Shown in pieces: positions 1 to 49,842 of a stretch of DNA of 49,842 bases (positions within the stretch are counted from its first letter, which is position 1; each line of letters begins with the position of its first letter). Below the pieces are notes generated by a model. That model made no database searches, was not told the DNA's origin, and was given only the letters and a program-made list of their open reading frames with translations. Position numbers and translations under genes: made by a program. The stretch is from Caulobacterales bacterium (GTDB lineage Bacteria; Pseudomonadota; Alphaproteobacteria; Caulobacterales; Caulobacteraceae), in contig CANJOB010000002.1 of the NCBI GenBank assembly GCA_947475655.1, positions 1 to 49,842 of the forward strand, in the 5' to 3' direction.

Positions 1-783
1 CAGGCGGCGCGAGGTGCGGCAGCAGTCCATGGCGGTGTTGCCGCCGCCTAGGACGATGACGCGCTTGCCGATCTTGGAAACGTGCTCGAACGAGACGTTC
101 GACAGCCAGTCGATGCCGATGTGGATGTTGGCCGCCGCTTCCTTGCGGCCCGGCAGGTCGAGGTCGCGGCCGCGCGGGGCGCCGGTGCCGACGAAGACGG
201 CGTCGTAGCCCTCGGCCAGCAGGCCGCCCAGGCTGTCGACTCTCGTGCCCAGCCGCATCTCAAGGCCCAGGCCCGTGATGTAGCCGACCTCCTCGTCGAT
301 CACCGATTCCGGCAGGCGGAAGCGAGGGATCTGGCTGCGGATCATGCCGCCGGCGCGGGGATCGCTGTCATAGACGGTCAGGTGGTAGCCGAGCGGGGCC
401 AGGTCGCGGGCCACGGTCAGGGCGGCGGGGCCGGCGCCGACCAGGGCGACGCGCTTGCCGTTGGACGGCGCGACGGACGGCAGGCGGTGGCTGATGTCGT
501 CCTTGTTGTCGGCGGCGACGCGCTTGAGGCGGCAGATGGCCACCGGCTCCTCGTCCACCCGTCCACGGCGGCATGCCGGCTCGCACGGCCGGTCGCAGGT
601 CCGCCCCAGGATGCCAGGGAAGACGTTGGACTTCCAATTGACCATGTAGGCGTCGGAATACCGTCCGTCGGCGATGAGCCGGATGTATTCTGGGACGGGA
701 GTGTGGGCCGGACAGGCCCATTGGCAATCGACAACCTTATGAAAGTAGTCAGGCCCCTCGGTACTGGTACGCTGCAAAGCCAC
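1..783 (-). CDS. GltD-family FAD/NAD(P) oxidoreductase with Fe-S domain, 3'-truncated
   Basis: The minus frame is open from the window edge to a GTG at 783; there is no nearby ATG. The 261 visible residues begin with a cysteine-rich Fe-S domain (CQWAC at 20-24, then Cys 63, 67, 71 and 84), as in the glutamate synthase small-subunit/dihydropyrimidine dehydrogenase family. A first dinucleotide fold follows (LVGAGPA at 114-120) and a second begins near VLGGGNTAMD (244-253). Such proteins pass electrons between NAD(P)H, FAD and an Fe-S partner. The N-terminus (YFHKVVDCQWACPAHTPVPE) differs from classical GltD, so the partner may not be glutamate synthase. The start is uncertain: GGGGAGG abuts the GTG, and a TTG two codons further in (777) has better spacing. 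The C-terminal half lies outside the window. Confidence 0.85.
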   Translation of the reverse strand, partial: MALQRTSTEGPDYFHKVVDCQWACPAHTPVPEYIRLIADGRYSDAYMVNWKSNVFPGILGRTCDRPCEPACRRGRVDEEPVAICRLKRVAADNKDDISHRLPSVAPSNGKRVALVGAGPAALTVARDLAPLGYHLTVYDSDPRAGGMIRSQIPRFRLPESVIDEEVGYITGLGLEMRLGTRVDSLGGLLAEGYDAVFVGTGAPRGRDLDLPGRKEAAANIHIGIDWLSNVSFEHVSKIGKRVIVLGGGNTAMDCCRTSRRL

Positions 784-1080
784 CTCCCCGTAGTGCGCTC
801 TATATTTTGGTGAGGGGTTTTCCTGGGCGGAAAACGGCCGACCCAACTTGGCGCTGAGTTGAGCGTAAACTCTCTCAGCCGATTTCGCCAACAGGTTTTC
901 GGTAGTCGTTCGCGCTCGCGGAATCGGTCATTCTGCACTGCAACATGAGGTCTGAAGCTCTACCTCAAGAATTCGTGACATCCACAGGAATCGGACGGCG
1001 AGCACTTCCGCTTTTTGACGCCGTCGCGCAGAACTTGCTTCGACTGCTGCTCCAAATGCTCAAGCGTGGGAGAAACCCGA
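784..1080. other. Intergenic region between divergent genes
   Basis: This spacer of about 300 bases separates the GltD-like gene (minus) from a small plus-strand gene. A possible weak plus-strand promoter is TTGACG at 1016 with GCTTCGAC about 15 bases later, which only partly matches the Caulobacter housekeeping consensus. The frame of the downstream gene stays open back to an ATG at 945, so a longer version of that protein is possible. I see no terminator or RNA gene. Confidence 0.4.
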
Positions 1081-1268
1081 TGGCTTTGTCAGAGAGCGTG
1101 AACCCCAGTTCCAGCGTGGCGGCCGACTATGCGACCCCTGAACCGACCAGCCTGTGGGAGACGGAGGACGACGACGCCTTCGGCCAGCAGATCAACGAAC
1201 GCCGCGCCCAGGCCGAGAATGCCGAAGCCCTGCGCCTGGCTAGAGCTATCTACGCGAGGGCGATCTAG
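1081..1268 (+). CDS. Small hypothetical protein
   Basis: This predicted 62-residue protein is acidic in the middle and ends in an Arg/Ala-rich helix (EALRLARAIYARAI). I chose the ATG at 1081 because GGGAGA lies about six bases upstream, good ribosome-binding spacing. An in-frame ATG at 945 would add 45 residues but has no clear Shine-Dalgarno sequence. No domain is recognised. The C-terminal half looks amphipathic and could bind a partner, but that is only an impression. It stands alone between the GltD-like gene and the first nucleotidyltransferase of the lipid cluster, with no overlap to either. Confidence 0.5.
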
Positions 1269-1379
1269 CCACCGCATCACCGCCGACCGGGCTTGACCTG
1301 ACGACCCCGCCTGGGCAGGGAACTGCCTGAGTTGTCGGGACGCCTCTGCGCGCGTCCCGCGTGGGGCGTGGAGGCGGAC

Positions 1380-2123
1380 TTGAAAGTCGTCATTCTGAGC
1401 GCGGGGCAGGGCCGGCGGCTGTCGCCGCTGACCGACCACAAGCCCAAGTGCCTGATTGAGCTGTCGGGCCGCAGCACCCTCGCCTGGCAACTGGAGAACC
1501 TGCGCGCCTGCGGGGTGACCGACGCCGTGGTGGTCACCGGTTTCGGCGCCGGCGCCGTCGACGCCGAGATCGCCGGGCTCAACCTGTCCGGCATGACGGT
1601 GCGCACCCGCTTCAACCCCTTTTTCGCCGTGAGCGACAACCTGGCCACCTGCTGGCTGGTGCGGGACGAATTTTCCGACGGCATGCTGGTGCTGAACGGC
1701 GACACCCTGTTTGACCCGGCGGTGGCGCAGCGGCTGCTGGCGGCGCCGGCCGCCGACATCACCGTCGCCATCGACCGCAAGGCGTCCTACGACGACGACG
1801 ACATGCGGGTGCTGACCGAAGGCGAGACCCTCAAGGCCATCGGCAAGACCATCACCGAGTACAACGCCGAATCCATCGGCTTCCTGCGCTTCTCCCCGGC
1901 GGGCGGCGCCCTGTTCGCCGACTACCTGGACCGGGTGCTGCGGCAGCCGGACAATGACATGCGCTGGTACCTGAGCGTGATCGACCTCATCGCCCGCGAG
2001 ACCGGGCGCGTCCGCGCCGTCTCCATCGAGGGCCTGGGTTGGGCGGAGATGGACTTCCCCGCCGACATGCCGCGCAACCTGGCCCTGACCGAGCGCTGGG
2101 CCGCCCGCGCCCTGGCAGGTTAG
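1380..2123 (+). CDS. NTP transferase (sugar/choline-phosphate nucleotidyltransferase type)
   Basis: The product (247 aa) is a single-domain nucleotidyltransferase. The N-terminus carries the nucleotide-binding signature LSAGQGRRLSPLTDHKPKCL, and a metal-binding motif LNGDTLFD is near the middle. Enzymes of this type, such as LicC-like cytidylyltransferases, couple CTP or another NTP to a phosphorylated alcohol or sugar. A TTG start at 1380 is preferred: GGAGG sits five bases upstream and conserved sequence begins at once (LKVVILSAG). The gene runs head-on into the second NTP transferase and their stop codons overlap. Beside ceramide genes it may make an activated head-group donor for the CDP-alcohol phosphotransferase at 8.2 kb; that substrate link is inference. 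Confidence 0.85.
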   Translation: MKVVILSAGQGRRLSPLTDHKPKCLIELSGRSTLAWQLENLRACGVTDAVVVTGFGAGAVDAEIAGLNLSGMTVRTRFNPFFAVSDNLATCWLVRDEFSDGMLVLNGDTLFDPAVAQRLLAAPAADITVAIDRKASYDDDDMRVLTEGETLKAIGKTITEYNAESIGFLRFSPAGGALFADYLDRVLRQPDNDMRWYLSVIDLIARETGRVRAVSIEGLGWAEMDFPADMPRNLALTERWAARALAG

Positions 2124-2884
2124 GCCGTCTCCACCAGCTTTCGCACCAGGTCGAGGTCGGACGGCTTGTCGACGTCGACGGCGGCCAGTCCGAACGGCGA
2201 GCGCACAGCGGCGGCGGTCGCCCCGGCCCGGCGGCCGAGCTGGGCTATCATCCCGTCCAGGGTCAGCATTTTCAGCGCGTATCGAACCAACATGATCGGT
2301 CCGACGGTCAGGGCCATCTTCCACGGCGCCTTGCGCTGCGCCTCGACGCGCCGCCAGAAAGCGATGGCGTTCAAGGCCTGCGGATTTCGCAGCAGGAACA
2401 GGTTGCAGCCGCTGTAGCGGCCGTCGGCGAAGGCCAGGTAGGTCCGCTTGGTCCGCGCGGCGGCGGTCACCACGGCCTCGGAGGCCAGCAGCACGGCGAT
2501 GTCGGCGCCCTGCGGCGCGTCATCCAGGAAGCGGGTCACCCATTCCGGCTGTAGCAGAGCATGGTCGGCGGTGGTCACCAGCAACGGGGTCCCGACCTTT
2601 TCCGCCGCTTCCAGCACGCTGGCGCTCGGGCTGGCGGCGGCGTCGATGCGCGTCACGGCGGCGCGGGTCTTGATGCGAGCCAGTTCGGCGGCGACGCCCG
2701 CGTCATGGGTGGAGACAATGATCCGCGCCGCCCCCGCCGCATCGAGCGCATCCAGCACGCGATGGATCAGGGTCCTCCCGTCCAGCACGATCAGCGCCTT
2801 GTGCGAGACCCCGGCATAGTCCGCCACGGCGTCCGCCCCGCCCCGCGAGCCCGCCAGCACCAGGGCGGTGAAGCCCGCTGTCAC
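2120..2884 (-). CDS. MobA-like NTP transferase family protein
   Basis: The product (254 aa) starts with TALVLAGSRGG and a following Lys-Ala, a variant of the MobA/GlmU-type NTP-binding loop. TTADHALL, a likely metal-binding Asp motif, lies near residue 105. The GTG start at 2884 overlaps the bCerS stop as GTGA. This makes it the last gene of a five-gene, translationally coupled operon (HIT, lptF-like, lptG-like, bCerS, this gene). Context suggests nucleotide activation of a small phosphorylated group for sphingolipid modification. The loop lacks the usual Gly-x-Gly-x-Arg pattern, so activity is not certain. Its stop overlaps the stop of the facing NTP transferase. Confidence 0.8.
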   Translation of the reverse strand: MTAGFTALVLAGSRGGADAVADYAGVSHKALIVLDGRTLIHRVLDALDAAGAARIIVSTHDAGVAAELARIKTRAAVTRIDAAASPSASVLEAAEKVGTPLLVTTADHALLQPEWVTRFLDDAPQGADIAVLLASEAVVTAAARTKRTYLAFADGRYSGCNLFLLRNPQALNAIAFWRRVEAQRKAPWKMALTVGPIMLVRYALKMLTLDGMIAQLGRRAGATAAAVRSPFGLAAVDVDKPSDLDLVRKLVETA

Positions 2885-4023
2885 GCCAGCGCCTTCTCGT
2901 AGATGCGGTAGGTCTTGTAGATGTGTGCGCCCCAGGCCTCGCAGATGGCCCGCATCGGCATGTTGTCCTCGAGGATCCAGGAATATTCGCAGCGCTCGTA
3001 GCCGAGCTTGGCGCACTCGACCGCCGCCGCCGCGATCAGCTGGAACGGCAGGCGCTTGCCGGTCATGCTGCCGGCGTATTCGCGCTTCACCCCCATCAGG
3101 GGCAGGCGCAGGCTCTTCACCCGGGCGACTTTGAGCCGCCATAGCAGCTTGGCCCAGCCGAACGGCAGCAGCTTGCCCTTCAGGCCGGCGATGGCCTCGT
3201 TGAGGTTGGGCAGCAGCACCAGCACGGCGGCGGGATCGCCCTTGATCTCGGCGAACCAGACCAGGCGCGGGTCGACCACCGGCCGCATCGCCTCGGCCAG
3301 GTGCTTGGTCTCGGCCTCGGTGGTGGGGGTGAAGCCCCAGTTGTCGCGCCAGGCGTCGTTGAGGATCTCGGTCAGCTTGGCGACTTCGGCCCCGTAGCGC
3401 GACATGTCCAGCATGCGCAGCTTCACATCGGGCGACCTGTCGCGCTGCACGCGCTTGAGCAGGGCCGGCGACATGGAGTGGCCGGTCACGGGGGCGAGGT
3501 AGGCGTAGACGTCCTTGGTCTTGGCGTAGCCCTGCTCCTCGATCCGGCCTCCGGCGTAGGGCGGGTCGTGGCCCATCATCACCATCGGCGGGGTGTCGAA
3601 GCCGTCGACCAGCAGCCCGACCTCCTCGTTGACCGACAGGTTCAGGGGGCCGATGGCCACGGCCATGCCGCGGCTTTTAAGCCAAGTCTCGGCGGTCTCG
3701 AACAGGGCGGAGAACACCGCCGGGTCGTCTTCACCCGCGATCAGGCCGAAGGCGCCGGCGGGGCGTTTCGGATCGCGCGGGGCTAGGTGGTCGATCTGGG
3801 CGCTGATGCGGCCGACGTCGCGGCCGTCGCGCACCGCCAGCCACATCTCGACGTCGGCGTGGGCGAAGAACGGGTTGTGCTTGGCCGACAGCGCCTCGCG
3901 GCGCTCCATCAAGAGCGGGGCGACATAATTGGGATCGCCCGCGTTCAGCCGGTTGGGCAGGCGGATGAACCGGTCCAACTCGGCCTTCGAGCGGACGGGC
4001 AGCACGGTCACGGCGCCGGCCAT
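2881..4023 (-). CDS. bcerS: Bacterial ceramide synthase, GNAT-like N-acyltransferase
   Basis: The product (380 aa) matches the GNAT-like protein family that contains Caulobacter bCerS, which N-acylates the long-chain base. Visible family features are the start VLPVRSKAELDRFIRLPNRL, the segment PLNLSVNEEVGLLVDGF near residues 127-143, HDPPYAGG, and a C-terminal GNAT-like portion with SWILEDNMPMRAICEAWGA. Length is normal and there is no signal peptide. The ATG at 4023 overlaps the upstream stop as TGATG, so translation is coupled to the LptG-like gene. Being co-operonic with two Lpt-like permeases and close to Spt supports a sphingolipid role. Confidence in the family is high; the acyl donor cannot be read from sequence. 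Confidence 0.9.
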   Translation of the reverse strand: MAGAVTVLPVRSKAELDRFIRLPNRLNAGDPNYVAPLLMERREALSAKHNPFFAHADVEMWLAVRDGRDVGRISAQIDHLAPRDPKRPAGAFGLIAGEDDPAVFSALFETAETWLKSRGMAVAIGPLNLSVNEEVGLLVDGFDTPPMVMMGHDPPYAGGRIEEQGYAKTKDVYAYLAPVTGHSMSPALLKRVQRDRSPDVKLRMLDMSRYGAEVAKLTEILNDAWRDNWGFTPTTEAETKHLAEAMRPVVDPRLVWFAEIKGDPAAVLVLLPNLNEAIAGLKGKLLPFGWAKLLWRLKVARVKSLRLPLMGVKREYAGSMTGKRLPFQLIAAAAVECAKLGYERCEYSWILEDNMPMRAICEAWGAHIYKTYRIYEKALA

Positions 4024-5090
4024 CACCCTTCCAGCCGCAGCAGCACGGTCCCCGCCAGCGCCGCGAACACCACCGGCGTGGTCCAGACCGCCAGCATGGG
4101 CGCGACCGCCCCGCTTTCCCCGAGCGCCGTCATCAGCCCGTCCATGACCATGAACAGCAGGCCCGCGCCCAGGCTGGCGGTGGCGAACATCGCCCCCTGG
4201 CCGCCGCGGAAACTGGCCAGGGCGATCGGCACGGCCAGCAGCAGCATCAGCAAGTCGCCCGCCGGACCGGCGAAGGCGCCATGTAGGCGGGTGGCGTAGT
4301 AGCTGGGCGGCCGCTGCGCCCCGCCGCCGGCCAGGGCCCGCTTGGCCGAGGCCGCCGACACGGTCTGGTCGCTGAAGAAGAGGCCCTGCACGTCGACCGG
4401 CTCGAAGGTGCGGGCCAGGGTCATCTCCCCCGCCGCGCCGCTGTGGGCTTCGGCGCCGACGAAACGGGTGAAGCGGGCGTTCTCCAGCCGCCAGCCGGCC
4501 TCGCCATAGACGGCGGCGTCGGCCTGGATGCGCTCGGTCGGGCGGCCGGCGGCGTCGCGGCGGTAGATCCGCACTTCCTTGAGGCTCCGCCCGCTCGGGT
4601 CGCTGGCGGAAATGACGAAGACGTCGTCGCCGATGCGCAGGGCCTTGGGTTCGGTCTTGCTGTCGGCGCCGGTGGCCGGAGGGGCGGTGGCGCGCCACCA
4701 GGCCTCCAGCGCCGGGTCGGTGCGCGGAGCGGCGATCTCGACCGCGGCCACATGCACCGCCAGCACGGCAGCGGCAGCGGGCAGGGCCATGAATAGCAGG
4801 CGGTAGACCGAAACGCCGCTGGCGCGCATGGCGATGAACTCGCTCTCCCCGGCCAGTTTGGTGAAGGCGAAGATGCCGCCGGCCAGCACACTCAAGGGGG
4901 CGGCCTGTTCGATCAGCCGCGGCAGGCGCAGCAGGGCGTACTGGACCATGCCGCCGGCGCCCAGGCCGCGTTCGATGATGTCGGGGGTGACGTCGAGCAG
5001 GTCGAGAATCTGCAGCACGCCGAGCACGATGGCGCCCGCCGCCAGGATGCGGGAGCCCACCAGTTTGAGAACGTAGCCGGGCAGACTCAC
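4023..5090 (-). CDS. lptG: LptG-like lipid export permease
   Basis: The product (355 aa) has the LptF/LptG (YjgP/YjgQ) layout. There is an N-terminal membrane segment (about 11-33), two more segments (about 55-77 and 97-120) with the coupling stretch AGESEFIAMRASGVS at 80-94, a periplasmic beta-jellyroll (about 125-260), and three C-terminal membrane segments. LptFG with LptB extracts lipid A from the inner membrane and hands it to LptC. The gene overlaps its LptF partner (GTGA) and bCerS (TGATG). Embedding between an LptF-like gene and ceramide synthase suggests a dedicated sphingolipid exporter rather than the housekeeping lptG; that specificity is inference. Confidence 0.88.
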   Translation of the reverse strand: MSLPGYVLKLVGSRILAAGAIVLGVLQILDLLDVTPDIIERGLGAGGMVQYALLRLPRLIEQAAPLSVLAGGIFAFTKLAGESEFIAMRASGVSVYRLLFMALPAAAAVLAVHVAAVEIAAPRTDPALEAWWRATAPPATGADSKTEPKALRIGDDVFVISASDPSGRSLKEVRIYRRDAAGRPTERIQADAAVYGEAGWRLENARFTRFVGAEAHSGAAGEMTLARTFEPVDVQGLFFSDQTVSAASAKRALAGGGAQRPPSYYATRLHGAFAGPAGDLLMLLLAVPIALASFRGGQGAMFATASLGAGLLFMVMDGLMTALGESGAVAPMLAVWTTPVVFAALAGTVLLRLEG

Positions 5091-6310
5091 GACGCGGCCC
5101 GCCGCGACGGCTGCAGGAAGGCGTACATCTCTTCCAGGGCGTCGCCGACGCTCTGCACGAAGCGGCCGACCGGAGTGTCGCCAGGCCGCTGGCGGCTGGC
5201 GGCGAAGATCCAGGCGCAGAAGCCGGCGAACAGGAAGAACGGCAGGCCGACGCCGATCTCGGGCAGGATGCGCCCGGAGGCCGCCAGGCTCTGGCCGAAC
5301 TGCAGGCTGTGCTGGAAGCCGAGCAGCAGGGCGCCGGCCAGCAGCAGGCCCGCGGTGCGGCGTTGGCGCTTGGCGGCCAGGCCCAGCGGCAGGGCGATCA
5401 GGGGCAGGAACGGCAGGATGCCCGAGCGCGCCAGCCGGGCGTAGAGCTCGGCCCGCAAGGTCCCGCGCGGGATGACGGTCGGCGTGGACGACCAGGCGCG
5501 GTTGGCCAGTTCGCTCAGGGTGAGCTCGCGCTCGTCGCCGCCGCGCACGCCGAACGGGTTGATGGCCCCGGTGTCGGCCTGCATAACGAAGGTGTCGAAG
5601 CTCAGGGTGTCGAACGATCCGGTCTTGCTCTCGCCGATCCGCACCCCGTTCTGCAGCACCAGGGTCACCTCGCGGCCGACCGCCTGGGTCGACAGCTGGG
5701 CGGCGCGGGCGGTGATTACCTCCTCGCGGCCGTCCTCGGTGGTGCGCAGGATGAAGATACGCTGCAGCTCGCGCCCGTCGGGGCTGGCGCTGTCGGTGGT
5801 CAGGATGGTGTCGCCGTTGCTGACAAAGGAGCCGCCGTAGAGCCGCCCGTCCCAGCCGGCGTTGACCGCCGCGTGCAGCACGGCGCGGTAGGCGTAGCGG
5901 CTGTAGGGCTGCAGGTAGCCGAACACGATCAGGCTGATGACCATCAGCACCGCCCCCATCGCCGCCAGGGGCGCGGCGATACGGGTCAAGGACACGCCGC
6001 CGGCCAGCAGGGCCTCGACCTCCGAGCCGTCGTCAAGGCGGGTGACGACGATGAACAGGGCGACGAAGAAGGCCACCGGCAGGGCCAGACCCAGGTAGTG
6101 CGGCAGCAGGTTGCCGACCAGCTCCACCACCGAGCCGAAGCGGGTGGCGCTCTGCGAGAGCGCGTCGAGCAGACGCAGGGCCCGCTCCAGCAGCAGGGAG
6201 ACCACCGCCACCATCAGGCAGCCGAGCATCGGCTTGATCATCATCCGCAGCACATAGCGGTCGACCAGGTGCAGCCGGGACAGGCCGGGAATTCTCTCGG
6301 CGAGGGTCAA
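5087..6310 (-). CDS. lptF: LptF-like lipid export permease
   Basis: The product (407 aa) is an LptF/LptG family permease. The first membrane segment is at about 25-45, the next pair at about 68-90 and 108-130 with the cytoplasmic coupling loop DDGSEVEALLAGGVSL between them. The periplasmic domain spans about 135-285, and three C-terminal segments follow. It ends in a hydrophilic tail of about 35 residues. The TTG start at 6310 overlaps the HIT gene stop as TTGA. It should pair with the adjacent LptG-like protein and use an LptB ATPase encoded elsewhere. Being between a HIT protein and bCerS, it probably serves sphingolipid transport (inference). Confidence 0.88.
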   Translation of the reverse strand: MTLAERIPGLSRLHLVDRYVLRMMIKPMLGCLMVAVVSLLLERALRLLDALSQSATRFGSVVELVGNLLPHYLGLALPVAFFVALFIVVTRLDDGSEVEALLAGGVSLTRIAAPLAAMGAVLMVISLIVFGYLQPYSRYAYRAVLHAAVNAGWDGRLYGGSFVSNGDTILTTDSASPDGRELQRIFILRTTEDGREEVITARAAQLSTQAVGREVTLVLQNGVRIGESKTGSFDTLSFDTFVMQADTGAINPFGVRGGDERELTLSELANRAWSSTPTVIPRGTLRAELYARLARSGILPFLPLIALPLGLAAKRQRRTAGLLLAGALLLGFQHSLQFGQSLAASGRILPEIGVGLPFFLFAGFCAWIFAASRQRPGDTPVGRFVQSVGDALEEMYAFLQPSRRAAS

Positions 6311-6741
6311 GCGGGGCGCCAGTCCTGGCGAAGGACGGCGGCGAGGCGCGCGGCCCCCTGCACGCCCAGATCGACCGCCGCGCTTAAGTTCGGCATGCCC
6401 GGCCAGCCGGCGTCCGGGAAGGCGACGCCGTCATGGACGCGCTCGCCGGAATAGCGCGGGATCACATGGAAATGCACGTCGGGGTCGACCATCATCAGCA
6501 TCAGATAGTTGATCTTCTCGTAGGCGACGACCTTTTGCAGCATCGCCTCGACGGCCGCCACCGCGACCTGCAGATCGGCGAAGGCGCGGGCCCCGATCTC
6601 AGAGAAAGCCCGCGCTTCCTCCTTGCAAATCAGCACACAGGCGCCAAATGTCGCCTGTTTCGGTCGGGCGAGCACAAGCCAGCACTCAGTTTCCCCCACA
6701 AGCGTGGCGGGATAACCGAAGTTGACGGCGGTCGAGTTCAT
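6307..6741 (-). CDS. HIT-family (histidine triad) hydrolase/transferase
   Basis: The product (144 aa) carries the histidine-triad core DPDVHFHVIPRYSG near residues 87-100. HIT proteins cleave or transfer nucleoside monophosphates via a His-AMP or His-UMP intermediate. This is the short, single-domain form, close to the family that retains HFHVIPRY. It is the first gene of the minus-strand lptF-lptG-bCerS-NTP transferase operon and overlaps lptF by four bases. The promoter must lie in or past the short divergent spacer shared with the DUF2141 gene. A role in hydrolysing nucleotide-activated head-group intermediates would fit the neighbours, but nothing in the sequence proves it. Confidence 0.82.
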   Translation of the reverse strand: MNSTAVNFGYPATLVGETECWLVLARPKQATFGACVLICKEEARAFSEIGARAFADLQVAVAAVEAMLQKVVAYEKINYLMLMMVDPDVHFHVIPRYSGERVHDGVAFPDAGWPGMPNLSAAVDLGVQGAARLAAVLRQDWRPA

Positions 6742-7294
6742 TCCGGCGCTTCGCCTATCGGCCCGCTGTGGGCGTGAATTTCTTCTGCATACGAAAGACT
6801 ATTCCATTCGCCTGAAATCGACATCGTGGACAGCCCTGATTGCGTTGGGCGCGGCTATGGCCCTGCCTATGGTCCTGGGTGGGGCCGCGCAGGCGGCGAC
6901 GTGCGAGGGCTCGGCCAGCGGCACGCAATTGACCGTGCGCGTCACCGGGGTGCCGGTGGCGAAGGGCGAGATGGCCATCACCCTCTATCCGGACAGCTCC
7001 AAGCGCTTCCTGGCGCCGGGCGGCAAGCTTCTGCGGGTGCGCCCCGCCGCCACCGCCCCGGTCAGCACCGCCTGCTTCAACCTGCCCGCCCCGGGCTACT
7101 ACGCCGTGGCCGTCTATCACGACGTTGACGGCGACAGTGATTTCGACCGCAGCCGCATCGGCATGCCGCTGGAGGACTTCGGCTTCTCCAACGACGCCCC
7201 GACCCCGATCGGCCTGCCGTCCTTCAAGGCCGCGCGCTTCCACGCCGGGGCGGGCGAGACGGTGCTGAACATCAAGCTGCGGCGCCAACGCTAA
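6722..7294 (+). CDS. Exported DUF2141 protein
   Basis: The C-terminal ~140 residues match DUF2141: small secreted beta-sandwich proteins with the pattern GxxxVAVYHDVDGDxDFDRxxxGMPLE, seen here as YYAVAVYHDVDGDSDFDR. An export signal is visible (hydrophobic ALIALGAAMALPMVLGG followed by AQAATC), so the mature protein should be periplasmic or outer-membrane associated. The start is unresolved. The longest frame begins with TTG at 6722, overlapping the 5' end of the divergent HIT gene; alternatives are TTG 6845 and ATG 6857, but those lose the basic n-region, and CTG/ATT codons near 6806-6812 would give a better signal peptide. Function is unknown. Its 3' end overlaps the facing metallophosphoesterase gene by 23 bases. 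Confidence 0.7.
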   Translation: MTAVEFIPALRLSARCGREFLLHTKDYSIRLKSTSWTALIALGAAMALPMVLGGAAQAATCEGSASGTQLTVRVTGVPVAKGEMAITLYPDSSKRFLAPGGKLLRVRPAATAPVSTACFNLPAPGYYAVAVYHDVDGDSDFDRSRIGMPLEDFGFSNDAPTPIGLPSFKAARFHAGAGETVLNIKLRRQR

Positions 7295-8150
7295 GGCCCG
7301 GCAGGGCGTAGCGGCCGATCTCGGTGATTTCCCGGCTCCGTGGGTCCAGGCCCCGCGCGATGACCGTGGCGCCGCCCGCGTCGATCTCGATCGCGTGCCA
7401 GCGGGCGGCCGGATGATGACCCGATCCTTTCGCCGAGGCGGAGGGGACGCCCAGCACCGGTATGTCGCCCGCCGCGCCGAAGGCCGCTTCGTGGGCATGT
7501 CCATGCAGCACCAGCTCGGCGCCATGCCGGATGAGCACCGCGCGCAGTTCGACGGCATCCGCCAGCGCCTTGCGCCGCGACACCACGCCTTCGACCGGCG
7601 GGTGGTGCAGCAGCACGACGCGGTAGAGGCCCTCGCGGCCGGCCTGGTCCAGCAGGCCGCCCAGGCGCGTCAGCTGCGCCTCGCCGATCCTCCCCCCCGC
7701 GAACAGGGGTGGCGTGGGCACGGCCGAGCAGAGGTTGATGATGGCCACCCCGCCGCGGCGCCGCAGGAAGGGAAAGTCCTCCGCGCCGTCGCCCAGCCAG
7801 GGCGCCAGCAGGGCGAAGCGTTCGGCATGGCCGTCGGCAACGAGGGCATCGTGGTTGCCCGGGCTCACCGTGACGGCGGCTGGGGCGCCCAGAGTCGACA
7901 GCCAGGTGGCTGCTGCGGCGAATTCGCCAGGGGTGGAGAAGTTGGTCAGGTCGCCGGTCACCGCCACGTGGTCGGGGGCGTAGGCGGCGATGTCGGCGGT
8001 GATGGCGGCCAGGACGGCGGGGCCGTGCTCGTGCTGCTTGCGCCGCCAGGCCAGGCGGCTGAGGGTGCGCTTGGAGGCGAGGTCCCGGAGCGGCCCCAGG
8101 CCCGCGGGCGAGGGCAGGTGGGGGTCTGAAAGGTGGGCCAGGCGAAACAA
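7272..8150 (-). CDS. Calcineurin-like metallophosphoesterase
   Basis: The product (292 aa) shows the metallophosphoesterase motifs in order: LSDPHL (near 7-12), GDLTNF, GNHD, LLHHPPV and LHGHAHE. These are the usual ligands for a binuclear metal centre. Relatives include 3',5'-cAMP phosphodiesterases, LpxH-like UDP-diacylglucosamine hydrolases and lipid-phosphate esterases. There is no clear signal peptide, so it is cytoplasmic or peripheral. Start is TTG at 8150. It is divergent from the CDP-alcohol phosphotransferase operon and converges on the DUF2141 gene with overlapping ends. Context suggests hydrolysis of a phosphorylated or CDP-linked lipid precursor, but the substrate is not determined by sequence. 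Confidence 0.85.
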   Translation of the reverse strand: MFRLAHLSDPHLPSPAGLGPLRDLASKRTLSRLAWRRKQHEHGPAVLAAITADIAAYAPDHVAVTGDLTNFSTPGEFAAAATWLSTLGAPAAVTVSPGNHDALVADGHAERFALLAPWLGDGAEDFPFLRRRGGVAIINLCSAVPTPPLFAGGRIGEAQLTRLGGLLDQAGREGLYRVVLLHHPPVEGVVSRRKALADAVELRAVLIRHGAELVLHGHAHEAAFGAAGDIPVLGVPSASAKGSGHHPAARWHAIEIDAGGATVIARGLDPRSREITEIGRYALPGLSVGAAA

Positions 8151-8235
8151 GGGACTGCGGTTCCGAGCTTATGGCCGAAGGGATGTCGAGTAGCGTAAGG
8201 AAGCGGTCTGCTACGCTTTACAGGGGCCATGCGAC

Positions 8236-9375
8236 TTGACCAATCAATTGCGTGAGGGCCCCCAGGCGACGGCTGTCGGCGCTTCGGACGTGCGGGTCTG
8301 GGGCATGAGCTCGACCGCGCGGCTGCAACGCATCTTCGACCGGCTGGGCCTAGCGCCGCAGTCCCCCGAGGGCGGGTCGTCCGTCGTGCTGGCGCATGCC
8401 GGCTGGGTGTTCGACCAGGCGCTGATCAAGGCGCTGGCCGACCGGCCCGGAGCGGTGCTGGTCGACGCCGCCGGAGACGCTGTGGCCGCCCATGCGGACG
8501 CCGCATCGGCCAAGGCCATGGCCGCCGCCCTGGAAGCCGGGAAGGCCGTGCCGGGCGAGCGCCTGACCGCCGTGGAGCTGATCGGCGCCTACAACAGCGC
8601 CCTGCGCAAGCGCGAGCCGCCGGTGCTGGAGCGGCTGACCGCGCAGAACGGGCGCCAGGTCGAGGCGCGGCTGTTCCAGGGCTCCTACAAGGGCGTCACC
8701 GACCTGGTGACGAAGTACGTCTGGCCGGCGCCGGCGCGCATCGTCACCCGCTGGTGCGCCGATGCCGGGATCACGCCCAACCAGGTGACCATGGCCAGCC
8801 TGGCGCTGGTGTTCGTGGCGCTGTGGCTGTTCTGGACGGGCCATTTCGGCTGGGGCCTGGTCGCCGCGTGGATCATGACCTTCCTCGACACGGTGGACGG
8901 CAAGCTGGCGCGGGTGACTCTGAACGCCTCGCCGTTCGGCAATGTGTTCGACCACGGCATCGACCTGATCCACCCGCCGTTCTGGTGGTGGGCCTGGCTG
9001 GTTGGGGTGCAGATGAGTTTCCATGCCCTGCCGGCGCAGTGCTTGCCCGGTCAGGTCCTGCCCACTCCGGAGTTGGTGCTGTGGGTGCTGGTAGGCGGCT
9101 ATGTGGCCCAGCGTATCCTGGAGGGGATATTCCTCGCCGCCTTCAAGCTGGAGATGCACGCCTGGAGGCCGTTCGACAGCTTCTTCCGGCTGATCACCGC
9201 CCGCCGCAACCCGAACCTGATCCTGCTCACCCTGGCCAGCCTCGTCGGCCGGCCGGACATCGGCATCGTGGCCGTGGCGGTGTGGACCGCGCTCAGCCTT
9301 GTCGTGCATCTGCTCCAGTGCCTGCAGGCGGCGCTGACGCCGCGCGCCTCCCTGACATCCTGGCTGGCCCGCTGA
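8236..9375 (+). CDS. CDP-alcohol phosphotransferase, ceramide head-group operon
   Basis: The product (379 aa) has a perfect CDP-alcohol phosphatidyltransferase motif, D-G-x2-A-R-x8-G-x3-D-x3-D, reading DGKLAR at the start and GNVFDHGID at the end (about residues 219-241), with several membrane segments around and after it. These enzymes transfer a phosphoalcohol from a CDP donor or onto an alcohol acceptor. The N-terminal ~130 residues are soluble and resemble a degenerate nucleotidyltransferase domain, as in fused inositol-phosphate cytidylyltransferase enzymes, but lack the glycine-rich NTP loop. A TTG start at 8236 keeps this domain; ATG 8305 would trim it. The stop overlaps the kinase start as TGATG. 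Its position matches one of the Caulobacter ceramide-phosphoglycerate (cpg) genes as I recall them. Confidence 0.85.
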   Translation: MTNQLREGPQATAVGASDVRVWGMSSTARLQRIFDRLGLAPQSPEGGSSVVLAHAGWVFDQALIKALADRPGAVLVDAAGDAVAAHADAASAKAMAAALEAGKAVPGERLTAVELIGAYNSALRKREPPVLERLTAQNGRQVEARLFQGSYKGVTDLVTKYVWPAPARIVTRWCADAGITPNQVTMASLALVFVALWLFWTGHFGWGLVAAWIMTFLDTVDGKLARVTLNASPFGNVFDHGIDLIHPPFWWWAWLVGVQMSFHALPAQCLPGQVLPTPELVLWVLVGGYVAQRILEGIFLAAFKLEMHAWRPFDSFFRLITARRNPNLILLTLASLVGRPDIGIVAVAVWTALSLVVHLLQCLQAALTPRASLTSWLAR

Positions 9376-10265
9376 TGCGCGCGGCCGTCGTCCGCAATCC
9401 GCGCGCGCACGGCAACCGGGCCGGCAAGAGAGCGGACGCTCCATCCGGGGTCACGATCGCCGAGCCGATGACGCCGCAAGCCCTGGCGGCCGACCTGAAG
9501 CGGTTCGCCTCCGACAAGGTGGAGCTGCTGGTCATCGACGGCGGCGACGGCACGGTGCGCGAGGTGCTGACCGCCCTGCCGGCCGCGTTCAAACCGCTGC
9601 TGGCGGTGCTGGCCTCTGGCAAGACCAACATCCTGGCGTTCGATCTGGGTGTTCCCAGGTCCTGGACCTTGGGCGACGCCCTGGCGGCGGCGGATCGCCC
9701 CGAGCGGAGGATCGTCGAGCGCTCCCCGCTGCGCCTGCAGCGCGCCCGGGCGCAGCCGGTGGCCGGCTTCGTGTTCGGGACGGCGGGCTATGTGCGCGGC
9801 ACGGCCTTGGCCGGCGACGCCCACAGGGCCAGGGTGTTCCAGAACGCGGCGGTGGCCCTGACCATTGGCCGGGCGGTGGCGCGGACGCTTGGCGGGTCGG
9901 GCGACTTGCGGAATGGCGAGCCCCTGACCCTCGCCATCGACGGCGGTCCGGCGCGGTCCGGCGCGCGGCTGGTGCTGATGGCCACAACCCTGGAGCGCCT
10001 ACCATTTGGCATGCGCCCGTTCGGCCCCGCGCCGGGACTGAAGGTGCTGGACGTCGATGCCCCGCCACGCGCCCTGGCGGCCGCCGTGCCGAAACTGCTG
10101 TGGGGCGAGGACGAGGCCTGGCTGGCGGCGCGCGGCTACCGGCGCGGCCCGGCGGACGTGCTGACTGTCAGCCTGGACGGCGAGATCATCGTCGACGGCG
10201 AGACCTATCCCGGCGGGGACCTGACCATCACCGAGGGCCGGGCGTTGCGGTTCCTGGTCCCATGA
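9375..10265 (+). CDS. cpgB: DAGK-domain lipid kinase, CpgB (ceramide kinase)-like
   Basis: The product (296 aa) has a diacylglycerol-kinase catalytic domain: VVRNPRAHGNRAG at 5-17 (the phosphate-binding NPxxGN region) and VIDGGDGTVREVLTAL near 56-71, which holds the GGDGT ATP-binding motif. Family members phosphorylate diacylglycerol, sphingosine or ceramide. It is the middle gene of three overlapping genes: TGATG with the CDP-alcohol enzyme and ATGA with the next. This matches the place of CpgB, reported as ceramide kinase in Caulobacter crescentus. Ceramide phosphorylation is therefore the best guess; plain DAG or undecaprenol kinase activity is the alternative. Confidence 0.82.
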   Translation: MRAAVVRNPRAHGNRAGKRADAPSGVTIAEPMTPQALAADLKRFASDKVELLVIDGGDGTVREVLTALPAAFKPLLAVLASGKTNILAFDLGVPRSWTLGDALAAADRPERRIVERSPLRLQRARAQPVAGFVFGTAGYVRGTALAGDAHRARVFQNAAVALTIGRAVARTLGGSGDLRNGEPLTLAIDGGPARSGARLVLMATTLERLPFGMRPFGPAPGLKVLDVDAPPRALAAAVPKLLWGEDEAWLAARGYRRGPADVLTVSLDGEIIVDGETYPGGDLTITEGRALRFLVP

Positions 10266-11158
10266 ACGCCGGCCTGACCCAGGCGGTGCGCGCCGAGCTG
10301 GCCCAGGCCGCGCCGCCCTTCGCGGTCGACTTCGCCATGGCCGTCGCCCGCCGCTTCGACGATCCGCTGGCGGTGTTGTTCTACGGCTCGATCCTGCGCA
10401 CCGGCGACCGGGACGGGGTGCTGGATTTCTATGTGCTCACCGCCGCGCCGCCCAAGGGCCTGCGCGGCCTGCTGAGCCGCCTGCTGTGGCCCGACGTCAG
10501 CTACCTGGAGATCGCCGATGGCGAGAGGCCGCTGCGGGCCAAGGTCGCGGCCATGACTCTGGCGCAGTTCCAAGCGGCGGTGACCGGGGACGGCCTCGAC
10601 ACTACGGTCTGGACCCGCTTCGTCCAGCCCGCCGCCCTGGTCTGGAGCCGGGACGAGACTGTCCGCGACGCCGTGGAGGCGGCGGTTGCCCAGGCCGCCG
10701 TGACCGCCGCCCGCTTCGCCGCCGCCCTTGGCCCCGCGCGGGGCGAGCCATCGCAGTATTGGGACAGCCTGTTCCGCGAGACCTACGCCGCCGAGTTTCG
10801 GGTCGAGACCAGCGGGCGGGGCGGCACCCTGCTGGCCGCGGACCCTGCGCGCTACGACCGGCTACTGGCCCTGGCCTGGCGAGCGGCAGGGATCGAGGCC
10901 GGCCTTTCCGCCGCCGAACGGGCGCGCCTGCTTGCGGCCTGGCGGCTGCGGCGGGCCATGGGCCGGCCGCTGAACATCGCCCGGCTGATCAAGGCCGCCT
11001 TCACCTTCGACGGGGCGGCGCGTTACGCGGCGTGGAAGATCGAGCGCCATACCGGCGTGGCGGTGCCCCTGACGCCTTGGCGCGAGCGCCATCCGATCCT
11101 GGCGGCCCCGGGGGTGCTGTGGAGGCTGCGGCGCGCGCGCCGCAAAGGCCGAGCCTAG
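10262..11158 (+). CDS. Nucleotidyltransferase-fold-like protein of the ceramide head-group operon
   Basis: The product (298 aa) contains VLFYGSILRTGDRDGVLDFYVLT near residues 37-59, split here as FYGSILRTGD and GVLDFYVL. This resembles the Gly-Ser plus Asp-x-Asp core of the MNT/pol-beta nucleotidyltransferase fold, although the second acidic residue is replaced (DFY). The rest is helical and ends in a basic tail (RRARRKGRA), perhaps binding anionic lipids. There is no signal peptide. It overlaps the kinase gene by ATGA, so the three plus-strand genes form one coupled operon ending head-on with the HAD gene, sharing a CTAG that supplies both stops. By position it corresponds to a third cpg gene of Caulobacter. 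The reaction is unknown. Confidence 0.7.
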   Translation: MNAGLTQAVRAELAQAAPPFAVDFAMAVARRFDDPLAVLFYGSILRTGDRDGVLDFYVLTAAPPKGLRGLLSRLLWPDVSYLEIADGERPLRAKVAAMTLAQFQAAVTGDGLDTTVWTRFVQPAALVWSRDETVRDAVEAAVAQAAVTAARFAAALGPARGEPSQYWDSLFRETYAAEFRVETSGRGGTLLAADPARYDRLLALAWRAAGIEAGLSAAERARLLAAWRLRRAMGRPLNIARLIKAAFTFDGAARYAAWKIERHTGVAVPLTPWRERHPILAAPGVLWRLRRARRKGRA

Positions 11159-11931
11159 AACGCCCTGCGCAGCAGGTCCGGCAGTTCGGCGACGCTGGCG
11201 AGGATGTGGGTATGGGGCTCCCGCTCGAGCCGTTCCCGGCTGGCGGCGCCGGAAAAGACGCCCACCGCGCCGCGGACGCCCCCATTGGCGGCCGCCTGCA
11301 GATCGAGCGCCGTATCCCCGACCGCCACGACCTCCGCCACACCATCGACGTGGGCCGTCTCCATGGCGTGGAAGATCATGAAGGGAGACGGCCGGCCGTC
11401 GACCACGTCGTCGCTGGTCACCGTGGCGACGAAGCGTTCTTGCCAGCCGAGCTTGCTGAAAATCATTCCGCAAAGCTGACGGTCGAAGCCTGTGGTGGCC
11501 GCCAGGAGCAGGCCACGGCTCTGCATCTCGCGCAGGGCGTCCTCCGCGCCCGCGATCGGTCGGACGTCGGCGTAGGCCCTGTTCGCCCGGGCGGCGAAAT
11601 CGGCGAAGATGGATTCGGTCAGCGCCGCCCGGTCCGCGCCTCGCGGCGTGCGCAGCTCGACGAAGCGCCGGATCAGCTCGCGCTTGGAAGCGCCGCGCCA
11701 GTCGGCGATCTCCGCCGCGGTCACGGTCACGCCGCCGGTGGCGAAGGCTCCCATCATCGCCTCCGGCACCTCTCCGTGGTCCTGGATCAGAGTGCCGCCG
11801 ACATCGAGGATCACCAGCCGGATCTTGGGCGGGGCGGTCGCCGCACGCGCGCCCGCAATTGGCAGGACCGCGCCGGCGCCGAGCGCGGCCAGGGATTGCC
11901 GACGGGAAATTCCCCCTCGACCTATCGCCAC
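11155..11931 (-). CDS. Exported HAD-superfamily phosphatase (phosphonatase-like)
   Basis: The product (258 aa from GTG 11931) begins with a Tat-like signal, ISRRQSLAALGAGAVLPIAG, then a HAD domain. Motif I is LVILDVGGTL, where the second acidic residue of DxD is Gly, as in phosphonatase-like HADs. Motif II is AATTGF, and motif IV is VAVGDTALDL. The basic motif III appears as Arg in DGRPSPF. A cap domain lies between motifs I and II. It follows spt by five bases and is the last gene of that operon. A periplasmic phosphatase next to ceramide-phosphate genes could trim phosphorylated sphingolipid head groups after export; this is inference. The start is uncertain because no strong Shine-Dalgarno sequence precedes GTG. 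Confidence 0.78.
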   Translation of the reverse strand: MAIGRGGISRRQSLAALGAGAVLPIAGARAATAPPKIRLVILDVGGTLIQDHGEVPEAMMGAFATGGVTVTAAEIADWRGASKRELIRRFVELRTPRGADRAALTESIFADFAARANRAYADVRPIAGAEDALREMQSRGLLLAATTGFDRQLCGMIFSKLGWQERFVATVTSDDVVDGRPSPFMIFHAMETAHVDGVAEVVAVGDTALDLQAAANGGVRGAVGVFSGAASRERLEREPHTHILASVAELPDLLRRAF

Positions 11932-11936
11932 TTCAG

Positions 11937-13157
11937 TCAGCCGCGCGCGCGCTGGCGGGCGCTGCCGCTGATCATCCCGAAGGTCTGGCCGACCTCGGCG
12001 AAGATCGCCAGCACCTGGTCGACCTGGGCGTCGGTGTGGGCGGCGCTGATGCTTGAGCGCAGCAGCGGGCGAGAATCCGGGGTCGCCGGCGGCAGGGCCA
12101 GGTTCAGATAGACCCCCGCGTCGAGCAGGGCGCGCCAGACCTTGATGGCCAGCGGCTGGTCGGCCACGGCCACGGCGACAATCGGGTTGCACTGTGGACC
12201 GACCTGGAAGCCGAGGTTCTTCAGGCCCTCGTACAGCCGCTGTGCATTGGAGGTGAGGCGGGCCCGCAGCTCGGGTTGGGTTTCCACCAGGTGCAGGGCC
12301 TGCAGGGTCGAGGCGACCACGCTGGGCGGCAGGGAGGCGGTGAACATGTAGGGACGGCAGACGACGCGCAGGACCTCGAAGCCCTCCATGTCGGAGACGC
12401 AGTAGCCGCCCACGGCGCCCAGGCTCTTGGAGAAGGTGCCGACGATGACGTCGACGTCGGCCTCGACGTCGAGGGCCTCGGCCAGGCCGCGGCCCTTTTC
12501 GCCCAGCACGCCGAGCGAATGGGCCTCGTCCACCAGCAGGTAGGCATCCATCTCGCGTTTGACGTCGACGAATTCCTTCAGCGGGGCGCCGTCGCCCAGC
12601 ATGGAATAGATGCCCTCGGTGACGACCAGGCGCTTGCCCGGCGCGCCCTTCAGGCGCTCCAGCCGCTTGCGCAGGTCGTCTGGGTCGTTGTGGCGGAAGC
12701 GGATGACCTCGGCGTGGCCCAGGCGCGCGCCGTCATACAGGCTGGCGTGGCTGTCGGCGTCGAGGAACAGGTGGTCGCCGCGGCCGACCAGGGTCGACAG
12801 CAGGCCGAGGTTGGCCTGGTAGCCGGTGGTGAAGGTCATGGCGTGCTTGCGGCCGTAGAACCGGGCGATCGCCGCCTCCAGCTCCAGGTGGCCGTCGAAA
12901 CTGCCGTTGGCGATGCGCGAGCCGGTGGTGCCGGTGCCGTGGGCGTGGACGGCGGCGCTGGAGGCCTCGATGCACGAGGGGTCGAAGGTCAGGCCCAGGT
13001 AGTTATTGGCCCCGAGCAGGATGGTCGGCTTGCCGTTGAGCACGCCTTCGCTGGGCGACAGCACCGCCTCGAAATGGACGTTGAACGGATCGGCGCCCGC
13101 GTCGCGGATCGTCTGGTAGGCTTGCCGGTAGGCTTCGTGTTTATCGAGCAGGCTCAT
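11937..13157 (-). CDS. spt: Serine palmitoyltransferase
   Basis: The product (406 aa) is an alpha-oxoamine synthase of the PLP fold-type I group. PLP Lys is K244 in TFSKSLGAVGG, with D210 and H213 in LLVDEAHSLG and a stacking His at 137 (DADSHASL). The GTGTTGSR stretch (74-81) is the acyl-thioester/substrate loop. The enzyme condenses serine with palmitoyl-CoA or palmitoyl-ACP to 3-ketodihydrosphingosine. The ATG at 13157 has GAGGA about eight bases upstream and lies one base after the ACP stop. Adjacency to ACP, an acyl ligase and CerR distinguishes it from KBL or BioF paralogues. This is the committing step of the whole cluster. Confidence 0.93.
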   Translation of the reverse strand: MSLLDKHEAYRQAYQTIRDAGADPFNVHFEAVLSPSEGVLNGKPTILLGANNYLGLTFDPSCIEASSAAVHAHGTGTTGSRIANGSFDGHLELEAAIARFYGRKHAMTFTTGYQANLGLLSTLVGRGDHLFLDADSHASLYDGARLGHAEVIRFRHNDPDDLRKRLERLKGAPGKRLVVTEGIYSMLGDGAPLKEFVDVKREMDAYLLVDEAHSLGVLGEKGRGLAEALDVEADVDVIVGTFSKSLGAVGGYCVSDMEGFEVLRVVCRPYMFTASLPPSVVASTLQALHLVETQPELRARLTSNAQRLYEGLKNLGFQVGPQCNPIVAVAVADQPLAIKVWRALLDAGVYLNLALPPATPDSRPLLRSSISAAHTDAQVDQVLAIFAEVGQTFGMISGSARQRARG

Positions 13158-13158
13158 C

Positions 13159-13425
13159 TCAGGTCCTCGCCCGCAATTCATTGATCAGGGCAGCCAGATC
13201 GCCCACGGTTTCGACGTCCGCGAGGCGATCCAGGGGTATTGAGAGCTCAAACACGTCTTCGAGCTCCATGACAATATTCATCAGAGTCAGGGAGTCGATG
13301 CCCAGGTCCTGGCCGATATTCGATTCAGCAGTCACGTCCACATTGCGCTGCATTACCTGCGTCGCAGTGCGGCCGATCAGCCGGACCGTCAAATCGGTCA
13401 CGGATTCAATCTGGTCGTTCCTCAA
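13159..13425 (-). CDS. Acyl carrier protein dedicated to sphingolipid synthesis
   Basis: The product (88 aa) is a small acidic acyl carrier protein with the 4'-phosphopantetheine site DLGIDSLTLMN, Ser 45. It should carry the fatty acyl chain loaded by the acyl ligase at 14.4 kb and deliver it to Spt, which starts one base after its stop. I prefer the TTG at 13425 because GGGGGA lies four to six bases upstream; a TTG at 13437 would add four residues. A 58-base gap separates it from cerR. The specialised location, not linked to fatty acid synthesis genes, indicates a dedicated carrier as reported for Caulobacter. Confidence 0.9.
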   Translation of the reverse strand: MRNDQIESVTDLTVRLIGRTATQVMQRNVDVTAESNIGQDLGIDSLTLMNIVMELEDVFELSIPLDRLADVETVGDLAALINELRART

Positions 13426-13495
13426 GTCTTCCCCCAAAGCCCCGCCCCGGATTGCTCCAGGCGGACCACACAGTCACGGTAAGCCAAGCGCCGGG

Positions 13496-14422
13496 CTAGA
13501 GCCAATCCTGCGTTCTATACCAAGCGATCGTTTGTAAAAATCCAGACAACAGGTCGAATTGAGGCGCCGGTGCGCTCACTGCCTGTTCCGATGGCCGGAC
13601 CCCCCAATCCACATGTGTCAGTTCTCTGACCTTCCCTAATGTAATCGCGGAGTTGCGTTTACGCCAGCGGGCGCCGAAACCACCTATTATGACGCCAGCA
13701 TATAGGGCGGCGGCGGGCATGTGGACAAGGTGTGGACGACGGCCGAGCGCCGATGATGCGGTTTGCATCAATTCGCGCCACCCATAACCCTCAGGACGGG
13801 CGTCAGAGAGGGTTATGGAGCCCATTTTCCCCTCTTGGGCGATAGAAACCACCTGGGCCGCCGCGTCCTGAGCGTGGATCAGGGCCATCCGAGCCGACGG
13901 ATCGAGCACCGGAAGGACCGGACTGGACGCTGCCAGGGCGAACAGGCGCAATGTTTCGCGGTCGCCGGGGCCATATACAGCCGGCGGACGCACGATCACG
14001 GCCCTGTCGCCCAGCAGGGCCCGCACGGCGTCTTCCCCTGCCCGTTTGCTGGCGGCGTAGGATGAAAGGTGCGGTTCGCGGGCGGCCAGGCTGGAAATCT
14101 GCAGGAAACGGGCGGCTGGCGCGACGGCGGCGGCCACGCGGCGGCTGCCCTCGACATTGACGTGCTCCAGGTCCTGCGCCCGCCCGCCGATCAGGCCGGC
14201 GGCGTGGACGACCACGTCGGCGCCGTCGCAGAGGCGGGCCAGGGCGCCATCGTCATTCAAGGAACCGGCGATCACCTGGGGCGTCAGGCCGGTCCAGAAC
14301 GGGCTGGACGGGTCGCGGCGGGCCAGGATGCGGACGTTCCACCCGGCTTCGGCGAAGGCGCGAACAATGTGCTGGCCCAGGAAGCCCGTCGCGCCGGTCA
14401 CCGCGGCGAGCGGCTGGCTCAC
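13496..14422 (-). CDS. cerR: NAD-dependent epimerase/reductase, ceramide reductase CerR-like
   Basis: The product (308 aa) is an extended short-chain dehydrogenase. It has the Rossmann glycine motif VTGATGFLG at 8-16 and the catalytic YxxxK in SSYAASKRAGE, with Ser just before. In Caulobacter the equivalent gene product, CerR, reduces the 3-keto group of the sphingoid backbone or of the N-acylated intermediate. The GTG start at 14422 overlaps the acyl ligase stop (GTGA). Operon position between the ligase and the ACP/Spt pair supports the role strongly. Other extended-SDR functions, such as sugar epimerase, fit less well because no sugar pathway genes are near. Confidence 0.88.
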   Translation of the reverse strand: MSQPLAAVTGATGFLGQHIVRAFAEAGWNVRILARRDPSSPFWTGLTPQVIAGSLNDDGALARLCDGADVVVHAAGLIGGRAQDLEHVNVEGSRRVAAAVAPAARFLQISSLAAREPHLSSYAASKRAGEDAVRALLGDRAVIVRPPAVYGPGDRETLRLFALAASSPVLPVLDPSARMALIHAQDAAAQVVSIAQEGKMGSITLSDARPEGYGWRELMQTASSALGRRPHLVHMPAAALYAGVIIGGFGARWRKRNSAITLGKVRELTHVDWGVRPSEQAVSAPAPQFDLLSGFLQTIAWYRTQDWL

Positions 14423-16128
14423 GCCCTGGTCAGCTCCGGGTCGAAGGCGCCGGCCAGCCAGGCGGCGCGGGCCTTGGAGCGGCTGAGCTTGCCCGAGGAG
14501 GTGTGGGGCAGGGCGTGGGCCCCGACCAACAGGACCTCGGCCTCGGCGCCGTGGCGCTGGCGCAGGATGCGTCCGACCTCGGCCTCCAGGGCCGCCCGGG
14601 CCTCGGGATCGCGCTTGCGGGTCTGCACCAGCACGATCACCCGCTCCTCGCCGTCGCCCGGGACGGAAAAGGCGGCGACGTCGCCGCTGCGGACGGACTC
14701 GATCTCCGCCTCGCAGGTCCATTCCAAGTCCTGCGGCCAAAGGTTTCGGCCATTGATGATCATCAGGTCCTTGGAGCGGCCGGTCAGCACGATCTGGCCG
14801 CCGTCGAGGTAGCCGAGGTCGCCGGTGTTGAGCCAGCCGTCGGCCCCGAGGCTCTTGGCGGTCTCCTCCGGCTGGCCGTAGTAGCCCTGCATCAGGCTGT
14901 CGCCACGCACGAAGATCAGGCCCACCATGCGCTCGCCCGCCTTGGCCCCCGTGTCGGTGCGGACCTCGAGCTCCTGGCCCTGCAGCACCGGGCCGCAGCG
15001 GACGAAGCCGCGCGTGCGGTCGGACGGCCCACCGGCGACGGCGATTCCCTCCAGCTCCAGCTTGCCGATGTCGAGGGTGTCGACCTGCAGCCCGTCGCCC
15101 AGCGGCGCCATGGTGATGGCCAGGGTCGCCTCGGCCATGCCGTAGCTGGCCACATAGGCGGCGGGTGAGAAGCCGCAGGCTGCGAAGGTCTGGGCGAAAT
15201 CGTGCAGCGGGCCGGTACGGATCATGTCCCCGCCAAGCCCGGCGATGCGCCAGCCCGAGAGGTCCAGCCCCTCGGCGCGGCCGGCCTCGGCGCGGCGGGC
15301 GCACAACTCGTAGCCGAAGGTCGGGCTGTAGGAGATGGTGGCGCCGTTGCGGCCGATCAGGTCGAGCCACAACAAGGGGCGCCGCACGAAGGCGTCGGTG
15401 GGCAGCAGGTCGACCGACATCTGGCAGGCCAGCGGGCTGAGCAGGAAACCGACCAGACCCATGTCGTGATAGAGCGGCAGCCAGGAGATCGCCCGGTCGT
15501 CGGCCTTCACCTGCAGGCCGTGGCGGATGATGGCCACGGCGTTGGCCATCAGGGCGCGGTGGGTGACCAGCACCCCGGCCGGAAAGCGGGTGCTGCCGGA
15601 CGAGAACTGCAGGTAGCACGGGCTGTCGGCGGTGACGGCGGGCAGGTCGGCGTTTCCGCCGGCGGGCAGGTCGGCGACGGCGCCGGCGAAACGCAGGTTG
15701 GCGGCGGGCTTGAACCAGGCGGTGATCGCTTCCGGGCCGAGCAGGGTGGCGGCGCCGGCGGAATCCAGCATGCGGAGGATCTGGGCGACATAGGCGTCGC
15801 GCCCGCCCAGCGGCGCGGGCAAGGGCAGGGGCGCGGGGATCAGCCCGGCGTACTGGCAGGCGAAGAAGGCGCGGACGAAGTCGCCGCTGGTTTCGGCGAT
15901 CAGCCCGACCGGGTCGCCCGGCGCAAGGCCCGACGCCAGCAGGCGCTGCGCCAGGGCGCGGGCGTCGTTGCACAGGCGGCTGTAGGGGATCGCCTCGGCG
16001 ACCTCGCCCCGCATCGAGTAGACGTTGATCCCGGTGGCGCCGGTCGCAGCGAAATTCAGCGCCTCGTTAAGAGTCGCGAAGTCGGCGAACCGAACGGCGC
16101 GGTCCGCTACGGTGGGTACACCAGTCAC
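14419..16128 (-). CDS. acps: Fatty acyl-AMP/ACP ligase for sphingolipid synthesis
   Basis: The product (569 aa) is an ANL-superfamily ligase of the fatty acyl-AMP ligase type. Motifs are LQFSSGSTRFPAGVLV (P-loop, about 164-179), LPLYHDMGLVGFLLSP, SYGMAEATLAI, WLNTGDLGYLDGGQIVLTGR and the hinge region MIINGRNLWPQDLEW. It activates a fatty acid with ATP and should load it on the neighbouring ACP for Spt. The GTG start at 16128 overlaps the flippase stop. The C-terminal domain keeps the catalytic-loop Lys in TSSGKLSR. Caulobacter has a syntenic acyl-ACP synthetase in this position, which supports the call. Confidence 0.9.
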   Translation of the reverse strand: MTGVPTVADRAVRFADFATLNEALNFAATGATGINVYSMRGEVAEAIPYSRLCNDARALAQRLLASGLAPGDPVGLIAETSGDFVRAFFACQYAGLIPAPLPLPAPLGGRDAYVAQILRMLDSAGAATLLGPEAITAWFKPAANLRFAGAVADLPAGGNADLPAVTADSPCYLQFSSGSTRFPAGVLVTHRALMANAVAIIRHGLQVKADDRAISWLPLYHDMGLVGFLLSPLACQMSVDLLPTDAFVRRPLLWLDLIGRNGATISYSPTFGYELCARRAEAGRAEGLDLSGWRIAGLGGDMIRTGPLHDFAQTFAACGFSPAAYVASYGMAEATLAITMAPLGDGLQVDTLDIGKLELEGIAVAGGPSDRTRGFVRCGPVLQGQELEVRTDTGAKAGERMVGLIFVRGDSLMQGYYGQPEETAKSLGADGWLNTGDLGYLDGGQIVLTGRSKDLMIINGRNLWPQDLEWTCEAEIESVRSGDVAAFSVPGDGEERVIVLVQTRKRDPEARAALEAEVGRILRQRHGAEAEVLLVGAHALPHTSSGKLSRSKARAAWLAGAFDPELTRA

Positions 16129-17456
16129 TCGCCGTCCTTCGCCCGAACCGGGACGTTTGTGCAAGCGGCTTTATGCGATCCAAGCTGAAGCATGGTGTAC
16201 ATGCCCGCCGCCAGGGCCAGCATGGCGGCCAGCAGAGCCGCGCCCGCCCCGGTCAGGCCGAAGGTTCCGATTGCCCAGGGCAGGGCCGCCAGCAGGGCCA
16301 GCCCGACCACGATCCGCACCTTCACCACGTCGCCAGGGCGGCCGAGGGAGATCAGCATCGGCTCCAGCGGCAGGGCGCAGATGCCCACAGCGGCCGCCGC
16401 CATCTGCCAGACCATGATACCTGCCGCCGGGGCGAAATCGGGGCCCATGACCAGGGTCAGCAGCGGCCGGCCCGCCACGGTCGCCAGCAGAAGCACCGCG
16501 CCCACTCCGCCGCCGACCAGCCCGACCTGGGAGGCCAGGCGGCGCATGGCTTTTTCGCCGTCGGTGGCGCGCAGCCGCGCCAGTTCCGGATAGAGCGCCG
16601 GGATCAGCAGCCGCGCCGGCTTGGCCACGGCGTCGGCCACCTGGCGGCCGACGCGCCACAGGGCGGCGGGCGCCGGCCCGGCGATGGCCCCCACGGCCAG
16701 GGTCAGGGCGTGGGTGAAGGCGACCTCCAGGGTGCTGCCCAAGTTGGTGGCCCAGGCGAACTTCCAGGCGCCCGGCAGGCCGGCGCTGAGCGGCCCAAGC
16801 CAGCGGAAACCATGGGTCAGGCCCCGCTTGCGCATTTCGGCATGGGCGGCGGTAGCCAGGTAGGCGAAGGCCGCCACGGTGCCGGCGGCCCAGATCGCCA
16901 GGAAGGCCGGCAGGGAGGCTCCGGTGAGAAAGGCCAGGCCGCAGCCGGCCAGGCGCAGGGTCGAGCCGACCGGGGCCTGGGCGGCGATCAGGTCGAAGCG
17001 GTCGAACAATCGCAGCAGGCCGATCGGGGTCGAGGGGGTCATGACCAGGATCGACAGGCAGTAGAGGGCCGCGGGCCCGTTGCGGTTCATGTCCCAGCCC
17101 AGGCGCTCGCCGATCAGCAAGGCAAGGCAAATAGCGACCGCCGCCCCGGCCAGACTGCTGGCGATGTCGAGGAACAGGGTGAAGCGCAGCACCTGATGGA
17201 AGCCGGCCCTGTCGCCGGCCGCCAAGGGGCCCGCGCCATACTGCAGCACGGTCTGCCAGGCGTTGAACTTGACCACGTCGCCGACCAGCTGGGCGAAGGC
17301 GTTGATCAGCAGCAGGGCGCCGACGTCGGCCACCCCCAAGGCGCGGGCCGCCAGTGCCAGGTAAGCCAGGCTGATCAGGGCGTTGGCGGTGCGGCCGCCG
17401 ACCAGGACGCCGGTGTTGGCCAGCACCCGACGCAGGATGGGGGGGGCGGCGGTCAC
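16125..17456 (-). CDS. Polysaccharide/lipid flippase-like membrane protein (MATE/MOP superfamily)
   Basis: The product (443 aa) is strongly hydrophobic, with about 12 predicted membrane segments and the N-terminal pattern VLVGGRTANALISLAYLALA seen in Wzx/RfbX-like proteins. These flip lipid-linked sugars across the inner membrane. Start is GTG at 17456, two bases after the glycerophosphotransferase stop; the end overlaps the acyl ligase start. In a ceramide operon it may flip a head-group-modified sphingolipid or a lipid-linked glycan added to it. The specific substrate is inference. The gene is in frame throughout and shows no truncation. Confidence 0.82.
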   Translation of the reverse strand: MTAAPPILRRVLANTGVLVGGRTANALISLAYLALAARALGVADVGALLLINAFAQLVGDVVKFNAWQTVLQYGAGPLAAGDRAGFHQVLRFTLFLDIASSLAGAAVAICLALLIGERLGWDMNRNGPAALYCLSILVMTPSTPIGLLRLFDRFDLIAAQAPVGSTLRLAGCGLAFLTGASLPAFLAIWAAGTVAAFAYLATAAHAEMRKRGLTHGFRWLGPLSAGLPGAWKFAWATNLGSTLEVAFTHALTLAVGAIAGPAPAALWRVGRQVADAVAKPARLLIPALYPELARLRATDGEKAMRRLASQVGLVGGGVGAVLLLATVAGRPLLTLVMGPDFAPAAGIMVWQMAAAAVGICALPLEPMLISLGRPGDVVKVRIVVGLALLAALPWAIGTFGLTGAGAALLAAMLALAAGMYTMLQLGSHKAACTNVPVRAKDGE

Positions 17457-17458
17457 GT

Positions 17459-18613
17459 TTATCGCTCCAGCCGGCGGACGATGGCCTCCGCGGCGCGCTC
17501 GGACGAGGGGCGGGCCTGAAGGTCGAAGGTTTCGGCCAGGCCGGCCTGCTGTTCGGCGCGGTAGTGGCGCGCATGGCCGGCGCGCGAAGCGTCGATGGCT
17601 TCCAGAACCTGTTCAGCCCGCTCGACCACCGGCCCGTAGCGCCAGGCGCGGTAGTCTTCGTCGCCCTGCCAGGCGACGCCGTGGGCGTTGATGAAGGCGC
17701 AGGGGCGGGGCGGGTGCAGGAATTCGTAGATCTGACTGCTGACGTCGCCCAGATAGACGTCGGCCTGGCGAGTGTAGGTCATGTCGATCATCGCCTGGCT
17801 GCCCAGATCGATATGCAGGTTGGGCGCATCCTGGAAGCGCTCCAAGCTTGCCCGATCGCCATGGCCGCCGTCGAACAGTCGCACGTGTGGGGCGAAGATC
17901 AGGTTGTAGCGGCCATCATTGGCGAAGGCCCGCAACACCGCCAGGCCCTGGCCCGGCCAGGAGCTCAAGGCCGGGTCGAAGTGCGGATTATACAGCACCG
18001 TGGGACGTTTGCGCGGAAACACCGCCGGATTCCGCGGCGGCAGGGCGTCGACGATGTCGAACTTGGGATAGCCGACGATGGCGCAGTTCTCAGGCTCCGT
18101 CAGTCCGCCTTCGACGATACGCCGGTAGAGTTTCGGCCCGGAGGCCATCACCAGATCGAACCGGCGCAGGCGCGGCTCGAACGGACCGCCCCGGTCGCCT
18201 GCGCCGTGCTGGGTGTATATAAGCAGCGGCTTATGCACTCCCAGGCTCCGCAGCAGGGCAGTGGTCCGCTCTGGTGTGACGATGGCATCGTATCCGGCGA
18301 GCGCCGCGGCGTTGGCCGCCAACATCGGCGCCTTGAGCGGGATCGACTCTCCGCGCGGGCGGATCGCGCGCAACCAGCCGGGGCCGAGCAGGCGCGACGG
18401 CGGCATCGGCGCACCCAGCCGTGCGCAGAGGTCGGCGATGTAGTTCAGCTGCGAGGGCGAGGTGGCGGCGATCTCCACCGCGTAGGCAGGCCAACCCTTG
18501 GCCATGGCCAGGGCAATCGGCAGGCTGTGCAGCACCTGGTGCGGCTGGGCGATGAAGAGGAAACAGATCCGGCGCCGAGCCGCCGGAGCCGGATCCGCCG
18601 TGTCAGCGGGCAT
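17459..18613 (-). CDS. CDP-glycerol/glycerophosphotransferase-like protein
   Basis: The product (384 aa) has a GT-B-like layout similar to TagB/TagF glycerophosphotransferases. YTQHGAGDRGG near the middle (the family's HGxG region) is followed by GYPKFD, VLYNPHFDP, APHVR and YLGDVSSQIYEFL. Teichoic-acid enzymes use CDP-glycerol to add glycerol phosphate. Here, with ceramide genes, it may add glycerophosphate or a related group to a sphingolipid or an associated glycan. The N-terminus is cytoplasmic with no signal peptide. The ATG at 18613 overlaps the LptC-like gene by 11 bases. The conserved His/Asp pattern looks intact. Confidence 0.78.
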   Translation of the reverse strand: MPADTADPAPAARRRICFLFIAQPHQVLHSLPIALAMAKGWPAYAVEIAATSPSQLNYIADLCARLGAPMPPSRLLGPGWLRAIRPRGESIPLKAPMLAANAAALAGYDAIVTPERTTALLRSLGVHKPLLIYTQHGAGDRGGPFEPRLRRFDLVMASGPKLYRRIVEGGLTEPENCAIVGYPKFDIVDALPPRNPAVFPRKRPTVLYNPHFDPALSSWPGQGLAVLRAFANDGRYNLIFAPHVRLFDGGHGDRASLERFQDAPNLHIDLGSQAMIDMTYTRQADVYLGDVSSQIYEFLHPPRPCAFINAHGVAWQGDEDYRAWRYGPVVERAEQVLEAIDASRAGHARHYRAEQQAGLAETFDLQARPSSERAAEAIVRRLER

Positions 18614-19208
18614 TGAGACGGGCGCGGACGCCGCCCTTGAACACCACCCGGTCGCCTGAGTCGGTGATCGTATAGCTGTCGGAGCGCACGGCGCTGGCGG
18701 TGCGGGTGGCCTGGATGCCCTGGCCGGTGATGCGGCCAGTGGTGGTGTCGATCACCGAATTGTCGGCGACGAAGACGCTGCGCCCGTTCTGCTCGGTGCG
18801 CACGTCGCCGTCCAGCCGCAGGGTCAGGTCGTCCTGACGGAACACGCCGCGGTTGGCCACCGTGCGGGCAGCGGCCTCGTCGCCGCCGCTGACCGTGACC
18901 GCCGGGCGGTCGAGCCGCAGCACTTGCGGATCGGCGTCGTCGCGCACGCCGGCGGCGGCGGTGACCACATAGCGCTTGCCGTCCTTGCCTTCGCCGCGGA
19001 AGGCGGGATTGACCATGCGGACCGTGCCGTCCTTCACCCCGGGGGTCTTGGCGGTGACGAAGCGGAATTCGCGCCAGCCCACCTGCGCGGCGACCAGCAC
19101 GACCACGGCGACGGCGGCAAGCGGCAGCAGGTAGCGTAGCCGCCGCACCCAGGTCAGCCGCGCCTTGCGGCGCTCGGCGGCGCCCAGCTGAACTTGGTCG
19201 GTAGCCAC
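18603..19208 (-). CDS. lptC: LptC-like lipid transport protein
   Basis: The product (201 aa) has a single N-terminal membrane anchor (about 22-43) followed by an LptC-like beta-jellyroll. The typical opening is MVNPAFRGEGKDGKRYVVTA, and later repeats read LRLDGDV and VVFKGGVRARL. LptC receives lipid from LptFG and passes it across the periplasm. No lptA or lptB lies beside it, unlike canonical lptC loci. It is the first gene of the minus-strand operon running through glycerophosphotransferase, flippase, acyl ligase, cerR, ACP, spt and HAD. Together with the LptF/LptG-like pair at 4-6.3 kb it suggests a sphingolipid-dedicated export path. GTG start at 19208; 122 bases separate it from the DUF2189 gene. 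Confidence 0.78.
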   Translation of the reverse strand: MATDQVQLGAAERRKARLTWVRRLRYLLPLAAVAVVVLVAAQVGWREFRFVTAKTPGVKDGTVRMVNPAFRGEGKDGKRYVVTAAAGVRDDADPQVLRLDRPAVTVSGGDEAAARTVANRGVFRQDDLTLRLDGDVRTEQNGRSVFVADNSVIDTTTGRITGQGIQATRTASAVRSDSYTITDSGDRVVFKGGVRARLNAR

Positions 19209-19330
19209 GTGAAGAAACGTCCGTCTGCGGCGCGGGCCGGGAGAGCAGAGCGAGTACTCGGAAAACGCCCTCAGGGCTAGCGCCGCCCATCCTTACGATT
19301 GCTGGCGCGGCCAGGAGGCCGCGGGCTTGG

Positions 19331-20119
19331 TCAGTGCTCGACCAGGCGGGTGTAGAGCCGCCAGCTGGCGTAGCCGAGCACCGGCAAGGCCACCACCAGC
19401 CCGGCGAACAGCGGGATGCAGGCGATGGTCAGCACCACGGCGATGGTCAGGCCCCAGGCGGCGACCGGGCCGGGGTTCCTGGCGCAGGCCCGCAAGGATG
19501 CCGCCACGGCGGTGAGGGCGTCGGCGCGGCGGTCGACCACCATCGGGAACGACACCAGGCTGACCACCAAGGTCACGGCGGCGAAGACGAAGCCGATCAG
19601 GCCGCCGGCGACGATCAGGGTCCAGCCCGCGGGGGTGGTCAGGGCGAGGCGGAACAGCTCCGCCGCCGAGGCGGGGGCGGCCGGTCCGACCGTGACGCTG
19701 TAGAGCGCCCAGGCGGCGGCGATCCAGGCCGAGAACAGCACCGCCAGCATCAGGCTGAGCGCCATCAGCGGATCGCGCGAGGCGCGGCGGAACGGATCGA
19801 GGAAGTGGCTCCAGCCCGCCTCCTCGCCGGCGTCGCGGCGGCGGGCCAGTTCGAAGAAGCCGGATGCCACCGCAGGCCCGAGGATCGCCAGGCCGGCCAC
19901 CAGCGGGAACATGAGCGGCGCCAGGCTCTCGTTCAGCAATAGCAAACTGGCGAGGATGCCGCCCACCGGATAGACGAAGGCCAGGGCCAGGACGTCGCCG
20001 CGCATGTCCTTGAAATCGCGCCAGCCCTCAGCCAGCGCCCAGCGCAGGTCGGCGGCGGAAATCCGGCGCACCGCCGGGGCGGTGTCGAAGAAAACGCGTT
20101 CGGAAAACAGAGCGACCAT
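19331..20119 (-). CDS. DUF2189 integral membrane protein
   Basis: The product (262 aa) is a multi-pass membrane protein of the DUF2189 family, with about six hydrophobic segments and the characteristic SFPMVVDRRADALTAV near residues 188-203. Its function is unknown; some databases label it a cytochrome c oxidase subunit-like protein without experimental basis. The ATG at 20119 follows a leader containing GAGAGG, which is itself part of a perfect inverted repeat at 20126-20142. It is transcribed toward the sphingolipid operon, but a 122-base gap with a GCGGCC/GGCCGC hairpin near 19306-19321 separates them, so it is probably its own unit. Confidence 0.85.
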   Translation of the reverse strand: MVALFSERVFFDTAPAVRRISAADLRWALAEGWRDFKDMRGDVLALAFVYPVGGILASLLLLNESLAPLMFPLVAGLAILGPAVASGFFELARRRDAGEEAGWSHFLDPFRRASRDPLMALSLMLAVLFSAWIAAAWALYSVTVGPAAPASAAELFRLALTTPAGWTLIVAGGLIGFVFAAVTLVVSLVSFPMVVDRRADALTAVAASLRACARNPGPVAAWGLTIAVVLTIACIPLFAGLVVALPVLGYASWRLYTRLVEH

Positions 20120-20125
20120 GTCTCA

Positions 20126-20142
20126 CCTCTCATCTTGAGAGG
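20126..20142. promoter_or_regulatory. Inverted repeat in the DUF2189 gene leader
   Basis: CCTCTCA and TGAGAGG form perfect 7-base arms around a TCT centre, six bases upstream of the DUF2189 ATG. A further CCTCTCA copy lies at 20214-20220. On the minus strand the proximal repeat overlaps the likely Shine-Dalgarno GAGAGG, so it could be a repressor site or an RNA hairpin that hides the ribosome-binding site. Confidence 0.35.
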
Positions 20143-20209
20143 CGGCGTGTCGTCATCGGTCCGGCGGCCGCCGGGAGTTGAAGCTCTTGTCGGCCGCTGG
20201 TGGCGCCGC

Positions 20210-20396
20210 GCTACCTCTCACACGAAAGATAATACGCGCCGCCGACGCCTGACCCCTCATGATAAAAAATAGCGGCGGAAACGTGCCCGCGGCGAAGGGG
20301 AACGCCTGACCGGATCGTATGATCGGGCGGGACCGATGTCCCTTTTAGTTTCCTCCCTACGACTTGCCCCGCCCGGTTCGCCGCGCGGGGCTTTTT
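20210..20396 (+). ncRNA. Candidate small RNA (unconfirmed)
   Basis: A good plus-strand intrinsic terminator (20366-20396) has no plus-strand protein gene upstream. Between DUF2189 and pcaDC there are about 280 non-coding bases containing a loose promoter match (TTGTCGG at 20187, GCTACCTC at 20210). Just before the hairpin lies a C-rich stretch, TTTCCTCCC, that could pair with Shine-Dalgarno sequences. These traits suggest an sRNA of roughly 170 bases. The promoter spacing is wider than the Caulobacter consensus, so the 5' end is a guess. Confidence 0.25.
20366..20396 (+). terminator. Rho-independent terminator
   Basis: GCCCCGC and GCGGGGC form a strong GC stem around a 12-base loop and are followed directly by TTTTT. 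The T-run is on the plus strand, so it stops plus transcription. Read from the minus strand, the same hairpin lies just after the pcaDC stop but lacks a T-run, so it may only partly terminate the pca transcript. Confidence 0.7.
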
Positions 20397-20401
20397 CGTC
20401 T

Positions 20402-21595
20402 TCAGGAGGCGGCGTGGCCTTCCAGGGACTCGATGATCTCACCGGCCTCGGCGAAGCCGGTGTTGGCGGCCGGCACCCCGGCGTAGATCGCCGTCTGCAT
20501 CAGCACTTCCTTCAGGTCGTCCTTGCTGAAGCCGCCCTGCTGCAGTCCGGCGCGCACGTGCAGGCCGTATTCCTCCCAGCGGCCGAGCGCGGCGGTGATG
20601 GCGATCACCAGCAGGCGGCGCGTGCGGTGATCGAGCCCCGGCCGGGTCCAGATTTCGCCCCAGGCGATCTGGGTGATCATCGACTGGAATTCGCTGTTGA
20701 ATGGCGTGCGCTTGGCCAGCGCCTTGTCGACCCAGGCGTCGCCCAGCACCTGGCGGCGGACCTTGAGCCCATTCTGGTACAGAAGCTCCTTGGCGGCGCG
20801 GATATCGCCGCCCGACAGGCTGTCGTAGAAATTGATCACGGCCGCGGCGAAGGCTTCCGGCGCGTCGAGCGAGGCCAGGTGTCCGCCGTCGACCACCGTG
20901 GTGCTGGCGCCGGCGATCTCGGCGACGATGCGGTCGCCGTGGCCCTGCATCGGCGTGGCGACATCCTTGGCGCCGGCCAGCACCAGCGTCGGCGCCCTGA
21001 TCGCTCCCAAGGTTCCGGCCAGCGCCATGTCGCGGATGGCCGCCGAACAGCCGGCGTAACCCTGCGGCGCCATGCCGCCCAGGGCGGCCGCCGTCGTGCC
21101 GACCACCTCGGGACGGGCGGCACGGAATTCCGGCGTGAAGAACCGTTGCAGCGCCGGCTCGACAAGGCCGCCCATGCCGTTCTTGCGCACCAGATCGATG
21201 CGGGCCTGCCAGATTTTTGGATCCATGGCCGGCGAGGTGCAGGCCAGCACCACGGCCTCGACGCGCTGCGGCGCCGCCTTGGCGATCGTCATGGCCATCA
21301 TGCCGCCAAGCGACAGGCCGCAGATCACCGCCTTCTCCACGCCCGCCGCGTCCATCACCGCCAGAGCGTCCTGCGCGAGCAGGTCGAGGCTGTAGTCGCC
21401 GTCCGGCGCGTCGGAGGCGCCGTGGCCGCGCGTGTCCATGCGCAGCAGGCGGAAGCGCGTCTTAAGCTGCGGAGCCGCGAGGTCCCACAGACCGTTGTCG
21501 GTGCCGATCGAATTAAGCAGCAGCAGCACCGGTCTGGCCGGATCGCCGTCCAGCCGCCAGTAGATGCGAACGCCGCTATTAGTCGCGAAGGCCAT
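20402..21595 (-). CDS. pcaL: Fused 3-oxoadipate enol-lactonase / 4-carboxymuconolactone decarboxylase
   Basis: The product (397 aa) is a two-domain fusion. Residues 1-262 are an alpha/beta hydrolase (PcaD) with nucleophile S95 in GLSLGG, Asp 211 and His 239 (GGHLASLDAP). Residues about 266-397 are a carboxymuconolactone decarboxylase (PcaC) ending with EEYGLHVRAG and the helix DLKEVLMQTAIYAGVPAAN. Together they convert 4-carboxymuconolactone through the enol-lactone to 3-oxoadipate. The ATG is one base after the pcaB stop. The fusion is best known as PcaL in actinobacteria; most proteobacteria keep separate pcaC and pcaD. It is the last gene of the minus-strand pca array. Confidence 0.92.
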   Translation of the reverse strand: MAFATNSGVRIYWRLDGDPARPVLLLLNSIGTDNGLWDLAAPQLKTRFRLLRMDTRGHGASDAPDGDYSLDLLAQDALAVMDAAGVEKAVICGLSLGGMMAMTIAKAAPQRVEAVVLACTSPAMDPKIWQARIDLVRKNGMGGLVEPALQRFFTPEFRAARPEVVGTTAAALGGMAPQGYAGCSAAIRDMALAGTLGAIRAPTLVLAGAKDVATPMQGHGDRIVAEIAGASTTVVDGGHLASLDAPEAFAAAVINFYDSLSGGDIRAAKELLYQNGLKVRRQVLGDAWVDKALAKRTPFNSEFQSMITQIAWGEIWTRPGLDHRTRRLLVIAITAALGRWEEYGLHVRAGLQQGGFSKDDLKEVLMQTAIYAGVPAANTGFAEAGEIIESLEGHAAS

Positions 21596-21596
21596 C

Positions 21597-22739
21597 CTAG
21601 CCCCTTCCGTGAATTTCGAGCGCGGAGGCGACCAGGGCGGCGCTCTCGCCTAGATCGTCGCCGACATCGGCGGCCGCCAAGTTGGCGGCCATGACCTCGG
21701 GATAGAGTTCCAGCTCCTCGATCACCGGCGTCAACAGCGCGACGGCGCCGTGGGTCAGTTCGAACAGCTCGGCCAGCACTGGGCCCTCGATCTGCCAGCC
21801 GCCCATGCCGCGCTCGTGCTCCTGCGGCAGGGCGGTGAGGATGGAGGCCGCCAGGCCCGGCGTGCGCAGGGCGGCGGACAGCACGACCTGGCAGCTGGTG
21901 GCGTTGCGCTTGTGCGGCATGGCCGATGATCCGCCGCGGCCCTCCTGGCGCGGCTCGGCCGCCTCGCCGACCTCGCTCTGGGCCATCAGGGCGATGTCTT
22001 TGGCGATTTTGGCCAGGCTACCGGCGGTAATGGCCAGGGCCGAGGCCAGGCCGGCCACGGCGTCGCGCCGGGTGTGCCAGGGCAGGGCGGCGCCAAGGCC
22101 GAGCGACTTCGCCAGCCGCATCCCGATCGCCGCGCCCTTGCCCTTAAGATCGGCGCGCGTGCCCGCGGCCCCGCCGAATTCGATGACCAGGGCGTCTTGT
22201 CCTTCGCGGGTCAGCCGCGCGCGGGCGGCGTCGACAGCCAGCATCCACTGCGCCACCTTGAGGCCGAAGCTGATCGGCCGCGCCGCCTGCATCAAGGTGC
22301 GGCCGAGCATCGGGGTCTGCGCGTGCGTCCTGGCCAGGGCCGCCAGAGCTGCCGACATGCGCGCCAGGTCGGTCTCAATCAGGGCCAGGCCCTGCTTGGC
22401 CTGCAGGATCATGACGGTATCGGAGACGTCCTGGCTGGTGGCGCCCACGTGCGCCGACTTTCCCGCCGCGCCCGCCTGGGCGCGCAGGTGTTTGACCAGC
22501 GGGATCGTCAAGGTGCCGGTGAAGGCGGCCTCCTCCGCCAGCTCGGCGGCGGAGACGGGGTAGGCCGCGCAGGCGGCGGCGATCTGCTTGGCGTCATCCG
22601 CCGAGATAACGCCCTCGGCGGCGCTCGCCTCGGCCAGAGCCGCCTCGAAGGCCAGGGCCGCGCGCAGGGTCGCGTCGTCGTCGAACACCGCCAGCATCTG
22701 AGCGCTCGAACTGGCGCGGTCCCGGATCAGCGACGGCAT
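21597..22739 (-). CDS. pcaB: 3-carboxy-cis,cis-muconate cycloisomerase
   Basis: The product (380 aa) belongs to the fumarase/aspartase superfamily, with the signature GGSSAMPHKRN near residue 265 and a conserved ATSQDVSDT region near 101-109. It cyclises 3-carboxymuconate to 4-carboxymuconolactone, feeding the fused enzyme whose start is one base past its stop. It is somewhat shorter than the ~450-aa PcaB of Pseudomonas; the C-terminus after ADVGDDLG is compact. Start is ATG at 22739. A 109-bp repeat element lies between it and pcaG, so it may be partly uncoupled from pcaHG transcription. Confidence 0.92.
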   Translation of the reverse strand: MPSLIRDRASSSAQMLAVFDDDATLRAALAFEAALAEASAAEGVISADDAKQIAAACAAYPVSAAELAEEAAFTGTLTIPLVKHLRAQAGAAGKSAHVGATSQDVSDTVMILQAKQGLALIETDLARMSAALAALARTHAQTPMLGRTLMQAARPISFGLKVAQWMLAVDAARARLTREGQDALVIEFGGAAGTRADLKGKGAAIGMRLAKSLGLGAALPWHTRRDAVAGLASALAITAGSLAKIAKDIALMAQSEVGEAAEPRQEGRGGSSAMPHKRNATSCQVVLSAALRTPGLAASILTALPQEHERGMGGWQIEGPVLAELFELTHGAVALLTPVIEELELYPEVMAANLAAADVGDDLGESAALVASALEIHGRG

Positions 22740-22751
22740 CGGCGATTTCCC

Positions 22752-22860
22752 CTAGAGCCTTCCAGGTTCAGATGAATCTGAACCTGGAAGGCTCTAGATT
22801 CCATAGTTTTGGAGCATGTTCGAGGGGCGAGCCGCCTACAGTTCGCCTAACATGCTCTAG
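22752..22860. repeat. 109-bp MITE-like element with CTAG ends between pcaB and pcaG
   Basis: The element starts CTAGAGC and ends GCTCTAG, giving 7-base terminal inverted repeats (or a CTAG target duplication with shorter ends). Inside are two hairpins. One at 22752-22797 has perfect 22-base arms and a two-base loop. One at 22812-22857 has 9-base outer arms (GAGCATGTT/AACATGCTC) and inner GGCGA/TCGCC pairing. No other copy was seen in this window. It supplies the pcaG stop codon (TAG on the minus strand) and probably forms a stable RNA hairpin within the pca transcript. Confidence 0.75.
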
Positions 22861-23516
22861 ATGTCGAAGAACGCCGTCTCGTTGTCGCCGCGCAGGACGA
22901 TGTCCATTCGCCAGGAGTCGCCCTCGTCGCGGCGGGCGATGATGGTGTCGCGCCGTTCGGCCGGCACGGCGTTCAGCACGATGTCCTGGTCGTTGCCCTC
23001 GCCGCCGTCGAAGTACATCCGCGTCGCCAGGCGCTTGAGCATGCCGCGGCCGAACACGCTGATGGCGATGTGCGCCGCCTGAAGGCCGCCGTCGGGGCTG
23101 GGCACACGGCCCGGCATAATGGTCCGGAAGCGGTAGAAGCCCTCGGCGCTGGTGGCGCAGCGGCCGTAGCCGGGGAAGCCGTCGTGGTTGGACTTGGCCC
23201 AGCGCGGGTCGCCGGTGGTGTTGTAGATGCCGGCGGCGTCGGCCTGCCAGATCTCGATCAGGCAGTCGGGCACCGGCGTTCCGGCGCCGTCGGTGACCAG
23301 TCCGAAGATCTCGATCACGTCGCCGATCACCGCCTCGCGCGCGGTGGAGACGTTCAGCTTGTAGTTCTCGGCCGGGAACAGGTCGGTGCGGGCCCCCATC
23401 TCTGAGACGCCGACCAGGTCGGCGCAGCCCTTCCAGGGCAGGCCGTAGTGGAAGTAGGGGCCAACCGTCTGCGAGGGGGTCTGGCCGAAGATTTCCGGGC
23501 TCTGGTTATCGACCAT
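22857..23516 (-). CDS. pcaG: Protocatechuate 3,4-dioxygenase alpha subunit
   Basis: The product (219 aa) is an intradiol dioxygenase of the alpha type, opening with FGQTPSQTVGPYFHYGLPW and containing the core CLIEIWQADAAGIYN. It pairs with PcaH to cleave protocatechuate to 3-carboxy-cis,cis-muconate. As expected for alpha subunits, the His pair of the iron site is not conserved (AAHIAISVFG carries a single His). The ATG at 23516 is one base from the pcaH stop. The stop codon lies within the 109-bp repeat element, but the C-terminus (FFDI) looks full length. Confidence 0.94.
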   Translation of the reverse strand: MVDNQSPEIFGQTPSQTVGPYFHYGLPWKGCADLVGVSEMGARTDLFPAENYKLNVSTAREAVIGDVIEIFGLVTDGAGTPVPDCLIEIWQADAAGIYNTTGDPRWAKSNHDGFPGYGRCATSAEGFYRFRTIMPGRVPSPDGGLQAAHIAISVFGRGMLKRLATRMYFDGGEGNDQDIVLNAVPAERRDTIIARRDEGDSWRMDIVLRGDNETAFFDI

Positions 23517-23517
23517 G

Positions 23518-24240
23518 TCAGTGGTGGTCCTTGTCGTGATCGTCTTCGAAGGGGGTGGCTTCCCGACCGCGCAGGACCACGTCGAAAAGATAGCCCAGGC
23601 CGTAGTTGGGCTCGGTGGTTTCGATGTCGAACCGTGACACCATGCGCTGCCGGTAGGGCATGGGCACGGCATTGGCGATCGGGTCGATCTCGATCAGGGG
23701 ATCATCGGGGAAATACATCTGCGTCACCAGCCGGCTGGCGAAGGATGGCCCCATCAGCGACAGGTGGATGTGGCCCGGGCGCCAGGCGTTGTAGTGGTTG
23801 CCCCACGGGTAACAGCCGGGCCGGATGGTGACATAGCGATAGCGGCCTTGCGCGTCGGTGATGACGCGGCCGGCGCCGGTGAAGTTGGGGTCGTGCGGCG
23901 CGTCCCAGCTGTCGTCGATGTGGATGTAGCGGCCGGCGGCGTTGGCCTGCCAGATTTCCATCACCGTGTTGGGCGCCGGGCGGCCGTCCTCGTCCAGCAC
24001 GCGGCCGGAGACGATGATGCGCTGGCCTTGCGGCATGCCGGCGTGCTGGGTGGTCAGGTCGGCCATGGCGCCGCCCATCAGGCCTTCCCAGCCGTCGGTG
24101 GGGCCGGTGACCTCGGTCAGGGTGGTCGGCGTCCTGATCAGGGGCTTGGACGGCGCCCGCAGGCGGGTGCTCTGATACCCCTCGGAATAGGACGGCGGCG
24201 CGCCGGCGTCCTCGTGTTTGAAGCCGACAAGGCGGGTCAT
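23518..24240 (-). CDS. pcaH: Protocatechuate 3,4-dioxygenase beta subunit
   Basis: The product (240 aa) is the catalytic intradiol dioxygenase subunit. The four Fe(III) ligands are visible: Y105 in AAGRYIHID, Y144 in PGCYPWG, and H157 and H159 in RPGHIHLSL. Substrate-side residues such as R154 are kept. Length matches known PcaH. It starts the pcaH-pcaG-pcaB-pcaL series; a perfect inverted repeat lies 20 bases upstream. The last residues are His/Asp-rich (EDDHDKDHH), an unusual acidic tail. No pcaQ regulator is adjacent. Confidence 0.95.
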   Translation of the reverse strand: MTRLVGFKHEDAGAPPSYSEGYQSTRLRAPSKPLIRTPTTLTEVTGPTDGWEGLMGGAMADLTTQHAGMPQGQRIIVSGRVLDEDGRPAPNTVMEIWQANAAGRYIHIDDSWDAPHDPNFTGAGRVITDAQGRYRYVTIRPGCYPWGNHYNAWRPGHIHLSLMGPSFASRLVTQMYFPDDPLIEIDPIANAVPMPYRQRMVSRFDIETTEPNYGLGYLFDVVLRGREATPFEDDHDKDHH

Positions 24241-24260
24241 GGTGCGGTCTCCGGAACTCT

Positions 24261-24281
24261 TATCTGCGCCGGCGGCAGATA
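24261..24281. promoter_or_regulatory. Inverted repeat upstream of pcaH
   Basis: TATCTGC and GCAGATA are perfect 7-base arms separated by GCCGGCG, 20 bases before the pcaH ATG, in a 107-base gap between pcaH and the class II aldolase gene. It could be an operator for an aromatic-responsive regulator, or a leader hairpin separating pcaHG from the upstream operon. Confidence 0.4.
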
Positions 24282-24347
24282 GGCCCCGGCGCGGTCGATA
24301 CTAGGCGGCTGCCATCGCCGCGTTTTGCGAAAGATCAAGGCGGGCGG

Positions 24348-25172
24348 CTATTTCCCCATGGCCTTGGCGTACCACAGATCCCAGTTCTTATTGACCAGGC
24401 CGTCGTTCTGCGGCGAGATTTTCGCCGCTTCCGCCTCGTTCAGATAGGTCACCGGACCCATCTTCATGGCCTCCGCCTGGATGCGGGCGTTCACCTCAGT
24501 ATAGACGGCGTGCATCACGGCGGTGCGGACGTTGTCGCCGACGGCGACGAAGCCGTGGCCGCGGATCAGGGCCACGGTGTGCTTGCCCAGCTTCGCCGCG
24601 AGGGCTTTGCCCAGCGCCGGGGTGCGGATCAGCATGTCGGTATCGTTTCCAAATCCCTCGCGGATCTCGAACACAGGTGCGCCGGCGCCGAGGAAGCTGC
24701 CCATGTGATAGGTCGGCCGCAATGGCGACTGCTTTGTGATGCTGAAGGCGATCACACCGGGGGAGTGGCTGTGCACCACCGACATCACGTCGGGCCGGGC
24801 GCGGTAGATCTCAGCGTGGATCGAGCGTTCCAGATAGGGCATCGGCCCGCCGGGGATGACCGGCTCGCCGTCCAGGTCGTGCTCCAGCAGGTCGGCGGGG
24901 GTGACCAGGCCCGGGGCCATGCTGCGCGACAGCAGGAAGCGCTCGGGGTTCTTGTCGTGGCGGGCGCTGACGTGGCCGAAGCCGTCGACCACGCCCTGGT
25001 CGGCCAGGATGTGGTTGGCGCCGACCAGGTCGGAGATCAGCTGCGGGCTGGCCGGGCCGGCGCTGGCCCGCCCCTGGGCGAAGGCGGGACCGGCGACAGC
25101 CGCCGTCGCCAGGCCGGCCAGGACCTGCCGGCGCGCCAGGCGCTGTTGGTCGGTGAAGCGGTCATCCATCAT
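24348..25172 (-). CDS. Exported class II aldolase/adducin-family protein (paralog A)
   Basis: The product (274 aa) is a class II aldolase/adducin domain behind a Tat-like signal (LARRQVLAGLATAAVAG, cleavage near AFAQG). Zn ligands are visible as H134 and H136 in VVHSHSP and H206 in IRGHGF, with acid E121 in IHAEIYR. Family members cleave or form C-C bonds; some, such as the 3,4-dihydroxyphthalate decarboxylases, remove CO2 from aromatics. The export signal is unusual for the family. ATG at 25172 has GAGGAA about nine bases upstream. It sits between a dihydroxyphthalate decarboxylase-like gene and pcaH. Three related genes occur in the window. The substrate is unknown. Confidence 0.85.
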   Translation of the reverse strand: MMDDRFTDQQRLARRQVLAGLATAAVAGPAFAQGRASAGPASPQLISDLVGANHILADQGVVDGFGHVSARHDKNPERFLLSRSMAPGLVTPADLLEHDLDGEPVIPGGPMPYLERSIHAEIYRARPDVMSVVHSHSPGVIAFSITKQSPLRPTYHMGSFLGAGAPVFEIREGFGNDTDMLIRTPALGKALAAKLGKHTVALIRGHGFVAVGDNVRTAVMHAVYTEVNARIQAEAMKMGPVTYLNEAEAAKISPQNDGLVNKNWDLWYAKAMGK

Positions 25173-25189
25173 CGCACCGGTTCCTCGTT

Positions 25190-26176
25190 TCAGATCTTTA
25201 CCGTCTCGAGGGTCGAGGGGTGAAAGAGTTCCTCCACCGCCAGACGCCGGGGCGAGAGGCCCTGATCGTGGTGATGCCCCAAAAAGGCCTCCAGCGTCGG
25301 CCGGTTGGCGTCGGCGCCGAAGGACCAGAAGTCGTCGCCCAGAAGGGCGCGGGCGGCTTTGAGCTGCTCTTCGGCGAAGGGCAGGGTGATCTTGGTGGCC
25401 GAGGTGTCGGCGAGCTTGGCCAGGGCCACGCTCTTGCTGCGCGAGAAGGCCTTGAACACCGCCGCCGGCAGCCACGGGTGCTGTTCGACGATGGTCTTGC
25501 GCAGGCCCAGCACATGCATGATCGGGAACACCGAGGTGCGCTGGTAATATTCCTTCGCCGCCGCGGTGGGATCGGGGAACAGCCAGCCGATGTTCGGCTC
25601 GCCGCGTTCGAAGCAGGACGGCGCGCGGGGCGAGACGATGGCGTCGATCTCGCCCGCCGCCAGCATGGCCGACAGGGTCTGGGTCGGGCCGATGTTTTCA
25701 ATTCTGACATCGGCGGGTAGGTTGAGGGCGATCTTCTCCACCCGGCCCGACTGCTCGATGCCGCCGCGCAGCCACTGCACGTCCGACGGCTGGACGCCGT
25801 GCTCGGCCAGGATGGCGCGGGCCCAGACGCAGGCGGTGAGCTGGTATTCCGGCAGGCCGATGCGCTTGCCGATCAGGTCGTTCGGCGTCTTGATGCGGTC
25901 GGTGCGCACCGTGATGGCGGTGTGCCGGAACGCCCGCGAGGGAAAGGCCGGCACGGCGACATAGGGACAATCGCCGCGCGCTGTCTTCACCGTGTAGCTG
26001 GAGAGCGACAGTTCGCAGATGTCGAACTCCGCGTTGCGAAGTGCGCGGAAGAAGATTTCCTCCGGCTCAAGCAGCATGAACACCGGGTCGACGCCGTCGA
26101 TCTGGACGGCGCCGTCCACCAGCGGCCGGTGGCGGTCGTAGTCGCCGACGGCGACGGAGAGCGAGAGTTTCGACAT
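25190..26176 (-). CDS. 4,5-dihydroxyphthalate decarboxylase-like protein (paralog 1)
   Basis: The product (328 aa) resembles Pht5-type 4,5-dihydroxyphthalate decarboxylase, a periplasmic-binding-protein fold without signal peptide. Typical stretches are AVGDYDRHRPLVDGAVQIDG at the N-terminus, EIFFRALRNAEFDICELSLS and CPYVAVPAFPSRAFRHTAI. Pht5 converts 4,5-dihydroxyphthalate to protocatechuate, which fits the pca genes downstream. It is flanked by class II aldolase paralogs with gaps of 17 and 18 bases, so it belongs to the same minus operon. Because the fold is shared with NMT1-like solute-binding proteins, a binding role is the alternative, but no export signal is present. Confidence 0.75.
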   Translation of the reverse strand: MSKLSLSVAVGDYDRHRPLVDGAVQIDGVDPVFMLLEPEEIFFRALRNAEFDICELSLSSYTVKTARGDCPYVAVPAFPSRAFRHTAITVRTDRIKTPNDLIGKRIGLPEYQLTACVWARAILAEHGVQPSDVQWLRGGIEQSGRVEKIALNLPADVRIENIGPTQTLSAMLAAGEIDAIVSPRAPSCFERGEPNIGWLFPDPTAAAKEYYQRTSVFPIMHVLGLRKTIVEQHPWLPAAVFKAFSRSKSVALAKLADTSATKITLPFAEEQLKAARALLGDDFWSFGADANRPTLEAFLGHHHDQGLSPRRLAVEELFHPSTLETVKI

Positions 26177-26194
26177 CTGTCTTAGGCGCAGTTC

Positions 26195-27016
26195 TTACTT
26201 CTTGATGTTGGTGACCCAGAGTTCCCACTGTCGGGCGACGCGCTCGGTGCGCATCACCTCGAACTCGTTCATGCCCAGCGGCGTGCCCAGTTCCAGCGCT
26301 TCGTTCTCGATGTTGGCGCTGATCTGGGTATAGACGGCCTTGAACACCACATCGCGGATGTTCTCGCCGGCGGCGGTGAAGCCGTGGCCGCGCATCAGCA
26401 CGATCGACTCCTTGCCAAGAGTCTTGGCCAGGGCCGCGCCCGAGGTCGGGGTGATCACCAGCATGCCGTTGCGGGGGCCTTCCACGTCCTCGAGGTCGAA
26501 CTTCGGCGCGCCCTTCGTTCCCAGGAAGTAACCCACGTGCACCAGGGCTTTCAGCGGCACGTCGGCGACGGTGAAGGGCAGCACTTCATAGGAGTGGCTG
26601 TGCGCCACGGCCTGCACGTCGGGACGGGCGCGGAAGATTTCGCCGTGGATGTAGCGCTCGTTGTAAAGCTCGCGGTTGGTCCCACCGACCGGCTGGCTGT
26701 TCTCGTCGAACTCCAGGATGTCCTCGCGGCTGACGATCGCCGGCGCGCGCGAGCGGGCCATGTAGAAGTGCTTGGGGTTTTTCAGCGAGCGGACGCTGAT
26801 GTGGCCGAAGCCGTCGAGCACCCCATGCTGGGCCAGGATGCGGTTGGCCGTGACCAAGTCGGCGATACGCTGCTCGTCGCTGTCTGGCGGCACGGGCGCG
26901 GGGCCGACCAGGACCGGGGCGGCGGGGGCTTGCGCCATCGCGGGGGCGACGGCGGCGGTCAGCAGGGCCGCCGCGCAGGCGGCGAGACGGCTGTATTTGG
27001 TGAAGGCGTTTGCCAT
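26195..27016 (-). CDS. Exported class II aldolase/adducin-family protein (paralog B)
   Basis: The product (273 aa) has a Sec signal (hydrophobic run about 11-26, cleavage near AMAQA) and a class II aldolase domain with E126 (IHGEIFR), H139 and H141 (AHSHSY) and H211 (MRGHGF). The segments LDGFGHISVRSLKNPKHFYMARSR match the other paralogs and define the subfamily (core LDGFGHIS). ATG at 27016 is preferred, with GGGAAA about eight bases upstream; a longer frame begins at 27082. It lies between paralog C and the Pht5-like gene in one operon. Predicted location is periplasm; the reaction is unknown, with decarboxylation or retro-aldol cleavage of an aromatic intermediate possible. Confidence 0.85.
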   Translation of the reverse strand: MANAFTKYSRLAACAAALLTAAVAPAMAQAPAAPVLVGPAPVPPDSDEQRIADLVTANRILAQHGVLDGFGHISVRSLKNPKHFYMARSRAPAIVSREDILEFDENSQPVGGTNRELYNERYIHGEIFRARPDVQAVAHSHSYEVLPFTVADVPLKALVHVGYFLGTKGAPKFDLEDVEGPRNGMLVITPTSGAALAKTLGKESIVLMRGHGFTAAGENIRDVVFKAVYTQISANIENEALELGTPLGMNEFEVMRTERVARQWELWVTNIKK

Positions 27017-27089
27017 TGTGTTGTTTCCCAAATTTGTGGCGGCGGCCGCGGCCCGGATCGCCGGGCGGCGCCGCGGGTTCATTGGTTCG

Positions 27090-27938
27090 CTACTTGCCGG
27101 CCTGCTCGAGTTCGGTGACCCACAGCTCCCACTGGCGTTCGGTACGGCCCTGACGCAGCACTTCGTACTGGTTCAGGTACTTGACCGTGCCGCGGCCCTT
27201 GTCGAGCCGCAGGGCCTTGGTCTCAACCTGGGCGTTGATGCGGGTGTAGATCGCCTTGAACACCGAGTCGCGGATCGAGGTGCCGGCCACCGCCATGCCG
27301 TGGCCGCGCAGCAGCGCCACCCAACGGTTGCCCAGCACACGCGCCAGGGCCGAGCCGGTGGTGGTGTTCTGCACGAGCATGCGGTTGTCGGCGCCGGAGA
27401 CGGTGGCCAAGTCGAACACCGGCGCGCCCTCGGTGCCGAGGAAGTTGGCGACGTGGATCACCGCCTTCAGCGGCGCCTTGGTCACGGTGTAGGGCAGGAC
27501 GACGTAGGTGTGGCTGTGGATCACCGACTGCACGTCCGGGCGGACGCGGTAGATCTCGCCGTGGATGAAGCGCTCGCTGTACAGCTCGCTGCCCTTCTGG
27601 TCGATCGGAACGCCGTTCTCGTCGAATTCGAGGATGTCCTCTTTGGTGACCAGGCCCGGGGCGCGCGAGCGGGCCATGAAGTAGTGCTTGGGGTTGCTCA
27701 CCGAGCGGGCGCTGATGTGACCGAAGCCGTCCAGCACGCCCTGGGCGTCGAGGATGTGGTTGGCGACCACCAGGTCGGCGATGCGGGTCGCATCGGTGTT
27801 CGGCGGCAGAATCCGCTCGCGGTCCGGCGGCAGGGGGGCGGGCGCCTGGACCTGCGCCGAGGCGGGCAGGACCCCCAGCAGGATCAAGGCCGCGGCGGAA
27901 ATCGCCAGGCGGCCGCTCAGTTGGAGCTTGTTTCGCAT
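27090..27938 (-). CDS. Exported class II aldolase/adducin-family protein (paralog C)
   Basis: The product (282 aa) has a Sec signal (LAISAAALILLGVLPASAQ, about 11-29) and a Pro-rich linker. The class II aldolase domain shows E128 (IHGEIYR), H141 and H143 (IHSHTY) and H213 (RGHGMA). The start is ATG 27938 with GGGGA about eight bases upstream; ATG 27953 would add five residues. It is closest to paralog B, with matching LDGFGHIS and NPKHYFMARSRAPGLV blocks, suggesting tandem duplication. It follows ligJ by 130 bases. It lacks any lyase partner domain, so it should act alone or as a homo-oligomer in the periplasm. Confidence 0.85.
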   Translation of the reverse strand: MRNKLQLSGRLAISAAALILLGVLPASAQVQAPAPLPPDRERILPPNTDATRIADLVVANHILDAQGVLDGFGHISARSVSNPKHYFMARSRAPGLVTKEDILEFDENGVPIDQKGSELYSERFIHGEIYRVRPDVQSVIHSHTYVVLPYTVTKAPLKAVIHVANFLGTEGAPVFDLATVSGADNRMLVQNTTTGSALARVLGNRWVALLRGHGMAVAGTSIRDSVFKAIYTRINAQVETKALRLDKGRGTVKYLNQYEVLRQGRTERQWELWVTELEQAGK

Positions 27939-28067
27939 TATGTCCGTCCCCATTCCCAGTTCTTGTGCTGGCAGGCCCGGGCGCGGGCCCAGGTTGAAAA
28001 ATCCAGGCGCTGTACGAGCCTGACGCTCGCTACAACCCCGGAGTGGCTAATACAAGGCGATCCCATT

Positions 28068-29087
28068 TTAGAGGCCCCGGGCGCGAAGTTGCGCGTCGAG
28101 CCGCGGATAGACGCGGCGGGCATTGCCCTCGAAAATCTTGTGCTTGTCCGCGTCGCTGATGGCGAGCGCGTCGATGTAGCGCTTGGTGTCGTCGAAGTAC
28201 TGGCCGGTGGTGGGGTCGATGCCGCGCACGGCGCCGACCATCTCCGAGCCGAACAGGATGTTGTCGATGTCGATCACCTCAGTGAGCAGGTTGATACCCG
28301 GCTGGTGATAGACGCAGGTGTCGAAGAACACGTTTTTCATCACGTGCCCGCGCAGATCCGGCTTCTTCAGCATGTCGGCCAGGCCCCGGTAGCGGCCCCA
28401 GTGATAGGGCACCGCGCCGCCGCCGTGCGGGATGATGAAGCGCAGGGTCGGGAAGTCGGCGAAGAGATCGCCCGACAGGAATTGCATGAAGGCCGTGGTG
28501 TCGGCGTTGATGTAGTGCGCGCCGGTGGCGTGGAAGTTGTGGTTGCACGATCCCGAGACGTGGACCATCGCCGGCACGTCCAGCTCGACCATCTTCTCGT
28601 AGAATGGATACCAGGCCTTGTCGGTGAGCGGCGCCGAGGTCCAGTGTCCGCCGGACGGGTCCGGATTGAGGTTGCAGCCGACGAAGCCGTATTCCAGCAC
28701 GCAGCGTTCCAGCTCGGCGATCGAATTGGCGATGGAGACGCCCGGCGACTGCGGGAGTTGGGCGACGCCGATGAAGATTTCGGGATAGAGCTCCACCACC
28801 CGCTTGATCAGGTCGTTGCAGCGGCGGGTCCATTCCTGGCTGACGCCTTCGTCGCCGATGTGGTGGGCCATGGTTGAGGCGCGCGGCGAGAAGATCGTCA
28901 TGTCCGCGCCGCGCTCCTTCAGCAGGCGCAGCTGATTGGACTCGATGGTTTCGCGGATTTCGTCGTCGGAAATCGTCGGATAGGGCGGGGCGGCCACGCC
29001 GGCCTTGAAAGCGGCGACCTGGGCGTCGCGCCAATCGTCGTGCGCATTGGGCGCTGTGGTGTAGTGGCCGTGGCAATCGATAATCAT
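28068..29087 (-). CDS. ligJ: 4-oxalomesaconate hydratase (LigJ)
   Basis: The product (339 aa) is an amidohydrolase-fold enzyme very like Sphingobium LigJ. It opens MIIDCHGHYTTAP with metal ligands H6 and H8, and carries FSPRASTMAHHIGD, NLNPDPSGGHWTSAPLTDKA, GAHYINADTTAFMQF, PHGGGAVPYHWGRYRGLA and FGSEMVGAVRGIDP. LigJ hydrates 4-oxalomesaconate to 4-carboxy-4-hydroxy-2-oxoadipate in the protocatechuate 4,5-cleavage and gallate routes. LigK, the next enzyme, is at 31 kb. No LigAB, LigC or LigI is seen here. It heads the minus-strand catabolic array, divergent from a DUF1932 dehydrogenase. Start ATG 29087 from family alignment. Confidence 0.9.
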   Translation of the reverse strand: MIIDCHGHYTTAPNAHDDWRDAQVAAFKAGVAAPPYPTISDDEIRETIESNQLRLLKERGADMTIFSPRASTMAHHIGDEGVSQEWTRRCNDLIKRVVELYPEIFIGVAQLPQSPGVSIANSIAELERCVLEYGFVGCNLNPDPSGGHWTSAPLTDKAWYPFYEKMVELDVPAMVHVSGSCNHNFHATGAHYINADTTAFMQFLSGDLFADFPTLRFIIPHGGGAVPYHWGRYRGLADMLKKPDLRGHVMKNVFFDTCVYHQPGINLLTEVIDIDNILFGSEMVGAVRGIDPTTGQYFDDTKRYIDALAISDADKHKIFEGNARRVYPRLDAQLRARGL

Positions 29088-29153
29088 GGGTGCTGGTCTT
29101 CTATACTGTCTGTCACGCACGCGCGCGGGCGTCGGCCAAGGATGCGTTTATCG

Positions 29154-29165
29154 CATCAATTGATG
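29154..29165. promoter_or_regulatory. Palindrome in the ligJ/DUF1932 divergent promoter region
   Basis: CATCAATTGATG is a perfect 12-base palindrome within the 152-base spacer between divergent ligJ and the DUF1932 gene, flanked by TATCG and ATTGCG. Its centred position between two divergent catabolic units suits a regulator site, for example the LysR-type regulator encoded at 31.9 kb. Confidence 0.4.
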
Positions 29166-29239
29166 ATTGCGTGCGGTTTTGGCCGCTGTCGCCATAAGAT
29201 TGGCTTCTCGACCTCGCGGAGAGTCTGTAGTCAGTCCTC

Positions 29240-30127
29240 ATGAGTTCATCAGTACCCAAAATTGCTTTCATCGGCTTCGGCGAGGCGGCCCAGGCCTTCG
29301 TTTCCGGTTGGGGCGACAAGCCGCCCGGTCCGATCTCGGCCTTCGACATCAAGACCAACACCGATGCCTCGCGCGTGGCCAAGCTGGCCGACTACGCCGC
29401 TTGCCGGGTGCGCGGCGACAACACCCTGGCGGACGCGCTGCAGGACGCCGACATCGTGTTCTCGGTCGTCACCGCCGGCAACGCTCAGGCCGCGGCCAGC
29501 CAGGCCGCCGGCCTGTTCCCGCGCGGCGCGCTGTTCTTCGACATGAACAGTGTTGTTCCCGACACAAAACGGGCCAACGCCAAGGCCATCGAGGCCGCGG
29601 GCGGACGCTACGTCGACGTCGGCGTCATGGCGCCGGTCTATCCGGCGCAGTTGAGAGTACCGATGCTGCTGGCCGGTCCGCACGCGGCGCAGGCCACGGA
29701 GACCATGAGGTCGATTGGCTTCAACACGCGCTGTGTCGGCGACGACGTCGGCAAGGCGGCGGCGGTGAAGATCATCCGCAGCATCATGGTCAAGGGCATG
29801 GAAGCGGTGACCGCCGAATGCGTGCTGGCGGCCTTCGCGGCCGGCGTCGAGGACGAGGTGATGGCCTCGCTCACCGCCACCTGGTCCAACGCTGCCATGC
29901 CAGAGCGGGCCGACTACAACCTCGACCGGATGATGGTGCATGGCCGCCGCCGGGCGGAGGAGATGCGCGCCGCCACCGAGATGGCCAAGAGCCTGGGCCT
30001 GGGCGGCGGGATGTCGGCCTCCACTGCGCATTGGCAGGATCGCATCGGCGAACTGGAGCTGCCCGCGGACGGAGACCTGCGGGACAAGGTCGCCGCGATC
30101 CTGAGCGCGTTCCAGCGGGGCGGCTGA
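29240..30127 (+). CDS. NAD(P)-dependent oxidoreductase, 6PGDH-like with DUF1932
   Basis: The product (295 aa) is a beta-hydroxyacid dehydrogenase-like enzyme. It has the NAD(P)-binding IAFIGFGEAAQAF (8-20), a conserved catalytic Lys in GKAAAVKIIRS, and a helical C-terminal DUF1932 domain ending the protein. These enzymes oxidise or reduce hydroxy acids. Placement divergent from ligJ and near ligK suggests it acts on an oxo- or hydroxy-dicarboxylate of the gallate/protocatechuate meta route. It is not a LigC-type (Gfo/Idh) dehydrogenase, so its exact substrate is unknown. Start ATG 29240 has little Shine-Dalgarno signal. It faces the second Pht5-like gene with a five-base gap. Confidence 0.82.
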   Translation: MSSSVPKIAFIGFGEAAQAFVSGWGDKPPGPISAFDIKTNTDASRVAKLADYAACRVRGDNTLADALQDADIVFSVVTAGNAQAAASQAAGLFPRGALFFDMNSVVPDTKRANAKAIEAAGGRYVDVGVMAPVYPAQLRVPMLLAGPHAAQATETMRSIGFNTRCVGDDVGKAAAVKIIRSIMVKGMEAVTAECVLAAFAAGVEDEVMASLTATWSNAAMPERADYNLDRMMVHGRRRAEEMRAATEMAKSLGLGGGMSASTAHWQDRIGELELPADGDLRDKVAAILSAFQRGG

Positions 30128-30132
30128 ACGCT

Positions 30133-31008
30133 TCACGAGGCCAGGCCGCGCGGGCCGGGCCAGCCGGCCCACACCTCGTCCAGCGACAGCGGCCGCGGCA
30201 GCAGGCCCTGGCTGTCCGAATAGCGCACCGCCAGGTCGATCGCCGCGCCGAGGTCTCCGACCACGTCCGTCCCCAGACTCGCGCCCTTGGTCCGGAACCA
30301 GTCGAGGACGGCAGGTCCGAAGGCCGGATCGGCCTCGATCCGGTCCTGGCGGGCCACCATCATGTGGTTGACCGGGGTGAAGCCGTGCACATCGCGAAAC
30401 GTCTTGGCCGAACCTTCCGGGTCGGCGAACACCTGGCGGATTCCGGGATCGTCCGGCACGTCGGCGCCGACGATGACCGCGTCGACCGACCCGTCTTTCA
30501 ACATGGCCATCAGATCGGCGTCCGGCTCGGCCCGGCGGGCCCACGGCGGGTCCTGGTAGCCGGCGACATGGGCGTCCTCGAAGGTGACCCAGTCGATGTC
30601 CTTGGTGGCGACCCCGTGGAACTCCTCGAGCACGCCGCGCAGCCAGACGCCGGTGGTCTGGCTGTAGGCGCGCACGCCGATGACGCGGCCGGCCAGATCT
30701 TCCGGCCCCTTTATGCTGGTGTCGTCCGAGCGGCAGAGCAGAGCGCCCTGCTGGGCGCGGGCGGCGGTGACGATCGGCAGCAGCACCAGGGGGACGCCCT
30801 GGGCCTTGGCCATGAGGAAGGTGACGATGGCCAGTTCGGCGACATCGAACTTGAGCTCGCGCACCGTGGGCTTGAACGCGCGGTTGATCGGCTTGATGTC
30901 GGCGAACTGCGGCGACAGGCCGGTCGGCGGCGAGCCGGCGATGAGCCCGCGCGTGTGCGGATATTCCCCCAATGCAATCGAGAAGGGGGCTATGGAAAAC
31001 GGGGCCAC
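30133..31008 (-). CDS. 4,5-dihydroxyphthalate decarboxylase-like protein (paralog 2)
   Basis: The product (291 aa) shares the opening LGEYPHTRGLIAGS and the layout of the Pht5/periplasmic-binding fold. FDVAELAIVTFLMAKAQG replaces the CELSLSSY block of paralog 1, and the central GVRAYSQTTGVWLRGVLEEF matches the family. There is no signal peptide. The GTG start at 31008 comes two bases after the ligK stop, so the two are coupled and ligK is transcribed first. It may decarboxylate another dihydroxy-aromatic acid, or be a catalytically distinct relative. Divergence from paralog 1 is large enough that the same substrate is unlikely. Confidence 0.68.
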   Translation of the reverse strand: MAPFSIAPFSIALGEYPHTRGLIAGSPPTGLSPQFADIKPINRAFKPTVRELKFDVAELAIVTFLMAKAQGVPLVLLPIVTAARAQQGALLCRSDDTSIKGPEDLAGRVIGVRAYSQTTGVWLRGVLEEFHGVATKDIDWVTFEDAHVAGYQDPPWARRAEPDADLMAMLKDGSVDAVIVGADVPDDPGIRQVFADPEGSAKTFRDVHGFTPVNHMMVARQDRIEADPAFGPAVLDWFRTKGASLGTDVVGDLGAAIDLAVRYSDSQGLLPRPLSLDEVWAGWPGPRGLAS

Positions 31009-31010
31009 GT

Positions 31011-31691
31011 TCAGCCTTCGGCCTGAACGTAGGTGAGGCCCTTGCGCGCCAGCCGCTCGCGCATGCCGTAAATGTCCAGCCCCAGTTCCCCGGCGCTGAG
31101 CCGGGCGCGGGTGGCCGCTTCCTTGCGTTCGCGGGCGTCGGTCAGGGCCAACACCTCGGACGCCTTGAGCCGCTCGACCACAACCACCCCGTCGTCGTCG
31201 GCGACGATCAGGTCGCCCGGATGAACCAGCTGGCCGGCGCAGACGATCGGCGTGTTCACGTCGCCCAGCGTCTCCTTCACCGTGCCCTGGGCGTTGACCG
31301 CCCTGGACCAGACCGGAAAGCCCATTTCCTGCAGGGTGGCGATGTCGCGCACCCCGGCGTCGATGATCAGGCCGCGCACGCCGCGCGACATCAGGGAGGC
31401 GGCCAGCAGATCGCCGAAATAGCCGGCGTCGCTGGGAGATGTGGGGGCCACGACCAGGATGTCGCCGGGGCGGCACTGCTCGACGGCGACATGGATCATC
31501 CAGTTGTCGCAGGGCGGGATCGACACGGTCACCGCGGCTCCGGCGATCTTGGCCCCCGGGTAGATCGGCCGCATGTGGGCGGCCAGCAGGCCGACCCGGC
31601 CCTGGGCCTCATGCACCGTGGCCACGCCGTAGGGCTGATAGGCGTCGGCGGTCTCGACCGGAACGCGCGGCGGATCGACGAACACCTTCAT
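31011..31691 (-). CDS. ligK: 4-carboxy-4-hydroxy-2-oxoadipate aldolase (LigK/ProA)
   Basis: The product (226 aa) is an RraA-fold class II pyruvate aldolase with the HMG/CHA aldolase features [43 protein letters not shown] and the metal/substrate motif AGVRDIATL. LigK splits 4-carboxy-4-hydroxy-2-oxoadipate into pyruvate and oxaloacetate and also decarboxylates oxaloacetate. Length matches LigK (about 228 aa). It acts directly after LigJ. ATG at 31691 was chosen from alignment. It is divergent from the LysR regulator, which probably controls it. Confidence 0.92.
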
Positions 31692-31762
31692 GCCGAGGCC
31701 CCGTGGCCAAGGACCGTCTCGCCTGGGAATCTCACGCGCAGCCCCCTTTCGCCGTTTTGACG

Positions 31763-31788
31763 GCATTTTATACCTTGAGCGCATTTTA
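31763..31788. promoter_or_regulatory. Direct repeats in the ligK-lysR divergent region
   Basis: GCATTTTA occurs at 31763 and again at 31781, 18 bases apart, in an AT-richer pocket of an otherwise GC-rich spacer between ligK and the LysR gene. A GGTTAT motif, a possible PcaQ-type half site, follows near 31842. These are candidate binding sites of the adjacent LysR regulator. Confidence 0.3.
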
Positions 31789-31883
31789 GATATCCAGGCC
31801 GCCGACGCCTATCGTTTGTCTTGCGGCTTGTATCATCCCTGGTTATGGCTCCCCCGCGGCCGGGGGGCCATGCGAGGCGGTGC

Positions 31884-32858
31884 GTGAACCTTCATCTTGA
31901 TCAGCGGCTGCGCCTGCAACTGCTCCGGGTCGTCAACGCGCTGGACACGCACGGCAGCCTGCTCAAGGCCTCCGCCGCCCTTGGCGTCAGCCAGCCGGCC
32001 CTCACCAAAAGCCTGAAAGATATAGAGAGCATCACCGGGCTGCGCCTGTTCGAGCGCCATGCGCGCGGGGTGCGCGCCACCTCCGCGGGCCAGGTGATGG
32101 TCCGCGCCAGCCACCGCATCCTGGCCGAACTGCACCGGACCGAGGAGGAGCTGGCCTCGATCGACAAGCCGGACAGCGACCTGGCGGCCCTGGGTGCGCT
32201 GCCGGTGGCTGCGGCGGGGATCATGCCCGCGGCCCTGGCCCTGCTGCGCCAGCGGCAGCCCAACACCAAGGTGCGGCTCGAACAGGGCAGCACCGCCCAG
32301 CTGCTGCCCCTGCTGGCGGCCGGCCAGATCGATCTGATCGTCGGCCGCATCTACGACCCGATGGCCCCGGATGACTTCGAGCGCGAGCCCCTTTGGCTCG
32401 AGCCCATGGCCCTGATCGGACGGTACGACCATCCGATCTTCGCCCTGCCGGCCATCACCCGCGCCGACATCAACCGCTACGACCTGGCCCTGCCCAACGT
32501 CAGCCAGCGCATCGGCATGGAGATCGAGCACATCGTCGTCCAGCTGGCGCAGGACGTGCGGCCGGTGTTCCGGTCCAGCTCCCACGGCTTCATCCGCGAG
32601 ACCCTGCTTTCGTCCGACACCCTGTCGATCATGCCGTCCCTTCTGGTGCTGGGCGACCTGCACCGCGGCTACCTGCGCGGCGCGCCGATCCCGGTCCCGA
32701 CCCAGCCGCGGCGGGCCGGGATTACCTACCGCAAGGGGCGGCCGCTGCCGGCGGCGGCCCTGGCCTTCGCCGACGCCCTGCGCACCTATATCCGCGAAAT
32801 CGAGGACCAGGGGCTGGTGACTATAACCGAGCGTGATACGCAGCCGGGCGTGGCCTGA
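31884..32858 (+). CDS. LysR-family transcriptional regulator (PcaQ/GbpR-like)
   Basis: The product (324 aa from GTG 31884) has an N-terminal winged helix with LLKASAALGVSQPALTKSLK (about 27-46), and a C-terminal periplasmic-binding-fold effector domain. The extended opening LRLQLLRVVNALDTHGS resembles the PcaQ/GbpR branch, which responds to aromatic intermediates such as 3-carboxymuconate. GAGG lies about seven bases before the chosen GTG; an upstream in-frame ATG at 31821 is less likely. Divergent to ligK, the usual LysR arrangement, so it probably activates ligK and its partner, and perhaps the ligJ-pca array. Confidence 0.88.
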   Translation: MNLHLDQRLRLQLLRVVNALDTHGSLLKASAALGVSQPALTKSLKDIESITGLRLFERHARGVRATSAGQVMVRASHRILAELHRTEEELASIDKPDSDLAALGALPVAAAGIMPAALALLRQRQPNTKVRLEQGSTAQLLPLLAAGQIDLIVGRIYDPMAPDDFEREPLWLEPMALIGRYDHPIFALPAITRADINRYDLALPNVSQRIGMEIEHIVVQLAQDVRPVFRSSSHGFIRETLLSSDTLSIMPSLLVLGDLHRGYLRGAPIPVPTQPRRAGITYRKGRPLPAAALAFADALRTYIREIEDQGLVTITERDTQPGVA

Positions 32859-33049
32859 CCGGAAAGCTCGGGGCCTGCGATTTCTGGCTTATAACGCCGC
32901 CTGATAGGGCCGGACGGCAAAACCGATAGGACAAACCCGGCGCCGCAAGCCATAGTCCAGGCTGGACCACCAGTGTAGAAAGCGGCGGCGTTCAGGCCGG
33001 ACGCAGGGCCGAAAGATCCTGCAGGCCGCGTTGAGGGGGAAAACGATCC

Positions 33050-34276
33050 ATGGCCAGTGCAACCGGCGACGCGTCTTCGGCGCCGCGAACCTCCATCATC
33101 ACCGTGGCGCTCTGCTACATGGTCGCCGTTTTCGAAGGCATCGACCTGCAGGCCGCCGGCGTGGCCGCGCCGCGCCTGGGTCCGGCCTTCGGCATGACCC
33201 CGGAGCAGCTGGGCTGGTTCTTCTCCTCCAGCACTTTCGGCCTGATGCTCGGCGCCGCGATCGGCGGCCGGTTATCGGATCGTTTCGGGCGCAAGGCGGT
33301 GCTGATCTGCGCGGTGGGGGTCTTTGGCGCCCTGTCGCTGCTGACCGCCCTGGCGCCCAACGTCGAGGGGCTGCTGATCGCCCGCTTCCTGACCGGGGTC
33401 GGCCTCGGCGGCGCCCTGCCCAACCTGGTGGCCCTGGTGGCCGAGAACACCGCCCCGTCGCAGAAGAACCGCTCGGTCGGCCTGCTGTACGCCGGCCTGC
33501 CCACCGGCGGCGCCGTGGTCAGCCTGATCAGCCTGGCCGGCGGGGCCGAGGACTGGCGCATGGTGTTCATTGTCGGCGGCCTCGCGCCGCTGATCGCCAT
33601 TCCGCTGCTGATGTGGATCCTGCCGGATTCGCGTAGCCAGGCCGCCGTTCGCCAGGAGGTCGAGCGCAAGCAGGGCTTCGTCCAGGCGCTGTTCCGCGAG
33701 AACCGCGCCCTGCGCAGCGTGCTGCTGTGGATATCGTTCTTCCTGTCGCTGCTGACCATGTACCTGCTGCTCAACTGGCTGCCGACCCTGCTGATAGGCC
33801 GGGGCCTGAGCCGGCCGGAGGCCTCGTTGGTGCAGGTCTCGTTCAACGTCCTGGGGGCCATGGCCAGCTTCGCCACCGGCTACGCCATGGACAAGTGGTC
33901 GCTGCCACGCGTGATCGTGGTCTGTTTCGTCGCCTCGGCGCTGGCGCTCGCCCTGCTGGCCGGAGCCCCGGCGGAACTGGCGATCTCCATGGCTGTGGGC
34001 GGGCTTGTCGGCATCGCCATGTCGGGCACCCAGGCCCTGCTCTACGCCATCGCCCCGGCCAATTACCCCACCGAGGTGCGCGGCACCGGCGTCGGCTCCG
34101 CCGTGGCCATCGGCCGCCTGGGCTCGGCGGTCGGTCCGCTGCTGGCCGGGGTGCTGCTCGGCTCGGGCGGCTCGCCCGCCGAGGTGCTGGGCGTGCTGAT
34201 CCCGATCATCCTCGTGGCGGGCGCCGCCGCCTTGGTGCTGAGCCTGCTCAAGAAGGGCGCGACCGCAAGCTCCTGA
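33050..34276 (+). CDS. MFS aromatic acid:H+ symporter (AAHS/PcaK family), first copy
   Basis: The product (408 aa) has 12 predicted membrane segments. Family motifs are FEGIDLQAAGVAAP in helix 1, where AAHS transporters keep a DGxD-type acidic pair and this copy has a variant (EGID), and GGRLSDRFGRK in loop 2-3. GVGLGGALPNLVALVAE is also typical. PcaK-type proteins import 4-hydroxybenzoate, protocatechuate or related acids with protons. It is preceded by 191 non-coding bases after the LysR gene. Next to a cfa-like gene and a second MFS, it probably serves uptake for the catabolic genes on both sides. Confidence 0.88.
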   Translation: MASATGDASSAPRTSIITVALCYMVAVFEGIDLQAAGVAAPRLGPAFGMTPEQLGWFFSSSTFGLMLGAAIGGRLSDRFGRKAVLICAVGVFGALSLLTALAPNVEGLLIARFLTGVGLGGALPNLVALVAENTAPSQKNRSVGLLYAGLPTGGAVVSLISLAGGAEDWRMVFIVGGLAPLIAIPLLMWILPDSRSQAAVRQEVERKQGFVQALFRENRALRSVLLWISFFLSLLTMYLLLNWLPTLLIGRGLSRPEASLVQVSFNVLGAMASFATGYAMDKWSLPRVIVVCFVASALALALLAGAPAELAISMAVGGLVGIAMSGTQALLYAIAPANYPTEVRGTGVGSAVAIGRLGSAVGPLLAGVLLGSGGSPAEVLGVLIPIILVAGAAALVLSLLKKGATASS

Positions 34277-34319
34277 TGGCGCGCCGCCCCTACCGCCGCC
34301 GCATGTATCGGACCGCGCC

Positions 34320-35510
34320 GTGATCGAGGCCCTGCTGGCCAGGATGGTCAAGGTCGGCGACCTGACCGTGCGCCTGCCGGGCGGGCGGGAGAAGCGCGTC
34401 GGCGACGGGACCGGAACCCCGGTGGTCATGCGCCTGACGGGGCGCGGCCTGCGCCGGCTGGTCGCCAACCCGAGCCTTGGGCTCGGCGAGGCCTATATGG
34501 ACCAGGATCTGGTGTTCGAGCGGGGGACCCTGTGGGACCTGCTGGAGATCGTCGGCCGGAGCGGCGGCCGCGCGCCCAAGGGCCGCGCCTCCTGGCACAA
34601 GCGCCTGCGGAAGGCGGTCAAGCGCAAGCTGCAGCAGATCAACGGCCGCGCCGCCGCCCGCCGCAACGTCAGCCATCACTACGACCTGTCGAACGAGCTG
34701 TACCGGCGCTTCCTCGACGCCGACATGCAGTATTCCTGCGCCTATTTTTCCAAGCCCGGCATGACGCTCGATCAGGCGCAGGCGGCGAAGAAGGCGCACA
34801 TCGCCGCCAAGTTGAGGATCACGCCCGGCATGACCGTGCTGGACATCGGCTCCGGCTGGGGCGGCATGGCCATGACCCTGGCCAAGGACCACGGGGCGCA
34901 CGTCACCGGCGTGACCCTGTCTGAGGAACAGCTGACCCTGGCCCGCGAGCGCGCCAAGGCCGCGGGGCTTTCGGAGGCGGTGAAGTTCGAACTGGCCGAC
35001 TACCGAGACCTGACGCAACCCTTCGACCGCATCGTTTCGGTCGGCATGCTGGAGCACGTCGGGGCCCCAAATTTCCGCACCTATTTCGAGACCGTGAAGC
35101 GACTGCTCGACGCCGACGGGGTGGCCCTGATCCACGCCATCGGCCGCATGTCCGGCCCGGGCGCCACCAACGCCTTCACCCAGAAGTACATCTTCCCAGG
35201 CGGCTACATCCCCGGCCTGTCGGAGATCGTGGCCGCCATCGAGGCGGCGGGGCTGTGGATCACCGACATCGAGATTCTGCGCCTGCATTACGCCGACACC
35301 CTGCGCCACTGGCGCATGCGCTTCCTGGCCGACCCGGAGATTCCGGTGATCAGCGCCCCCCGCTTCCAGCGCATGTGGGAGTTCTACCTGGCCTCGGCGG
35401 AGCTGGGCTTCCGCTACGGCGGCCATATGGTGTTCCAGATCCAGCTGAGCAAGCGGGTCGGCGCCCTGCCCATGACCCGCGACTACATGCTGGAGGCGAA
35501 CGCCTCCTGA
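34320..35510 (+). CDS. cfa: Cyclopropane-fatty-acyl-phospholipid synthase family methyltransferase
   Basis: The product (396 aa) contains an N-terminal lipid-binding domain, then RRNVSHHYDLSNELYRRFLD, the S-adenosylmethionine motif VLDIGSGWGGMAMTLA (near 178-193) and MLEHVGAPNFRTYFE, all typical of CFA synthase. The family adds a methylene group from SAM across cis double bonds of membrane lipids. GTG start at 34320 follows the MFS gene by 43 bases, and an 83-base gap precedes the second transporter. An aromatic-transporter neighbour is unusual; it might protect membranes against toxic aromatic acids, or simply be an insertion. Confidence 0.88.
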   Translation: MIEALLARMVKVGDLTVRLPGGREKRVGDGTGTPVVMRLTGRGLRRLVANPSLGLGEAYMDQDLVFERGTLWDLLEIVGRSGGRAPKGRASWHKRLRKAVKRKLQQINGRAAARRNVSHHYDLSNELYRRFLDADMQYSCAYFSKPGMTLDQAQAAKKAHIAAKLRITPGMTVLDIGSGWGGMAMTLAKDHGAHVTGVTLSEEQLTLARERAKAAGLSEAVKFELADYRDLTQPFDRIVSVGMLEHVGAPNFRTYFETVKRLLDADGVALIHAIGRMSGPGATNAFTQKYIFPGGYIPGLSEIVAAIEAAGLWITDIEILRLHYADTLRHWRMRFLADPEIPVISAPRFQRMWEFYLASAELGFRYGGHMVFQIQLSKRVGALPMTRDYMLEANAS

Positions 35511-35593
35511 GCCTGGACGGCCCGCCCGGGCCATGCATAGGTGCGCGCCACGCCGACGGCGCCCATAAGAAATAGACGGGACGAAACACCCTC

Positions 35594-36928
35594 ATGACCA
35601 GCCGCACCGTCGTCCGCGAGTTCATGGACAAGGCGCCAATCTCGCGCATGCACATTCTGTTCGTGGCCATCTGCGGCTCTCTGATCGCGGTGGACGGCTT
35701 CGACACCGCCGTAGTGGGCTTCGTCGCCCCGAGCATCCGCCAGGAATGGGCTATGCCGCCGTCGGCCCTGGCGCCGCTGTTCTCCGCCGGCCTGTTCGGC
35801 CTGCTGCTGGGAGCCCTGATCATGGGCCCGGTGGCCGACCGATTCGGGCGCAAGGTGGTGATGGTCGCCTGCACCTTCATGTTCAGCGCGGCCAGTTTCG
35901 CCGCCGCCACCTCCCCCGATTTCCACACCCTGGTGCTGATGCGCTTCCTGACCGGCCTGGGGATCGGCGGGGCCTTCCCCAACGCCATCACCCTGGCCTC
36001 GGAATTCCTGCCCACTCGCCGGCGCTCTGTGTTCGTGATGATCGCGGCCAGCGGCTTCACCATCGGCTCGGCCGTCGCCGGCTTCGTCACCGCAGGACTG
36101 GTCGCCGCCGCCGGCTGGCGCGGGGTGATGGTGGTCAGCGGCGTCGCGCCCCTGATCGTCGGCCTCGCTGCCATGGCCTTTCTGCCGGAGTCGCCGCAGT
36201 ACCTGAGTATCCGCGGCAAGGACGCCCGTCTGCGCAAGGTCCTGGCCAAGATCGCGCCCCTGCCTGCCGAGCCGACCGAGTTCGTCGCCGACGAGAAGCC
36301 GGCCAAGGCGCCGATGATCGACCTGTTCAAGGATGGCCGCGCGCCGGTGACGCTGCTGGTCTGGCTGGCGTTCTTCTGCAGCCAGCTGGTGATCTATCTG
36401 CTGACCAACTGGCTGCCGACGCTGCTGTCGGACGCCGGCGCCACGGCCAGGAACGCGGCCCTGGTGACCTCGGGCTTCATGTTCGGCGGCACGATCGGCG
36501 GCATCTGGCTGGGCTTCCGCATGGACGGCCGCAACGGTTTCGCCGTCGTCTCGGTCGCCTACCTGATCGGGGCGGGGGCCATCGTCTGCCTTGGCCTAGG
36601 CGGCGGCTCGCTGTGGATCATGGCCCTGGCGGTGTTCGTCAGCGGCACCTTCGTCAGCGGCTCGCAGACCGGCATCAACATCCTGACCGCCCAGTTCTAT
36701 CCCGGCGCGATCCGCGCCACCGGGGTGGCCTGGGCCACGTCGCTGGGGCGGCTGGGCGCGATCAGCGGTTCGCTGCTGGGCGGGGTGCTGGTCGGGCTGC
36801 AGATGGGCTATCCGCCCCTGTTCGGCATCGTCGGCGCGATCTGCGTCATCAGCGCCGTTTCGCTCGGCTTCCTGGCCCGGCGGGTCGGCCGCGCCAACGC
36901 GGCGGCTCAGGCCGTCCCGGCGGAGTAG
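35594..36928 (+). CDS. MFS aromatic acid:H+ symporter (AAHS/PcaK family), second copy
   Basis: The product (444 aa) is a 12-helix MFS transporter with the canonical AAHS helix-1 motif DGFDTAVVGFVAP and GPVADRFGRK in loop 2-3, plus FLTGLGIGGAFPNAITL. The larger central loop (about 200-240) is typical. Compared with the first copy, the DGFD motif is complete, so this is the stronger PcaK match. It is followed four bases later by exported class II aldolase paralog D, implying a transporter-enzyme pair that is co-transcribed. Predicted substrates are hydroxylated benzoates or phthalates; the exact one is unknown. Confidence 0.9.
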   Translation: MTSRTVVREFMDKAPISRMHILFVAICGSLIAVDGFDTAVVGFVAPSIRQEWAMPPSALAPLFSAGLFGLLLGALIMGPVADRFGRKVVMVACTFMFSAASFAAATSPDFHTLVLMRFLTGLGIGGAFPNAITLASEFLPTRRRSVFVMIAASGFTIGSAVAGFVTAGLVAAAGWRGVMVVSGVAPLIVGLAAMAFLPESPQYLSIRGKDARLRKVLAKIAPLPAEPTEFVADEKPAKAPMIDLFKDGRAPVTLLVWLAFFCSQLVIYLLTNWLPTLLSDAGATARNAALVTSGFMFGGTIGGIWLGFRMDGRNGFAVVSVAYLIGAGAIVCLGLGGGSLWIMALAVFVSGTFVSGSQTGINILTAQFYPGAIRATGVAWATSLGRLGAISGSLLGGVLVGLQMGYPPLFGIVGAICVISAVSLGFLARRVGRANAAAQAVPAE

Positions 36929-36932
36929 CATC

Positions 36933-37730
36933 GTGCTTCGCGTTCGAAACCTGATCGCCTCGGTCCTGGCGGCCGCCCTGCTGGCGCCCGCTTCGACAGC
37001 CTTGGCGCAGGGCGCGCGCGCCCAGACCGCCGACCAGGCTGAGGCCGCGCTGCTGAACGACCTGCTGCTAGCCAACCACATCCTGGCCGACCAGGAGGTG
37101 CTCGACGCCTTTGGCCACATCAGCGTCCGCTCGATCAAGAACCCCAAGCATTTCTACCTGGCGCGCGCCCGGGCTCCCGGCCTAGTCGAGCCCGCCGACA
37201 TCATCGAGTTCGACGAGAACGCAGAGGCGATCGACGCGCGGGGCCGCGCGCCGTACCAGGAGCGTTTCATCCACAGCGAGATTTACCGCGCCCGGCCGGA
37301 CGTCGGATCGGTGATCCACAGCCACTCGCCGGCGACCCTGCCCTACGGCCTGACCAAGCAGCCGCTGCTGCCGGTGACGCACCTGTCCGCCTTCCTCGGC
37401 GCCACCCCGACGCCGGTGTTCGACATCCGCGACACCGAGGGCGAGAAAAACTACATGCTGGTGCGCACCGCCCCCACCGGCGCCGCCTTGGCGCGCACCC
37501 TGGGAAAACGCGCGGTGGTGCTGATGCGCGGCCACGGCATGACCGTGGTGGCGCCGGACGTGCGCGCCGCCGTGTTCCGCGCTGTTTACACGCAGATGAA
37601 CGCCCAGGTGCAGAGCGAGGCCCTGAGGTTCGGCAAGCCCAACGCGCTCAACGCCTACGAGGCCGACCGCCTCGATGCGCCCGAACGCCCGTGGGAAATG
37701 TGGGTCGACCGCGTCACGAAGAAGCCTTGA
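36933..37730 (+). CDS. Exported class II aldolase/adducin-family protein (paralog D)
   Basis: The product (265 aa) has a Sec signal (LIASVLAAALLAPASTALAQ, about 7-26) and a class II aldolase domain with E116 (IHSEIYR), H129 and H131 (IHSHSP) and H201 (MRGHGM). Blocks LDAFGHISVRS and NPKHFYLARARAPGLV tie it to paralogs B and C. GTG start is four bases after the MFS stop. It ends 41 bases before the extradiol dioxygenase gene. Position between an aromatic importer and a ring-cleavage enzyme suggests it acts on an aromatic acid or ring-fission product before or during uptake. The reaction is unknown. Confidence 0.86.
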   Translation: MLRVRNLIASVLAAALLAPASTALAQGARAQTADQAEAALLNDLLLANHILADQEVLDAFGHISVRSIKNPKHFYLARARAPGLVEPADIIEFDENAEAIDARGRAPYQERFIHSEIYRARPDVGSVIHSHSPATLPYGLTKQPLLPVTHLSAFLGATPTPVFDIRDTEGEKNYMLVRTAPTGAALARTLGKRAVVLMRGHGMTVVAPDVRAAVFRAVYTQMNAQVQSEALRFGKPNALNAYEADRLDAPERPWEMWVDRVTKKP

Positions 37731-37771
37731 AGGCTTGGTCCCAAGGCCGCGCCCCGCTAAACAGTCAGCCC

Positions 37772-38638
37772 ATGCTCCGCCATCCTGTCCCGACCAATCC
37801 CGCCCGCCCCGAGTCCTGTCTGACGGCGGACCTGCTTTATCTGAACTTCTCCAGCCCCGATCCGCGGCGGCTGGCGGAGTTCTACACGCGTGTGATGGGC
37901 TACGGCTTCACCGAGCAGGACAGTATGCAGGTGGGGCGCGCGCCCGGCCGCAACATTCTGTTCTCGCCCGGCAAGGCTAAGACCCTGGCGGAGGCCGGCT
38001 ACGCGGTGGCCGACGCCGGCCAGCTGGAGCGCCTGCGTGACCGCATCAGGGCCGCCGGGGTGGCGCATGAGAACGGCCCGACCCTGATGTTCGCCGACGC
38101 CGTGCGCGTGCAGGACCCGGACAGCAATCGCTTCGCCTTCGGCCTGCCGAAGGATCCGCCGGTGGTGGCGGAAGAAACCCTGACCGCCCGCATGCAGCAC
38201 TTGGTGATGGCTAGCCGCAACCCTGAGCCGATCGTGCGCTTCTTCACCGACGTGCTGGGCTTCACCCTGTCGGACGACGTGCTGGACGAGGAGGGTGGGG
38301 TGCGCACCTCGTTCGTGCGCAGCAGCCACGAGCACCACAGCTTCGCCGTGTTCCTGGCCCCGGAGGACCGGCTCGACCACCACTGCTACGAGACCGACGA
38401 CTGGAACATGATCCGCGACTGGAGCGACCACATGGCGGATCAGCACGTCCGCCTGGTTTGGGGGCCCGGGCGGCACGGGCCGGGCGACAACCTTTTCATC
38501 TTCGTGCACGACCCGGACGGCAACTGGGTCGAGGTTTCGGCCGAGCTTGAGACCGTCAATCACGAGCGTCCGGCCGGCAAGTGGCCGCACTCGGAACGCA
38601 CTCTCAACAGCTGGGGTCAGGGCTTCATGCGCAGCTGA
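37772..38638 (+). CDS. VOC-fold extradiol ring-cleavage dioxygenase
   Basis: The product (288 aa) has two vicinal-oxygen-chelate modules: residues about 18-125 (non-metal) and 138-262 (catalytic). Metal ligands expected for type I extradiol enzymes are visible as H143 (MQHLVMAS), H203 or H204 (LDHHCYET) and E254 (WVEVSAE), with spacing similar to BphC/catechol 2,3-dioxygenase. It should open a catechol-type ring. It follows paralog D by 41 bases. Since no LigAB is present, it may provide the extradiol step for LigJ/LigK substrates, or cleave an unrelated catechol. Substrate cannot be set from sequence. Start ATG 37772; a longer frame overlaps paralog D. Confidence 0.85.
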   Translation: MLRHPVPTNPARPESCLTADLLYLNFSSPDPRRLAEFYTRVMGYGFTEQDSMQVGRAPGRNILFSPGKAKTLAEAGYAVADAGQLERLRDRIRAAGVAHENGPTLMFADAVRVQDPDSNRFAFGLPKDPPVVAEETLTARMQHLVMASRNPEPIVRFFTDVLGFTLSDDVLDEEGGVRTSFVRSSHEHHSFAVFLAPEDRLDHHCYETDDWNMIRDWSDHMADQHVRLVWGPGRHGPGDNLFIFVHDPDGNWVEVSAELETVNHERPAGKWPHSERTLNSWGQGFMRS

Positions 38639-38663
38639 CTGCGCGCCTCGGCCTCGAGAAGTC

Positions 38664-39473
38664 CTAGCGGCAACTGGCCGCGCTGCCGCCGCACTGGGCG
38701 CGCAGGCTTTCGGGGATGGCGTAGGATGCAGGCGGGTTGGCGACAAATGCGCTGACCGCCAGGGTCTCGGCTATGCGTCCGCCAAGCCGCTGGATGATCA
38801 CGGACGGATAGAAGACCCCGCCACCCCAGTCGCGGTAGCCCGAATAGTGTGTCTCGCCCACAATCTTGCCCAGCACGGGGTCAGTGATGTCGACCAGCAC
38901 CGCCTCGGGCAGGTTGAGCCGGTTCAGCACCACCCGGGTCGGCTCGCCATTCCAGACGAATGACAGGGTGGTCTTGCCGTCCTTGACGCTCAGCGCGACG
39001 GCTTGAGGGTTCTGCTCGGCGGCCAGGGTCGCGGCCCAGATCACGCCATGCGGCGATCCCCAGATGAAGCGGGTGCGCAGGGCCACGGCCTCAGGGTCAG
39101 GCAGGGGCGCGGCGAACACCCCGACGGCGGATTCCACCCAGCCGGCCTTGCCGTTGATAGCGCTGATCGCCTTCACCGATTTTCCGGCCGCGTCGATGCG
39201 CTCGTTTTGCGAACGCCGGCCAGGCAGGGTGTAGCTCATGGTGATCCGCGCTTCGGGAATGGTGGTCTCTATCCACGGGCCGCTTGGCGTGGGCGTAGCC
39301 GCCGTGCCGGAGACCACATACTGGATGCCGGCGACCGACTTCACACCGCCGGGCGCCAGGGCCGTTGAGGCGGCTTCCAGCGCGGCCTTGGCCGACGGCT
39401 GCGCCAGGGCAGGGAAGGCGGCCAGGGCCAGCAGCGCCACGGCGCCCGCCGTAAGAAATCCCGCGCGGCGCAT
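38664..39473 (-). CDS. Exported hypothetical protein
   Basis: The product (269 aa) has a clear Sec signal (FLTAGAVALLALAAFPALAQ, about 5-24) and a mature beta-rich domain without recognised motif. A C-terminal Cys pair is visible (AQCGGSAASCR). The frame carries normal codon use for the region. ATG 39473 has AAGGGG ten bases upstream; a longer frame at 39545 is less likely. It faces the dioxygenase gene with a 25-base gap and is divergent from the TPR gene. No function assigned; a lipoprotein-carrier or periplasmic enzyme accessory are possibilities only. Confidence 0.7.
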   Translation of the reverse strand: MRRAGFLTAGAVALLALAAFPALAQPSAKAALEAASTALAPGGVKSVAGIQYVVSGTAATPTPSGPWIETTIPEARITMSYTLPGRRSQNERIDAAGKSVKAISAINGKAGWVESAVGVFAAPLPDPEAVALRTRFIWGSPHGVIWAATLAAEQNPQAVALSVKDGKTTLSFVWNGEPTRVVLNRLNLPEAVLVDITDPVLGKIVGETHYSGYRDWGGGVFYPSVIIQRLGGRIAETLAVSAFVANPPASYAIPESLRAQCGGSAASCR

Positions 39474-39650
39474 GATCCTACCCCTTGTCGAACCGGGCTT
39501 TTCACCGGCCGCCGGGAGGCTTGCATGGCCATGGAGGCGCCGCAACCGTTGCCGCGCCGCGCGCGGACCTCAATTGACGGCGCGCGCTCGTGTCTTCAGT
39601 CTAGGTCCCAGCGTGGGAACTGGCGAGCGCAGATCTGGGAAGGACAGCCT

Positions 39651-40241
39651 ATGGCTAGGTTGCGCGAGGGAAGGCTGGGCGGCCCGCTGTGCGCGGTCGT
39701 CCTGGCCACGGCCCTGCTGGGGTTTGGCGCCCCGGCCCATGCCGACAAGATCGATGACGCCCAGGCGGCTTTCGGCGATTTCCGCGAGGAAGAGGCGTTG
39801 AAACTGCTCAATGAAGTGGTGGCCGAGAGCGCCGATAACCCGCAGCTGATGGCCACCGCCTTGTTCAACCGCGGCGAGGTCCAGGCCTGGCTGCGAAAGA
39901 CCGACAACGCCATCGCCGACTTCACCGCCGCCCTGGCGATCCAGAAGGACCCCGGCGAACGGGCCCTGACCCTGGTGGCCCGCGCCGAGGCCTATGGCCG
40001 CAAGAACATGTCCGCCGAAGCGATCGCCGACTACGACGCCAGCCTGAAACTGGCCCCCGGCCAGACCGGGGTGCTGACCGCGCGCGGAAACCTACATCAG
40101 AAGATCGGCAACACCCCGGCCGCCCTTGCCGACTTCGAGGCCGAGCTGAAACTGCGTCCGACCTACAATAAGGCCCTGGCCGGGCGGGCGCTGATCCTCA
40201 ACCTGCCCCTGCCGCCTGATCCGGGAGCTGGTCGCTACTAG
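39651..40241 (+). CDS. Exported TPR-repeat protein
   Basis: The product (196 aa) has a Sec signal (LCAVVLATALLGFGAPAHA, about 14-32) and three to four tetratricopeptide-like repeats in the mature part (for example TALFNRGEVQAWLRKTDNAI and VLTARGNLHQKIGNTPAALA). It should be a periplasmic adaptor. ATG at 39651 is preceded by AAGGAC about eight bases away. Its stop abuts the ApbE gene start directly, so it opens a three-gene operon with ApbE-DUF2271 and a PepSY-associated membrane protein. It probably helps assemble or dock the flavin-transfer system (inference). Confidence 0.8.
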   Translation: MARLREGRLGGPLCAVVLATALLGFGAPAHADKIDDAQAAFGDFREEEALKLLNEVVAESADNPQLMATALFNRGEVQAWLRKTDNAIADFTAALAIQKDPGERALTLVARAEAYGRKNMSAEAIADYDASLKLAPGQTGVLTARGNLHQKIGNTPAALADFEAELKLRPTYNKALAGRALILNLPLPPDPGAGRY

Positions 40242-41747
40242 ATGGACCGCAACGGATCGCTTTTCCCGTTGCTGGCGGGGGCGCTGGCCGCCGCCACCGC
40301 GACCGCCGCCCATGCCGCGGCGCCGGCGCACCAGCTGCACCGCGACCATGTGCTGGGCACATCGCTGGACCTGACGGCCGTGGGCGGCGACCGTGACGCG
40401 GCGCAGGCGGCCCTGGCGGCGGCGATGGCGGAGATTGACCGGCTGGAGCCGCTGCTGAGCGGCCACCGCACCGACAGCGAATTGTCGCGCCTGAACGCGG
40501 CGAAAAGCGCGGTGGTCTCGCCCGAGCTTTATGCGGTGATCGAGGCCGCGGAAGATTGGCGGCGGCGCAGCGGCGGGGCGTTTGACGGCCGTCTGGGCGC
40601 GGCCGAGGCCCTGTGGCGGCAGGCGGCGGACCAGGGCGTCCTCCCCGACCGCGCCGTCCTGACCCGCGCCGTGTGGGGCGCGCGAGACGCGGGCATCGGG
40701 TTGGATCCGCGCACCCGCCGGGTCGAACGGCCGGACGGCGCCGTCTTCGCTCTCGACGGCCTGGCGAAAGGCTATGTGATCGACGCGGCCCTCGCCGCCG
40801 CGCGCCGCGCGGCGCCGTCGCTGCAAGGGCTGATGATCGACATCGGCGGCGACATGGCGGTGTGGGGCGAGGGACCGGCGGGCGCCTGGACCGTCGGCGC
40901 GGCCGACCCGCGCCGCCCACAGGACAACGCCGCGCCGGGCTCGGTGATCAAGATTTCCGGCGGCGGAGCCGCCACCAGCGGCGCCGGCCCACGCGATCTG
41001 GAGATCGATGGGAAGCGCTACGGCATGCGCCTGTCGCCGCGCGACGGCGCGCCGAACGGCGCCACCGCCTCGGCCACGGTGGTCGCCCCTTGCGCCATGG
41101 ACGCCGACGCCATGGCTACCGCCCTGTCGGTGATGGACTGCGACGCGGGCCTGGCCTTGATCGAGGCGACGCCGGGCGCCGAGGCGACGATCTTCGACGC
41201 GAGGGGAAGGCGCCGCTCCTCGTCCGGCTGGATACTGGCCCAGGCGACGACGCCGCCGCCGGTGCGGCCCGGGGCGGCGGTCCCGACGACGGCAGCCTGG
41301 CCGGCCGGCTTCGCCCTGACCGTGGACTTCGAACTGCCCCGCCCCAACCGGACGCCGATCTACAGCCCCTATGTCTCCATCTGGGTGACGGACGCGACCA
41401 ACCGGCCGATCCGTCAGCTGCTGCTGCAGGGCGACGACTACAACTACATCGACCAGAACTACCTTTGGTGGCGGCGGTACGGACGCGGCGCACCGCAGAT
41501 GGTCGACGCCATGTCGCGGCCCACGCGGCCGGCGGGACGCTATTCGGCGCTGTGGGACGGGCGCGACCAGGCCGGCAAGCTGGTCGGGCAGGGGCGCTAC
41601 ACGATCCACATCGAAGTGACGCGCGAGCACGGCCTGCATTCCTATCAGGCCATGCCGATGGAGCTTGGGCGCAACCCGGCGGAGGCGACGGCGCCGGCGG
41701 TTGAGGAACTGGCCGTGTCACGCGCCCGCTACGGTCGCCGGCCGTGA
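40242..41747 (+). CDS. apbE: Fused FAD:protein FMN transferase (ApbE) and DUF2271 protein
   Basis: The product (501 aa) has a signal peptide (LLAGALAAATATAAHA), then an ApbE domain (about 30-330). LGTSLDLTA and EPLLSGHRTDSELSRLNAA lie early, the flavin-binding LDGLAKGYVIDAA and MIDIGGDMAVWG in the middle, and DADAMATALSVM carries the conserved metal-site Asp. A C-terminal DUF2271 domain (about 350-475) is fused to it. ApbE attaches FMN covalently to Thr/Ser of target proteins outside the cytoplasm. The usual DgxtGAT target motif was not found on an adjacent protein. Together with the membrane protein downstream it looks like an extracytosolic flavin/electron-transfer module. Confidence 0.88.
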   Translation: MDRNGSLFPLLAGALAAATATAAHAAAPAHQLHRDHVLGTSLDLTAVGGDRDAAQAALAAAMAEIDRLEPLLSGHRTDSELSRLNAAKSAVVSPELYAVIEAAEDWRRRSGGAFDGRLGAAEALWRQAADQGVLPDRAVLTRAVWGARDAGIGLDPRTRRVERPDGAVFALDGLAKGYVIDAALAAARRAAPSLQGLMIDIGGDMAVWGEGPAGAWTVGAADPRRPQDNAAPGSVIKISGGGAATSGAGPRDLEIDGKRYGMRLSPRDGAPNGATASATVVAPCAMDADAMATALSVMDCDAGLALIEATPGAEATIFDARGRRRSSSGWILAQATTPPPVRPGAAVPTTAAWPAGFALTVDFELPRPNRTPIYSPYVSIWVTDATNRPIRQLLLQGDDYNYIDQNYLWWRRYGRGAPQMVDAMSRPTRPAGRYSALWDGRDQAGKLVGQGRYTIHIEVTREHGLHSYQAMPMELGRNPAEATAPAVEELAVSRARYGRRP

Positions 41748-42334
41748 CGTCGGGCGACGTCTACCGCTGGTGCCGCTGGCTGCACGGCTACCTGTCGGCC
41801 TTCGCGTTCCTGTCGCTGATGTATTTCTCGATCACCGGCATATTGCTCAACCACCCGGAATGGATGCGGTCGCTGCAACCGGTGGAGAGCACAGCGCAGA
41901 CCACCGTCGATCCCCAGGCCCTGGCGGCGGCCCGCGCCACGCCCGAGCCGGGAGAGGCGCTGGTTCGCGCGGTGGCCGCCAAGACGCCGGTGCTGGGCGC
42001 GCTGAAGAGCGCCGACATCCAGGGCGATGAGGCGTTCCTGCGGCTGGAGGGAAGCAAGGGCTCGTCCGACGTGGTGCTCGACCTGGCTAGCGGCAGGGCC
42101 GAGGTGACCCTGCGGCGCCAAAGGGCCTGGATCATGCTGAACGAGTTGCACAAGGGGCGCGACTCCGGGGCGCCGTGGAAGCTGTTCATCGACATCTCGG
42201 CCGCCGTCTTCCTGCTGCTCTCGGCGATCGGCTACGTGCTGTTCTTCAGCCTGCGCCTGCGGCTGGTCTCGAGCCTGGTGGTGACGGCCGTCAGCCTGGC
42301 CCTGATGCTGGGTCTGGTCTGGCTGGCGACCTGA
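41744..42334 (+). CDS. PepSY-associated membrane protein
   Basis: The product (196 aa) has an N-terminal membrane segment (about 14-36, LHGYLSAFAFLSLMYFSITG), a periplasmic part, a further segment near 148-168 and a last one near 172-194. The opening W-x-H-G-Y and GILLNHPEW are typical of the PepSY-associated TM helix family, which carry haem or flavin electrons across the inner membrane. The GTG start overlaps the ApbE stop (GTGA). Function with the TPR and ApbE-DUF2271 proteins is probably a ferric or quinone reductase-like system. It converges on the cupin gene with a three-base gap. Confidence 0.82.
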   Translation: MTSGDVYRWCRWLHGYLSAFAFLSLMYFSITGILLNHPEWMRSLQPVESTAQTTVDPQALAAARATPEPGEALVRAVAAKTPVLGALKSADIQGDEAFLRLEGSKGSSDVVLDLASGRAEVTLRRQRAWIMLNELHKGRDSGAPWKLFIDISAAVFLLLSAIGYVLFFSLRLRLVSSLVVTAVSLALMLGLVWLAT

Positions 42335-42337
42335 CCG

Positions 42338-42784
42338 TCATGGCTTCTCGTTGATCTCCAGGAATACATAGACCCACGGTTCGGGCCCGACCGGACTGGC
42401 CTGGTCACGGTGACCCTTTCCTGTGAAGTCGTTGGCCAGAAGGATATGGCCGGGGTCGGCGGTGATCACCGTGCCGTCGGATAGCTCGATGGTGGTCGCG
42501 CCGCTGATGGTCACCACATAGCGTTCGTGCGGCGCCGTATGCCATTCCATCGTGCGCGTGTTCTGGGCGGAGGCCTTAGCCTGTCCGAACCGCACGCCGA
42601 CGGCGCGTTTGAACTCCATCGGGATCGGCAGCTCTTCCGAATGGCTGAGGCCGTCAGGCCCGGTGAACATCCGCACCACGACCGGGTATTTCGGGGGAGC
42701 CTGCGCGGCGGCATTCCCGGCGGTTAATCCGAGCAGGGCGATGGCGGCGATGGATGCCTTGCCGGCTGAGAGCGATTTCTTCAT
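42338..42784 (-). CDS. Exported cupin-domain protein
   Basis: The product (148 aa) has a Sec signal (IAAIALLGLTAGNAAAQ, about 12-28) and a single cupin barrel. The metal-site region is EWHTAPHERYVVTISGATTIEL followed by the second motif PGHILLANDFTGKGH (written here as separate blocks: EWHTAPHERY and PGHILLAND). Small secreted cupins often bind a metal and a small acid. ATG 42784 is preceded by GAAGG about eight bases away. It sits between two divergent-facing units and has no operon partner. The role is unknown; sensing or turnover of an aromatic or sugar acid is possible. Confidence 0.78.
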   Translation of the reverse strand: MKKSLSAGKASIAAIALLGLTAGNAAAQAPPKYPVVVRMFTGPDGLSHSEELPIPMEFKRAVGVRFGQAKASAQNTRTMEWHTAPHERYVVTISGATTIELSDGTVITADPGHILLANDFTGKGHRDQASPVGPEPWVYVFLEINEKP

Positions 42785-42942
42785 GGGCGGACCTTCTGGT
42801 CGCGCCGTTCGTTGACGGCGCGACCGCAAGGTAGGCTGGACAGACCGCCCTGGACAATCGGCCTTGCCGGATGGCCCGTTCGGCCGCAACATCCGCCGCG
42901 TTTCAACGTCCAGGGGCCGAGCGCCAAAAGGAAAAAATTCCC

Positions 42943-43872
42943 ATGAGCAAGCGACTGACTTCATGCGCTGTCCTGTTGGCGGGGCTGCTGGCCCTGCCGG
43001 CGGCGGCCCAGACGCCGGTGGTCGCCGGTGCGCCGGAAAGCACGGCCATCAAAGCGTTCGTAACCTTCCCCGACGCCGCCCCGACCGAGAACATCTGCCA
43101 GCAGGCCAACGGCGACATCTATGTGACGATGATGGACAGCAAGAAGGTGGCCAAGATCTCGCCCGCCGGCGTGATCAGCGACTTCGTCTCCATCCCCGGC
43201 GCGGTCGCCGTGATCGGCGTCGCCTGCGGCAATAACGAGATCGCGGTCAGCATCTTCACCAAACAGTTCCGCCTGCCGTCGGGCACGGCGGCGTTCACGG
43301 ACACCGGCGCCCACTTGCTGTTCTACGACCTGGCCGGCAAGCAGAAGGCCGACGTGACCCTGCCGGCCAATGTGGCCATCAACGGCTTCGACTACGGCGG
43401 CGACGGCGCCTACTACGGCGGCGACTCCAACAGCGGCACGGTGTTCCGCATCGACGCCGCCACCCATGCGCTGACCCCGTTCTGGCAGGACGCCAGCTTC
43501 GGGCCGGTGGCCGGCAATCCGATGGGCATCAACGGGGTGCGGGCCAAGAACGGCTGGGTCTATTTCTCCGGGGCGCAGAAGAACGGCATCTTCAAGACCA
43601 AGATCGGCGCCGGCGGCAAGGCCGAAGGCGCGCTGCTTCCGGTCGAGCTGGGCATCCGTGTCGACGACTTCGATGTCGCCGATGACGGTTCGGTCTATTT
43701 CCCCAACGGCCGGGTGCTGTTCAAGGTGGCGCCGAACGGGGCGATGACCATCGTCGCAGACCCGATCCCGGGCGGCCCCTCGGCCGTGGTCAGCAACGAC
43801 AGCAAAACGGTTTATTGGCCGACCCGCGGCGGAACCGCGCCGCAGCGCGTCATGCAGTTCCCGATCCAGTAG
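42943..43872 (+). CDS. Exported beta-propeller protein (SMP-30/NHL-like)
   Basis: The product (309 aa) has a Sec signal (CAVLLAGLLALPAAAQ, about 8-23) and repeats consistent with a six-bladed propeller (ENICQQANGDIYVTMMDSKK, NGWVYFSGAQKNGIFK, DDFDVADDGSVYFPNGRVLF). SMP-30/gluconolactonase relatives hydrolyse lactones or bind ligands with a central metal. ATG at 42943 follows AAGGA. The frame extends upstream to 42871 but that start lies within the divergent spacer. A strong hairpin follows the stop. A lactonase in an aromatic-degradation island would be sensible, but the catalytic Asp/Glu set is not certain. Confidence 0.75.
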   Translation: MSKRLTSCAVLLAGLLALPAAAQTPVVAGAPESTAIKAFVTFPDAAPTENICQQANGDIYVTMMDSKKVAKISPAGVISDFVSIPGAVAVIGVACGNNEIAVSIFTKQFRLPSGTAAFTDTGAHLLFYDLAGKQKADVTLPANVAINGFDYGGDGAYYGGDSNSGTVFRIDAATHALTPFWQDASFGPVAGNPMGINGVRAKNGWVYFSGAQKNGIFKTKIGAGGKAEGALLPVELGIRVDDFDVADDGSVYFPNGRVLFKVAPNGAMTIVADPIPGGPSAVVSNDSKTVYWPTRGGTAPQRVMQFPIQ

Positions 43873-43882
43873 GCAGACAAAA

Positions 43883-43911
43883 GGCGGGCGGACAGCGCAG
43901 GTCCGCCCGCC
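43883..43911. terminator. Hairpin between convergent genes, probable bidirectional terminator
   Basis: GGCGGGCGGAC and GTCCGCCCGCC are perfect 11-base arms around a 7-base loop, located between the stop of the propeller gene (plus) and the stop of the SnoaL-like gene (minus). The following sequence CGCTTCTTGC is only weakly T-rich, so termination strength is moderate. Confidence 0.65.
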
Positions 43912-43933
43912 GCTTCTTGCGTTCGAGAACCGC

Positions 43934-44572
43934 CTACTTCGCCAGCTCGGCGGTGTAGATGTCCTTGGGGTGCTCCGTCGCGCCGGCCAGCCAGGCCTTG
44001 CCTGCGCGGTAGAGCGCCTCGACGTCAGGCCCTTTGAGGCCCGGCATGTTCGGCTTCACCTTGAAGCCCTGTTTGGTCTGCAGATAGGCAAGGTTGCGGT
44101 AGCCCATCGGGAAGCTTTCCAGCAGCGCCTTGTCCATCTGCGGCGTCTCGCCGGGGTTGCAGGGCGTGATCCAATCCTTCTCGTAGATCGGCTGGCGGTG
44201 CACGAAGCCCCAGCGGCCATCGCGCCTGGCCAGGAAGTCATAGAAGCGGCCCAGGCATATGACATCGCACTGCACACCCTCGATGGGGCCGCGCTGCAGG
44301 ATTTCCATCTTGGTCATGGCGATGGCGTGGTCGCCTGCCACCTGCGAGGTGTGGGCGCCATTGAAGTGCAGGATGGGCGCCACGCCCTTCTCGAAGCTCG
44401 TCTTGCGCATGCCGACGAAGTAGTCGGCCGAGCCTTGGGTCCAGGTGGCCATCATCCAACCGTCGTCGTGCCAGACCTTGGCGAACTCCTCCCAGAGGCC
44501 GCTGTCGCTGAACATGATCCAGTCGTCGGTGAGTTGCCGGATGGCGAGCTTGTCGAGCAGGGTTTCGTCCAC
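43934..44572 (-). CDS. SnoaL/NTF2-like protein
   Basis: The product (212 aa) is a predicted NTF2-fold (SnoaL_4-like) protein: an N-terminal helix pair, DWIMFSDSGLWEEFAKVWHD, then beta strands with HTSQVAGDHAIAMTKMEI and CLGRFYDFLARRDGRWGF. The family includes small isomerases, hydratases and ring-hydroxylating-dioxygenase small-subunit-like folds. GTG at 44572 has GGAG about seven bases away. It is divergent from maleylacetate reductase with an 84-base spacer, hinting at co-regulation with hydroxyquinol catabolism. The extra C-terminal ~60 residues after KDWITP are atypical. Function unknown. Confidence 0.75.
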   Translation of the reverse strand: MDETLLDKLAIRQLTDDWIMFSDSGLWEEFAKVWHDDGWMMATWTQGSADYFVGMRKTSFEKGVAPILHFNGAHTSQVAGDHAIAMTKMEILQRGPIEGVQCDVICLGRFYDFLARRDGRWGFVHRQPIYEKDWITPCNPGETPQMDKALLESFPMGYRNLAYLQTKQGFKVKPNMPGLKGPDVEALYRAGKAWLAGATEHPKDIYTAELAK

Positions 44573-44656
44573 TTTTTTTCTCCGCCATTGCAGACCAAAC
44601 GATGTTGGCCGCGATAGATTAGGTTCGACGCGCCGCGTCAAGCCACGGGACCGCAG

Positions 44657-45724
44657 ATGATCTACCCCTTCAGCTATGACATTCTTCCCGCCCGGATCGT
44701 GTTCGGGTGCGGAACGCTCGACCGGGTCGCCGACGAGGTGCGGGTGCTGGGCTGCTCGCGGGCCCTGGTGCTGGCGATGCCGGAACTGGGCGGGGTCGGC
44801 GAGGCCCTGGCGGAGCGGCTGGGTGGCCTCGCGGCGGGCACGTTCCTGGGGGCGGTGATGCATACCCCCACCGATGTCACTGAGCAGGCCATGGCCGTGG
44901 TGCGGGCGGTGAATGCCGACTGCATCGTCGCCATTGGCGGGGGATCGACCACGGGCCTCAGCAAAGCCATCGCCCTGCGCACCGACCTGCCGCAGATCGT
45001 CATCCCCACCACCTACGCCGGCTCGGAAGCGACGCCGATCATTGGCCAGACCGAGAACGGGGTGAAGACCACCCAACGCACCCTGGCCGTCCTTCCGGAA
45101 GTGATCATCTACGACGTCGACCTGACCCTGACCCTGCCGACGGCGATCAGCGTCACCTCCGGCTTCAACGCCATCGCCCATGCGGTGGAGGCGCTCTACG
45201 CCAAGGACGGCAATCCGGTCATCTCCACCCTGGCCGAGCAGGGGATCGCCATGATCGCCCGCGCCCTGCCGGCGATCGTCGCCGATCCGGGCGACAAGGG
45301 CGCCCGCAGTGACGCCCTGTACGGGGCCTGGGCCTGTGGAACCTGCCTGGGGGCGGTGGGCATGTCGCTGCACCACAAGCTCTGTCACACCCTGGGCGGA
45401 ACCTTCAACCTGCCGCACGCCGAGACACACACCGTGATCCTGCCGCACGCGGTGGCCTACAACCACCCGGACACGCCGGACGCCATGGCCCGTGTCGCCC
45501 GTGCGCTCGGCGAGCCCGATCCCCCCACCGGCCTGTACGACCTGGCCAAGGATCTGGGCGCCCCGACCTCGCTGCAGGAGCTGGGCATGCCGTACGAGGG
45601 CCTGGCCAAGGCGGCCGACCTGGCGATGGCCAACGCCTATTGGAATCCGCGCCCGCTCGAGCACAAACTCATCGCCCGCCTGCTCGACGACGCCTGGCAC
45701 GGGCGGCGGCCGGACAGCGTCTGA
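44657..45724 (+). CDS. Maleylacetate reductase
   Basis: The product (355 aa) is an iron-containing alcohol dehydrogenase-like enzyme of the maleylacetate reductase group. It has the NAD(P)-binding CIVAIGGGSTTGLSKAIA near 94-111, PTTYAGSEATPIIG and the metal-binding region HKLCHTLGGTFNLPHAETH with several His residues. It reduces maleylacetate to 3-oxoadipate, the step after hydroxyquinol cleavage, feeding the same pool as PcaL. Length fits TftE/MacA. The hydroxyquinol dioxygenase gene follows 85 bases later. Start ATG 44657. Confidence 0.93.
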   Translation: MIYPFSYDILPARIVFGCGTLDRVADEVRVLGCSRALVLAMPELGGVGEALAERLGGLAAGTFLGAVMHTPTDVTEQAMAVVRAVNADCIVAIGGGSTTGLSKAIALRTDLPQIVIPTTYAGSEATPIIGQTENGVKTTQRTLAVLPEVIIYDVDLTLTLPTAISVTSGFNAIAHAVEALYAKDGNPVISTLAEQGIAMIARALPAIVADPGDKGARSDALYGAWACGTCLGAVGMSLHHKLCHTLGGTFNLPHAETHTVILPHAVAYNHPDTPDAMARVARALGEPDPPTGLYDLAKDLGAPTSLQELGMPYEGLAKAADLAMANAYWNPRPLEHKLIARLLDDAWHGRRPDSV

Positions 45725-45809
45725 AATCTAGGTTTTGCGGCCGGTTCTGGCCTATGTTAGTCGCGCTGGCGGCGCGCATCTCGAGAACACCAGATAACGG
45801 GGCAGGCTT

Positions 45810-46670
45810 ATGCGGGATTTCGACGAGAACAACATCACCGACGCGGTGATCGACCGTTTCGCCAACACGCCGGACACGCGGCTGAAGACCGTGATGAACA
45901 GCCTGGTCCGGCACCTGCACGCCTTCGTCAAGGACGTGGAACCGACCTTCGACGAATGGCTGTTCGCCACCCAGTTCCTCAAGCGGTGCGGCCATATCAG
46001 CACCGGCGGGCGCGAGGAGTTCATTCTGCTGTCGGACACGCTGGGCGTTTCCATGCTGGTCGACGCCATCAACCATCGCATGCCGGCCGGCGCCACCGAG
46101 ACCACGGTGCTGGGGCCGTTCTACCTGGATAACGCGCAGGAGATGGCCCAGGGCGCCGACATCTCGATGGGACACAAGGGCGAGCCGCTGTACGCCGACG
46201 TCGAGGTCCGCTCGGCGGGCGGAATGCCGCTGGCGGGCGCCACGGTCGATATCTGGCAATCGGACGACGACGGCTTCTACGACATGCAGAAGGAGGGCGG
46301 CGAACAGTACCTGCGCGGCCGCTTCAAGACCGACGCCGAGGGCCGGCTGAAATTCTGGTCGATCGCCCCGACCTTCTACCCGATCCCCTTCGATGGCCCG
46401 GTCGGCGACATGATCCAGGCCACGAAACGGCACCCCTATAGGCCCGCGCACCTGCACTTCATGATCGCCGCGCCCGGCTACGAGACGCTTGTCACCCACC
46501 TCTTCGTGGCGGGCGACAAGTACCTGGACAGCGACGCGGTGTTCGGGGTCAAGCAGTCGCTGGTCGACGAGTTCCCCCGGCGCGACGGCGGGACGGCCCC
46601 GGACGGCAAGGCCATGACCGGCGCGTGGCGGACCCTAAACTACAGCTTCGGACTCGCGCCCAAAGACTGA
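45810..46670 (+). CDS. Hydroxyquinol 1,2-dioxygenase
   Basis: The product (286 aa) is an intradiol dioxygenase with the catechol-type N-terminal helical domain (about 1-95) and catalytic domain. Fe(III) ligands are Y157 (DGFYDMQ), Y190 (PTFYPIP), H214 and H216 (RPAHLHFMI), with R211. The N-terminus (ENNITDAVIDRFANTPDTRL) and FKTDAEGRLKFWSIAPTFYP are typical of hydroxyquinol enzymes. It cleaves 1,2,4-benzenetriol to maleylacetate, used by the preceding reductase. No hydroxylase making hydroxyquinol lies in the window. Start ATG 45810. Confidence 0.93.
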   Translation: MRDFDENNITDAVIDRFANTPDTRLKTVMNSLVRHLHAFVKDVEPTFDEWLFATQFLKRCGHISTGGREEFILLSDTLGVSMLVDAINHRMPAGATETTVLGPFYLDNAQEMAQGADISMGHKGEPLYADVEVRSAGGMPLAGATVDIWQSDDDGFYDMQKEGGEQYLRGRFKTDAEGRLKFWSIAPTFYPIPFDGPVGDMIQATKRHPYRPAHLHFMIAAPGYETLVTHLFVAGDKYLDSDAVFGVKQSLVDEFPRRDGGTAPDGKAMTGAWRTLNYSFGLAPKD

Positions 46671-46845
46671 GGCGATCCAGCGGCGCGGCCGGCCAGGCGG
46701 CGTCTCGACGCGCTCGTCAGGAAGCTGTCAGGCGTGATCGGCTATGTTACTGGTCGGCCACGGGGGCCGTAGCTGGGGTGTGATTCTCACTTTCCGCAAC
46801 GCTATCAGCCCCTTGAGGCCTAGAGGCGACTGAGGGGGTACGCGT

Positions 46846-49128
46846 ATGCTTGATTGGGGACTGACGGTCCGTTCCAGGAGGCGCTTGGCCTCCGTCAGCG
46901 GTCTGGCCCTGGCGGCCTGCCTTTCCAGCGGCGCGGCCCTGGCCCAGACGGCCCAGCCCCAGCAAGGCGTGGCCCAAACGACGCCCGTGCCAAGCGAGGT
47001 AACCCCGGCCGACAACGACGCAGGCGGCCCGCCGCAGCCCACCGCCCTGACAGGGGCGCCTGATGCCGGCACCCAGATTTACGACGCCGCCTATTTCGCC
47101 CAGTTCAACCTGACCAATGCCGAGGACATGCTGCGGCGCATCCCGGGCGTGTCGTCCATCCTCGATGCCGCCAGCGGGGGCGCCCAGGGACAGGGCCGCG
47201 GGCTGGGCCAGAGCGGCGAGCAGATCCTGATCGGCGGCAAGCGCATGGCCGCCAAATCGCAGGGGGTAGCCGCCACCCTGCGCCGCATCTCGGCGGGCAA
47301 TGTGGAGCGAGTGGAATTGATCCGCGGCACCTCGGGTGAGGTGGCCAGCGAGGGGCTTTTGATCAACATCGTGCTCAAGCCCGGTGTGAACCTGGGCGGG
47401 GTCGGCAATTTCGAAATCAACTACCGCTCCGACGACATGGGCTGGGAGGACTGGGACGGCCTGATATCCTACGCCAACACCTGGGGGCGGCTCAGTTATG
47501 TGATCGGCTACGAGAAGAACCTGTGGACCCCGCTCGGCACCAACCCAGGCGGCGGCACCTTCGACTTCAGCAAGCGCCTGCGCGACGAGGTTTACTACTA
47601 TCCGTCCGGCTCGATATCGCAGCAGCGCCGCCAGAAGTGGAACCGCGAGCACCACAAGAACATCTTCAGCGCCAACCTGACGTACGACTTCGAAAGCGGC
47701 GATCAGGCCAGGCTCAACTTCCTCTACCAGCCGCACCCGACCAAGGAGATCGACATCACCGGCGTGACTCGTTTCAGCACCGCGGGCGTGCAGACCAGCC
47801 GGGCCACAGAATACCACCAGCGCAACACCAAGCGGGACGTGTTCGAAGTCGGCGGCGAGCTGGACAAGAAGGTCGGGCCAGGTTCACTCAGCGTCATCGG
47901 AATCCACAACAGGCTCTCCACCCCTGTGACGGATTTCCGCACCACCACCGAGGCCACGGGCGCCTTCGTGGAGAACAGCCGCAGCGACCTGGATCAGGTC
48001 ACCACCGAGGATGTGGTGCGCGCCTCCTATGCTTGGCCGCTGCGTCCCAACCAGAACCTCACCTTGGGGGCGGAGGGCGCGCGCAACACGCAGGATCAGG
48101 ACCTGTCGGCCTTCCTCGACACCAACGGCGACGGCCGGCTCGATCGGATCGCCATCCCGACCGCCCACTCGATCGTCCGTGAAGACCGCGGCGAAGCCTT
48201 CGCTATCCATAACTGGAAGCTCAGCGACGCCCTGACGCTGGAAAGCTCGCTCAGCTTCGAGCTGTCGCGGATCAAGACCAACTATCCGAACATCCCGATC
48301 AAGACCTACAAATTCCCCAAGCCCCGCTTCGATCTGCGTTACACCATGACGCCAAGCGATCGCCTACGCTTCAAGATCGAACGCACCATCAGCCAGCTGG
48401 CCTTCGCCAACTTCGTCCCGGCCTACAATGCCATCGACCAGCGCATTGACTTCGGCAATCCGCAGATCGCGCCGGAGAAGACCTGGATTTTCGAAGGCGC
48501 CTATGAGCGGCGGCTCAAAGGCGACAACGGCACTTTGGAGGCTCGCGCCTACTATAACGCGGTGGAGGACCACATTGACCGTGGGCCGTTTGGTGTCACG
48601 CCCGGAGGGCAGATTCTGTCGGCCCCGATCAACATCGACAAGGCCAAGCTTTACGGCCTGGAGCTAAAGGCCGGCGTGCGCCTGAGCTTCATCGGCCTGC
48701 GCAATGTGCAGGTGAACGGACGCTATCTGTTCCAGGGCTCGGAGCTAATCGATCCCTTCACCGGTCGCGAGCGAAAGATGAAGGACCCTTACGAAGGGGG
48801 TCGCACGCTGGGTTTCCGTCACGACGTCACCCGCCTGCGCGCCTCCTATGGGGCGACCCTGCTCGACACCAAGGGCCCGCAGCTCCTGAGCGACATCCGC
48901 AACCTGGAATATTTCTCGCGCGGGCCGCGGATCGAGCTGTTCGTGGAGAAGGCCTTGGTGGGCAACCTCACTCTTCGCTTCGAGGCCTACAACTTGACTC
49001 GCTCGCATGAGTACAAGCGCCGCTACCTCTATGCGGTAAGCCAAGCTGACGGGCGGCTTAACCGCAGCGAATATTACGAGGAGTTCCGCGACCGGCGCTT
49101 CGCCATCCGCCTGCGCGGGAAGTTCTAG
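46846..49128 (+). CDS. TonB-dependent outer-membrane receptor
   Basis: The product (760 aa) has a signal peptide (LALAACLSSGAALAQ), a low-complexity linker with TPADNDAGGPP-like residues, a plug domain (about 85-190: FNLTNAEDMLRRIPGVS, GGKRMAAKSQG, VERVELIRGTSGEV) and a 22-strand barrel ending in IRLRGKF, with C-terminal Phe. It should import a scarce ligand using TonB energy. The plug resembles the sugar/aromatic-type receptors of Caulobacterales rather than siderophore receptors. It has a paralog immediately downstream. The plug reads ILIGGKRM where the paralog has ILIDGKRM. Start ATG 46846 is followed by a basic n-region. Confidence 0.87.
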   Translation: MLDWGLTVRSRRRLASVSGLALAACLSSGAALAQTAQPQQGVAQTTPVPSEVTPADNDAGGPPQPTALTGAPDAGTQIYDAAYFAQFNLTNAEDMLRRIPGVSSILDAASGGAQGQGRGLGQSGEQILIGGKRMAAKSQGVAATLRRISAGNVERVELIRGTSGEVASEGLLINIVLKPGVNLGGVGNFEINYRSDDMGWEDWDGLISYANTWGRLSYVIGYEKNLWTPLGTNPGGGTFDFSKRLRDEVYYYPSGSISQQRRQKWNREHHKNIFSANLTYDFESGDQARLNFLYQPHPTKEIDITGVTRFSTAGVQTSRATEYHQRNTKRDVFEVGGELDKKVGPGSLSVIGIHNRLSTPVTDFRTTTEATGAFVENSRSDLDQVTTEDVVRASYAWPLRPNQNLTLGAEGARNTQDQDLSAFLDTNGDGRLDRIAIPTAHSIVREDRGEAFAIHNWKLSDALTLESSLSFELSRIKTNYPNIPIKTYKFPKPRFDLRYTMTPSDRLRFKIERTISQLAFANFVPAYNAIDQRIDFGNPQIAPEKTWIFEGAYERRLKGDNGTLEARAYYNAVEDHIDRGPFGVTPGGQILSAPINIDKAKLYGLELKAGVRLSFIGLRNVQVNGRYLFQGSELIDPFTGRERKMKDPYEGGRTLGFRHDVTRLRASYGATLLDTKGPQLLSDIRNLEYFSRGPRIELFVEKALVGNLTLRFEAYNLTRSHEYKRRYLYAVSQADGRLNRSEYYEEFRDRRFAIRLRGKF

Positions 49129-49259
49129 GGCCGGACGGCCCCCTACTTGCGGGCGACAGCCCTTTGACTATGACGCCCGGGCCATTATAGGGGCGGCTAA
49201 GCCATCGGGGGCGGCGGCGCGCGCGCGGTGAGAAAAGAACAGGCTCAAGGGTAACAGTG

Positions 49260-49842
49260 ATGCGCAAACCAAAGCCGGCGACCGGTTCTGGCAAACATCT
49301 GGCTTCCGCCAGCGGCTTGGTCCTGATGGCCTGCCTCGCCTTTGCCGGTGCGGCCCAGGCCCAAACCGCGCCTATTCCGGAGCCGGAAGGGGTCGCCCAG
49401 ACCACGCCCCTGCCCAGCCAGGTTTCCCCGGCCGACAACGACGCCGGCGGCCCGCCGCGCCCCACCACTCCCCTGACCGGAACGCCCGACAGCGGCACCC
49501 AGGTCTATGATGCGACCTTTTTCGCCCAGTTCAGCCTGACCAACGCCGAGGACATGCTGCGGCGCATCCCGGGCGTCTCCGCCCTTCTCGACGGCGCCGG
49601 GGGCATCGGCCAGGGCCAGGGCCGGGGACTTGGCCAGGGCGGCGAACAAATCCTGATCGACGGCAAGCGCATGGCCGCCAAATCGCAAGGGGTGAACGCC
49701 ACGCTGCGGCGCATCCCCGGCGCCAACGTCGAGCGGGTCGAACTGATCCGTGCCACCTCGGGCGAAGTGGCCAGCGAGGGCCTGCTGATCAACATCGTGC
49801 TCAAACCCGGGACGAGCCTGGGCGGGGTCGGCAACTACGAGA
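49260..49842 (+). CDS. TonB-dependent receptor paralog, 3'-truncated by window end
   Basis: The frame is open from ATG 49260 to the window end (194 residues). It has a signal peptide ending near AAQAQT, the linker SPADNDAGGPP and a plug almost identical to the upstream receptor (LTNAEDMLRRIPGVS, GEQILIDGKRMAAKSQG, VERVELIRATSGEVASEG). The pair is a recent tandem duplication judging from the shared plug, while the signal and linker have diverged. The barrel lies outside the window. The 131 bases between the genes carry a small GGGCCG/CGGCCC hairpin after the first stop. Confidence 0.85.
   Translation, partial: MRKPKPATGSGKHLASASGLVLMACLAFAGAAQAQTAPIPEPEGVAQTTPLPSQVSPADNDAGGPPRPTTPLTGTPDSGTQVYDATFFAQFSLTNAEDMLRRIPGVSALLDGAGGIGQGQGRGLGQGGEQILIDGKRMAAKSQGVNATLRRIPGANVERVELIRATSGEVASEGLLINIVLKPGTSLGGVGNYE

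Follow-up and report, generated by a model that had tools for sequence, protein, structure and literature searches.

Leader-bearing class II aldolase-family paralogues in an aromatic-acid catabolic island of a Caulobacterales bacterium

Four paralogous class II aldolase-family proteins (A, B, C and D), encoded in an aromatic-acid catabolic island of a Caulobacterales bacterium, carry N-terminal leaders ahead of an intact metal-binding active site. The best reading, to which we assign a probability of about one half, is that they are periplasmic metal-dependent decarboxylases that would trim hydroxylated aromatic polyacids before uptake. In the usual scheme of bacterial aromatic-acid catabolism, uptake comes first and every reaction takes place in the cytoplasm; our analysis suggests that part of aromatic-acid digestion occurs outside the inner membrane before uptake. 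The novelty is in the compartment and the expansion and not in the fold.

The host genome is a draft assembly (239 contigs, 2.88 Mb in total, 83% completeness), and its contig 2 is the window, the whole stretch of 49,842 nucleotides that was analysed. The genes of the island are as follows.

20402–21595, minus: PcaDC fusion (NF051488 424.9, cut-off 390)
21597–22739, minus: PcaB-like lyase (Lyase_1; position)
22857–23516, minus: PcaG-like, protocatechuate 3,4-dioxygenase alpha (Dioxygenase_C; position after PcaH)
23518–24240, minus: PcaH, protocatechuate 3,4-dioxygenase beta (TIGR02422 308, cut-off 296.4)
24348–25172, minus: paralogue A, predicted exported PF00596/HMPDdc-like protein with Tat-type leader, LARRQVLAGLATAAVAGPAFA (114 bits; 2z7b 2e-50; GAGG before ATG)
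25190–26176, minus: Pht5, 4,5-dihydroxyphthalate decarboxylase, without leader (9jp7, E 2.5e-145)
26195–27013, minus: paralogue B, predicted exported, Sec-type leader (PF00596; start 27082 also open)
27090–27938, minus: paralogue C, predicted exported, Sec-type leader (PF00596; start 27953 also open)
28068–29087, minus: LigJ, 4-oxalomesaconate hydratase (6dxq, 2.6e-184)
29240–30127, plus: DUF1932/NAD-binding oxidoreductase
30133–31008, minus: second, distant Pht5-like protein (9jp7, 3e-20)
31011–31691, minus: LigK, 4-carboxy-4-hydroxy-2-oxoadipate aldolase (TIGR02798 329.6, cut-off 304.5)
31884–32858, plus: LysR regulator
33050–34276, plus: MhpT-type MFS importer (NF008586 471.7 bits, cut-off 410)
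35594–36928, plus: PcaK-like aromatic acid/H+ symporter of the MFS, under the curated cut-offs of both models (TIGR00895 347 bits, cut-off 418.55; NF053517 338, cut-off 770)
36933–37730, plus: paralogue D, predicted exported, Sec-type leader, GTG start 4 bases past the MFS gene
37772–38638, plus: extradiol-type (VOC) ring-cleavage dioxygenase, 41 bases past D

The gene caller orders the minus strand as LigJ, C, B, Pht5, A, PcaH, PcaG, PcaB-like and PcaDC, with A, B and C running in the same direction as the 4,5-dihydroxyphthalate decarboxylase, LigJ and protocatechuate 3,4-dioxygenase, and with gaps of 18 and 17 bases in the B–Pht5–A run. On the plus strand the order is LysR, MhpT-type MFS, cyclopropane-fatty-acid-synthase (CFA)-type methyltransferase, PcaK-like MFS, D and dioxygenase, such that D is flanked by the PcaK-like importer (4 bases) and the extradiol-type enzyme (41 bases). 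LigK and the second Pht5-like gene (both minus) and the DUF1932 gene (plus) lie between the two runs. The neighbours named by the first-pass annotation (two Pht5-like proteins, LigJ, two aromatic MFS carriers and a ring-cleavage dioxygenase) were all confirmed. The CFA-type methyltransferase (34320–35510, plus) sits between the two aromatic MFS carriers.

All four paralogues pass PF00596 (class II aldolase/adducin) at 78.8 to 114 bits (gathering cut-off 22.2). The three metal-binding histidines and the acid glutamate that had been read from the sequence at first pass (H129, H131, H201 and E110, D numbering) are invariant in 69/69 aligned proteins and in all 99 rows of the tree described below, where His62, Arg66, Glu110, His114, His129, His131 and His201 are identical throughout. 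The best NCBIfam match for all four is the PhtC model NF053537 (A 84, B 75.6, C 63.4 and D 74.1 bits), yet an identity as 3,4-dihydroxyphthalate decarboxylases, the comparison proposed in the first-pass annotation, was abandoned at 63–84 bits against a curated cut-off of 200. PhtC was compared through this model; a Pseudarthrobacter plasmid class II aldolase encoded near a ring-hydroxylating dioxygenase (L118), which is not a proven PhtC, has the same conserved residues and is distant in the tree.

Among solved structures, the nearest to A, B and D by sequence, and to D by predicted fold, is 2z7b (Mlr6791, 3-hydroxy-2-methylpyridine-4,5-dicarboxylate decarboxylase, HMPDdc), an enzyme of the vitamin B6 context; NovR, pyruvic oxime dioxygenase and fuculose-phosphate aldolase rank well behind it. 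As this nearest relative is a decarboxylase, decarboxylation is the likeliest chemistry. In sequence (A, B, D), fold (D) and active-site residues the paralogues are HMPDdc-like; they depart from a cytosolic, leaderless HMPDdc in carrying leaders. The chain numbering of 2z7b, −2 to 232 over the match, suggests a leaderless start at the fold, and it has ARHG instead of RGHG at the third histidine.

Two other chemistries were weighed. Exported C–C lyases, performing retro-aldol or side-chain cleavage of lignin-derived aromatics, or hydration, would share their fold with fuculose-phosphate aldolase, whose Glu73 seems by its motif to correspond to Glu110, and a related island in another genome (G098, below) includes a LigXa-like oxygenase; we nevertheless consider this reading fairly unlikely, given that the nearest enzyme of solved structure decarboxylates and that no curated cut-off of a sugar-phosphate aldolase or epimerase model (FucA and AraD types, cut-offs about 250–400) was reached, the top score being 62.6 bits (A, NF005123). 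Exported non-haem iron oxygenases that oxidise phenolic acids in the periplasm are unlikely. The fold has yielded dioxygenases, namely NovR and pyruvic oxime dioxygenase (8il8, 8iqa, 8ix6), the latter with the same His triad as A–D and a weak sequence match to A, B and D (E 2e-7 to 3e-13). In the passages of PMC11841055 that deal with these features, Gln53 of pyruvic oxime dioxygenase is completely conserved and catalytically important, the FucA-type Glu is absent, and an N-terminal extension is treated as belonging to the enzyme and not termed a signal. Against this, 2z7b is far closer than the oxygenases; the place of Gln53 is taken by His62 in 99/99 rows (a comparison with pyruvic oxime dioxygenase alone, since the equivalent NovR site lay outside the printed match); and Glu110, kept in 99/99 rows, is missing from both oxygenases in the alignments. 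Identity with pyruvic oxime dioxygenase was rejected on these two positions. An annotated fuculose-phosphate aldolase (4xxf) also has no Glu110 counterpart in the printed alignment, so the glutamate alone cannot separate lyases from oxygenases and serves as supporting evidence only. Taken with the closeness to 2z7b, His62 and Glu110 would favour decarboxylation without O2. DhbB of Pseudomonas reinekei MT1 is described in PMC6362003 as a class II aldolase with a decarboxylating role in the breakdown of aromatics; likened here by description only, it acts on a ring-cleavage product, unlike the substrates proposed for A–D.

Each leader in A–D opens with positive charge, runs into a hydrophobic core and carries an A-x-A motif. 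A alone has twin arginines before the hydrophobic stretch, which would make its leader Tat-type, and the positive n-region, core and A-x-A of B, C and D are those expected of Sec signals, in agreement with the assignments made at first pass. The signal-peptide prediction proposed there as a check was made with our own rule, not SignalP; it was positive on A–D and on 0/40 cytosolic genes (window enzymes and homologues), even with the upstream frame of the latter searched, and it is also positive on membrane proteins and by itself no proof of cleavage. The longest open reading frame of A opens at 25475, the most likely start being 25172, preceded by GAGG; by eye, the most likely start of B is 27013, in preference to 27082, and that of C is 27938, in preference to 27953. 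In relatives such as L029, L037, L038 and L057 the protein begins a few residues ahead of the fold, and the leader thus adds about 30 residues. D was modelled with a mean pLDDT of 93.2; in this model ten-residue blocks one to three average 50, 56 and 71 and the others at least 84, with the first helix starting at residue 33.

That A–D are ordinary cytosolic enzymes, with leaders produced by picking an upstream start codon, is very improbable. Most relatives in the class are leaderless (26 of 27 readable loci), and B, C and D do offer other possible starts: B has an ATG towards the end of its leader and a GTG beyond it, and the leaders of C and D contain a single TTG apiece. In A, however, codon 2 (ATG) is the sole in-frame start between leader and fold, and the leaders score as coding in their own frame (10.6 to 18.4; best other frame 5.2 in A and negative in B–D, from a codon table built on 15 genes of the window, with A–D included). 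The twin-arginine leader also recurs in A-type relatives of Pseudomonadota, Rokubacteria and Acidobacteria, and the mature parts of A–D contain no cysteine. Miscalled starts, which the first-pass annotation had named as a possible undoing of its proposal, are therefore unlikely, and export of A–D is well supported as a prediction from sequence.

For the phylogeny, 103 places were labelled, 38 of them rule-positive. The tree holds 99 rows, 34 exported and 65 not, with 2z7b added; L026, L030 (two places), L032 (again present as L122, L125) and L080 (whose N-terminal region is that of L079) were left out, and by eye L027, L075 and L093 were relabelled as not exported and L042, L054 and L077 as exported. 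In the maximum-likelihood tree, B, C, D and two further host copies, C9 and C63, belong to a clade of 12 rows, 10 of them labelled exported (support 95/95), with B paired with C (98/94) and D with C63 (100/97). A belongs to a five-row Caulobacteraceae group, three exported and two not (100/97), and host copy C97 is a long branch without placement. A weakly supported group of 51 rows (81/95), which includes 2z7b on a long branch, is entirely non-exported. The export label changes 11 times, at least seven of these being forced by well-supported branches, and has no single origin. The tree does not put A–D among ordinary cytosolic aldolases, the grouping that had been held to count against the first-pass proposal.

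The absence of cysteine extends to most leader-bearing relatives: the domain is cysteine-free in 28/34 exported and 9/65 non-exported rows (25/34 and 12/65 with the bare rule labels). A paired test on the tree found seven independent pairs, of which about three agree and none opposes (p 0.25), too few pairs for significance. Five of the six cysteine-bearing exported domains share one pair, at D positions 97 and 115 (L096, L122, L123, L128); they fall outside the main clades, and the pair may form a disulphide. At D position 149, cysteine occupies 40/65 non-exported rows, whereas in exported rows it does not rank in the top three residues.

C9, C63 and C97 bring the close relatives in the host genome to seven, all with a leader; C28, the eighth PF00596 protein, lies outside this close group and has no leader by eye. 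A search for B at E 1e-10 in 60 other genomes, including 36 from the same genus, gave no hit. A was matched at 1e-20 in 6/249 family genomes, host included, and leaders were found at 14 of the 18 matching places in those six. D was matched at 1e-30 in 22/385 class genomes, host included; among its class-level relatives (tblastn; 28 of 34 places in other genomes), one has a leader by rule and 26 have none, L144 having a broken frame and no N-terminus. The exported form is scarce across the class and clusters in this family. Among the matches listed it also occurs in Acetobacteraceae, Reyranella, Betaproteobacteria (three Burkholderiales, by eye), Rokubacteria and Acidobacteria, the genomes outside the family being mostly metagenome drafts. 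The collection scan, which is no census, covered at least 592 stretches and at least 383 relatives, of which the best 80 of 383 were taken (79 loci). Exported copies are in the minority; they turn up in several lineages and frequently lie away from catabolic clusters.

Within the host genome, the run around C63 comprises a CMD protein, C63, a gentisate-type cupin (194 bits, cut-off 442), an HpaX-like MFS carrier (475, cut-off 615) and an FAH hydrolase, and C9 sits 26 bases past an MFS gene with weak likeness to lactate and oxalate/formate types (56 bits, cut-off 320). Together with the PcaK-like MFS–D pair, three of the five loci thus join an exported copy to a same-strand MFS carrier. Four of the five accompany importers or ring-cleavage genes; the exception, C97, stands among other exported proteins. 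A protein of no Pfam family, its N-terminus leader-like, lies directly before C97 and an NHL-repeat protein after it (L131, contig 97, 5839–8645).

In the G098 island, three exported copies occur with a LigXa-like Rieske oxygenase, a PdxA-type dehydrogenase, an FAD hydroxylase, a DASS symporter, a TonB receptor and exported-looking metallo-beta-lactamase-fold proteins. Two of the latter (L122, contig 68, 3807–4760 and 12885–13856), with leader-like N-termini, lie beside the exported relatives and the TonB receptor and are possibly a second periplasmic enzyme of the same module. TonB receptors also immediately precede the exported copies in L123 and L128. This arrangement, and the existence of exported relatives outside catabolic clusters, could point to periplasmic scavenging or detoxification unrelated to aromatic growth, for example of catecholates entering by TonB receptors. 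We regard that as quite improbable: all host loci except C97 keep company with importers or ring-cleavage genes, and TonB receptors are so common (53 plug domains in the genome) that adjacency to them is weak evidence.

Neighbours were tallied by Pfam for proteins of 90–1100 aa within three genes. Beside exported copies (n = 140, 25 loci including the window) there were five MFS, five TonB barrels, five GST and three TctC; beside non-exported copies (n = 141, 28 loci drawn at random from 47), ten TctC, seven FAD_binding_3 and five MFS, with TonB absent from the 25 families listed. Tripartite-transporter receptors are commoner beside non-exported copies (10/141 against 3/140, a small contrast partly dictated by the lineages sampled), as if the hosts of these copies took the diacid in whole. 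A Pht5-like gene lies within the fetched stretch at 14/61 non-exported loci and at 0/27 exported loci outside the window. Conserved neighbours were discarded as a clue to substrate, as exported loci outside Caulobacteraceae share little and the tally is suggestive yet too heterogeneous. By eye and in the tally, a number of exported relatives from beyond Caulobacteraceae, those of Acetobacteraceae and Reyranella among them, appear to be set among unrelated genes.

On the periplasmic decarboxylase reading, each of A–D would be made with an N-terminal signal and sent to the periplasm, A folded via Tat and B–D unfolded via Sec, the signal being cut after A-x-A. A divalent metal held by the three histidines, with the acid glutamate, would then strip a carboxylate beside a ring hydroxyl of aromatic di- or polyacids. 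The hydroxybenzoate-type product would be taken in by the neighbouring MFS carriers and feed protocatechuate 3,4-, extradiol or (for C63) gentisate-type ring cleavage in the cytoplasm. Export and kinship to a decarboxylase support the corresponding proposal of the first-pass annotation; the single step before uptake is an inference. What the sequence establishes is the fold family, the intact active site, the leaders, the lack of cysteine and the gene setting; removal of the leader, the cellular compartment, decarboxylation, substrate, metal and the placing of decarboxylation ahead of import are what we infer. Several points count against it. Pht5, encoded between A and B and likely of the same pathway, belongs to a family unrelated to A–D and has no leader by rule, and as a cytosolic enzyme in the same run it could process 4,5-dihydroxyphthalate without A–D. 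PF00596 folds also include aldolase and dioxygenase activities, and none of the 27 other exported loci has a Pht5-like gene.

A broader version, which we put forward tentatively and think somewhat doubtful, is a periplasmic funnel in which exported decarboxylases would convert diverse polyacids to a few monoacids, each with its importer and ring-cleavage route; Tat (A) and Sec (B–D) export might mean that the paralogues differ in metal, which would be loaded on the cytoplasmic or the periplasmic side. Decarboxylation would then precede uptake instead of following it. With an exported decarboxylase, a different carrier would be needed, a single importer could suffice for many substrates, and part of the product could reach neighbouring cells.

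No exported class II aldolase decarboxylase was described in the titles and abstract openings of the papers listed from the open-licence literature, where "periplasmic decarboxylase" gave no match, and annotated relatives bear only the name "class II aldolase/adducin family protein". A fold assumed by default to be cytosolic appears to have an exported branch, seen in draft genomes of several phyla.

Further along the window, 39651–42334 (plus) encodes consecutively an exported TPR protein, an ApbE with a DUF2271 fusion and a PepSY-TM protein, a trio that we take to resemble an extracytosolic flavin-transfer redox module. Tandem TonB-dependent receptors with alike N-termini follow at 46885–49128 and 49326–end (plus), the second truncated by the contig end; the pair adjoins a catechol/hydroxyquinol-type intradiol dioxygenase (45810) and an iron-alcohol-dehydrogenase family protein (44657) that may, judged by context only, be a maleylacetate reductase.
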